Part shown: positions 1 through 34,564 of the stretch, one piece after another
Position numbering within the stretch: the stretch's first letter is position 1
Layout: the number at the start of each line of letters is the position of its first letter
Source: Acetomicrobium sp. S15 = DSM 107314
Lineage (GTDB): Bacteria > Synergistota > Synergistia > Synergistales > Thermosynergistaceae
Assembly: GCF_016125955.1 (NCBI RefSeq)
Contig: NZ_JADEVE010000025.1
Coordinates: 1-34,564 of the forward strand
Direction: 5' to 3'
Length of the DNA: 34,564 bases
Made by a program: the position numbers and the translations under genes
The notes under the pieces: generated by a model
The model's input: the letters and a program-made list of their open reading frames with translations, nothing else
Told to the model about the DNA's origin: nothing
Database searches by the model: none

Positions 1-150
1 CGCCTCAGCAGGCGCATAGCCTGCAAACCAAGCGTGATCCGCCCCGTGAGGGTTTTGAGCTGTACCAGTTTTGCCAGCCACAGAAACGCCAAACGTCCCC
101 GCCGCCTCTCCTGTGCCTCTTGGGCCCACCACTCCCTCCAATCCATTTTG
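1..150 (-). pseudogene. C-terminal fragment of PBP2-type peptidoglycan transpeptidase, 5'-truncated
   Basis: Reading the minus strand from 150 to 1 gives 50 open codons that run off the left edge. They contain the transpeptidase motif KTGTA at codons 27-31, followed by QNPHGADHAWFAGYAP. The KTG box followed by a HAWF..YAP stretch is characteristic of class B penicillin-binding proteins of the PBP2/MrdA type, which cross-link peptidoglycan during cell elongation. An in-frame TGA lies at 151-153, and the insertion sequence begins about ten bases further on. The N-terminal part of the gene is not found on the other side of the element, where there is only an 80-base stretch, a terminator and comB. 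The fragment is therefore 5'-truncated, by deletion or rearrangement. It is not a gene simply split by the element. Family assignment is fairly secure; which PBP paralogue it came from is not. Confidence 0.75.
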
Positions 151-154
151 TCAA

Positions 155-162
155 TACCCCGA
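155..162. repeat. Putative 8-bp target-site duplication of the IS (left copy; right copy 1561-1568)
   Basis: TACCCCGA occurs directly outside both ends of the element. If it is a true duplication, the pre-insertion sequence read TACCCCGA once. A similar TACCGA precedes the solo IS end at 34376, which could mean a target preference or that part of this string belongs to the element. Confidence 0.5.
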
Positions 163-164
163 GT

Positions 165-234
165 TGCCTCACTTAAAATCAAAGCGAAACGGATTCGTTG
201 CCTCACTTAAAAATCAAAGTGAAATTATCATTCC
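165..234 (+). repeat. Left IS end: two tandem copies of the terminal repeat unit
   Basis: Outer copy 165-198 and inner copy 199-234 both begin TGCCTCACTTAAAA and continue with a TCAAAG-GAAA pattern, about 34 bases apart. They are probably paired transposase-binding sites. The inner copy is nearly identical to the solo repeat at 34376-34419. Confidence 0.75.
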
Positions 235-265
235 CCTTGAGGGGGGAGACGAGGTGAGGCTATCG

Positions 266-1504
266 ATGCAGGCACGTAGGGAGATCATTTGGGAAGCAGC
301 CGAGGGATATAATAAACTCTCCAAGAAGGAAAAGATGGTGAGGCTCGATTCAGTAGTAGCCGTTACCGGTTACAATCGTGACTATGCTTCACGGTTGCTT
401 TCTCTCCAAGGCAAGAGCATTTACTTAAAAAGCGGCTCCGGAAGGTCCTACAGGCTCGTGGCTGACGTGAGGAAGGTAAAGAAAAGGCCTCGGAGGAAGA
501 AGAAATACGATGAAGAAGTGCTAAAGATCTTAAAAAAGATTTGGGTTATCATGGATTTCCCATGCGGGAAGAGATTGGCTCCGTGTATGAGTTGGCTCGT
601 TCCTAAGCTCGAGGCCTTCGGTGAGATAGAGATAGGTTTATGTGAGGTGAGGGAGAAGCTCCTTTCCATCTCGGCCTCCACCATCGATCGCCTTCTCAAA
701 GGAGAGAAGAGGCGTGTCGAACTCAAGAAGAGGAAGAGCACAAAGCCCGGCAGCCTCCTCAAAAACCAAATAAGCATACGCACCTTCGCAGATTGGGACG
801 ATGCCAAGGTGGGATTCATGGAGATGGACCTCGTAGCTCATGAAGGCGGTAACCCGAGTGGAGAATATGCCTTTACCCTAACCCTTACCGATGTGTGTTC
901 CGGCTGGACGGAGAATAGAGCTGTGAAAAACAGGGCACAGAAGTGGACCTTCGAGGCGATAGGCATCATCAGACAAAAATTGCCATTCTCGTTAAAAGGG
1001 CTCGACTCGGATAACGATAACGTCTTTATAAACGAACATCTATTTCATTATTGCGAGAAAAACGAGATAACCTTTACCAGGTCCAGGGTCGAGAACAAAA
1101 ACGATGGCTGCTATGTGGAACAGAAGAACTGGTCGGTCGTAAGGAGGACCGTAGGCTATGCCAGGCACGATACGGAGGAGGAAGTGGAGATCTTAAACGA
1201 GATATACGAGGTCTTGAGGCTGTACGTGAACCTGTTCCAGCCTATGGCTAAGCTGATGCGCAAGGAAAGGCATGGGGCCAAGGTAAAGAAAACCTACGAC
1301 ACTCCCAAGACCCCATTCATGAGGCTGCTCGCTTCACCAGAGGTGAGCGAGGATGTCAAGGTACAACTGCAACAGTCTTTCGACGAGCTTAACCCTGCAG
1401 CCTTGAAACGAGAGATCAATAGGCTGCTGAGGAAGCTGGAGAGGGCATACCTCAAGAAGAAAGCTGGCGTTGAGCAATGTGAGAAAGAGCTCGTTTTGAC
1501 TTAG
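266..1504 (+). CDS. DDE (rve integrase-core) transposase
   Basis: This 412-residue protein would catalyse movement of the surrounding insertion sequence. After an N-terminal region with a probable helix-turn-helix (YNRDYASRLL), it has an integrase-core domain with the three acidic residues in typical contexts: MEMDLVAHEG (first Asp), LDSDNDNVF (second Asp) and YVEQKNW (Glu). The C-terminal tail is lysine-rich. I chose ATG 266 because GAGGTGAGG lies just upstream at a good distance. The frame is open back to 71, but that extension would translate the left terminal repeats and the antisense of the PBP fragment. The stop codon lies inside the right inner repeat. The frame is intact with all three acidic residues, so the element may still be active. 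Family name beyond rve-type DDE is uncertain (ISNCY/IS481-like). Confidence 0.88.
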   Translation: MQARREIIWEAAEGYNKLSKKEKMVRLDSVVAVTGYNRDYASRLLSLQGKSIYLKSGSGRSYRLVADVRKVKKRPRRKKKYDEEVLKILKKIWVIMDFPCGKRLAPCMSWLVPKLEAFGEIEIGLCEVREKLLSISASTIDRLLKGEKRRVELKKRKSTKPGSLLKNQISIRTFADWDDAKVGFMEMDLVAHEGGNPSGEYAFTLTLTDVCSGWTENRAVKNRAQKWTFEAIGIIRQKLPFSLKGLDSDNDNVFINEHLFHYCEKNEITFTRSRVENKNDGCYVEQKNWSVVRRTVGYARHDTEEEVEILNEIYEVLRLYVNLFQPMAKLMRKERHGAKVKKTYDTPKTPFMRLLASPEVSEDVKVQLQQSFDELNPAALKREINRLLRKLERAYLKKKAGVEQCEKELVLT

Positions 1505-1555
1505 AATTTTATTTGAGGCATCGTATCCATTTCGACTACATTTTTAAATGAGGCA
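1502..1555 (-). repeat. Right IS end: two copies of the terminal repeat unit
   Basis: Read on the minus strand, the outer copy (1555 to about 1521) starts TGCCTCATTTAAAAA and the inner copy (1520 to about 1502) starts TGCCTCAAATAAAA. They mirror the two copies at the left end. The transposase stop codon (1502-1504) lies within the inner copy. Confidence 0.7.
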
Positions 1556-1651
1556 TCAGGTACCCCGAATCCAAATCCGAGGTTGAAAGAAAATATCACT
1601 CCCGGGGAAGTTTGGCCAACCAACAGACACGAGAATTATTAAAACAAAAGA

Positions 1652-1685
1652 CAAAGGCTGGAGCTGACAGCTGCTCCAGCCTTTG
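1652..1685 (-). terminator. Intrinsic terminator downstream of comB
   Basis: A perfect 13-bp stem (CAAAGGCTGGAGC at 1652-1664 with its complement at 1673-1685) encloses an 8-base loop. On the minus strand it is followed by a T-rich run (TCTTTTGTTTT), as expected for termination of comB transcripts. The plus-strand side has only a weak T-run. Confidence 0.8.
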
Positions 1686-1773
1686 TTAAAACACCGATTA
1701 TTCAAGTCCGTGGCACCAATAGCACTAAGAAATAGCTGTCCACACTTTCGCCATCGGCACGTTTGCACGTTTT

Positions 1774-2502
1774 CTAAAGGAGTACCGTCCAACGTCCACT
1801 TATAAAGGCAAGCTTCGGCACGGAAGCGCTTACTCCTAACTGGCAGGCTAAACGGATATCGTCGCCGAAGCCCAATCCCAAAAGGAAATGCGCGTGAGAC
1901 GCGTCCTTCAACGCTTCTTCCATGTTTTTCCCATAGCTGTGCCAAACGGAATGCGCAATCCTGGCGCCGTCGGAAAATAGGATTTTCGGCTCCTTCTCCA
2001 GCGCAATATCCACTAAGGCGCCTGCGCAGGCCGAATCGTCGAGAGATACCCTGCCGAGCCGACCGGCACAAAGAATCCCAATGGAGCTTCCCGATGATAA
2101 GGCCGCGTCAACTGCGGCAAAGGCATTCCTCGCAGAGGCTATCAATACCGGCGCTCCCGTAGAGGCTGCGGCGAGCAACGCTCTGGTGCCGTTCGTGGTC
2201 GTCATTATCGCCCCTTCATACCTGCTTACACACGCATTCGCCGCTTCCAAAGGAGAATTGCCGAGATCAAAGCCCTGAGGAGGCAATCCTTTTCTTTCTC
2301 CCATCAACAACCATCCGCTTCCAAGTGATTTCTTTAGAGCGAGTCCCTCTTCAACGCTTTCCACAGGCAACATCTTCTTACCGCCGCACTCGAAGAACAC
2401 CGTCATTGTCGTCGTAGCCCGCAGCACATCGACGACAAGCCAAACTTCGCAAGGCGGAAGAGCCTCGGTCGGACTTAAAATCACATCTAATCGCGCGCCC
2501 AT
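1774..2502 (-). CDS. comB: 2-phosphosulfolactate phosphatase (ComB family)
   Basis: The 242-residue protein matches the ComB family, Mg-dependent phosphatases that convert 2-phosphosulfolactate to sulfolactate in coenzyme M synthesis. Many bacteria carry an orphan copy of unproven substrate. Supporting features are the start GARLDVILSPTEA, the segment VDVLRATTTMTVFFECG (about residues 25-41), GERKGLPPQGFDLGNSP, and TTNGTRALLAA followed by CAGRLGRVSLDDSACAGA. I chose ATG 2502 because GCGAGGAG lies 7-8 bases upstream; the frame stays open further upstream into ptsI's leader without a better site. It is divergent from ptsI, with 89 bases between the two start codons, and has its own terminator. 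No other coenzyme M genes are present. Its possible link to the sulfolactate-type locus at 9.7-19 kb is inference only. Confidence 0.85.
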   Translation of the reverse strand: MGARLDVILSPTEALPPCEVWLVVDVLRATTTMTVFFECGGKKMLPVESVEEGLALKKSLGSGWLLMGERKGLPPQGFDLGNSPLEAANACVSRYEGAIMTTTNGTRALLAAASTGAPVLIASARNAFAAVDAALSSGSSIGILCAGRLGRVSLDDSACAGALVDIALEKEPKILFSDGARIAHSVWHSYGKNMEEALKDASHAHFLLGLGFGDDIRLACQLGVSASVPKLAFISGRWTVLL

Positions 2503-2520
2503 GCTTTTATCTCCTCGCAC

Positions 2521-2548
2521 ATTATGGTGAATGTAATTATATTGTAAA
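2521..2548 (-). promoter_or_regulatory. Putative sigma-70 type promoter for comB
   Basis: On the minus strand TTTACA (2548-2543) and CATAAT (2526-2521) are separated by 16 bases. The -10 box ends 18 bases before the comB start codon. This would give a short leader that includes the ribosome-binding site. Confidence 0.4.
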
Positions 2549-2591
2549 ATTGATGGGAGTCGCAGTGCGCAAATGAGGGGGCTGATCCTAC

Positions 2592-4346
2592 ATGGCAGAG
2601 AGGAAGTTGAAAGGCGTTCCCTTGTCATCGGGCGTTGGAATAGGGCGAATCTTGCTTCTCCGCTCCGTCCCATTTGAGACCACGGGCAAGGAAATCGACC
2701 AAGATGAGAGGGTCAAAGAATTAGAGCGCTTCACTGCAGCCCATAAAGAAGCCAAGGAGAGGCTGCTTGCCTTAAAGAAGAACGCCGAAGGCCACCTCCC
2801 CCAAGAAGAGATGGGGATATTAGAAGCACATCTTTTAATGATAGACGATCCGATGCTCATCGGCGGCATAAAAGAACTCATAGCCAAGGGCAAGCTCGCT
2901 CGCGATGCCGTTGTAGAAAAGACCAAAGAACTGAAAGCGAGGCTCGAAAGCCTGCCCGACCCCTACATGAGGGAACGCGCCATAGACATAGAGGATGTCG
3001 GACTAAGGCTTTTTAGAGCTCTTCTCGGCATACCGGAACTCGACTTGTCAGCAACAACAGAACCTATAGTCCTCACTGCTGAAGAGCTAACCCCGTCGGA
3101 AACGGCCGGCCTTAAGCCCGATCGTGTTGCAGCAATAGTGACAGCCCGAGGAGGGGTAACGAGCCATGCTGCCATTATAGCCAAGGCGCTCGGAATACCG
3201 GCAGTCTCAGGCATCTCTACGAAAGAGTTAACGGATCAGACGCTAGCGATAGTTTACGGCGACGTCGGAACGGTAATCTTAAACCCATCCGAAGAGACGA
3301 TCCAGAGGGCAAAGAGACAAATCCAGCGCCTTGCCGCAGAAAAACGGGAACTCGCCTCAATTGCAAAACTTACGGCCGAGACTAAGGATGGCACAAAATT
3401 GGAGCTTTGGGGAAATATCGCCTCACCCGAAGAGGTCGATGATGTAAGGGCATCCGGAGGTACGGGCATAGGGCTATTCAGGACAGAATTCCTTTACATG
3501 GACCGCCCACAACCTCCCACAGAAGAAGAACAGCTCGACGCATATGCAAAAGCCTTAAAGGCGATGGGTGATCGGCCAGTGGTGATACGGACGCTCGACG
3601 TAGGCGGCGACAAAGAGATCCCATACTTATCGATAGAAAAGGAAGGAAACCCTTTCTTGGGTTATCGCGCCATACGGCTATGCCTGGAAAATGAAGAGCT
3701 TTTTTTGACACAACTGCGCGCCCTGCTCCGCTCTTCCGTTTATGGGAAGCTCTGGATCATGTTTCCCATGATTTCGTCCATCTGGGAAGTGCGGCAGGCA
3801 AAGGAGATGCTGGAGAAGGCTAAGATACAACTAAAAAATGAGGGTAAAGGTTTTGATGAAGACATCAAGGTAGGCATAATGATAGAAACTCCGGCGGCAG
3901 CTATCATAAGCAGGGAGTTAGCTGCGGAGGTGGACTTCTTTTCCATAGGCACTAACGACCTTACCCAATATACGTTAGCCGTCGATCGAACCAATCAGAG
4001 GGTAAACCGATGGTTCGACTCATTCCACCCAGCCGTGTTGAGGCTAATCGCCATGACGGCCGAAGGGGCTCATGCACATAACATAGATTTGGGCGTTTGC
4101 GGCGAAATGGCAGGGGAGGAGCTTGCCATCCCCATTTTTGTGGGATTGGGATTCAACGAGCTGTCGATGGCCCCGGCTCGCATTCTATGGCAGAAGCGTA
4201 CATTGCGCGCCACAACGTCAAAGTGGGCCAAAGAGATAACTGCCCAAGCTCTTAAGTTGTCATCCGCGCAGGAGGTGTACGCATTCTTAAAGACCAGCAT
4301 AGATGAGATTATCCCCACGGCCAACCGGGAAAATAGCCCAACTTGA
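2592..4346 (+). CDS. ptsI: Phosphoenolpyruvate-protein phosphotransferase (PTS Enzyme I)
   Basis: Enzyme I takes phosphate from phosphoenolpyruvate on a histidine and passes it to HPr, feeding PTS sugar uptake or PTS-based regulation in the cytoplasm. The 584-residue length is normal. The phospho-histidine site is GGVTSHAAIIAKALGIPAV with His192. The C-terminal PEP-binding barrel shows GIGLFRTEFLYM, RTLDVGGDKEIPY, NPFLGYRAIR, FSIGTNDLTQY and the active cysteine in DLGVCGEMAG. The start ATG 2592 follows a G-rich ribosome-binding site (GAGGGGGCTGATCCT). The 3' end overlaps the convergent prepilin peptidase gene by 38 bases. No HPr or EII gene is visible nearby, so its partners must lie elsewhere. 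Confidence 0.96.
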   Translation: MAERKLKGVPLSSGVGIGRILLLRSVPFETTGKEIDQDERVKELERFTAAHKEAKERLLALKKNAEGHLPQEEMGILEAHLLMIDDPMLIGGIKELIAKGKLARDAVVEKTKELKARLESLPDPYMRERAIDIEDVGLRLFRALLGIPELDLSATTEPIVLTAEELTPSETAGLKPDRVAAIVTARGGVTSHAAIIAKALGIPAVSGISTKELTDQTLAIVYGDVGTVILNPSEETIQRAKRQIQRLAAEKRELASIAKLTAETKDGTKLELWGNIASPEEVDDVRASGGTGIGLFRTEFLYMDRPQPPTEEEQLDAYAKALKAMGDRPVVIRTLDVGGDKEIPYLSIEKEGNPFLGYRAIRLCLENEELFLTQLRALLRSSVYGKLWIMFPMISSIWEVRQAKEMLEKAKIQLKNEGKGFDEDIKVGIMIETPAAAIISRELAAEVDFFSIGTNDLTQYTLAVDRTNQRVNRWFDSFHPAVLRLIAMTAEGAHAHNIDLGVCGEMAGEELAIPIFVGLGFNELSMAPARILWQKRTLRATTSKWAKEITAQALKLSSAQEVYAFLKTSIDEIIPTANRENSPT

Positions 4347-5073
4347 CGATGAGCTGAGGGCCAAAGATGAGCGCCAACACCCCTCCCATCGCCAAAAAAG
4401 GCACAAAAGGGAGGGGGTCCTTCCTCCCCACTTTTTTAAGGGCAAGCAATACCAGGGCTACGCCTCCGCCCGTCAAAAAACCAAAATACAGTGCTAAAGC
4501 CGCCATTTTCCAACCCAACAGTGCACCGAGCCCGGCAGACAGCGTAGCGTCGCCATATCCCATTTTGCCGCGGCTCGCCACTATAATAGCCCCCATGACG
4601 CCCCCACCGAGCGCAGCACCAAAAAGACCATCAACTGCGGCATCGAGGCCGTTTATAACCCTGAAGGCGATGCCCAAAAATCCCATGGCGACGACAAAGC
4701 TGTCATAGACATAGCCGCCGTAAATATCGGTGAGAGAGGACAAAAGCAGCCCATAACCGGAAAGTAGCGCGGTAATCCAAGCCCAAGACACACCGAAACG
4801 CCAGGACGAAAAACCGCCAAAGATTGCACCTATGAGTTCCACAAAAAGATAGCGCCAGCCCAAGAAAGCATCACACCCTCTGCACCGTCCCTTTTGCAAC
4901 AAAAAGGAAGCTATGGGCACGAGTTCCCACGCAGAGAGAACCTTGCCACAGGCATTGCAACGTGAGCGTTCAGCCCCCCACCACCGCTGACCGGAAACGC
5001 TCCTTTCGGCCACCACGTTTAGAAACGACCCCATAGCGGCACCCAAGATCGCGTTTAACGCTACAAAGAGCAT
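4309..5073 (-). CDS. pilD: Type IV prepilin-like leader peptidase / N-methyltransferase
   Basis: This inner-membrane aspartic protease cleaves the leader of type IV prepilins and type II secretion pseudopilins and then methylates the new N terminus. The 254-residue protein has the N-terminal methyltransferase motif GSFLNVVAER and two CxxC pairs (CNAC, then CRGC) forming the zinc-binding cytoplasmic loop. The two catalytic aspartates are in LTDIYGGYVYD and in GYGDATL. Several hydrophobic membrane segments follow. ATG 5073 is preceded by GTGAGG at 8 bases; a TTG one codon earlier is the alternative. Its end overlaps ptsI convergently and no terminator separates them. No pilin genes lie in the window. 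Confidence 0.92.
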   Translation of the reverse strand: MLFVALNAILGAAMGSFLNVVAERSVSGQRWWGAERSRCNACGKVLSAWELVPIASFLLQKGRCRGCDAFLGWRYLFVELIGAIFGGFSSWRFGVSWAWITALLSGYGLLLSSLTDIYGGYVYDSFVVAMGFLGIAFRVINGLDAAVDGLFGAALGGGVMGAIIVASRGKMGYGDATLSAGLGALLGWKMAALALYFGFLTGGGVALVLLALKKVGRKDPLPFVPFLAMGGVLALIFGPQLIVKLGYFPGWPWG

Positions 5074-5093
5074 CAATGTGACCTCACGAAACC

Positions 5094-5122
5094 TTGCACT
5101 TCTCCTTCTTGTATTGTATTAT
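5094..5122 (+). promoter_or_regulatory. Sigma-70 type promoter for the universal stress gene
   Basis: TTGCAC (5094-5099) and TATTAT (5117-5122) are separated by 17 bases. They lie 35 bases upstream of the start codon at 5158, and GGGGAGG sits between. Confidence 0.6.
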
Positions 5123-5157
5123 ATTATCATAAAGAGATCTCAGGGGAGGTGTGTCTT

Positions 5158-5619
5158 ATGACGACAAGAAAGATGCTGACCGCTGTCGATCTCAGCGAGA
5201 TATCCGAACCTCTGGTGATTTACAGCCATTCCATAGCGCACAGATTGGACATCGAGGTAACCTATATCCATGTACTCCCCCATACGGCCGTCTGGCGCGG
5301 ATATGAGCCATGGATCCCTCCCGAAATGGATGCCCAAGTGTGGGAAGTGGCGAGAAAGAAGATGGCCTACTACGTCCGCAAGGCCGAGGAGCTTTTCCCC
5401 AACGAGCCAGAGCATAAGCACGAAATAATAATCAAAGAGGGTTATCCTGCTGACATCATCATTCAAACAGCTAAAGAAGGCAACTATGGCTTGATTGTGG
5501 TCGGCTATAAGGGGCACAGCACCTTGGAACGAATATTAGTTGGCAGCACCGGCGCAGCCGTCGCTCGCCATGCCCCTTGCTCCGTGCTCATATATCGCCC
5601 CGGGTACGAGATTATTTAA
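5158..5619 (+). CDS. Universal stress protein, UspA family
   Basis: A 153-residue single-domain Usp protein, a cytoplasmic stress-associated nucleotide-binding fold. It opens with the usual beta strand (RKMLTAVDLSEISE). It ends with the ATP-binding signature VVGYKGHSTLERILVGST, which fits the family pattern G-2x-G-9x-G-S/T, followed by APCSVLIYRPG. This implies an ATP-binding rather than a UspA-proper type. ATG 5158 is chosen because GGGGAGG lies 8 bases upstream; a GTG at 5149 would overlap that site. It has its own promoter and converges with the hypothetical gene downstream with only 5 bases between them. The specific stress it answers cannot be read from sequence. Confidence 0.93.
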   Translation: MTTRKMLTAVDLSEISEPLVIYSHSIAHRLDIEVTYIHVLPHTAVWRGYEPWIPPEMDAQVWEVARKKMAYYVRKAEELFPNEPEHKHEIIIKEGYPADIIIQTAKEGNYGLIVVGYKGHSTLERILVGSTGAAVARHAPCSVLIYRPGYEII

Positions 5620-5624
5620 GGCCT

Positions 5625-6071
5625 TCAGACGATCAACTTGCCGCTGCCGGGTTTCTTCTTTGCCCCCGTCATCTTGTCGAGCTGCTGCAGGACGGCGGGG
5701 GAAGCTACGTCTATACGCGGCTTCCTTGCATCCTGAGAAGCTAACTCCTGAAGCCTCTTCTCGTATTCATCGATGCTCTTCTTAAGGGCTTTAACGTCGT
5801 TTTTGATCCACTGAAGTATACCATCAGCAGCAGCTTGGACCATATCCGCATTCGGTTCCTCGGCCATGAGGCCCAAATCCTTGAGGAGTTTATACTCGTC
5901 CCTGAGGGCATCGATGATATCCTCATCCGTCAATAAGCCTTTCTTGTACATGGCTCTGGCCAATACGTTGAACTTGGTTTTAACGTTTTCGTCAGAGACG
6001 GTCAGCGCGTCGATGCGAGCCATGATCATAGAAAGCAACTCATCTAAGCTAATTTGCATAGGCACTGGCAT
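5625..6071 (-). CDS. Hypothetical protein, helical, possible coiled coil
   Basis: I do not recognise a family. The 148-residue product has no signal peptide or membrane segment and looks all-helical. The first half contains MARIDALTVSDENVKTKF and KKGLLTDEDIIDALRDEY. The second half has a charged heptad-like stretch (IKNDVKALKKSIDEYEKRL) suited to a coiled coil, then a basic tail KKKPGSGKLIV. Of two near ATG codons I prefer 6071, because AAGGAGG lies 7 bases upstream; the one at 6077 would be only one base from that site. It converges on the universal stress gene. Codon use looks native and the good ribosome-binding site argues that the gene is real. Confidence 0.75.
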   Translation of the reverse strand: MPVPMQISLDELLSMIMARIDALTVSDENVKTKFNVLARAMYKKGLLTDEDIIDALRDEYKLLKDLGLMAEEPNADMVQAAADGILQWIKNDVKALKKSIDEYEKRLQELASQDARKPRIDVASPAVLQQLDKMTGAKKKPGSGKLIV

Positions 6072-6207
6072 GCTCATACCTCCTTGAGACTTGCAGATTC
6101 AACTGCGCCGATGACAAAAGTTCGCACATGGCTTATTCTAACACAAAGGCAAAACTTGTGCTCCGCTCATAATATATCTTGTGCTACGATGATTTTGGAG
6201 GTGTCAG

Positions 6208-7101
6208 ATGCTGGCAGGCATGCAGCTCAAACGACGACTCGTCACCATTAGACGGCTCTTCATGCACGAATGGCAGACGTTCGTCGTAATTACGATAGGG
6301 GCACTGTGCTCCTCAGTTGGCATAATATCGTTGACCATGCCGTTTCGTCTGCCGGATGCAGGCGTATCGGGTCTGGCCGTGCTTTCCAACTACGCTTTTG
6401 GCATATCGCCGGCGTGGATTATAGCTATAGGAAATGTGGGACTTTTATTATGGGGATGGCGGGAACTATCGCCGCGCTTCGTCATTTGGACAGCTTACGG
6501 TGTTGCTGTCGTCTCGGTACTGTTGAAACTTTTAGAATGGCTCCCTGCAATCCCATTAAATGATATGATTTTAGTTTGCGTTTCAGCGGGTGTCATAAAG
6601 GGCCTTGGGGGTGGCTTGGTTTTTCGTGCCGGTGCTTCCCTGGGCGGAACGGACATAATAGTCTCGGTCCTTCGCAAACGTTACGGCATTGAGGTCGGTA
6701 AGTATACCTTTTATATAAACTTGATTATATTGGGCCTTTCTATCGGCGTGGTGGGCTTAGAAAGAGCAATTTTAGGTTTAGTTAGCATTTACGTAAATGG
6801 GCTGGTAACAGATAATGTGCTCCGTTCATTTGACAGAAGAAAGCAGGTATTTATCATAACTAAAGACACACAATTGGTGTGCAGCTTTATTACACAAACA
6901 CTACGTCGTGGCGTTACGATCTTGCACGGCGAAGGCGGATATACCAAACAAGTTCGCCCAGTGATCTTTTGTCTCCTCACCGCGCGCCAGACGATGGAGT
7001 TGAAACGCTTCCTTGCCCAAAATGACCCAAGGGCGTTCATGGTCATTTCAGACGCTGCAGAGGTGGTGGGCGAAGGCTTCAAGCGTTGGAGCGCCCTTTA
7101 G
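6208..7101 (+). CDS. YitT-family membrane protein (DUF2179 C-terminal domain)
   Basis: The 297-residue protein has the YitT architecture. About five membrane segments occupy roughly residues 20-205, including the glycine-rich motif KGLGGGLVFRAGASLGGTDIIVSVLRK typical of the family (shown here by its key GGGL and SLGGTDI parts). A C-terminal soluble DUF2179 domain follows (QVFIITKDTQLVCSFITQ, then RGVTILHGEGGYT). The family's transport or signalling role is not established. The start ATG 6208 follows GGAGG at 6 bases. It is a single gene flanked by the divergent hypothetical gene and by a long inverted repeat at its 3' side. Confidence 0.88.
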   Translation: MLAGMQLKRRLVTIRRLFMHEWQTFVVITIGALCSSVGIISLTMPFRLPDAGVSGLAVLSNYAFGISPAWIIAIGNVGLLLWGWRELSPRFVIWTAYGVAVVSVLLKLLEWLPAIPLNDMILVCVSAGVIKGLGGGLVFRAGASLGGTDIIVSVLRKRYGIEVGKYTFYINLIILGLSIGVVGLERAILGLVSIYVNGLVTDNVLRSFDRRKQVFIITKDTQLVCSFITQTLRRGVTILHGEGGYTKQVRPVIFCLLTARQTMELKRFLAQNDPRAFMVISDAAEVVGEGFKRWSAL

Positions 7102-7167
7102 CCATAATGCTATATTTTCAGGGCCATAGCAACCTCGCCCATGCTGACTCTTCCATTGCAACTACAG

Positions 7168-7222
7168 TTTGGCTCGGGACTCCACAGCACGATCTTGGCC
7201 AGCCGCGTGAGCCCGAGCCAAA
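7168..7222. terminator. Long inverted repeat between convergent genes, possible bidirectional terminator
   Basis: TTTGGCTCGGG (7168-7178) is repeated as a perfect inverted copy at 7212-7222. The 33-base interior has a further short pair (CACG with CGTG). It lies between the YitT gene (+) and the exporter gene (-) where a terminator is expected. No clear T-run follows on either strand, so it may instead be a structured RNA. Confidence 0.45.
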
Positions 7223-7263
7223 ACCGAAGGGCCAACCACTTTAGGGAATGATGCACTCCTCTT

Positions 7264-8256
7264 TTATGACCAAATATAATAATTCATAAAATAACTACTT
7301 ATTGCAATTAGTGAAGCAATCGAAAAACCCAACACGAAAGGGGTCCACCCCAATTTTTTAAGGTCCGCAATTTTTACGCTCAAGCCAATGCCGGAAAGCG
7401 CAAGCACTATTAAGAATTTAGCGGCCGCAACCAGGTACGAACTCGCCGCAGGGGTCAACAACCCAATGCTGTTTATTAGACTTACGAGCAGAAACCCGAG
7501 GATGAAGGTAGGAAAGACATCTACAACCCTGACTTTCTCGCCCGCCGTCTTCCTGTTGCGCCGATAAAAATACCCTACTGAAAAGATTACCGGCACCATC
7601 ATGACATTGCGAGTAAGCTTAATGATCGTCGCTATCCTGCCGCTTTCTTCGCTGTAGGCGAACCCGGCAGCTACTACCTGAGAGGTGTCGTATACGCCTG
7701 TGCCAACCCAAGCCCCAAAGTGAAGGTCAGCCATGTGAAGCGCAAACCCAACCAAAGGAAACACAAATACGGCAAGAACTCCAAAAAGGGTTACTATGCC
7801 TACTGCCATGACTATTTCTTCCTCTTCGGCATCAATGAGTGGGGCTGTGGTAACAATGGCAGTGTTGCCGCAAATGGATAAACCTACTGCAATCAAGAGT
7901 TTTTTCCTTAAAGAAACTTTAAAAACATCGCCAAGAAGAAATGTTAAAATGAAGGCCAACACAATAACAGAAATAACCACAATCAGGCCCTTGCCTCCGA
8001 TTTTTAATAATTCTGCAAAGCTAACTTCAGCTCCAAGCAGGATGATCGCGATCTTTAAGAATTTATTAAGCCCTAATTTAACACCAGGTCCAAAAATTTT
8101 ACTATTCAAATTGAACATATTATTGATAATTATACCAAGTAGCACAGCAATAAAAACCCTGCCGATATAGTTAGGCAGCATTTCTGCTAAAAACGTAGAA
8201 ACAACTGATATAACTAATAAAAGCGCAACGCCAGGGATATAACTCTTTAATGTCAT
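7264..8256 (-). CDS. Putative sulfate exporter, PSE/YeiH (UPF0324) family
   Basis: The 330-residue protein is almost entirely hydrophobic, with about ten membrane segments. It carries family hallmarks: LGIIINN near residue 40, IILLGAEVSF, GLSICGNTAIVTTAPLIDA in the middle, and GTGVYDTSQVVAAGFAYSE. This family (transporter class 2.A.98) includes exporters encoded beside sulfonate-degradation genes, such as TauZ and SuyZ, for which sulfate or sulfite export has been proposed. ATG 8256 follows GAGGTGG at 5 bases. It sits downstream of the two CHR-type genes on the same strand, in a stretch visibly richer in A and T than its neighbours. The 219 bases upstream are AT-rich without a clear promoter match. 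The link to the SuyAB-like locus is inference. Confidence 0.85.
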   Translation of the reverse strand: MTLKSYIPGVALLLVISVVSTFLAEMLPNYIGRVFIAVLLGIIINNMFNLNSKIFGPGVKLGLNKFLKIAIILLGAEVSFAELLKIGGKGLIVVISVIVLAFILTFLLGDVFKVSLRKKLLIAVGLSICGNTAIVTTAPLIDAEEEEIVMAVGIVTLFGVLAVFVFPLVGFALHMADLHFGAWVGTGVYDTSQVVAAGFAYSEESGRIATIIKLTRNVMMVPVIFSVGYFYRRNRKTAGEKVRVVDVFPTFILGFLLVSLINSIGLLTPAASSYLVAAAKFLIVLALSGIGLSVKIADLKKLGWTPFVLGFSIASLIAISSYFMNYYIWS

Positions 8257-8475
8257 GTAGACCACCTCAATTATAATGATATTCTTAGATCAAACTCAAC
8301 ATAGCTACTTTTATCTTATTAGAACAGCCATAAATAATCAATATAGTGCAAAGTCTTTATTAACTCTCTTCCAAAAAAACTAATGAAAAATTTGGCATTA
8401 ACATTATATGATCTTCAAGAGATATGCCAAGTGTGCTTTCAATAGAAAATGCGAATTCTTAAGTCAAATTTTGGG

Positions 8476-8997
8476 TTAGCGATATATCAAAATGCCGACC
8501 ATCGCTGCAAGCGCAATTGACAATATCGGGTCTAACTTGAAACGCTTTATGAGTAGAAACGTGACAACAGCTATCAGGACTCCAGCCACATCGGTGATCG
8601 AGGACGGAACGATCATTACTGTAGCTGCTAAAATAAGAGACACGACGACGGGACGAATGCCATTAAACATAGCCTTAACTAAAGCGAGGTCACGATATTT
8701 CAAAAACAACCTCGTTAAGATCAATATAACTATTACAGGAGGGAGCACGACACCTGTCGTAGCGATAAGCGACCCAACCAAACCCGCGACCTTGTACCCT
8801 ACAAATGTAGCGGCGTTAATGGCAACCGGGCCAGGAGTAACCTGAGAAATTGCGACGATGTCTATAAACTGATCCATCGTAAGCCAATTATGTAACGACA
8901 CAATCTCCCTCTGAATGAGCGGGAGTATCGCGTAGCCACCGCCAAAACCGAATAAGCCAACTTTGAAAAAGCTAAATAGAAGTTGCAAAAGTTGCAC
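8476..8997 (-). CDS. CHR-family (chromate transporter) half-size membrane protein
   Basis: This 173-residue single-domain CHR protein shows the hallmark FFKVGLFGFGGGYAILPLIQ near its N terminus, then VAISQVTPGPVAINAATFVGYK and an NGIRPVV segment. CHR proteins are oxyanion transporters, best known for chromate efflux with sulfate as an analogue. Half-size forms occur as adjacent pairs that work together, as with the next gene upstream. The start is probably GTG 8997, immediately after a stop codon in frame; the ribosome-binding site is weak. The physiological substrate is unknown. Next to a sulfate-exporter-family gene, sulfate or sulfite is conceivable. Confidence 0.88.
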   Translation of the reverse strand: MQLLQLLFSFFKVGLFGFGGGYAILPLIQREIVSLHNWLTMDQFIDIVAISQVTPGPVAINAATFVGYKVAGLVGSLIATTGVVLPPVIVILILTRLFLKYRDLALVKAMFNGIRPVVVSLILAATVMIVPSSITDVAGVLIAVVTFLLIKRFKLDPILSIALAAMVGILIYR

Positions 8998-9050
8998 TTA
9001 GTGCGCCAAATTACGGCTTCCCTCACACTCTTAGCTTGTATGATACCTTC

Positions 9051-9647
9051 TTAATTTTCAGCTTTATTTCTTTCTTCTTTCTCTTCCTTAGCTGGCCTGA
9101 TAAAGAATCCCGCTATCCCTGCAAGGAGTATGACTACTATTGGGTGAATATGGGCAATTGTCAAGCCTGTAAATGCGGCGGCTGCCAAAATAACGGCAAC
9201 TTTGTCAGATATCGCCGTTTTTCCTGCTTCAAACGCCGCCTCTGCCATAAGCGCTACAATGGCTGGACGCATTCCAGACATAGCAGCCCTGACTATTGGG
9301 TTATTTTGAACCCCGAGGAAAATTGACGCTATGATTATTATAGACACAAAAGAAGGCAATGCTGCGGCTATCACGGACGATGCAGCGCCACTGAAGTCCG
9401 CCAACTTGTAACCTGTTATGGCTGCCATATTGATAGCCATCGGTCCAGGCGCGCTTTGAGCTATGGCTATAGCGTCTATAAATTCGCCCTCCTCCATCCA
9501 CTGCCACTTCTCTACGATAGCCCTCCGAATGAGAGGAATCATAGCATACCCTCCGCCAAAGGTGAAAGCACCAATAGGGAGGAATATTTTAAAGAGTTTT
9601 AAAGGGGTTACTTGCAGTGCGTCAGCTTGCAACTTAGAAGTTGGCAT
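9051..9647 (-). CDS. CHR-family (chromate transporter) half-size membrane protein, second of pair
   Basis: A 198-residue protein with the same layout as its downstream partner: FLPIGAFTFGGGYAMIPLIRR, AIAQSAPGPMAINMAAITGYK and SGMRPAIVALMAE, followed by membrane segments and a short charged tail. ATG 9647 has GGAGG 9 bases upstream, so this gene is probably translated first and the partner follows 53 bases downstream. Two antiparallel half-size CHR proteins usually form one functional transporter. That pairing is known for the family and inferred here. Confidence 0.9.
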   Translation of the reverse strand: MPTSKLQADALQVTPLKLFKIFLPIGAFTFGGGYAMIPLIRRAIVEKWQWMEEGEFIDAIAIAQSAPGPMAINMAAITGYKLADFSGAASSVIAAALPSFVSIIIIASIFLGVQNNPIVRAAMSGMRPAIVALMAEAAFEAGKTAISDKVAVILAAAAFTGLTIAHIHPIVVILLAGIAGFFIRPAKEEKEERNKAEN

Positions 9648-9741
9648 TATAATGATCCTCCGCCTGATTCAAAACTCACATCGGCAACAGCAACTTTATG
9701 ACTCTACTTTCTGGCATGTTCGTAACGACTTAATAATACAA

Positions 9742-10695
9742 TCATACCGGATTTAAAGGAAGACCACTCTTGAGGACGGAGATGACATTTTGAACAGCCA
9801 TCATCCCCATCTTGTCCGTAGCCTTATCTGTAGACCCTCCCATATGGGGTGTAACGATCACGTTGGACAAAGCGAATAGCGGATGATCCGCGGGAGGCGG
9901 CTCCACATCGAAGACATCTACGGCGGCGCCGCTCAGCTGCCCAGATTTGAGTGCTTCCACCAAGGCCTCTGTGTCCACCACAGATGCCCTGGAAGTATTT
10001 ATCAAGTAACTGCCCCGTTTCATGATCGAAAAGGCACGGCGGCCGATGAGTCTATTCGTATTGACCCCTCCCGGCAAATGAAGTGAAATTACATCGCTCG
10101 TCGCCATGAGTTCATCCAAGGAAAGGAGGTTTGTGTTTAAACTCTCAGCTTCATAAGAGCGATCTGTGATGTCGAAGGCGACAACTTTCATGTCGAATGC
10201 GAGGGCGCGTTTGGCCACAGCCTGACCGATGCGCCCAAAACCCACTATGCCAAGTTGTCTCCCAGAAAGTTCGACCCCCAATATGTTAGGAAATTCTCCC
10301 ATCCTGGTCTTCTGGTCGGCCTCGGTGATCTTCCTCAATAGAGCGATCATCAAACCAAGGGCGAGCTCCGCCACCGCCTCCACATTTGCTCCCGGCGTTA
10401 TTGTCACCGCAATACCACGTCTCCTTGCGGCATCGACATCTACACGGTCGTAGCCGACGCCAAAGCGCGCTATAACCTTGAGCTTAGGTGCTGCGTCGAG
10501 CACTCGCTCGGTAATCCGCTCGTTGCCCAAAATAACGGCGTCTGCATCACCTATTAACTGGACGAGTTCTTCCTCCGATAAGACCCTTCCTTCAAATGGA
10601 TTAGGCAGAATTGTCAGGCCCGCTTTAACAAGGCACTCCATGGGTTCAGGAGAATATCTTCCGAACATCTTTGACGTTATAAGCACGTTAGACAC
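9742..10695 (-). CDS. D-isomer 2-hydroxyacid dehydrogenase, SlcC/SerA-like
   Basis: This 317-residue NAD-dependent dehydrogenase oxidises or reduces a 2-hydroxyacid/2-oxoacid pair. The nucleotide-binding motif is GIVGFGRIG (residues 149-157). The catalytic set is Arg236 (NTSRASVVD), Glu265 (FDVEPPP) and His284 (TPHMGGST). There is no ACT-type serine-feedback domain, unlike long biosynthetic SerA. I chose GTG 10695 because GGAGG lies 8 bases upstream; the longer frame to 10737 would start inside the tctA end. It is the last gene of the TTT-transporter operon, 22 bases after tctA. (S)-sulfolactate dehydrogenase SlcC belongs to this family and sits in sulfolactate loci, so that role is attractive, but other hydroxyacids are possible. 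Confidence 0.85.
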   Translation of the reverse strand: MSNVLITSKMFGRYSPEPMECLVKAGLTILPNPFEGRVLSEEELVQLIGDADAVILGNERITERVLDAAPKLKVIARFGVGYDRVDVDAARRRGIAVTITPGANVEAVAELALGLMIALLRKITEADQKTRMGEFPNILGVELSGRQLGIVGFGRIGQAVAKRALAFDMKVVAFDITDRSYEAESLNTNLLSLDELMATSDVISLHLPGGVNTNRLIGRRAFSIMKRGSYLINTSRASVVDTEALVEALKSGQLSGAAVDVFDVEPPPADHPLFALSNVIVTPHMGGSTDKATDKMGMMAVQNVISVLKSGLPLNPV

Positions 10696-10717
10696 CGAGC
10701 ATTCCTCCAGATGATTT

Positions 10718-12226
10718 TTAGATTTCTTCCCGTGCATCGCCCGAAATCTCTTTGGGGAGCTTACGAGACTGCAGCCATGTAAATAAAGCCACGACCACCG
10801 ATAACAGCAGGAAGGCCAGCGCTATGGGCCGCTGTACCAAAATGGTCCAGCTACCGCCAGAAAGTATCAAAGAACGACGCAACGACGCCTCCGCCATAGG
10901 GCCAAGAATAAGGGCTAAAAGCAATGGCGTGACTGAAAACCCCAACATCGGGAGAATGTAACCGATTACTCCGAATATCAGCATCAATAAAACGTCAAAC
11001 AGGCTGTTGTTCACAGCATATGCCCCAACTATGGAAAAGACGCCGATGGCCGGCAAAAGATAGTAGCGCGGTACCCCGACAGCCAGAGAAAATATGCGGA
11101 TAAAATATCTGCCGAGGAGCAACATGATAATATTCACAGCCAGAAACCCTATCATCACAACATAAACATATTCCCCATGCCGCTCGAAAAGTAGGGGGCC
11201 CGGAGTTAGTCCTTGGATCATCAAGGCGCCCAAAAGCACGGCGGTCACCGAGTCACCGGGTATGCCAAGCGTCATTAGAGGGATAAGAGCTCCACCGCAC
11301 ACGGCGTTATTCCCCGATTCAGAGGCAGCCACTCCATCGAGTTCGCCGGTCCCAAAGCGCTCCGGGTGCTTAGAGCTACGCCTTGCCTCTGTGTAACTCA
11401 AAAAAGACGCTATCGCGGCACCAGTGCCAGGAATAGCACCGATGCCCGTTCCTATCAGGCCACTCTTTATAATTGTCTTAGCATGATTCAAGAGCAATTT
11501 TAGATCAAAACGCGATCGCTTCACGGCCTCCGCACTGATATGCAACTCTTGTTGCACCTGCTGTAATATCTCGCCTATTGCGAAGAGTCCTATCAACACA
11601 GGTACAAGAGGAATCCCGGCGGTCAAGGCATCAATGCCAAAGGTAAAGCGAGGAAGTGCCTCGAGAGGATCAAGACCGATGGCGGAGACTATAAGGCCGA
11701 GGGCTGCTACCATGAGACCTTTCACCAGATTTTTGCTCGCCACTCCAGCTACGCACGCCGTCAGACCGAAAACAGCCAGAGCGAAGGTCTCAGGAGGGCC
11801 GAAGCGCAGGGCAAAGGCAGCGATAACTGGAGCCACAACCAAAAGTATGGAACCGCTGATCACGCCGCCTATGACCGAAGCCCACAGGGCCATAGAAAGA
11901 GCTTCATATGCCTTACCCTGGCGCGCCAGAGGATAACCGTCCAAGACTGTGGCAGCAGAGGCCGGCGTCCCAGGCACTCCTACCAGTATGGCCGATATGG
12001 AACCTCCATAGATTCCACCCGCATATACCCCTAATAAAAACAACATGCCAGTGTCCGCGGACATTTTGAATGTGAAGGGAAGCATCACCGCAACTGCCAT
12101 GGTGGCAGTTAGACCTGGCAAAGCTCCCACCACCATCCCTAAGGACACGCCCAATGCCATCAGGGTGAGGTTTTGAAATTGAAAGATTGCACCCACAGAA
12201 TGGGCTATGTATTCAAATTCTAACAT
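10718..12226 (-). CDS. tctA: Tripartite tricarboxylate transporter large permease, TctA family
   Basis: This 502-residue integral membrane protein is the large permease of a TTT carrier, which takes up carboxylates using a periplasmic binding protein and an ion gradient. It shows family signatures GVSLGMVVGALPGLTATMAV (residues 26-45), YAGGIYGGSISAILVGVPGTPAS and GTGIGAIPGTGAAIASFLSY, with about twelve membrane segments. ATG 12226 follows GAGGTGG. It lies between TctB and the 2-hydroxyacid dehydrogenase on the same strand. In Chromohalobacter a TTT system (SlcHFG) sits in the sulfolactate locus; that analogy is the reason to suspect a sulfonated substrate here. Confidence 0.95.
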   Translation of the reverse strand: MLEFEYIAHSVGAIFQFQNLTLMALGVSLGMVVGALPGLTATMAVAVMLPFTFKMSADTGMLFLLGVYAGGIYGGSISAILVGVPGTPASAATVLDGYPLARQGKAYEALSMALWASVIGGVISGSILLVVAPVIAAFALRFGPPETFALAVFGLTACVAGVASKNLVKGLMVAALGLIVSAIGLDPLEALPRFTFGIDALTAGIPLVPVLIGLFAIGEILQQVQQELHISAEAVKRSRFDLKLLLNHAKTIIKSGLIGTGIGAIPGTGAAIASFLSYTEARRSSKHPERFGTGELDGVAASESGNNAVCGGALIPLMTLGIPGDSVTAVLLGALMIQGLTPGPLLFERHGEYVYVVMIGFLAVNIIMLLLGRYFIRIFSLAVGVPRYYLLPAIGVFSIVGAYAVNNSLFDVLLMLIFGVIGYILPMLGFSVTPLLLALILGPMAEASLRRSLILSGGSWTILVQRPIALAFLLLSVVVALFTWLQSRKLPKEISGDAREEI

Positions 12227-12254
12227 TTACGCCACCTCACTATCATACATAGGG

Positions 12255-12716
12255 CTAAGGAAGCACCACGCCCAAAACCCATCTGAACGAATAAGTCACG
12301 CTGAGGTCGAGGATCGAGGCAAAAAGGGCTATCTGCCACCACTTTCTGGCCCCCAAAAAGAAGGCTCCAATTACGAGGAACAAAAATGTGCTCAGCTCGA
12401 AGCCAATGATGCCCATTAACAAGTAATACAGAAAGAAGTTAACGAGCATAAACAGAAAGCGACGCAAGTTTAAAAATAGTGCCGTAGGCCTAAGGTTTTC
12501 GCCTTCGCGCAGTTTCTTCAACCACAAAAACGAGCTCTTGATCAAAAGTATTAAACTGAAGATCCCAAGGGCGATAGTCATGGTGTAAGGGAAATATTCC
12601 GGTCCCATGCCGCTCGCCATTGGACTTTCCATCACTTGGCTTGGAATTAAAAACCACAGTAAAACACTCAGCACTAAAGCAATAGAAGCATTTATGACAT
12701 CTGTCTTAGGGTTCAT
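12255..12716 (-). CDS. tctB: Tripartite tricarboxylate transporter small permease, TctB family
   Basis: A 153-residue membrane protein with four hydrophobic segments and the conserved MGPEYFPYTM near residue 40, a TctB signature. It completes the TTT carrier with TctA, whose start is 28 bases downstream, and TctC. ATG 12716 has GGAGG 7 bases upstream; a TTG one codon earlier is less likely. The binding-protein gene tctC is unusually separated from it by a sulfatase and its maturase, which implies that the enzymes and transporter serve one substrate. Confidence 0.9.
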   Translation of the reverse strand: MNPKTDVINASIALVLSVLLWFLIPSQVMESPMASGMGPEYFPYTMTIALGIFSLILLIKSSFLWLKKLREGENLRPTALFLNLRRFLFMLVNFFLYYLLMGIIGFELSTFLFLVIGAFFLGARKWWQIALFASILDLSVTYSFRWVLGVVLP

Positions 12717-12734
12717 CAATGATCCTCCTTAAAA

Positions 12735-12759
12735 CAGGCAGGCCGTTTTGGCCTACCTG
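12735..12759 (-). other. Intercistronic hairpin between sulfatase and tctB
   Basis: CAGGCAGGCC and GGCCTACCTG pair around a GTTTT loop with one mismatch. It lies after the sulfatase stop codon and just before the tctB ribosome-binding site. With no T-run it is more likely an mRNA processing or stability element than a full terminator. Confidence 0.5.
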
Positions 12760-12834
12760 CATCGCTTTTGATCAAAGAGAGCTTGTAGTCCCCTTAAACA
12801 AAAGTCCCATATTCTGCTTTGCAACCCCAGATCT

Positions 12835-14265
12835 CTACCCCCACCTGAGTTGCTGCGACCGGGAGCGATAGTTGCTTCGAATTAACCAATTTAGCATTAT
12901 CTGCATCAGCGCCTCTTTTCGGTCTGCGTAGCGCGGATCGTCCCACAGGTTGTTGAGCTCCTTGGGGTCGTTTTTCAAATCGAACAGTTGCCCGAAGGGT
13001 TCATCCAAGAAGTGAACCAACTTCCAATCTTTGGTCCTGACCATCGTCATAAATTCCGTTTCCTGTAAAATTGCGTCGCGGCTATGTTCGGCGAAAACAC
13101 ACTTATGCCCTTCGGTATTTCTGCCTTCCAAAGCCGGTACGAGGGACTCGGCCTCCATATTTGCAGGAATCTGAAGGCCTGCTAATTGCAAGATGGTTGC
13201 TCCTATATCTATTTGGCTATAGAGATTATCCAAACGCTGCCCTCCATCGAAACGCCCCGGAGACCAGATGATCGTCGGAACCTTAAGTATTTCGTCGTAC
13301 ATGGTCCACTTTTGTATATGACCATGATCTCCCAAACAATCCCCATGATCTGAAGTAAAAATCACCACCGCATTTTCCAAATAACCCTTTGCCTCAAGAG
13401 CTTGTAAGATCTCACCGATCTTCTCATCAATCATCGTCACATTGGCCAAATAGTACGCCCTCAAACGATGAAGTTGCTCCCGAGAAGGGTTCAACGAGAA
13501 AACAACTGAATCATGATCGATTTGTGAATTATGCTTCCGCAAAGCGAGAAACGGGGGCGGTTGGCTGGATAGATCTTTCTCGGATACTACAGGAATGGGC
13601 AAGTCTTTTTTCAAATAGGGTTCTGCATATCTAAAAGGAGGGTCATATGGCGGATGGGGACCAGGAAAGCCGATTTGCAAAAACAGGGGTGTGGTTTCGG
13701 GATAGCGATCGATCCACCACGTGGCCATACCACCCACAAACATGTCGGGATGCATATCTTCCGGCAATTCCCATTCAAATGCACCCATTCGCTCCCTATA
13801 ATCTTTTAGGTTTCGATACATTACGCGTCCAGGTTTCGGCAGACCTCTCGCGTGCAGAGCTTTGTCCCACTCGTCAAAAAAATATCTTCCTTCCAGATAA
13901 CGATCTTTGTTTTCCACCACGTAGCGCTCGTGGAAACCGTAGGGAGCCTGATAGGGGTAAGTGTGCATCTTGCCGATGTTTACACAGTGATATCCGCTTT
14001 TCGCCAAATCCTCTACCCAAGTTCGAGGCCATTCATCTGCGTTTTTAAAGACGCCGGCAGAGTGAGGATAACCTCCCGTAAACAGGGCAGCACGAGATGG
14101 CGCACAAGAAGGCGCGGCGCAAAAACAATTATTCAGAGCTACCCCCTCTTTGACGAGGCGATCCAGATTAGGCGTATCCATGTAGGGAAATCCCAATGCT
14201 TGAATGGTGTCGAAGCGCTGTTGATCGGTCATGATTAAAATTATGTTGGGACGATCATTCGGCAT
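12835..14265 (-). CDS. Cys-type formylglycine sulfatase, cytosolic
   Basis: The 476-residue enzyme belongs to the type I sulfatases, which hydrolyse sulfate esters using a formylglycine made from an active-site cysteine. The modification motif CAPSR is at residues 54-58, the metal-binding TDQQ at 13-16 and the second metal region FTSDHGDCLGDHG in the C-terminal half. There is no signal peptide (MPNDRPNIILIM), so it acts in the cytoplasm on an imported substrate. Because the site is Cys-type, an anaerobic radical-SAM maturase is required or an aerobic enzyme elsewhere; the maturase is the gene directly upstream. ATG 14265 follows AAGGAGT. It is encoded inside a TTT transporter operon next to a SuyAB-like lyase, so its ester is probably a small organic acid sulfate. 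The substrate is not determinable from sequence. Confidence 0.9.
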   Translation of the reverse strand: MPNDRPNIILIMTDQQRFDTIQALGFPYMDTPNLDRLVKEGVALNNCFCAAPSCAPSRAALFTGGYPHSAGVFKNADEWPRTWVEDLAKSGYHCVNIGKMHTYPYQAPYGFHERYVVENKDRYLEGRYFFDEWDKALHARGLPKPGRVMYRNLKDYRERMGAFEWELPEDMHPDMFVGGMATWWIDRYPETTPLFLQIGFPGPHPPYDPPFRYAEPYLKKDLPIPVVSEKDLSSQPPPFLALRKHNSQIDHDSVVFSLNPSREQLHRLRAYYLANVTMIDEKIGEILQALEAKGYLENAVVIFTSDHGDCLGDHGHIQKWTMYDEILKVPTIIWSPGRFDGGQRLDNLYSQIDIGATILQLAGLQIPANMEAESLVPALEGRNTEGHKCVFAEHSRDAILQETEFMTMVRTKDWKLVHFLDEPFGQLFDLKNDPKELNNLWDDPRYADRKEALMQIMLNWLIRSNYRSRSQQLRWG

Positions 14266-14338
14266 TTCATTACTCCTTTCTTATTTAAAAATTGTTTTTC
14301 CACTATTTCGCTTTCAACATAAATCCTTCTGCTCGTAT

Positions 14339-15601
14339 CTATGGTTGTCTTTCCTGGCAACACTTTTTATACTTCTTGCCACTCCCACACGGGCAAGGGT
14401 CGTTGCGCCCCGTGTTCTTCCAAATGGAGCTATACAATCCTCGCATCTCCTCTTGGATAAAGAGGGGCGATCGCTTCTGCCTTATCATTTGGGCAATCTC
14501 TCGCATAAACACAGCAGTATAGTTAAAAAACTGTTTATACCCGGCGCATAGATAGTTTAAGCCACCCTCGCCATTTGGCGTTTTTAAAAAGCGGTCTTTT
14601 GGACAGCCACCATTGCAGATAAAGCGCACGTCGCAATCACGGCAATACCGTGGCAAGGCATCTCGCTTATTCTGACCGAACTTCTTCTGCTTGGGCGATT
14701 CGACCATGTCGATGAGGGCCTCTTCTCGAATGTTGCCCAACCTATACTCAAGAGAGACAAAATGGTCGCAGGAATACAGATCACCGTTATGCTCCATAAC
14801 CATGGCTCTGCCACAGGTTTCACCAAGGGTGCAAAGGGCAGGACCAACTCCCATCCAAAGCCCAACGCATTCCTCAAACATCCGAACAAAAACCCGACCG
14901 ATGTCGTTTTTAACCCACTCGTCGAAAACAGCAATCAAAAAGCGGCCGTAATCTTCAGCCCTTACGGTGCGAGGGCTCACTTTCACATCTTCCATGTGTT
15001 CTACTATGGGAATGAATTGAATATACCGCACGCCTTCGTCCTTGAAGAAGTGGTAGATCTCAAGTGGGTGCATAGTATTTAAATTATTAACAGTACATAG
15101 GACATTGCATTTTACTCCATGTCCTTGCAGCAAATGGAGCCCACTAAGAACCCGTTTGTGCGTTGAGCGCCCTTCCTTATCGGATCGGTATGAGTCGTGT
15201 AATTCCGCCGGACCATCTATGCTAATGCCTACGAGGAAATCGTTTTCCCTGAAAAAATCGCACCATTCGTCGTTTAACAAGATGCCGTTGGTTTGAAATG
15301 CGTTTTCTATCCGCCAGCCTTCCGGTACATACTTATTTTGCAGTTCGACGGCCCTTTTAAAAAAATCTATCCCCCTCAAGGTGGGTTCGCCCCCTTGCCA
15401 TGCGAAGGAAACGACAGGGCCGGGCTGATATTGAATGTATTGCCGGATGAAATCCTCTAAGAGCTCCTCGCTCATCCTAAAATTTTTCTCTTGTGGATAT
15501 AGATGTTTTTTCTCTAAATAAAAGCAATAGTTGCAGGACAAGTTGCAAATAGGGCCGATAGGCTTAGCCATGACATGAAATGGCGAGGTGGCGTTTTTCA
15601 T
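14339..15601 (-). CDS. Anaerobic sulfatase-maturating enzyme (radical SAM) with SEC-C tail
   Basis: This enzyme oxidises the sulfatase cysteine to formylglycine without oxygen. The 420-residue protein starts FHVMAKPIGPICN and has the radical-SAM cluster cysteines at 19, 23 and 26 (CNLSCNYC). A SPASM-type region holds two more Fe-S clusters (CTLGETC, CDHF, CRDCDVRFICNGGCPKDRF). A C-terminal zinc-binding SEC-C motif follows (GRNDPCPCGSGKKYKKCC). I chose ATG 15601, which gives the usual family N terminus; a GTG four codons earlier is possible. It lies immediately upstream of the Cys-type sulfatase in the same operon, the standard pairing, and 106 bases after the strong hairpin following tctC. 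Confidence 0.93.
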   Translation of the reverse strand: MKNATSPFHVMAKPIGPICNLSCNYCFYLEKKHLYPQEKNFRMSEELLEDFIRQYIQYQPGPVVSFAWQGGEPTLRGIDFFKRAVELQNKYVPEGWRIENAFQTNGILLNDEWCDFFRENDFLVGISIDGPAELHDSYRSDKEGRSTHKRVLSGLHLLQGHGVKCNVLCTVNNLNTMHPLEIYHFFKDEGVRYIQFIPIVEHMEDVKVSPRTVRAEDYGRFLIAVFDEWVKNDIGRVFVRMFEECVGLWMGVGPALCTLGETCGRAMVMEHNGDLYSCDHFVSLEYRLGNIREEALIDMVESPKQKKFGQNKRDALPRYCRDCDVRFICNGGCPKDRFLKTPNGEGGLNYLCAGYKQFFNYTAVFMREIAQMIRQKRSPLFIQEEMRGLYSSIWKNTGRNDPCPCGSGKKYKKCCQERQP

Positions 15602-15706
15602 CTTACCAATCACCCATCTTTAAATGAATAAACCGCTTTAAGCATTTGTTATCTATGTATCATTAAACTATATCATCTAATAGAACATGACTGATCTTTT
15701 TGTTGT

Positions 15707-15767
15707 ATACAGGCAGGTCTGTTGCCAAAGCCTAAGGCGCAACGATCCGACCCAGACCTGCCTGTAT
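15707..15767 (-). terminator. Strong hairpin after tctC, partial terminator or mRNA stabiliser
   Basis: A perfect 15-bp stem (ATACAGGCAGGTCTG at 15707-15721 with its inverse at 15753-15767) encloses a loop that holds a second short stem (GTTGC with GCAAC). It begins 6 bases after the tctC stop codon. No long T-run follows on the minus strand, so it probably protects the tctC message and limits read-through into the maturase-sulfatase-permease part. Confidence 0.65.
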
Positions 15768-15773
15768 TGCTGG

Positions 15774-16751
15774 CTACTTCTTCACAAACCCTAACTTCTC
15801 CATGAGGGGTTTGTATGCGCCATATTCCTCCTTAAGACTGGAGATCACTTCATCGGGTGTGCGATACTGAATGGTGAGCTTCATACGAGCCATAGCCTCT
15901 ATAAACTCGGGGTCTTCAAGCGACTGCTTGAAAGCTGCGTGAAGCTTTTCCACCACATCGTCTGGCGTCTTAGCTGGAACGAGTAACATCTTCCAGACGC
16001 TGAATTCTGGCAGGTCGAAACCCTGTTCTTTAAACGTGGGGACATCAGGCGCCTCGGCAAATCGCTCCGGCGAGAAAATGCCCAGTGCCCTCAAGTTTCC
16101 TGCCTCCACTTGGGGCATACACTCCGTAGGATGCGAGGTAGCGGCATCTACATGGCCGCCAACCAAAGCGGTAATAGCCGGGCCTCCGCCTTCAAACGGC
16201 ACAGCCTCCGCTTTCACGCCAGCAGAGTCAAAGAGAGCGGCTGGGGCCAAATGCGTAAGGCCACCAGCACCTGAAATGCCATACTTAATAACCTTGCCGG
16301 TTTTTTTGGCATCATCGATGAGGTCTTGCGTCGTCTTCCATGGAGATTTAGCGTTGACGGTTAGTATTATTGGTTCATAGCTGAGGCCTATAATGCCGCG
16401 GAAGTCGTCAACGCTGTACTGGACGGGGCGAGTCAACGGAACTGTGGTAAAGGCACCGGCTGCTATCTGAAGCACCGTGTAGCCATCGGGATGTGCTCTG
16501 GCCACCTCCGCCGCCCCGATTGCTCCATTGGCTCCGGGCCTATTCAACACGACCACGCTTTGGCCCAAATATTTCGGCGCAACCGACGCCAGTGCGCGAG
16601 TCATTAGGTCTGAGCTGCCTCCAGCTGCATAAGGGCAAACGATCGTCACCGGTTTAGTGGGAAAACCTGCAGCATTTGCCGGCATCTGTCCCTGAGCCAT
16701 CACGCCGAAGGCCAAGACTAAAACCGCACAACTCGTCAAAAATCGCCTCAT
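15774..16751 (-). CDS. tctC: TTT transporter periplasmic binding protein, TctC family
   Basis: This 325-residue protein begins with a signal peptide (MRRFLTSCAVLVLAFGVMA, likely cut after PANAA). The mature part has TctC/Bug signatures: FPTKPVTIVCPYAAGGSSD, VVVLNRPGANGAIGAAEVA and YTVLQIAAG. It would capture a carboxylate in the periplasm for TctAB. The start ATG 16751 follows AAAGGAGATGAAGG. It is the first transporter gene after the GntR regulator and is followed by a strong hairpin, as expected when the binding protein is needed in excess of the permeases. By locus context the ligand may be a sulfonated hydroxyacid such as sulfolactate, or a sulfate ester. Confidence 0.94.
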   Translation of the reverse strand: MRRFLTSCAVLVLAFGVMAQGQMPANAAGFPTKPVTIVCPYAAGGSSDLMTRALASVAPKYLGQSVVVLNRPGANGAIGAAEVARAHPDGYTVLQIAAGAFTTVPLTRPVQYSVDDFRGIIGLSYEPIILTVNAKSPWKTTQDLIDDAKKTGKVIKYGISGAGGLTHLAPAALFDSAGVKAEAVPFEGGGPAITALVGGHVDAATSHPTECMPQVEAGNLRALGIFSPERFAEAPDVPTFKEQGFDLPEFSVWKMLLVPAKTPDDVVEKLHAAFKQSLEDPEFIEAMARMKLTIQYRTPDEVISSLKEEYGAYKPLMEKLGFVKK

Positions 16752-16792
16752 AATCCTTCATCTCCTTTCTTTTGCTTCACCTCGTTGAGCAA

Positions 16793-17506
16793 TCACGCCA
16801 TTTGATCCTGCGTCCTCAAGTAAGAAACTATCACCTCCCTCGCTTCCTTCACGTGACACTTGGCCGCATTATCTGCGCCAATGGAGTCCCTGCGCTTTAT
16901 CGCTTGGTATATCTGCTCATGTTGCTGTATCGACCGCTGCGGCCTGCCCGAAAGCGAAGCGGATGTCGCCATTAAGAGCCGCACCTGACTCTGGAGTTTC
17001 TTCAGCGCCTCCAAGAGGCGGATGTTACGGCTCGCCTCTGCTATTGCACTATGAAATAGTATATCAACATCGGAATAACGTTTAACCTCGCCACTTGCTA
17101 TGCACAGTTTGCCATCGTTAAGGTATCCTGCTATCTTAGCGAGTTGATCTTCTGTTGCCATTGTAGCCGCCTTAGCCGCAGCCAATCCCTCGAGGACCTC
17201 ACGTAGCTCGTAAATCTCCACTACATCTGAAATTGTAAGGAGTGCCACATAAGCACCCTTGCGGGGAATAATTTGCACCAAACCTTCTCCTGCAAGCTTC
17301 ACTAATGCCTCCTTCACGGGCGTGTAGCTTATACCCAATCGCTGAGCTAAATCGCGCACTAAAAGCTTTGAGCCAGGTTGCAGGGTTTTGGATACAATAG
17401 CATCGTGGATAGCTTCGTAAGCCATATCAGCTAAACGCGGTGCGTTTGAAAAATTCTCAAGCTGAACGTCGACTTTCTCTATTTTTTGCCGCTTATAACC
17501 TAACAT
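16793..17506 (-). CDS. GntR-family transcriptional regulator (FadR-like, FCD domain)
   Basis: A 237-residue regulator with a winged helix-turn-helix at about residues 25-90 (YEAIHDAIVSKTLQPGSKL, LAQRLGISYTPVKEALVKL, GLVQIIPRKGAYV). A helical FCD ligand-binding domain follows (YELREVLEGLAAAKAA, then DILFHSAIAEASRN). FCD regulators sense small organic acids and usually repress their own operon. It sits within the minus-strand locus, 73 bases after suyB and 41 bases before tctC, so it probably controls the sulfo-lyase and transporter genes. ATG 17506 is preceded only by a loose GAAAGAG. Effector and direction of control are unknown. Confidence 0.9.
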   Translation of the reverse strand: MLGYKRQKIEKVDVQLENFSNAPRLADMAYEAIHDAIVSKTLQPGSKLLVRDLAQRLGISYTPVKEALVKLAGEGLVQIIPRKGAYVALLTISDVVEIYELREVLEGLAAAKAATMATEDQLAKIAGYLNDGKLCIASGEVKRYSDVDILFHSAIAEASRNIRLLEALKKLQSQVRLLMATSASLSGRPQRSIQQHEQIYQAIKRRDSIGADNAAKCHVKEAREVIVSYLRTQDQMA

Positions 17507-17579
17507 TCACGTTCACTCTTTCTCGTTTGAAATTCTTTTACAAAGCAATGGCTTACATTAAAATTTCAGGTATTCCGAC

Positions 17580-18734
17580 CTAAGCGCTGCGGTAGAGTTT
17601 GGTAAGGACGAATTCGCGGTGACCCAGCGCTTCGGCCGCAGTAAGCCTGCCATTTATCGTACGGTTCATAACATCTGAGATTGCGTCTGCCGCCCGATCC
17701 AAGGACAACTCGCGGCGGATAATTCCGCTTAAGTCTACGTCTATATGCTCGGCCATCTCTACCACCGTCCGCGGATGGGCCGATATTTTGACTACGGGAA
17801 CGATGGGATTGCCCACGACATTGCCCTGTCCGGTCGTAAAGAAATGCAACACGGATCCAGCCGCTGCGGTCAGTGTCACCATTTCCGCCGCCGCGGAGGA
17901 CGAATCCATGAAAAACAGACCTTTGTCGGTCGGCGTTTCAGCCGGCCCCAATACTCCGACGATAGGACATGTGCCGGTTTTCTGTACGTTACCGAGCCCT
18001 TTTTCCTCTATTGTGGAAAGCCCTCCGGCAATGTTGCCCTGTGTCGGCTGAGAGCCAAGGAGGTCTACGCCTTGGGACTCGATGAATGCCATATAGTCGC
18101 CATAAACTTTCATAAATTTTTCCTTAAGCTCTGGGGTAGCCATGCGCTCGGCTATGAAATCTTCAGCGCCGGTGAGCTCCGAAGTCTCGCCGAAGATCAC
18201 GGTGCATCCAGCGTTCACAAGCCTGTCAATCAGCCTACCGAGGGCAGGGTTTGCAGCCAGGCCAGATGTCGTGTCAGATTCTCCGCACTTAATGCTAATC
18301 GTAAGCTCACCCAAAGATATAGGCTCCCGTTTTATCTCTGATGCGTCCTGCAAAAGCATTTTTGCTATCCTTGATGCTTTTTCTATAGTCTTAAGATCTC
18401 CATTATGCTCAATGCTCAAACCTTCTACAGGTTTCTTCGCCACCTTAGAAACGGCATCCACGATCTTGTTAGTCCAGTTGGGCTCTATGCCTATGATGAC
18501 GGCAGCCGCCACATTTGGGTTGGAAGCAGTACCTATGAGCGTTTTGAACGTAAGCTCCAGATCCTCGCCGAATTGCAATCTTCCATATGGATGAGGGAGG
18601 GACAAGGTGCCATGAATCACCCGCGAAGTCACCTCAGCAGCAGTGTTAGATATGTCATCGACCGGCAGTATTATTACGTGGTTTCGCACGCCCACACGGC
18701 CATTCGGTCGCCTGAATCCCAAGAGCTCTGTCAT
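17580..18734 (-). CDS. suyB: UxaA-family large subunit, probable (2R)-sulfolactate sulfo-lyase subunit beta
   Basis: The 384-residue protein aligns by eye with the large domain of altronate dehydratase (UxaA): [15 protein letters not shown] (residues 6-20), [29 protein letters not shown] (149-166), [16 protein letters not shown] and [11 protein letters not shown]. It differs from sugar-acid dehydratases in lacking the usual His-x-His-Gly-Cys stretch near residue 50 (LSLPHPYGR here) and in having [18 protein letters not shown] near 276-293. I associate the latter with SuyB, the about 42-kDa subunit that cleaves sulfolactate to pyruvate and sulfite. ATG 18734 has GGAGGG 7 bases upstream and overlaps the suyA stop (ATGA). 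The split small/large arrangement and TTT neighbours also fit SuyAB. Altronate or another hydroxyacid dehydratase remains the alternative. Confidence 0.65.
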
Positions 18735-19027
18735 AGCCCGTCCCTCCATCTGAGCGATCTGATGTTGTGTATACGCACAAGTTCGCCTGTTTTGATATTA
18801 GAAGTGGCTATTCCGATAGGTCTATAGTATTCGATAACATTTGCGCCGGAAGAAATCTCTTTAAGGGCAATCTTATGTCCAATTGGTATGGTATCGAGGA
18901 CTTCGATTAAACCCTCAAACCCAACCTCATCGAGGGAAACGAAACCTACCCGCTCACCCGGGGCTATTTCTTCCACCGCAACACCCACATCATCACTCTT
19001 CACGTGAACCAAAACCTTGAATTTCAC
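18731..19027 (-). CDS. suyA: SAF-domain small subunit, probable (2R)-sulfolactate sulfo-lyase subunit alpha
   Basis: The 98-residue product is a lone SAF domain, the counterpart of the UxaA N terminus and of SuyA. It shows [20 protein letters not shown], the conserved [14 protein letters not shown] and the C-terminal HNIRSLRW. It would form the heteromeric lyase with the overlapping large subunit. The start is GTG 19027, with AGGGGG 7-8 bases upstream; the longer frame from a TTG at 19051 lacks a ribosome-binding site. It is the first gene of the locus and has a good promoter about 75 bases upstream. The SAF fold is secure, while the sulfolactate assignment rests on the split organisation and neighbours. 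Confidence 0.65.
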
Positions 19028-19100
19028 GAACACACCCCCTATGGGGGACAAAATGCCTCAACGCTTAAGTTACGAGGAGCATTTATAAAGCCCAAGTCAA

Positions 19101-19128
19101 ATTCTATATTTTAAATTTTTTATGTCAA
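19101..19128 (-). promoter_or_regulatory. Sigma-70 type promoter for the suyAB-led locus
   Basis: On the minus strand, a consensus TTGACA (19128-19123) and TAGAAT (19106-19101) are separated by 16 A/T-only bases. The predicted leader to the suyA start is roughly 65-70 bases. It is the best promoter match seen in front of the locus. Confidence 0.6.
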
Positions 19129-19268
19129 GCTTCTCGCACCGAAACGTTCACTCTTCGCGCTAAACTCGCTAAAGAGAGATCTTTTGCTAAACCACACTGA
19201 AGGGAAAGAGAGTATTTACAGGGAGTCTATGGGAAGGGCTTCGACATTTTAGGGTGTACGTCTTTGGA

Positions 19269-20189
19269 TCACTGATTTTGCTTTGACGCGTTATCGACCT
19301 TCCAGAATCGGCAAAAAGAACATGTGTCATGCCATGAAGGCAATCCGCAGATCTTGCACTTGTATGGCGGTTCCTTTTCAGCGCATTCGCCTGCAAACAA
19401 ATACATATTTTTCAAGTATCCGCGATAAAAAGCCCATTTTGTACCAGGAGACCGCTCTTCCGCACGATTTAGAAGGCGTTTCCACTCGAGAAACGTAGCA
19501 TCCTCAGCATAAGGGCATTCTTTTTCTACAAAGGATATATTTCTAAGCAGACAATACGTCGTCGTCTCTTTTTCGGTGCAAAGGAATAGAGGTTTTGTCT
19601 TAGCGGGATGACCCTCCCCGATCGGGGGAGAATAAGGGCTTCCGTTAGCTAAATATAGCACGTTCCAGTGGAGTATATTGCCAAGCAGCGCTGCAGCCTG
19701 GTCGTCGAGGTTGTGTCCTGTGGCGATCACATCGAATCCCTTGGTAATCGCAACTTGATTCATATAATATCTCTTGGTAAGACCGCAGGCGGAACATATG
19801 GAGCGATGTTTAGCTCTAGCCTTTTGCATCACTGTCATTCCATGCGCCTGCGTGATATCTACCACAATTAAATCGCATTTTCTATTGCGGACAAAAACCC
19901 AACAAAGCTCTTCGCTCTCGTCAGAATAGCCATCGTGAGTTATACCCAAGTTAATATAAAGCCCTGATGTATAATATCCTAACCTTGTAAGGATATCCCA
20001 CAGGGCGAGGCTATCTTTGCCACCTGAAACAGCAAGGATAATTTTGTCCTTTTTAGAGAACATTTTAAAGTCGGATATCGCCTTTTGTACACGCCTTAAC
20101 ATCCACTCGTCAAAATGGCGAGCACACAATGCAAGACTGTGCTGGCGCAATTTAATTACCGCCTTATCTTTGCAAATGTGACACTTCAT
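19269..20189 (-). CDS. ttuA: TtuA-like tRNA thiolation ATP-pyrophosphatase
   Basis: The 306-residue PP-loop enzyme has the TtuA/Ncs6 layout. An N-terminal zinc finger (CHIC at 3-6, CARH at 22-25) precedes the ATP-binding SGGKDS at 55-60. ICSACG (cysteines 132 and 135) and TGHNLDDQAA follow, with an ECPYAED cysteine later and a C-terminal zinc finger CKICGLPSWHDTCSFC. TtuA thiolates tRNA, notably uridine 54 in thermophiles, with an Fe-S cluster held by the central cysteines. Sulfur comes from the ubiquitin-like carrier TtuB, which the next gene upstream resembles. ATG 20189 follows GGAGG. The gene is 5 bases downstream of that carrier gene, so the two form an operon. Other TtcA-related thiolases are less likely given both zinc fingers. 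Confidence 0.85.
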   Translation of the reverse strand: MKCHICKDKAVIKLRQHSLALCARHFDEWMLRRVQKAISDFKMFSKKDKIILAVSGGKDSLALWDILTRLGYYTSGLYINLGITHDGYSDESEELCWVFVRNRKCDLIVVDITQAHGMTVMQKARAKHRSICSACGLTKRYYMNQVAITKGFDVIATGHNLDDQAAALLGNILHWNVLYLANGSPYSPPIGEGHPAKTKPLFLCTEKETTTYCLLRNISFVEKECPYAEDATFLEWKRLLNRAEERSPGTKWAFYRGYLKNMYLFAGECAEKEPPYKCKICGLPSWHDTCSFCRFWKVDNASKQNQ

Positions 20190-20194
20190 GCCCC

Positions 20195-20383
20195 TTATCC
20201 TCCACTGACGGTGTTTATTATTTTCACCTCATCGTCACGGGAAAGCACTTCATCCTCAGTGATTATAGTGCCATTTTTAACAACTACCACTTCGTTTACA
20301 TTGAGAGAAAGTTTGCTTAAGAGCTTCAAGGCAGACATGGATTCGTCAAATCGGAACTCTGTCCCTTTATAATATACCTTCAT
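20195..20383 (-). CDS. MoaD/ThiS-like ubiquitin-fold sulfur carrier, TtuB-like
   Basis: A 62-residue beta-grasp protein ending in the di-glycine needed for adenylation and thiocarboxylate formation (NTVSGG). The body has the typical VVVVKNGTIITEDEVLSRDDEVKI segment (quoted here by its key NGTIITEDEV core). Its position directly before the TtuA-like gene makes it the likely sulfur donor for tRNA thiolation. ThiS (thiamine) or MoaD (molybdopterin) roles are alternatives, but no thiamine or cofactor genes lie nearby. ATG 20383 follows AAAAGGAGTAG. Confidence 0.85.
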   Translation of the reverse strand: MKVYYKGTEFRFDESMSALKLLSKLSLNVNEVVVVKNGTIITEDEVLSRDDEVKIINTVSGG

Positions 20384-20485
20384 ACCAAACTACTCCTTTT
20401 CCATATTAATATATAAAGTCTAAAGTATAGCACAGTCGCCGCTATGGGTTTTTAAAACACCACAAAGCAACCCCAAATGCCAAAA

Positions 20486-20523
20486 GCCGAGGACACCTAT
20501 ATCTATTCCCTGGTGTCCTCGGC
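20486..20523 (-). terminator. Intrinsic terminator closing the TRAP/hydratase/lyase operon
   Basis: A perfect 12-bp GC-rich stem (GCCGAGGACACC at 20486-20497 with its inverse at 20512-20523) has a 14-base loop and is followed on the minus strand by TTTTGG. It lies 30 bases past the last gene of the operon. Confidence 0.8.
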
Positions 20524-20552
20524 AAATTAAACACCCCAGCTCATATTTGCTC

Positions 20553-21635
20553 TTACTTCTTCCCGAAGACCGCCTCGAGCTGTTTGGCGATAGCGTCGCC
20601 CATTTCGGAAGTGGTGTTCGTTCCACCCAGGTCTGGAGTTCTTACGCGCCCTTCTTTAACGACAGCGGCTATAGCATCGACGACGCGCTTCCCCCACTCT
20701 TCAAGGCCAATGTGATCGAGCATCATGGCGGCTGCCCATATCGTGGCTATGGGGTTTGCCCTGATCATGCCTTTATATTTGGGGGCAGAACCGTGGATTG
20801 GTTCAAACATCGATGGAAATTCCTTCTCGGGGTTGACATTTCCGCCCGGGGCGAAGCCCAACCCACCTTGGAGCGTAGAGGCTAAATCAGTCAGAATGTC
20901 GCCAAAGAGATTAGAAGCCACTACGACATCGAAGCTCTCAGGTTTCCTGATCAAAAACATCGTCATTGCATCAACTAATACGTGCTCCGCTTCTACATCG
21001 GGAAATTCTTTGCTGACAGCGTTAAAGACCTCATCCCAGAAGACCATCGAATGCTTCAAGGCGTTCGATTTGGTTATTGAGGTTACCTTTTTCCTGCGCT
21101 TCCTCGCTAAGGAAAAGGCATATCGCATTACCCTTTCCGTCTCCCTACGGGTAAATACGCTCACCTGCATAACGACCTCGTGGGGCGTTCCTGGATATGA
21201 CCTGCCGCCGATATCTCCATATTCGCCTTCTACGTTCTCTCTTACGAAAACCATATCGATAGCTTTTTCTTCTTTAAGAGGATAAGGAGCACCAGGAAGG
21301 CGTTTGACCGGCCTTAAGTTCACATACTGGTCAAATCCGCGGCGGATAGCGAATATCAAGGTCTGGGCTCCTATGTGATCGGGGACTCTCGGGTCTCCAA
21401 TGGCACCCATCAAAAGGGCGTCAAATTTCTTAAGCGTATCAAGCCCATCTGCAGGCATCGTAACGCCATGCTCCAGGTAGTACTCGCATCCCCAAGGAAA
21501 TGACGTAAAATCCAAAGAGATATTTCCATCGAGCTCTTCCACAGTCTTCAGCACCTTAAGTGCCTCTGCCGTAATTTCCGGGCCTATACCATCACCGGGA
21601 AGCACTCCTATTTTGAAAACCTTCTTGCTCACCAT
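20553..21635 (-). CDS. Isocitrate/isopropylmalate dehydrogenase family, tartrate/D-malate dehydrogenase-like
   Basis: The 360-residue protein is an NAD-dependent beta-decarboxylating dehydrogenase, oxidising a 2-hydroxyacid and releasing CO2. Seen: GVLPGDGIGPEI at the N terminus, DALLMGAIGDPRVPDHIG, DQYVNLRPVKRLPGAPYPL, FVRENVEGEY, the metal-binding NLFGDILTDLAS and MFEPIHGSAPKYKG. The CEYYLEHGVTMPADGL and VPDHIGAQ stretches match tartrate/D-malate dehydrogenases better than LeuB or isocitrate dehydrogenase. ATG 21635 follows GGATGGTGAGAT. It is the last gene of a ten-gene minus-strand operon, with a terminator right behind it. Conversion of a D-malate-like acid to a 2-oxoacid would fit the pathway. 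Confidence 0.85.
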   Translation of the reverse strand: MVSKKVFKIGVLPGDGIGPEITAEALKVLKTVEELDGNISLDFTSFPWGCEYYLEHGVTMPADGLDTLKKFDALLMGAIGDPRVPDHIGAQTLIFAIRRGFDQYVNLRPVKRLPGAPYPLKEEKAIDMVFVRENVEGEYGDIGGRSYPGTPHEVVMQVSVFTRRETERVMRYAFSLARKRRKKVTSITKSNALKHSMVFWDEVFNAVSKEFPDVEAEHVLVDAMTMFLIRKPESFDVVVASNLFGDILTDLASTLQGGLGFAPGGNVNPEKEFPSMFEPIHGSAPKYKGMIRANPIATIWAAAMMLDHIGLEEWGKRVVDAIAAVVKEGRVRTPDLGGTNTTSEMGDAIAKQLEAVFGKK

Positions 21636-21680
21636 ATCTCACCATCCATTCGTTTTGTATAAGAGTTAGGCATAACCGCC

Positions 21681-22643
21681 TCAACTACCACCTTGGCCCA
21701 ATCGCTCACTCAGGCATTTTATGATATCATCTGCCATCGTTTCAAGATCATAATCGGGTGTCCAGCCCCATTCTTTTCGAGCACAACTATCATCCAGGCT
21801 GTTCGGCCACGAATCGGCGATGGCTTGTCTCACCGGGTCCACATCGTATTCTATTTCAAAATCCGGGATACGCTCCTTAATTTCATCAGCTAACTCTTGA
21901 GGGGTGAAGCTCATGGCTGTCACATTGTAACCATTGCGGTGCACAAGCTTGCTCGGCTCGGCTTCCATAAGGGTGATGGCAGCCTTAACTGCATCGGGCA
22001 TATAAAGCATAGGCATCATCGTATTTGGCCTCAAATAACACGTATAACGTCTCTGGGTCAGGGCAGCGTAGAATATCTCCGTGGAATAATCGGTGGTTCC
22101 CCCGCCAGGCATGGAACTGCTCGAAATTACGCCCGGATAACGCACGCCTCGCGTATCTACACCGTATTTCTTGAAATAATAGTTGCACATCAGCTCGCCT
22201 GCCACCTTCGCTATACCGTATATTGTGGTTGGGCGCTGGATCGTATCCTGAGGCGTGTTGTCTTTCGGCGTTTCCGGGCCAAAGGTGGCCATAGAACTCG
22301 GGAAAAAGAGAGAGCAACCGTGCTCACGAGCTACCTCCAAAACGTTATACAACCCATCAAAGTTCACGCTCCAAGCCTTCTTGGGATCTGCTTCGGAAAT
22401 AGCAGAAAGCATGGCGGCTAAGTGATAGATCGTTCCTACATTGTACTTATCGACGGCTCCTTTGATCGACGAAACGTAGGTACAATCGACAACCTCACAA
22501 GGGCCGGATTCGGATATCTCGGCAGGTGGCTTACGCTTATGTATGCCGCACACTACGTTATCACCGCCGTACTTTTCCCTCAACGCTAAGGTCATATCAT
22601 ACCCTATCTGACCCGTCCCTCCGGTCACCAGAATCCTCTTCAC
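21681..22643 (-). CDS. SDR-type L-threonine 3-dehydrogenase-like NAD enzyme
   Basis: A 320-residue extended short-chain dehydrogenase with VTGGTGQIGYD at the N terminus, HLAAMLSAISEADP, SSMATFGPETP and the catalytic tyrosine-lysine pair in YGIAKVAGE. It also has RYPGVISS and PGGGTTDYSTEIFY, then DSWPNSLDDSCARKEWGW. These extended matches are typical of the SDR threonine 3-dehydrogenases, which form 2-amino-3-oxobutyrate. I prefer GTG 22643, which has GAGGGGG 9 bases upstream. ATG 22664, overlapping the preceding stop as ATGA, is the alternative and adds seven residues. Being within a hydroxyacid operon, it may oxidise another beta-hydroxy acid. Threonine itself is not assured. Confidence 0.82.
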   Translation of the reverse strand: MKRILVTGGTGQIGYDMTLALREKYGGDNVVCGIHKRKPPAEISESGPCEVVDCTYVSSIKGAVDKYNVGTIYHLAAMLSAISEADPKKAWSVNFDGLYNVLEVAREHGCSLFFPSSMATFGPETPKDNTPQDTIQRPTTIYGIAKVAGELMCNYYFKKYGVDTRGVRYPGVISSSSMPGGGTTDYSTEIFYAALTQRRYTCYLRPNTMMPMLYMPDAVKAAITLMEAEPSKLVHRNGYNVTAMSFTPQELADEIKERIPDFEIEYDVDPVRQAIADSWPNSLDDSCARKEWGWTPDYDLETMADDIIKCLSERLGQGGS

Positions 22644-22660
22644 GGGAATGCGCCCCCTCG

Positions 22661-23581
22661 TCATCTTTCAACAGTCTGGCGTTCCACCTCGCACAGCCTA
22701 TCCACGCCTATCATCCCTTCTATTTTCGCAATGACCTCATTATAGCGCGGCGCCTCAAACCCCACAAAGCCACCAGAAGTGGGCGCCCGTCCTTGTTCTT
22801 TGATCATTCTGTTGATGCTTAAGGCTGCGCCTATCGTAGCAACTATCGTAGTTATAGGATAGATAATTATTTGATAACCGAGACTCGAGATTTCCTGCCA
22901 TGTGAGGGTTTCTTGAATTCCCCATTTTGATCCATATCCAGCCATAGCAAGCAACGGCATATTTTCCGGCACGGCGTCCCTTACTCGCTTCATTTCGTCC
23001 ACATCACAAACCTGAGGCATAATAGCGTCTACCCCGACCTCAGATAGGGCGTTGACTCGTTCGAGCACGGCTTCTATTGTGCCGCCTTCTGCTGCTCTTC
23101 TGGCGTCTGTCCTTGCAATGATCATAAAGTTCTCGTCATTTCTTGCTCTGAGGGCATATCCCAGCCTCTCAATATGTTCTTTTAAGGGTACAATGTGTTC
23201 TTTCCCGGCATAATAATGAACGCGTTTCGGATAAACCTGATCTTCTATATGCATAGCGCTTATGCCGGCATTCTCATACTCCTGGACTGTGCGCATGATG
23301 TGCAAAGGATCTCCGAAGCCGGTATGCCCATCTACTATAAGCGGAATCTCCAAAAGACGCAGAGCCCTTCTGGCATTTTCGACTTGATCCAGAAGCGTCA
23401 AGAGCGGCTCGGTAGTCCCTAAGGCCGCGCCTGTCATCCAGCCGCCCATATAAGCGGCGTTAAATCCCAGCTCCTGCACCACGGAAGCAGTTACGGCATC
23501 ATAGCAACCAGGCGCTACCACCGTTTCACCGTTGTTCAAATGCTCTTTTAGAGAGCACCTTGCATTGCGAGGGCCTCTCAT
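22661..23581 (-). CDS. ICL/PEP-mutase superfamily protein lacking the KKCGH cysteine
   Basis: The 306-residue protein has the isocitrate lyase/PEP mutase barrel: VAPGCYDAVTASVVQELGF, IVDGHTGFGD (82-91), HIEDQVYPKR and IIARTDARR. Two hallmarks of true lyases are altered. The metal loop reads DGHTG instead of DGDTG, and the active loop reads KRVHYY instead of KKCGH, so the catalytic cysteine is missing. It may be a decarboxylase, mutase or hydrolase of the superfamily, or act on another substrate. ATG 23581 follows GAGAGGAATGAGGC. It lies between dctM and the SDR gene, while an intact paralogue is encoded earlier in the same operon (28298-29191). Confidence 0.85.
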   Translation of the reverse strand: MRGPRNARCSLKEHLNNGETVVAPGCYDAVTASVVQELGFNAAYMGGWMTGAALGTTEPLLTLLDQVENARRALRLLEIPLIVDGHTGFGDPLHIMRTVQEYENAGISAMHIEDQVYPKRVHYYAGKEHIVPLKEHIERLGYALRARNDENFMIIARTDARRAAEGGTIEAVLERVNALSEVGVDAIMPQVCDVDEMKRVRDAVPENMPLLAMAGYGSKWGIQETLTWQEISSLGYQIIIYPITTIVATIGAALSINRMIKEQGRAPTSGGFVGFEAPRYNEVIAKIEGMIGVDRLCEVERQTVER

Positions 23582-23609
23582 GCCTCATTCCTCTCTTTCT
23601 CCGTATGTC

Positions 23610-24890
23610 TTACATATAACCCAACAAACTTGGTAAATAAGAGGCAATTGCTGGAATGTAAGTTACCATTAACACGACCACAATAAGAGCTACTATAAAT
23701 GGCAATATCGGTTTTACAATATCATCAAATTTAATTTTAGCAATACTACTTACCACAAATAGATTTAACCCAACAGGTGGGGTAACTTGTCCTATAGCCA
23801 AATTTATCGTCATAACTATGCCAACAACTAGTGGATTGATATTTAAACTGCGCATAATTGGCAAAAATATCGGAGTAATCAATACTATACAGGCAATGGA
23901 ATCTAAAAACATGCCAGCTATAAGCAAGACAACGTTAAACAATAGTAAAATTAGATAAGGATTCTCCGTAATGGAAAGGACAAGGCTGCCTATCCTCTGC
24001 GGAACCTGCTCGCTCGCCAAAAACCACCCAAAGAACATGGCAGCCGCGATCAACATGAGGATGTTGGCGGTGGACTTTGCGGAATCCTCGGTCACTTTGA
24101 ATAGATCTTTCCATCTCAATTCGCGATACACAAACTTGCCAATTATTAACCCATACGCAGAAGCCACAATGGCCGACTCGGTCGGAGTGAAAACTCCGCT
24201 ATATATACCACCCAATATTATTATCGGCATTAATAATGCAGGAAAGGCATCAACAAAAGAAACAAAGAACTCTTTAAAGCTAAAAGACCCCTCGCCCACA
24301 TAGCCCTCTCTCTTAGAAAAATAATAATTGAGAACCATAAGCGCTACGCCCATCAAAATGCCCGGGAATATGCCACCAAGAAATAGCCCAGCTATTGAAA
24401 CTTCCGCATTGACTCCATACACAACCATTGGAATGCTCGGTGGTATTACTATGCCTATAGTTCCAGCGGCTGCGATCACCGCAGCAGAATATTTTCTATC
24501 GTAGCCCTTTTCTTCCATCGGAGGGATCATAATGCTACCAATAGCAGCTGCCGTGGCAGGCGACGACCCGGATATGGCGGCAAAAAACATGGAAGCGAGA
24601 ATGGAGACCATAGCAAGCCCGCCTGTAATAGCTCCTACAACAGAATATGCAAACCTGACCAACCTCTTAGAAATGCCGCCTCTCGTCATTATGTTCCCAG
24701 CGAGGATAAAAAATGGGATGGCCATCACGGGGAAAGAGTTGACACCTTTGACCATCATTTGAGGAGCTATCATCAACGGGACGGAAGTGCCAAAGAGCGT
24801 AGCAAATATGCCCGCTAATATCAGAGAGAAAGATATCGGTATCCCAATTAATAGAAATACAAAGAAAAACACAAAAGAAAGTAGCGCCAT
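23610..24890 (-). CDS. dctM: TRAP transporter large permease, DctM family
   Basis: The 426-residue membrane protein is the ion-coupled permease of a TRAP carrier. It shows GIPISFSLILAGI, the family stretches AISGSSPATAAAIGSIMIP and GTIGIVIPPSIPMVVYG, and INLAIGQVTPPVGLNLFV near the end, with about twelve membrane segments. ATG 24890 follows GAGGAG. It directly follows dctQ by 16 bases. With DctP and DctQ it should import the organic acid handled by the operon's hydratase and lyases. Confidence 0.95.
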   Translation of the reverse strand: MALLSFVFFFVFLLIGIPISFSLILAGIFATLFGTSVPLMIAPQMMVKGVNSFPVMAIPFFILAGNIMTRGGISKRLVRFAYSVVGAITGGLAMVSILASMFFAAISGSSPATAAAIGSIMIPPMEEKGYDRKYSAAVIAAAGTIGIVIPPSIPMVVYGVNAEVSIAGLFLGGIFPGILMGVALMVLNYYFSKREGYVGEGSFSFKEFFVSFVDAFPALLMPIIILGGIYSGVFTPTESAIVASAYGLIIGKFVYRELRWKDLFKVTEDSAKSTANILMLIAAAMFFGWFLASEQVPQRIGSLVLSITENPYLILLLFNVVLLIAGMFLDSIACIVLITPIFLPIMRSLNINPLVVGIVMTINLAIGQVTPPVGLNLFVVSSIAKIKFDDIVKPILPFIVALIVVVLMVTYIPAIASYLPSLLGYM

Positions 24891-24906
24891 TCACATCAAC
24901 TCCTCA

Positions 24907-25389
24907 TCAATTAGTTGCCTTTTGGTTAATGGTACAAATCAAGTGATAGGCAAAATTAACGGCAGACAGCAAAAAACCCAAGGGATAAGCAAAATAAACA
25001 TAGGCCATCGGTATTTGCATAGAAGGCGCAAGTTGAGCAAAAGTCCTCCTGGTTACGTCCCAACCAACTTTTGCGAGAATTAAAGCCATAAAGATGCAGA
25101 CGGAATAAGCTATAACAGTAATAACCTTCTTTTTGCTAAAACTAAGCCTGCTCACAAAATATTCCACCCCTACGTGGCCAAGCTCCTTCACGGAAACGGC
25201 GGAGCCCAGAAAAACGACCCATACGAAAAGAAAGCGCGCGAGCTCTTCTGTCCAGCTCAGTGGCAATTTGAAAACATAACGAAACAAGACTTGGATCAAA
25301 GTAACTATACTCATAATCGTAAAGAGGGGCACTATAATCAAAATGACCATTCTATTTAGCTTATTAATAGCCATATTAAAGGCGTGCAC
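24907..25389 (-). CDS. dctQ: TRAP transporter small permease, DctQ family
   Basis: This 160-residue protein has four hydrophobic segments and the DctQ pattern FRYVFKLPLSWTEELARFLFVWVVFLG (core LSWTEELARFLF) followed by GAV/GSAVSVKELGHVGVEYF. It links the binding protein to the large permease. The start is GTG 25389 with AGGTGG 7 bases upstream; no ATG with a comparable site is nearer. A strong hairpin separates it from dctP. Confidence 0.92.
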   Translation of the reverse strand: MHAFNMAINKLNRMVILIIVPLFTIMSIVTLIQVLFRYVFKLPLSWTEELARFLFVWVVFLGSAVSVKELGHVGVEYFVSRLSFSKKKVITVIAYSVCIFMALILAKVGWDVTRRTFAQLAPSMQIPMAYVYFAYPLGFLLSAVNFAYHLICTINQKATN

Positions 25390-25414
25390 AAGATCACCAC
25401 CTTTGTAGATAAGC

Positions 25415-25454
25415 CATCGAGTAGGAAGAGTTTGTATCTACTTCCTACTCGATG
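25415..25454 (-). terminator. Strong intercistronic hairpin between dctP and dctQ
   Basis: A perfect 14-bp stem (CATCGAGTAGGAAG at 25415-25428 with its inverse at 25441-25454) has a 12-base loop, placed 16 bases past the dctP stop codon. There is no T-run, so it probably stabilises the dctP message and reduces read-through, as with the hairpin after tctC. Confidence 0.65.
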
Positions 25455-25470
25455 ATCACGCAATATAAAT

Positions 25471-26454
25471 CTATTTGGATGTAGCTATTATTTCGTTAAA
25501 AACATCTCCAAACTTCGGTCCGTACTTATCGTAAACCGGTTGAACGGCCTTCTTGAATGCGGGAATATCGGGATTCTCGACAAATTGAACGCCTTTATCT
25601 TTTGCCTCTTGCAAATATTGTTTATCCCTCTCCGCTGATAAGTTTCTCTCATAAGCACCTGCTTCGATGGCGGCCTCTTTAAGAGCTTTTTGTTGGTCGG
25701 GAGTCAACCTCTCCCAAACCAGTTTGCTTATTATCAACGGCTCAGCTGTGTACAAGTGACCCGTAAGGGAACAATGTTTCTGCACTTCGTAAAATCGCGA
25801 TTCGATCAAGTGAGCCAGTGGGTTTTCTTGACCGTCAACCACTCCAAGTTGCAATGCCGAATAAAGTTCACCGAAAGAAATCGGCGTAGGAAGCGCTCCC
25901 AACGCTTTGAACGTGTCGATGCTCACGGGGCTTTCTGGAACGCGAATTTTAAGCCCCTTGAGATCATCCGGCGTATGGATCGGCCTAACGTTGTTCGTGA
26001 TGTGCCTAAACCCATTTTCCCAGTATGCCAAAATCACCAGCCCGACGCCCTCAACCTTTTTGGCCACACGCTCACCAACAGGACCATCTAAGATGGAGTA
26101 TGTCTGTTCTCTGGTAGTGAATATGAAAGGCAAGTCGAACACTCCGATGAGCGGTTCAAAGTTAGACACGATCATCGAAGAAGTGAGGACCATGTCGATC
26201 GTGCCAAATTGCGCTCCCTCTGTGCTCTCCCTTTGCGGCGCCAAAGAGTCCGAAGGGTAGACCTGCACCTTGACCTCGCCACTGGTTTTTTGCTCAACCA
26301 ATTCAGCGAATTTTAGTGAGCCAAGTTGGTAGTGATGGGTGGGAGCACCCGTATGGCTCAGCTTCAGGAGAACCTCCTTAGCCGAAGCTCCCGAAGCAAA
26401 AAGCCCCAATACAAAAAAACTGAGAACTAATATCACGGCAAATGACCTCTTCAT
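25471..26454 (-). CDS. dctP: TRAP transporter periplasmic binding protein, DctP family
   Basis: The 327-residue protein has a signal peptide (MKRSFAVILVLSFFVLGLF, probably cut after GASA) and a DctP fold. Recognisable stretches are LKLSHTGAPTHHYQLGSLKF, VQVYPSDSLAPQRES, FDLPFIFTTREQ, LKGLKIRVPESPV (with the substrate-carboxylate arginine) and GELYSALQLGVVDGQENP. It captures an organic acid in the periplasm. ATG 26454 follows GGAGGTGTC. The partner permeases follow after a hairpin. The ligand is likely a C4-C6 carboxylate by operon context. Confidence 0.95.
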   Translation of the reverse strand: MKRSFAVILVLSFFVLGLFASGASAKEVLLKLSHTGAPTHHYQLGSLKFAELVEQKTSGEVKVQVYPSDSLAPQRESTEGAQFGTIDMVLTSSMIVSNFEPLIGVFDLPFIFTTREQTYSILDGPVGERVAKKVEGVGLVILAYWENGFRHITNNVRPIHTPDDLKGLKIRVPESPVSIDTFKALGALPTPISFGELYSALQLGVVDGQENPLAHLIESRFYEVQKHCSLTGHLYTAEPLIISKLVWERLTPDQQKALKEAAIEAGAYERNLSAERDKQYLQEAKDKGVQFVENPDIPAFKKAVQPVYDKYGPKFGDVFNEIIATSK

Positions 26455-26525
26455 ATAGTGACACCTCCTGCCTCTTTATTTGATGAGCTCAAAACTCTTG
26501 ATCCCTCACGCGCCTTTCAAACAAA

Positions 26526-27017
26526 CTAAAGAAGGTGCTGCTTTGCGTACTCGATTAAGCCGCCTGCTTCTGCTATTTCTTTGGCCAGCCGCGGCATGGG
26601 GCTGGCTTTAAACTTGAGGCCGCTGGTAACGTCCTCTATAGTTCCGCTTTCCAGGTCAACTGAAAGTTCGTCCCCATCCCCAACGGCATCCACTGCTTCC
26701 GGTGCTTCCAATATGGGAAGACCTATGTTGACACAATTCCGGAAGAATATCCTGGCAAAAGATTTGGCAATGACACAGGAAATGCCCAAACCTTTAAGGG
26801 CAAGCGGCGCGTGTTCTCTCGAGCTGCCGCACCCGAAGTTCTCCTCAGCCACCACGATGTCTCCTGGTTTAGCACTTTTGGCAAAATCGGGGCGGATGTT
26901 TTCCATACAGTGTCTACCTAATTCTTTGGGATCCTGTAGGTTTAGGTATTTCGCAGGTATCACAGCGTCCGTGTCCACATCCCTGCCGAATTTCCAAACA
27001 CGACCCTCGATCTTCAT
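26526..27017 (-). CDS. LeuD-type hydratase small subunit (3-isopropylmalate/dimethylmaleate dehydratase family)
   Basis: This 163-residue swivelling-domain subunit belongs to the aconitase superfamily. It shows GRVWKFGRDVDTDAVIPAKYL at the N terminus, the serine loop FGCGSSREHAPLALKGLG, and SFARIFFRNCVNIGLP. With the large subunit, whose stop it overlaps by four bases (ATGA), it forms a hydro-lyase that isomerises or hydrates a dicarboxylate. No leuA or typical leuB is present, and the operon carries a TRAP importer and two ICL-family proteins. A catabolic role such as dimethylmaleate or citraconate hydration is therefore more likely than leucine synthesis. Confidence 0.88.
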   Translation of the reverse strand: MKIEGRVWKFGRDVDTDAVIPAKYLNLQDPKELGRHCMENIRPDFAKSAKPGDIVVAEENFGCGSSREHAPLALKGLGISCVIAKSFARIFFRNCVNIGLPILEAPEAVDAVGDGDELSVDLESGTIEDVTSGLKFKASPMPRLAKEIAEAGGLIEYAKQHLL

Positions 27018-28276
27018 GAAAGTACCTCCTCTGGGCTCCCTATGCGTCCCAACACGCCAGAAGCGGCCGTTACTGCTGGGTTAGCGAGATAAACTTCACT
27101 TTTTGGATGTCCCATCCTGCCGATGAAGTTTCGATTGGTGGTAGAGATTGCCTTTTCGCCCTCAGCGAGCACACCCATATGCCCTCCTAAGCATGGTCCA
27201 CATGTTGGCGTGCTGAAAGCAGCGCCGGCATCCAAGAAGATCTCTACGAGGCCTTCTTTTAAGGCATCTTTGTAAACGCGTTGCGTGGCTGGTATGACAA
27301 TCATCCTGACATGAGGATGAACCTTTTTGCCTTTTAGCACGGAAGCCGCTATCTTTAAATCTTCCAACCTGCCATTTGTGCACGAGCCGATTACAACTTG
27401 ATCTACAGATATACCTCTGAGCTCGCTCACGGGCTTGACGTTTGCCGGGCTTGATGGACAAGCTACCAAAGGCTCCATATCGTCCACATCTACCCGTATC
27501 TCTTGAGCAAAGTGAGCATCTGGGTCGCTGACCTCAGGGACAAACGCCTTTTTCGCCTTCGGTTTGACGTATTCGATGGTTTTTTCATCTGGCTCGATAA
27601 AGGCCGTTTTTGCCCCGGCTTCAACCGCCATATTGCACATGGTAAACCTGCCATCCATCGAAAGCTCTCTTATGGCAGCGCCTGAAAATTCGATAGCCAT
27701 ATACCTCGCTCCATCAACCCCGATCTCGCTTATTGCTGCCAACACCAGGTCTTTGCCGCCGACCCATGGGCGCAGTTTTCCGCTGAAGACAAATTTGATC
27801 GTTTCTGGCACACGAAACCAGAGTTTGCCTGTTGCCATAGCCACGGCCGCGTCGGTGCTGCCGATACCTATGCCCAGTGCACCCGCGGCACCATATGTGC
27901 ATGTATGAGAATCGGCACCGACTATCAAGTCTCCTGGCAAGGTCAACCCCTCTTCCGGGAGAAGTGCGTGTTCAATTCCCATCCTTCCGATTTCGTAATA
28001 ATGCGTTATTCCATGTTCGCGGGCGAATCCTCTAAGAAGCTTTGAATTTGAGGCCGATTGCACGTCTTTGTTTGGCGTAAAGTGATCGGGCACCAGGGCT
28101 ATTTTGTCTTTATCGAACACGGTTTTTGCACCAATTTTCTTGAATTGCTCTACAGTTAGAGGAGAGGTTATGTCATTGCTCAAGACCAAATCCACATTGG
28201 CAAAGACGAACTCCCCTGCTCTTACATCTTTACCTGTATGCTTTGAAAATATCTTTTCGACCGCAGTCATGCCCAT
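27014..28276 (-). CDS. LeuC-type hydratase large subunit (aconitase superfamily)
   Basis: The 420-residue protein is the Fe-S subunit of the same hydro-lyase. The three cluster cysteines are in SCTNGR (about residue 300) and CGPCLGG (about 360). GADSHTCTYGAAGALGIGIGSTD is the substrate-cluster region (core DSHTCTYGAAG). The length is that of the short archaeal/Thermotoga-type LeuC, which also includes homoaconitase and dimethylmaleate hydratase DmdA. ATG 28276 has GGGGGG 9 bases upstream; a second ATG two codons on is possible. Upstream is the KKCGH lyase gene, so hydration followed by C-C cleavage is the obvious sequence of reactions. Confidence 0.9.
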   Translation of the reverse strand: MGMTAVEKIFSKHTGKDVRAGEFVFANVDLVLSNDITSPLTVEQFKKIGAKTVFDKDKIALVPDHFTPNKDVQSASNSKLLRGFAREHGITHYYEIGRMGIEHALLPEEGLTLPGDLIVGADSHTCTYGAAGALGIGIGSTDAAVAMATGKLWFRVPETIKFVFSGKLRPWVGGKDLVLAAISEIGVDGARYMAIEFSGAAIRELSMDGRFTMCNMAVEAGAKTAFIEPDEKTIEYVKPKAKKAFVPEVSDPDAHFAQEIRVDVDDMEPLVACPSSPANVKPVSELRGISVDQVVIGSCTNGRLEDLKIAASVLKGKKVHPHVRMIVIPATQRVYKDALKEGLVEIFLDAGAAFSTPTCGPCLGGHMGVLAEGEKAISTTNRNFIGRMGHPKSEVYLANPAVTAASGVLGRIGSPEEVLS

Positions 28277-28297
28277 GATCCCATGCCCCCCTTCAGT

Positions 28298-29191
28298 TCA
28301 ATCGGCTGCGCTTCTCCCCGTGGCGTATTTGCGCTCCTTTTCGCGGATCGTCGGCAGGCCTACGAGCTCATTAAACTTGTCGAAGGGTATCATGCGCTCG
28401 AGCATCCCGGCAGTGGTGCCAGTTTTTTTAAGCTCATTCATGAGATCCAAAACCGCTTTAGCTTCGACATAAGTAGAAGAAACTGGGTATATGGCTATGT
28501 TGTAGCCTATTTCCTGTAGCTCTTGAGCAGACAAAAGAGGGGTTCTTCCGTGCTCTATCATGTTGGCTAAAACCGGCACTTTGAAGCTTGATGTGATCTT
28601 TTTCATCTCTTCTACCGACTCGGGAGACTCGACGAAGATTATGTCGGCACCCGCTTCCTCGTAGGCCTTGGCTCGCTCTATAGCCGCATCGATACCGAAG
28701 TTGGTCCGCGCGTCTGTACGAGCCATTATCATGAAGTCATCATCAAATCTGGCATCGCAGGCTGCTTTGATCTTACCGACCATCTCCTCTGTCGATATCA
28801 CTTCTCTACCGAGCATGTGACCGCACTTTTTGGGAGCCACTTGGTCCTCTATCTGAATGCAAGCCACTCCTGCCTTTTCGTAGAGGCGCACCGTCCTTTG
28901 CACGTTTATGGCGTTGCCGAAGCCCGTATCGCCATCGGCTATAACGGGAACACTTACAGCTTCGACAATGTTAGCTGCCCTAAAAGCCATCTCAGTTTGT
29001 GTTAAAAGCCCTACATCGGGTTGACCGAGCACGCTGGCCGATGTGCCGTAGCCTGTCATGTAAACAGCTTCAAAACCCGTCATTTCGATGATTTTAGCTG
29101 TGAGGGCATCGTGAGTTCCTGGTGCTACCAATATTTGGTTACGAGACAGAAGCTCCCTTAAGCGTTTTGCAATCTTGTTCACCACGTCCAT
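28298..29191 (-). CDS. ICL/PEP-mutase family lyase (2-methylisocitrate or 2,3-dimethylmalate lyase-like)
   Basis: The 297-residue enzyme carries intact lyase motifs: VAPGTHDALTAKII, metal-binding ADGDTGFGN (86-94), IEDQVAPKKCGH with the catalytic cysteine at 123, and MARTDARTNFGIDAAI. Such enzymes split a substituted malate or isocitrate into two smaller acids, for example 2-methylisocitrate or 2,3-dimethylmalate. ATG 29191 has GGAGG 5 bases upstream; the longer frame from 29203 would cover that site. It is the first enzyme gene after the GntR regulator, just before the hydratase pair. Confidence 0.9.
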   Translation of the reverse strand: MDVVNKIAKRLRELLSRNQILVAPGTHDALTAKIIEMTGFEAVYMTGYGTSASVLGQPDVGLLTQTEMAFRAANIVEAVSVPVIADGDTGFGNAINVQRTVRLYEKAGVACIQIEDQVAPKKCGHMLGREVISTEEMVGKIKAACDARFDDDFMIMARTDARTNFGIDAAIERAKAYEEAGADIIFVESPESVEEMKKITSSFKVPVLANMIEHGRTPLLSAQELQEIGYNIAIYPVSSTYVEAKAVLDLMNELKKTGTTAGMLERMIPFDKFNELVGLPTIREKERKYATGRSAAD

Positions 29192-29225
29192 GTTCACCTC
29201 CACATAAATTTAGACAAACTCATAA

Positions 29226-29951
29226 CTACAGAGCAGCGGGCTTTTCTTCAGGCAGAAGAGAGCCTGTATCTGTTTTTTTCTGGACGTCTGCGAAGCCCGT
29301 TTTACGCCGCACGAAGTAGCTGTAAGCGCGGTTCTCCTCGAGCGTCTTGATGTCAGCCCGGCGAAGTGCTTTAATCACTTCGTAGTGAAGGCGTGCCGTC
29401 TCTTCCAAGCTTTCGGCATGCTTTAAGTCTTCCATGATGCCCAAGAGGATTTGATAATGTATATTTGTCAGTATCTTCCGCGTAAGCCGTAAGCCCGATT
29501 TTCTCCACAAGTACTGGTGGAACTCTATATCCAACGCCATGAATTTGGGCAAGATCACCTCCCTAAGAGCTTCTTCCTGAGAAGAATCGACCATCTTATC
29601 GACGAGATGCACCAGGTACGCCAGATCATCCTCTTCTAACCTCTTTTTATTGATGAGGTCTTTGTATATCTGCATCTCCAAGAAAAAGCGCAAGTTGTAA
29701 AGTTCCTCCATCTCGTTCTCGGTGAAAGCAGCCACATAGCTGCCTTTTCGCGGAACTATCTTCACTAACCCTTTTGCCGCAAGCTCGCGCAGGGCCTCGC
29801 GAATTGGAGCCTTGCTCACCTCAAGCTCAATTGCAATGTCTGATTCGTTCAGCCAATCCCCAGGTTTGTACCTCCCAGAAAAGAGAATAAGGTCAATTAT
29901 CTTATCTCGCACGGCAGCGGAAAGGCTCTTATAGGCAAGCATATTTTCCAT
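29226..29951 (-). CDS. GntR-family transcriptional regulator (FCD domain)
   Basis: The 241-residue regulator has a winged helix-turn-helix (RDKIIDLILFSGRYKPGDWL, ALE/IALEVSKAPIREALRELA, GLVKIVPRKGSYVA) and a C-terminal FCD helical bundle (NLRFFLEMQIYKDLI, then DIEFHQYLWRKSG). It is first in the minus-strand operon, 34 bases before the lyase, and presumably regulates it in response to the imported acid. ATG 29951 has only a weak GGGA site. A 12-base palindrome sits just upstream and may be its operator. Confidence 0.9.
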   Translation of the reverse strand: MENMLAYKSLSAAVRDKIIDLILFSGRYKPGDWLNESDIAIELEVSKAPIREALRELAAKGLVKIVPRKGSYVAAFTENEMEELYNLRFFLEMQIYKDLINKKRLEEDDLAYLVHLVDKMVDSSQEEALREVILPKFMALDIEFHQYLWRKSGLRLTRKILTNIHYQILLGIMEDLKHAESLEETARLHYEVIKALRRADIKTLEENRAYSYFVRRKTGFADVQKKTDTGSLLPEEKPAAL

Positions 29952-29967
29952 TTATTCAGTCCCTTCT

Positions 29968-29979
29968 ACTTTCGAAAGT
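29968..29979. promoter_or_regulatory. 12-bp palindrome upstream of gntR, possible operator
   Basis: ACTTTCGAAAGT is a perfect palindrome 16 bases before the regulator's start codon. GntR-family proteins bind short inverted repeats close to their own promoters, so autoregulation is plausible. No second copy was found in the window. Confidence 0.3.
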
Positions 29980-30232
29980 CGAACGATTGTGATAAAAGGA
30001 TAGCATAAACAACGCAAGGAATGCAACTCTGACTTTTATTAACCATATAAATTGAGTCTAAAGTCCTACTGGTATCGAATAATAGTTGCACCTGAGTGTC
30101 CAGATAGCTTACCAATAATACTAAGGAAGGCATGCACTGTTTTGTTCTCTTAGGTCCCACTCTTCTTGAGAAATGAGACATGGGGCAATCACAGGGCAGT
30201 CCAAACATCTTCGCTTGTGTCAACGTCTGGTA
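29980..30232. other. Intergenic stretch without recognised gene
   Basis: No convincing frame or RNA was seen. On the minus strand, loosely matching TTGCAT or TTGCGT boxes and a TATCAC occur around 29990-30035 and could hold the promoter of the gntR operon. The match is too weak to call. Confidence 0.4.
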
Positions 30233-30400
30233 AAGGACTTGGCAAGAATATGAACTGTTTAAATGTCACCTATATATTTACAAACCACCTCAGGATGAGA
30301 AAGAGGCTTGCTGAACATCCTCAGAGGTGTGGTGTTGCGACAAATTAACCAAAGGACAGAGGAAAAGGTGGTTAATGCCTGGTGCATATTGAGATACGGT
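30233..30400 (+). pseudogene. Decayed transposase 3' end, copy 1
   Basis: This stretch resembles 33959-34160 base for base over many short blocks: AAGGAC.TGGC, ATA.GAACTG, AAGAGGCTT.TGA.CATCC and GGAAAAG, ending CATAT..TGA.A.ACGGT. A one-base deletion shifts the frame near the start, and about 35 bases are missing near the end relative to copy 2. The peptide RKRLAEHPQRCG corresponds to TKRLLEHPSRCS in copy 2. It is a relic with no coding capacity left. Confidence 0.6.
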
Positions 30401-30441
30401 TTTTTTAAAGTTTTTGTTCAAGAGTTTCTTAGAGTTTTCTT

Positions 30442-30489
30442 AAAAAAGTTACCGAGAGCCCAAAGACATGTGGCCTAAGGGCTCCCGGT
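30442..30489 (-). terminator. Intrinsic terminator after the aldehyde oxidoreductase gene
   Basis: On the minus strand ACCGGGAGCCC (30489-30479) pairs with GGGCTCTCGGT (30461-30451), with one G-U pair. AACTTTTTT follows. It starts 13 bases past the stop codon. Confidence 0.88.
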
Positions 30490-30502
30490 AAAAATATGAC
30501 CT

Positions 30503-33292
30503 TTACTGTTTCAAGCCCGCCAATATCTTTTCAGGTTTTGCGGGTAACTCCTTGATGCGGATGCCGACAGCGTTGTAAATGGCGTTGAGGATAGCAGCGT
30601 GTGAAGCGGAATGCGGCAGCTCGCCGGTCCCGCTGGCTCCGAAGGTGCCGAATTCGCGGGGCGTTTCCATGTGGATCAGTTTTATGTCGTCTGGGATATC
30701 TTTGGCGTAAGGCAGGCCGCAACTGATGAGATTATCGTGTTTGTGTACATCGTCGAAATCTTCCGTCAGCGCAAAGCCGATGCCCTGGGCGATGCCGCCG
30801 TATAACTGCCCTTCCACCACGGCGTAATTGTTTATCTTCCCCACATCGTCCACGAGGGTGAACCTTTCGACAGTGGTTTTGCCGGTGTTGACATCGACGG
30901 CCACCTCGGCCATGAACACGCCGAACTGGTGGTTGGCGAAAGGATAGCCCTGGCCGGTCTCATCGTCTATCGGCACACCAAATTGCACTTCGCCGTCGAC
31001 GTTACGGAGCGTAGCCTTCCAGTAACCTTCGTAGGTCGTGGGGATTCCTTCTTCAATCATCTCTTCGTAAGTTCGGTAGGTTCCGTCGGGTCTGCGCATC
31101 GCGTCGAGCAATTGCCTGCAGCTGTCCACGATCGCACCGCCCGTCATCACCTGGCTCCTGCTGGCCGAGGCGTTACCGCTGTTTGGCGCCTTGGCCGTGT
31201 CGTTGCAGACGAGCTTAATTTGCTCAGGTTTTATGCCGATGGGTTTTAACGCTTCGTGCGCCGTGCCAATACAGCCGATATCAGCCCCCTGACCATGATC
31301 TTCCCATGTGTTGTATAGGATTACGCCATCTTTGGTCAGCTCGATAGCACTGTGAGATTCGTCCGGGCCGTCCCTGTTGCAATCGTAAATGCCGATCGAC
31401 ACGCCGACTCCTCTTTTGACTGTATCTGTTGAAAGGGCAGCTGCCCGTTTCTTCGCCTCTTCGTAAAAAGGCTTGATCCTCGTTACCATTGCCTGGAGCG
31501 GATACACTTCAGGCTTTTGTCCGCTCGGCATCGTTCCGCCTGGGCGGATAAGGTTTTTCTCCCTAAATTCGAGCGGATCCATGCCCACTTTTTCGGCGAG
31601 CATGTCCATGGCGACTTCCTCGGCGAGATAAGTCTGAGGTGCGCCGTAACATCTAAAGGCACCGCACCATTTGTGATTTGTGAAGAAGGTATAGCCACGG
31701 CCACGGATCCTTTCAACCCCATAAGGCGCTCCCATGAATTGGGCCTCTCTGTTGGTGAGGTCCTGACTGGCTTCCGAATAGGGCCCATGGTCGACATACC
31801 AGGTGTGCTCAAGCCCCACAAGCTTCCCCTTTTCGTCGGCTCCTATGCGAAGCTTTATGAGGAAGGGGGAACGCTTAGGCATACGCAGGATATTCTCCTT
31901 CATGTTGAGCCGCATGTAAACGGGCCGTCCCGTGGCGATGACGCAGGCACCGATGAGGGCTTCATTGGTAACGGCTATCTTGTATCCAAAGGTGGCGCCT
32001 GTGTTGTTCTGGACCATGCGGATCCTTGAGGGTGGCACTCCCAAACCGCGGGCTATCGCCGTTTGGTGCAGATATAAGGCTATGCTTTTGTTTTGAATTG
32101 TTAGACGGCCTTCTTCGTCGAAATAACCGAAGCCACAATCCGTTTCAATCGTCAAATGTGGCTGCCTGGAACTCAGGAACGTTTCTTCCACCACGTAGGG
32201 GGCCTTGTCCAAAAGAGGAGCCGGGTCCTCTCCCTTTACTATGGGCCGTTTGTTGAAGCAGTTAGGCATGTCGTCGATGCCTTCGATCTCGTCATAGACC
32301 TTGATGGCGTCTTTGGCCATGGCGTCTTTGATGTTAAGCAGTGGCGGAAGTTCCTCCAGCTCGACTTTCACCTTTACGGCAGCGGCCCTGGCTTCTTCCT
32401 CTGTAGTTGCGCAAACGATGGCCACCGCCTCTCCCCATTGGCGGATCTTGTCTCCTTCCTCTACGAGGATGCGGCGTTCCCAGCCGTTGGTCGTGGCGGT
32501 TTTAGAGCCCACTTGGCCCCTGATCCTGTTCGTGCCCTTGTTAGCGTAGATGTCTGCTGTCGTTACGATCTTATATACTCCTGGCATCTTTTCGGCTTCG
32601 CTGAAGTCTATCTTTTTGACTATGGCGTGGTGAGTTTCGGGACATACGCAAACGGCAAATAACGTCTCGTCGGGCAGCTTTAACGCCACGTCATCGCCAA
32701 AGTCCCATGTACCGGTGGCCTTATAGACTGCGCTTGGCCTCGGGAACCTGCTGCCCCAGACCGAACCATCCCTGCCTAACATTTCAGAAAAATCCGTCAT
32801 CTCTTCTTCGCCCCGGAGGACTTTAGCGGCAAGCATTACGGCATCGACTATTTGTATGTAGCCATTACACCTGCAGGCGTTGCGGTTTTTGTGGAACCAC
32901 TCTCGGACCTCTTCGCGAGTTGGGTTCAGGTTTTCGTCCAGTAAGGCCTTTGAGCTCATAATGAAACCTGGCGTGCAAAAACCGCACTGTATGGCGCCAG
33001 TTTTTACGTAAGCCCACTGAAGCGCATGAAGCTTGTCGGGCGTTCCCAAACCTTCTATGGTCAAAATTTCAACGTCTTCTGGCACTCTATCCCATCTTAC
33101 GATGCAGGAACGCATGAGCTTGCCGTTCATGATGACTTCACATGCTCCGCATTGGCCTGATCCACATCCGAGCTTTGTGCCCGTTAAGCCCAGTTGTTTT
33201 CTTATTATGTTGACTAGCATGGTGTCGGGGGAGGCTACTACGTGATGAGGATATCCATTGACCCTAATGCTTTTCCTTAAGTACTGTTTCAT
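30503..33292 (-). CDS. Aldehyde oxidoreductase, xanthine oxidase family (Mop-like, Mo-pterin and two 2Fe-2S)
   Basis: The 929-residue protein fuses two [2Fe-2S] domains to a molybdopterin domain with no FAD domain, the layout of Desulfovibrio gigas aldehyde oxidoreductase (907 residues). It oxidises aldehydes to acids and passes electrons to an external carrier. Cluster cysteines are at 43, 48, 51 and 63 (GCGSGQCGAC, then RSC) and at 103, 106, 140 and 142 (CGFC, CRC). The Mo domain includes RQPHLTIETDCGF, GATFGYK, AFRCYGAPQ, WEDHGQGADIG and the catalytic-glutamate motif GASGTGELP near the C terminus. ATG 33292 has GAGGAGGG just upstream; the frame open to 33355 is leader RNA. It is a single-gene unit with its own cofactor riboswitch and terminator. 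Confidence 0.93.
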   Translation of the reverse strand: MKQYLRKSIRVNGYPHHVVASPDTMLVNIIRKQLGLTGTKLGCGSGQCGACEVIMNGKLMRSCIVRWDRVPEDVEILTIEGLGTPDKLHALQWAYVKTGAIQCGFCTPGFIMSSKALLDENLNPTREEVREWFHKNRNACRCNGYIQIVDAVMLAAKVLRGEEEMTDFSEMLGRDGSVWGSRFPRPSAVYKATGTWDFGDDVALKLPDETLFAVCVCPETHHAIVKKIDFSEAEKMPGVYKIVTTADIYANKGTNRIRGQVGSKTATTNGWERRILVEEGDKIRQWGEAVAIVCATTEEEARAAAVKVKVELEELPPLLNIKDAMAKDAIKVYDEIEGIDDMPNCFNKRPIVKGEDPAPLLDKAPYVVEETFLSSRQPHLTIETDCGFGYFDEEGRLTIQNKSIALYLHQTAIARGLGVPPSRIRMVQNNTGATFGYKIAVTNEALIGACVIATGRPVYMRLNMKENILRMPKRSPFLIKLRIGADEKGKLVGLEHTWYVDHGPYSEASQDLTNREAQFMGAPYGVERIRGRGYTFFTNHKWCGAFRCYGAPQTYLAEEVAMDMLAEKVGMDPLEFREKNLIRPGGTMPSGQKPEVYPLQAMVTRIKPFYEEAKKRAAALSTDTVKRGVGVSIGIYDCNRDGPDESHSAIELTKDGVILYNTWEDHGQGADIGCIGTAHEALKPIGIKPEQIKLVCNDTAKAPNSGNASASRSQVMTGGAIVDSCRQLLDAMRRPDGTYRTYEEMIEEGIPTTYEGYWKATLRNVDGEVQFGVPIDDETGQGYPFANHQFGVFMAEVAVDVNTGKTTVERFTLVDDVGKINNYAVVEGQLYGGIAQGIGFALTEDFDDVHKHDNLISCGLPYAKDIPDDIKLIHMETPREFGTFGASGTGELPHSASHAAILNAIYNAVGIRIKELPAKPEKILAGLKQ

Positions 33293-33403
33293 GATTTCCC
33301 TCCTCGTTTTTCTCGGATGCCTAAAGCGGTTTTTATAAGTCCTCCTCCCTTCCAACCGTACGTTTTGCTTTAAGCATTCGCTTTAAATCGTTTTAAGGAG
33401 GTT

Positions 33404-33441
33404 AAAAAAGGGTCACCTCTTATTAAGGAGGCGACCCTTTT
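33404..33441 (-). terminator. Terminator of the riboswitch expression platform
   Basis: On the minus strand AAAAGGGTCGCCTCC (from 33441) folds on GAGGTGACCC, with one mismatch, followed by TTTTTT (33409-33404): an intrinsic terminator inside the leader, 110 bases before the oxidoreductase start. Its 5' arm CGCCTCC is perfectly complementary to GGAGGCG at the 3' end of the upstream aptamer (about 33480-33486), so an antiterminator can compete with it. Two small hairpins (33451-33470 and about 33468-33484) lie between aptamer and terminator. Confidence 0.8.
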
Positions 33442-33479
33442 GCCAAAGAAGGCTTACGTTTTTTGTAAGCGCTCTTCAG

Positions 33480-33590
33480 CGCCTCCTCCTTTCCAAATAA
33501 CGGGAGGCTTTCCCGTTTCCGGGAAAACCTATCGGTCGCCGCCCATAGGGAATAGAGAATTCCCCTTAGGCACGACGACTCGGAGGTTTG
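33480..33590 (-). ncRNA. Molybdenum/tungsten cofactor riboswitch (Moco RNA motif class)
   Basis: Read on the minus strand from 33590, the RNA starts AACCUCC and ends GGAAAGGAGGAGGCG. CCUCC pairs with GGAGG as P1, GUCGUC with GGCGAC as P2, and GCCUAAGGGGAAU with AUUCCCUAUGGGC as an inner hairpin. UUUCCCG-GAAA-CGGGAAA is a GNRA-capped hairpin. It is followed by GCCUCCCGUUAUUUGGAAAGG, which matches the conserved 3' core I recall from the E. coli moaA leader (GCCUCCCGUAUCUGGAAAGG). One stem of the standard Moco fold (P3) seems absent, a feature reported for variants thought to sense the tungsten cofactor. It precedes a molybdopterin enzyme gene. A TATAAA just upstream (33591-33600 region) could be the -10 box. 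Confidence 0.85.
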
Positions 33591-33600
33591 GTTTTATAAA

Positions 33601-33870
33601 ATCTCTTAATTCTAATACCTTATGCCTTTACCTTATATACCTTGACCGCTTAGAACAGGTTTATGACGATGCCATTACACGAACGCTGCTTTAGGAAGCT
33701 ACATAGAAGCTATATACAGGGCTAAAGATGCGAAATTTAGCCTACAGGAAAACTTTGCGCGTTTCGGCAATAGCGAGGCCATCGCCAAAAAGCACTCCAC
33801 TCCATGACGAGCAAAAAATCCACAAGCGCGGCGTTAAGCAGTAAAAGTTAACCAAAGGGGGCAAAGCCAG
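33601..33870. other. Intergenic stretch, possible upstream part of transposase relic
   Basis: This stretch is A/T-rich near the riboswitch. On the plus strand a short frame (about 33694-33828, reading YIEAIYRAKDAKFSLQ then a stop) could be a decayed N-terminal piece of the relic that follows. No promoter with both boxes was recognised. Confidence 0.35.
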
Positions 33871-33874
33871 CAAC

Positions 33875-34160
33875 AGAAAGCTTTTCCGCATAAGGGTCAG
33901 GGCGCGACACGCCTTCGGCGCCGTCAAGAATATACTCAGTTTCGTCAAGGTACATTGCAAGGACCTGGCCAAAAATACGAACTGCCTGTGTATCGCTTTC
34001 GCCCTCGCTAACCTCTTCATGGTGACAAAGAGGCTTCTTGAGCATCCCTCGAGATGTAGTGCCTCCAAAAACTGGTCAAAAGGCCGGGAAAAGCTAAAAA
34101 CTCAGGCTAATAAAGCCCTCAAAAAAATGCAGAGACTACCTAACATATATTGAAAACGGT
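33875..34160 (+). pseudogene. Decayed transposase 3' end, copy 2
   Basis: A plus-strand frame ending at the stop 34151-34153 reads KLFRIRVRARHAF, VKVHCKDLAKNTNCL, IAFALANLFMVTKRLLEHP and a lysine-rich tail. It looks like the C-terminal end of a DDE-type transposase, but there is no start codon and the family is not identifiable. The portion from 33959 to 34160 is repeated in the same orientation, more decayed, at 30233-30400 on the other side of the aldehyde oxidoreductase unit. Confidence 0.55.
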
Positions 34161-34375
34161 CACTTTCACGCCGATTCTTCCACAGTACGCACTGTTATCA
34201 ATTTCAAGTGATAAAAGGAAAAGGACAGGTACGAACAAAGTCTCTCACATGTTTTAATGTCACTACAGCCACCTTACAGCTATCTTTTGCATGCTCATTT
34301 TTATGCAATCTCGTTTCTCTCGAGGAATTTTTTGCTTCCACATGATTTTAGCAATCGACTCCTCCGCTGTCAACC
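34161..34375. other. Intergenic stretch, nothing recognised
   Basis: No frame with a credible start, RNA fold or promoter was seen between the transposase relic and the solo IS end. Both neighbours are mobile-element debris, so this may be degraded sequence. Confidence 0.4.
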
Positions 34376-34419
34376 TACCGAGTTGCCTCACTTAAAAATC
34401 AAAGTGAAATTATCATTCC
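34376..34419 (+). repeat. Solo end of the window's insertion-sequence type
   Basis: The segment matches the left end of the element at 155-234. It starts TACCGAGTTGCCTCACTTAA like the outer copy and continues with TCAAAGTGAAATTATCATTCC like the inner copy. It therefore looks like a left end in which the two tandem units have merged by deletion of one. No transposase or right end follows, and the flgG stop lies 41 bases further on. Confidence 0.75.
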
Positions 34420-34460
34420 AATCAACCCGAAAATCCGGAAAACTTTAATCATCGTACGCC

Positions 34461-34564
34461 TCATCGCCTCAAGTTGTTGGCTATACGGAGCAGCTCATCA
34501 GCAGTCTGAATGGTTTTGGAGTTGGCTTCGTATGCCCTTTGAGCGATGATCATGTTGACCATCT
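34461..34564 (-). CDS. flgG: Flagellar basal-body rod protein FlgG, C-terminal end (partial)
   Basis: The last 33 codons before the stop (TGA at 34463-34461) read [20 protein letters not shown] and then [13 protein letters not shown]. This is the conserved C-terminal helix of the flagellar rod/hook family, which packs into the coaxial core of the distal rod. The [19 protein letters not shown] pattern with a short tail fits FlgG best; FlgF or FlgE are alternatives. The gene continues beyond the window. It indicates a motile cell. Confidence 0.85.

Follow-up and report, generated by a model that had tools for sequence, protein, structure and literature searches.

A predicted SuyZ-like sulfite exporter and a foreign-looking CHR pair in a sulfolactate locus of a Synergistota bacterium

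Results

The window, by which we mean the whole 34,564-nt stretch of DNA analysed, is contig C25 of the source genome G000 (Acetomicrobium sp. S15; 2.44 Mb in 438 contigs, 99.87% complete), and it holds a sulfolactate locus whose genes all lie on the minus strand in the list of open reading frames. Read downstream, this locus begins with suyA (18731–19051), a reading frame that overlaps suyB and is assigned to the small subunit, and with suyB itself (17580–18749), assigned by identity and by a SuyB tree to the large subunit of (R)-sulfolactate sulfo-lyase. There follow a GntR/FCD regulator (16793–17506; PF07729, PF00392), the solute-binding protein TctC (15774–16751; PF03401, 199 bits), the anaerobic sulfatase-maturating radical SAM enzyme anSME (14339–15613; TIGR03942, 507.9 bits, cut-off 349.45), a type I sulfatase with a CAPSR motif (12835–14265; PF00884, 161 bits), and the small permease TctB (12255–12719; PF07331, 65 bits) and large permease TctA (10718–12226; PF01970, 501 bits) of a tripartite tricarboxylate transporter (TTT). 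Next comes an SlcC-like D-2-hydroxyacid dehydrogenase, a candidate (S)-sulfolactate dehydrogenase (9742–10737; PF02826 and PF00389). By eye, the sulfatase shows no signal sequence at its N terminus, which would place its product in the cytoplasm. As the only PF00884 gene found in the genome, it hints, in this stretch shared with anSME (12835–15613), at a substrate that bears a sulfate ester as well as a sulfonate.

Beyond the dehydrogenase lie, in order, genes for two half-size CHR proteins, CHR1 (9051–9647; 198 aa) and CHR2 (8476–8997; 173 aa), and for a PSE-family transporter (7264–8265; 333 aa; PF03601, YeiH/SuyZ-like) that we propose to be an exporter of sulfite and perhaps also of sulfate. 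Gaps of 94, 53 and 210 nt separate the dehydrogenase gene from CHR1, CHR1 from CHR2, and CHR2 from PSE. The first-pass annotation had described a PSE gene and a half-size CHR pair immediately downstream of the sulfonate genes on the same strand, and the reading frames lie exactly where it placed them; the AT-richness that it also noted is real but modest (42.2% GC in PSE, 45.4% and 46.7% in the CHR genes, 48.6% across the window). The lowest-GC 1-kb bins reach 38–39%, and the 210-nt gap is among them. The only PSE, CHR and PF00884 sulfatase genes that whole-genome searches found in the source genome all sit in this locus. Elsewhere in the window, 20553–29951 holds a second acid-catabolism block, with a tartrate-dehydrogenase-type enzyme and two PEP mutase/ICL-family proteins, to which we add three assignments made by eye: an epimerase-like reading frame, genes of a TRAP-like transporter and a LeuCD-like pair.

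Two promoter-like sites stand out on the minus strand: TTGGCA-16-TATAAT (8403–8430; 11/12 matches), which precedes the PSE gene by 138 nt, and TTGACA-16-TAGAAT (19101–19128; 11/12 matches), 50 nt ahead of suyA. They are the only two sites of this quality within 7000–19400 (12.4 kb), against a mean of 0.175 in shuffled sequence (n = 40); because the AT-rich gap favours chance sites and so inflates this count, we take the PSE site as a hint only. Its place inside the 210-nt gap means that PSE may form a separate transcription unit, which suggests that its expression can be independent, and gap and site together argue against simple co-transcription.

We then asked what the lyase is. Its large subunit is 57–61% identical to the best 13 plasmid-borne matches, and the next match drops to ~40% and is UxaA-type. 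The group above this gap includes the Cupriavidus pinatubonensis copy, which adjoins hpsN and hpsO, a Paracoccus suyB followed by a gene annotated ‘putative sulfate exporter’ (PSE), and a Rhodobacteraceae suyB whose neighbours are hisD-annotated, SDR, Ldh and PSE genes. In the SuyB tree, the window protein falls inside the clade with sulfonate neighbours, on a branch apart from UxaA/GarD-type proteins with a support of 100, and groups with two Anaerolineae suyAB loci (L092 and L114; SH-aLRT 89); the two other GD_AH_C loci fetched from the source genome fall with UxaA-type proteins. These sequence comparisons identify the lyase upstream as a genuine SuyB. NCBIfam returned galactarate dehydratase alone, at 151.5 bits against a cut-off of 730.85, and a PDB sequence search likewise gave galactarate dehydratase as its sole match; we rejected an altronate or galactarate dehydratase identity on the strength of the 57–61% clade and its sulfonate neighbours. 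Across 185 Synergistota genomes, the source genome included, there was no second suyB of this clade; the best other match reached 44%, and the sulfolactate locus is thus unusual for its phylum. A separate observation concerns G137:C48, where two GD_AH_C genes with identical scores (3850–4575 and 9009–9734) are separated by some 5 kb, which points either to a recent duplication or to an artefact of assembly.

To place the locus among its relatives, we read 80 suyAB loci, the best 80 of 588 relatives confirmed in a profile scan of named genomes; this sample leans toward close relatives of the window, and some of its flanks are short. Within these best 80 of 588, a SuyA homologue accompanies suyB in 78 loci, an SlcC-like gene occurs in 27, TctC in 15, TctA in 9, a sulfatase homologue in 5 and anSME in 3. 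PSE is found in 17 (16 whole genes and one broken); the fetched flanks of the remaining 63, several of them short, contain none, and none of the five sulfatase-bearing loci is among the 17 with PSE. A search for TauE gave two weak matches across the same best 80 of 588. Sulfatase and anSME also adjoin suyAB in L124 (17246–20252) and L133 (13839–16973), and anSME without a sulfatase does so in L111 (about 11100).

Whole-genome searches of 50 of these 80 suyAB genomes recovered 46 PSE matches, spread over 30 genomes. Thirteen of the 50 have a PSE inside the fetched suyAB locus, as against 0.22 expected from chance placement of the 46 matches, and PSE is therefore, by this count of gene neighbourhoods, a genuine partner of suyAB, though not an invariable one. 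A search of 185 Synergistota genomes for PSE gave 57 matches in 52 of them; we read 40 of these loci, one per genome and leaving out that of the window, and found neither a suyB nor a CHR homologue in any of the 40.

The window PSE matches PF03601 at 241.3 bits (cut-off 24.5), with residues 11–312 of 333 covering positions 1–303 of 304 in the profile. It scores below the cut-off of the YeiH subfamily model TIGR00698 in NCBIfam (144.6 bits, cut-off 232.6), which is why we call it SuyZ/YeiH-like rather than YeiH. In a tree of 81 PSEs, it joins two suyAB-adjacent Anaerolineae PSEs with support of 89/86, a placement that is not starred and involves a long branch; the same group also holds one PSE without such linkage, whose genome is that of a gammaproteobacterial bin, and the other Synergistota PSEs are placed elsewhere. 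There is thus moderate support for grouping the window PSE with suyAB-linked Anaerolineae PSEs and not with those of the 40 other Synergistota loci. Its identity is 38–40% to the nearest relatives and 27–29% to two alphaproteobacterial suyAB-linked PSEs. The tree data are consistent with suyAB and PSE having come from a similar source, although they are not proof of it.

The AlphaFold model of PSE (pLDDT 88.8) shows a CPA/CitS-type transporter fold with broken helices. It superposes on the Na+/H+ antiporter NapA with a Z of 15.8 and an rmsd of 3.6 over 260 residues, and the best Foldseek match is CitS (E 2.4e-4); PDB sequence searches with PSE and with CHR2 gave no match. The modelled fold is compatible with an elevator-type mechanism of secondary transport, in agreement with the account of YeiH in PMC12880088.

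Both CHR proteins contain the full PF02417 profile (1–166; 178.2 bits for CHR2 and 165.5 for CHR1, cut-off 28.6), and are 37% identical to each other. They score below TIGR00937 (119.4 and 103.5 bits, cut-off 171.7) and below the NCBIfam equivalogs ChrA/ChrB (117.1 and 107.2 bits, cut-off 250). Family membership is therefore certain for PSE and CHR alike, while finer names are not.

The closest kin of the pair lie outside the phylum. CHR2 is about 44–45% identical to its best Synergistota matches and 78, 73, 70, 69 and 68% identical to its best matches in a sample of 398 genomes of Bacillota, the phylum of Moorella. The Bacillota pair of L272 has the same gene order and is 70% (CHR1) and 77% (CHR2) identical in protein; at the DNA level, the window and L272 agree at 71% over 1,110 bases, with the alignment ending inside the CHR pair. 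This kinship makes the pair look like a horizontally acquired, Bacillota-type mobile two-gene module. A comparison of window positions 2500–22400 with the DNA of the same-genus genome G174 gave just three matches of 65–112 bases, so no empty site can be read there. Near the contig end, a 477-aa reading frame (71–1504) is transposase-like by eye and matches no Pfam family; a 78-base stretch running up to and into its start (10–87) is 83% like positions 845–768 of the Bacillota contig L278, a likeness that suggests a mobile element.

Homologue and profile searches found no CHR in the best 80 of 588 suyAB loci. CHR genes are common all the same, occurring in 157 of 185 Synergistota genomes, and 294 of 398 Bacillota genomes have a CHR2 homologue; we accordingly rejected a Synergistota-wide link between CHR and sulfonates. 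Twenty Bacillota CHR loci contained no PSE, TTT, sulfatase or clade SuyB, and one of the 20 has a UxaA-type pair and an SlcC-like gene. Annotated flanks of the Bacillota pairs include SpoIID, tRNA synthetase, RibD and ABC_ATPase genes among others, whereas the window pair lies inside a sulfolactate locus. Within Synergistota, sulfatase and TTT homologues occur together in one (L252) of 34 distinct CHR loci read, L205 and L252 being one place that we counted once, and the close CHR relatives L243 and L244 lie in loci with branched-chain amino-acid-type ABC transporter genes. L252 itself (746–9559) carries genes for ATP-sulfurylase, PAPS reductase, TctA and two sulfatases. A CHR pair runs towards them in convergent orientation, and one of its two halves covers part of the profile only. 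Co-occurrence does not support membership of the CHR pair in the sulfolactate pathway; its position in the cluster and its standing as the sole CHR of the genome make some sulfur role possible. Cargo beyond chromate has come up for this family before: PMC12628692 describes one CHR protein tested as a candidate transporter of dissolved inorganic carbon.

Discussion

The source genome, 99.87% complete, has no siroheme sulfite reductase domain (PF01077), which 11 of 14 control genomes do have, and the sulfite derived from SuyAB would consequently need another exit. We propose that sulfolactate would enter through TctABC, be processed by the SlcC-like dehydrogenase, and be split by SuyAB into pyruvate and sulfite. 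PSE, by its fold an elevator-type secondary transporter, would then export the sulfite, with a membrane gradient as driving force, and might carry sulfate released by the sulfatase too; we infer its substrate, direction and coupling ion, and its co-regulation with the locus. The horizontally acquired CHR pair would have been inserted between the slcC and PSE genes. PSE thus probably provides the step by which sulfite leaves the cell in sulfolactate catabolism, as an exporter of the SuyZ/YeiH kind. Two papers bear on the substrate: in PMC12880088, YeiH, itself a PSE, appears as the main sulfite-resistance factor of Salmonella, its deletion causing greater sulfite sensitivity than deletion of its regulator, and in PMC11582611 sulfite is argued to be a likelier export substrate of SuyZ than sulfate.

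The first-pass annotation had supposed that the whole block exports the oxyanions released by the lyase and the sulfatase. For PSE this idea has held up: linkage (17 of the best 80 of 588 suyAB loci; 13 of 50 genomes against 0.22), tree position, absence of PF01077 and the role of YeiH all favour it. For the CHR pair it has not, as CHR genes are missing from the best 80 of 588 suyAB loci and from the 40 Synergistota PSE loci, and the near kin of the pair in Bacillota have housekeeping genes for neighbours.

One could nevertheless take PSE and the CHR pair as dedicated exporters both, one for the sulfite produced by SuyAB and one for the sulfate freed by the sulfatase. We found no PSE or CHR genes in the genome other than those directly behind the locus on its own strand, the predicted products of the enzymes encoded there include two distinct sulfur oxyanions, the sulfatase product would, from the missing N-terminal signal, be cytoplasmic, and the L252 pair adjoins sulfatases, ATP-sulfurylase and a TTT transporter. 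We nonetheless think such a division of labour unlikely, given the CHR counts of 0/80 (best 80 of 588 suyAB loci) and 0/40 (Synergistota PSE loci), the single Synergistota CHR locus in 34 with sulfatase and TTT, the 20 Bacillota CHR loci free of PSE, TTT, sulfatase and clade SuyB, and the sheer frequency of CHR in Synergistota (157/185). A more specific proposal, that a foreign half-size CHR pair was recruited into a locus for sulfolactate plus sulfate esters as a second sulfur-oxyanion exporter beside the SuyZ-like PSE, strikes us as rather improbable. If it were true, a bacterium without siroheme sulfite reductase would dispose of sulfite and sulfate separately, and half-size CHR pairs, which are common in anaerobes, would gain a natural substrate other than chromate.

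PSE might instead export sulfate, which either the sulfatase or the oxidation of sulfite would supply. SuyZ was first named a sulfate exporter (Rein et al. 2005, as cited in PMC11582611), and the locus does encode a sulfatase together with its anSME; yet PMC11582611 itself holds sulfite to be the likelier substrate, yeiH mutants are sulfite-sensitive according to PMC12880088, and the five sulfatase-bearing loci among the best 80 of 588 have no PSE, making sulfate as the cargo quite unlikely. That PSE and CHR are general stress or housekeeping transporters there by chance would suit the promoter-like site of PSE, the foreign CHR pair that is free-standing in Bacillota and the 40 Synergistota PSE loci away from suyAB, but is hard to reconcile with the enrichment of PSE beside suyAB (13/50 against 0.22) and its tree position, and we regard it as a poor bet. 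A TauE-family protein could also compete with PSE as the sulfite exporter: TauE/SafE (TSUP) proteins, which belong to PF01925 and not PF03601, offer an alternative exit, one of them is proposed for another SuyAB pathway in PMC12421959, and the source genome has one TauE-family gene, on another contig and hence outside the sulfolactate locus.

If PSE is the sulfite exit, as we favour, then the exporter itself is SuyZ-like and rather ordinary, and it is the host that is unusual; the PSE part of the interpretation has good support and belongs to a known kind. What is new is the host phylum, the absent siroheme sulfite reductase, the separate promoter-like site of PSE and the CHR pair's foreign kinship; among the papers searched, none matched Synergistota together with sulfolactate. 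Sulfolactate is a widespread sulfonate of plants and algae, and a Synergistota bacterium that combines a SuyZ-like exporter with a complete-looking SuyAB locus and lacks siroheme sulfite reductase would release sulfite that feeds sulfite respirers in anaerobic communities. The CHR pair, for its part, would be a clean test case for the cargo of half-size CHR proteins.

Among known systems, the nearest in kind is SuyZ of Paracoccus (PSE family, TCDB 2.A.98), likewise a PF03601 transporter encoded beside suyAB, and the window PSE gene shares strand and cluster with a clade-confirmed suyAB, as expected of a SuyZ. In P. ferrooxidans, however, the SuyZ gene directly follows suyB, whereas the window PSE gene lies about 9 kb from suyB, behind the TTT, sulfatase, anSME, dehydrogenase and CHR genes; the two proteins are 27% identical and fall in different parts of the tree. 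YeiH of Salmonella and E. coli belongs to the same Pfam family (E. coli YeiH is about 30% identical) and has a demonstrated role in sulfite resistance (PMC12880088), but the window PSE has no adjoining LysR gene of the YeiE/FinR type, its nearest regulator being GntR/FCD. The CHR pair has its counterparts in the half-size pairs of Bacillota (TCDB 2.A.51).

The best tree neighbours of the window PSE, those of the Anaerolineae loci L092 and L114, also lie beside suyAB; unlike the window, these loci are without CHR genes, and no sulfatase, anSME or TTT homologue was found in them. The Anaerolineae loci with neighbouring PSE and SuyB carry a GH31 gene, as sulfoquinovose loci do, GH31 being the family of sulfoquinovosidases. 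L114 (634–11391; Anaerolineales) reads suyAB, PSE, LarA-like, M24, AFOR, MFS and GH31, and its LarA-like protein, from the lactate racemase family, is a candidate sulfolactate racemase that would replace SlcC/ComC.

Follow-up and report, generated by a model that had tools for sequence, protein, structure and literature searches.

A cysteine-less clade of the PEP mutase/isocitrate lyase superfamily represented in a TRAP transporter operon of Acetomicrobium sp. S15

In PrpB, Glu188 and Asn210 are the residues for the distal carboxylate. In isocitrate lyase (ICL)-type cleavage, a metal-bound water and Asp58 deprotonate the 2-hydroxyl group, and the leaving carbanion is protonated by a cysteine or, in an earlier proposal, by Asp87 (PMC7609661). 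The Mycobacterium tuberculosis ICL mutants Asp108 to Ala (equivalent to Asp58) and Cys191 to Ser are inactive (PMC7609661). The oxaloacetate decarboxylase PA4872 binds Mg2+ and oxalate (PMC8100219).

Against these systems we compared two superfamily members, P0001 and P0002, encoded in the window, the whole 34,564-nt stretch of Acetomicrobium sp. S15 DNA that was analysed (contig NZ_JADEVE010000025.1). Both belong to an operon of ten genes on a single strand, running from 29951 to 20553 with no gap above 81 nt, in the order GntR regulator, P0002, LeuC, LeuD, DctP, DctQ, DctM, P0001, SDR and tartrate-dehydrogenase-type gene (Table 1). The genes of P0001 and the L-threonine 3-dehydrogenase-like SDR overlap by 4 nt, and the latter is the sole copy in the genome at E<=1e-40. 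P0002 starts at ATG 29191 or GTG 29203. The genome holds four superfamily members, these two and two others.

Table 1 Features of the operon and of the two superfamily genes, in window positions.
Feature	Position	Strand	Remarks
GntR/FCD regulator	29226..29951	-	Operon head
P0002, canonical Cys-type ICL-superfamily lyase	28298..29191	-	Both motifs intact
P0002 DGDTGFGN	28913-28936	-	Intact metal loop
P0002 KKCGH	28817-28831	-	Intact catalytic loop
LeuC-type hydratase large subunit	27014..28276	-	TIGR02083 662.9 bits, cut-off 610.65
LeuD/DmdB-type hydratase small subunit	26526..27017	-	TIGR02087 211.6 bits, cut-off 108.95
TRAP solute-binding protein DctP	25471..26454	-	
TRAP small permease, DctQ-like	24907..25389	-	By position and sequence
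TRAP large permease, DctM-like	23610..24890	-	By position and sequence; matches DctM-like ORFs of related operons
P0001, Cys-less PEP mutase/ICL superfamily member	22661..23581	-	306 aa, open frame
P0001 E58 codon	23408..23410	-	For invariant Asp58; D to E throughout the clade
P0001 DGHTGFGD	23309..23332	-	Altered metal loop; D84 = PrpB D85 kept, H86 = PrpB D87 lost
P0001 KRVHYY	23210..23227	-	Altered catalytic loop; K119 = K121 kept, V121 = C123 lost, H122 = G124
SDR-type L-threonine 3-dehydrogenase	21681..22664	-	PDB 7cgv/7ol1, 421/390 bits
Tartrate/D-malate-type dehydrogenase (isopropylmalate dehydrogenase family)	20553..21635	-	TIGR02089 495.1 bits, cut-off 470.4; PDB 3flk best

Elsewhere in the window, and judged by sequence only, we noted a Cys-type sulfatase with an SCAPSRA motif (12835-14265) and a radical-SAM protein like an anaerobic sulfatase maturase (14339-15613), set amid parts of a tripartite tricarboxylate transporter (15774-16751, 12255-12719, 10718-12226). 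An integrase-like (transposase) open frame lies at the window edge (71-1504). A UxaA/galactarate-dehydratase-type protein with the second and C-terminal domains only is encoded at 17580-18749, where a second GntR regulator adjoins.

The initial annotation had described P0001 as an ICL-superfamily protein with both the metal loop and the catalytic cysteine changed and P0002 as its intact paralogue, and the sequence bears this out. The P0001 frame is open only on the minus strand, the plus-strand translation of 22661-23581 being broken by stops. The two loops read D84-GHTGFGD-91 and K119-RVHYY-124, so that the K(K/R)CG catalytic cysteine motif of methylisocitrate, isocitrate and dimethylmalate lyases is missing (V121), as are their DxD metal loop and Asp58 (DGH and E58). 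Beyond these two motifs, D58 is changed to E58, E188 to Q190, N210 to M213 and N96 to H94, and the gating loop is longer by one residue, with H129. Alignment to known members showed that D84, E113, K119, R157 and the G46-G47 turn are kept, the residues that in those members bind the metal and the 2-oxo-acid part of the substrate.

Superfamily membership of P0001 is clear from Pfam, with 124.8 bits to PEP_mutase (PF13714; gathering cut-off 31.5), to which P0002 scored 172.4 bits. In NCBIfam, P0001 fell below the cut-off for PrpB (TIGR02317, 171.9 bits; cut-off 354.4) and for the PEP mutase/phosphonopyruvate hydrolase families (TIGR02320, 77.2 of 319.55 bits; TIGR02321, 81.4 of 374.4). An AlphaFold2 model built with the clade alignment gave a confident barrel (mean pLDDT 89, pTM 0.88), with residues 121-130 at pLDDT 79. 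The top Foldseek matches of the model were 3eoo, 4iqd and 1mum, methylisocitrate lyases being the most similar; the best structural match of the predicted fold is a lyase, but the fold does not decide the reaction.

A first scan of GTDB species genomes yielded two close relatives of P0001, one from a Dehalococcoidia MAG (L034, 44-46% identity) and one from a betaproteobacterial MAG (L035, 34% identity). A profile built from P0001 and these two proteins (A1) was used for a wider search, and it detected clade members in 18 of 294 Dehalococcoidia genomes, in 8 of 250 genomes of the order of L035 (Burkholderiales) and in 2 of 188 Synergistota genomes, namely the window's own and one of a different subgroup. 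The profile searches gave 28 distinct relatives, from Dehalococcoidia, Burkholderiales and the one other Synergistota genome, and close relatives of P0001 are rare. A more distant haloarchaeal member, WP_226778455.1 of Natrinema zhouii, carries no name beyond 'isocitrate lyase/PEP mutase family protein'; it was the one useful clade relative among the plasmids searched, and the viral contigs searched gave nothing. A DNA pattern search for DQVYPKR in about 800 genomes returned some false matches and no new clade member. The PDB holds no solved structure within the clade, and among open-licence papers we found none on a Cys-less, His-rich clade.

The superfamily tree that the initial annotation had proposed as a check was inferred by maximum likelihood from 85 rows, structurally known members included, and it placed P0001 in a separate Cys-less branch. 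All 30 sequences (29 clade members and Natrinema) formed this branch with support of 100/99, which stayed the same after the motif columns were removed. The branch is apart from PEP mutase/phosphonopyruvate hydrolase, PrpB/CPEP mutase, dimethylmalate lyase, petal death protein and PA4872 (3b8i), the last of which is a long branch. Within the clade, P0001 grouped with L034 and L053 (100/99), and P0002 fell in a Synergistota group whose orthologues are about 71-73% identical.

The earlier proposal that the variant had evolved within the same operon is thus not supported. P0001 is 46% identical to a Dehalococcoidia protein vs 34% to P0002, the tree speaks against a recent in-operon duplication of P0002, and a forced grouping of the two was rejected with p-AU 0.00013 on full columns. 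This rejection leans partly on the motif columns, since the same constraint on P0001 and the P0002 group gave p = 0.07 without them. The scatter of P0001-type genes over phyla suggests horizontal transfer. Base composition was also considered as a sign of recent transfer and gave no trace, the G+C (49.8%) and GC3 (49.2%) of P0001 lying inside the window's range.

The clade carries a distinct residue signature, which we defined in PrpB numbering by comparing its 29 sequences (P0001 included) with 52 Cys-type sequences. Position 58 is Glu in 29/29 clade members vs Asp in 52/52 of the comparison set; position 87 is Gly, His or Ala in all 29 (Gly in 27, Ala in one, His in P0001 alone) vs Asp in 51/52; and position 123 is Ala, Val or Ile in all 29 vs Cys in 52/52. 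The loss of C123 and D87 throughout the clade, when they are kept in 52/52 and 51/52 sequences elsewhere, argues that the motif changes of P0001 are not due to chance. Histidine replaces N96 in 28/29, G124 in 26/29 and R126 in 28/29 clade members, the last being Tyr in P0001; Phe replaces E188 in 26/29, and Met or Val replaces N210 in 27/29. One extra residue lengthens the clade gating loop, which also has a near-invariant additional His (H129 in P0001). Neither set varies at D85, E115 or R158, and K121 is invariant in the clade and present in 51/52 of the comparison set. Eleven pairs of closely related clade members have dN/dS values between about 0.03 and 0.17; together with these invariant core residues, this indicates that the clade is not decaying and that its proteins are maintained.

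P0001 shares the clade features, having E58, His at both 96 and 124, neither D87 nor C123, and a supported place in the branch, and is atypical at two sites, Gly87 to His and His126 to Tyr, each seen in one assembly only, so that reasoning from the clade may not be fully transferable to it. The Natrinema protein has E58, His96, a KR-M-HY loop, Met at 123 and a longer loop, yet it keeps Asp87 (DGDAGFGN). It therefore looks intermediate, which suggests that the change to E58 and the loss of the cysteine preceded the loss of Asp87.

The neighbourhoods of the relatives are unlike the P0001 operon, and the threonine-dehydrogenase-like gene is absent from every other clade neighbourhood examined; nor did the threonine dehydrogenase neighbourhoods in relatives show a link to a lyase. 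In the main Dehalococcoidia group, the clade gene adjoins a family III CoA-transferase gene (with a 4-nt overlap in L096). This CoA-transferase occurs in seven clade neighbourhoods, and CoA-transferases were also found near L085, which adds a mesaconyl-CoA hydratase-like protein, and near the L088, L092 and Natrinema members. The haloarchaeal gene (L098, 8959-9897) sits among genes for a CoA-transferase, an acyl-CoA dehydrogenase, a Rieske protein, an amidohydrolase and a UGSC protein, and the neighbours of some Burkholderiales relatives seem partly similar. Most clade members are without an adjacent intact paralogue; on the Dehalococcoidia contig L034, variant and intact ICL-like genes (1348-2241 and 3413-4270) are on different strands, with about 1.2 kb between them.

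In other Synergistota, P0002 orthologues have as neighbours either a family III CoA-transferase plus an HMGL-like lyase or TRAP genes (L104, L105). On one contig (L102, 4362-9529), the genes after the P0002 orthologue encode a family III CoA-transferase, an HMGL-like lyase and also LeuCD, a predicted arrangement that could serve citramalate breakdown; a close homologue of this HMGL-like lyase was not found in the window's own genome (best 44.9 bits). Two others (L104, 8061-9951; L105, 7748-9631) have a tandem pair of Cys-type ICL-like genes behind a TRAP transporter. As CoA-transferases are present beside both clade and P0002-type genes, they do not alone define the clade reaction. From predicted gene functions, carboxylic-acid catabolism is the theme common to the neighbourhoods.

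P0001 lacks both candidate acids, Cys123 and Asp87, has Glu for Asp58 and has E188 and N210 replaced. Both proposed catalytic acids are missing from all 29 members of a clade that is under purifying selection, which makes a changed chemistry likely, and P0001 probably does a different job from P0002; this part of the initial annotation stands, apart from the in-operon origin. We put at about even the chance that P0001 is an active metal-dependent enzyme on a 2-oxo or 2-hydroxy acid that works without a thiol acid, as a decarboxylase or in a retro-aldol reaction, which is favoured by the metal/oxo-acid half-site that is left and by the precedent of PA4872. In such an enzyme, a divalent metal would polarise the 2-oxo or 2-hydroxy group of its carboxylic acid substrate, and the adjoining C-C bond would be broken (or made), with decarboxylation or retro-aldol cleavage as the simplest routes. 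Water or an imidazole would protonate the carbanion, with no cysteine involved. At its distal end, the substrate would be without the carboxylate that E188 and N210 read in methylisocitrate-type lyases. Gene coupling suggests one of the two dehydrogenases as the maker of the substrate, so that P0001 probably uses what either the threonine-dehydrogenase-like or the tartrate-dehydrogenase-like enzyme makes, and the setting would be a catabolic pathway supplied by the TRAP transporter, in which P0002 and LeuCD also act. Tentatively, the clade may have gone further and swapped its carboxylate and thiol machinery for imidazole metal binding or acid catalysis, with a reaction new to the superfamily and the imidazole of P0001 moved from position 126 (Tyr) to 87 (His).

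Other readings of P0001 were weighed against this one. It is unlikely that P0001 is an active hydrolase or mutase without C-C lyase or decarboxylase activity, with a retro-Claisen reaction like that of oxaloacetate acetylhydrolase or with C-P chemistry. PEP mutase and phosphonopyruvate hydrolase likewise have K121 without Cys123, and a retro-Claisen hydrolase would fit the 4-nt overlap with a gene of the threonine dehydrogenase type, a family that makes a beta-keto acid; however, the two enzymes keep the DxD loop on their own branch (100/100), the NCBIfam scores given above are far below their cut-offs, and no phosphonate genes were recognised within the window. Rather unlikely, too, is a Cys-less lyase that cleaves another substituted malate by the retro-aldol reaction of the P0002 type, with His or water as the acid. 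The fold and core site agree with methylisocitrate lyase, and the operon also encodes a lyase and a LeuCD-type hydratase, but E188 and N210 are lost on top of C123 and D87, and ICL is inactive when the Asp58 equivalent or the Cys is mutated (PMC7609661), with the limit that P0001 has Glu at the former site and not a removal.

The regulatory partner that the initial annotation had offered as its other option, for example a non-catalytic subunit in a mixed tetramer with P0002, is quite improbable. The two genes share an operon, and the L034 contig has its intact paralogue near the variant; against this, in many genomes the relative has no intact paralogue next to it, P0001 and P0002 are only 34% identical, and the residues at the metal, Lys and Arg sites do not vary. 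A sequencing or assembly artefact is very improbable: His87 and Tyr126 are indeed unique to one assembly, but the loss of Cys123 and Asp87 is common to 28 other sequences, most from other phyla, and the P0001 frame is open with a G+C that agrees with the operon.

The names that pipelines give to such proteins (methylisocitrate lyase, 'isocitrate lyase/PEP mutase family') are probably wrong on the clade's reaction, because the residues that underpin a lyase prediction are missing. The clade offers a testable case of the rebuilding of a metal-enolate active site, in which the haloarchaeal relative suggests that Cys was lost before Asp, and it points to uncharacterised carboxylic-acid catabolism in Dehalococcoidia, Burkholderiales and Synergistota.

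Among known systems, the PrpB/2,3-dimethylmalate lyase/petal death protein group, to which P0002 belongs by type, provides the best structural and sequence matches to P0001, with a shared TIM-barrel, D85, E115, K121 and R158, but it has Cys123, Asp87, Asp58 (Glu in P0001), Glu188 and Asn210, all of which P0001 lacks. PEP mutase and phosphonopyruvate hydrolase resemble P0001 at positions 121 and 123 and differ in the intact DxD loop and the separate branch. PA4872 (3b8i) is like P0001 in having no Cys123, no E188/N210 and Gly at position 45, but unlike it keeps D58 and D87, lacks K121 and has Phe at 123. Natrinema zhouii WP_226778455.1 shares E58, His96, the KR-M-HY loop and the absence of Cys with P0001, and differs from it in the retained Asp87 and the longer loop.
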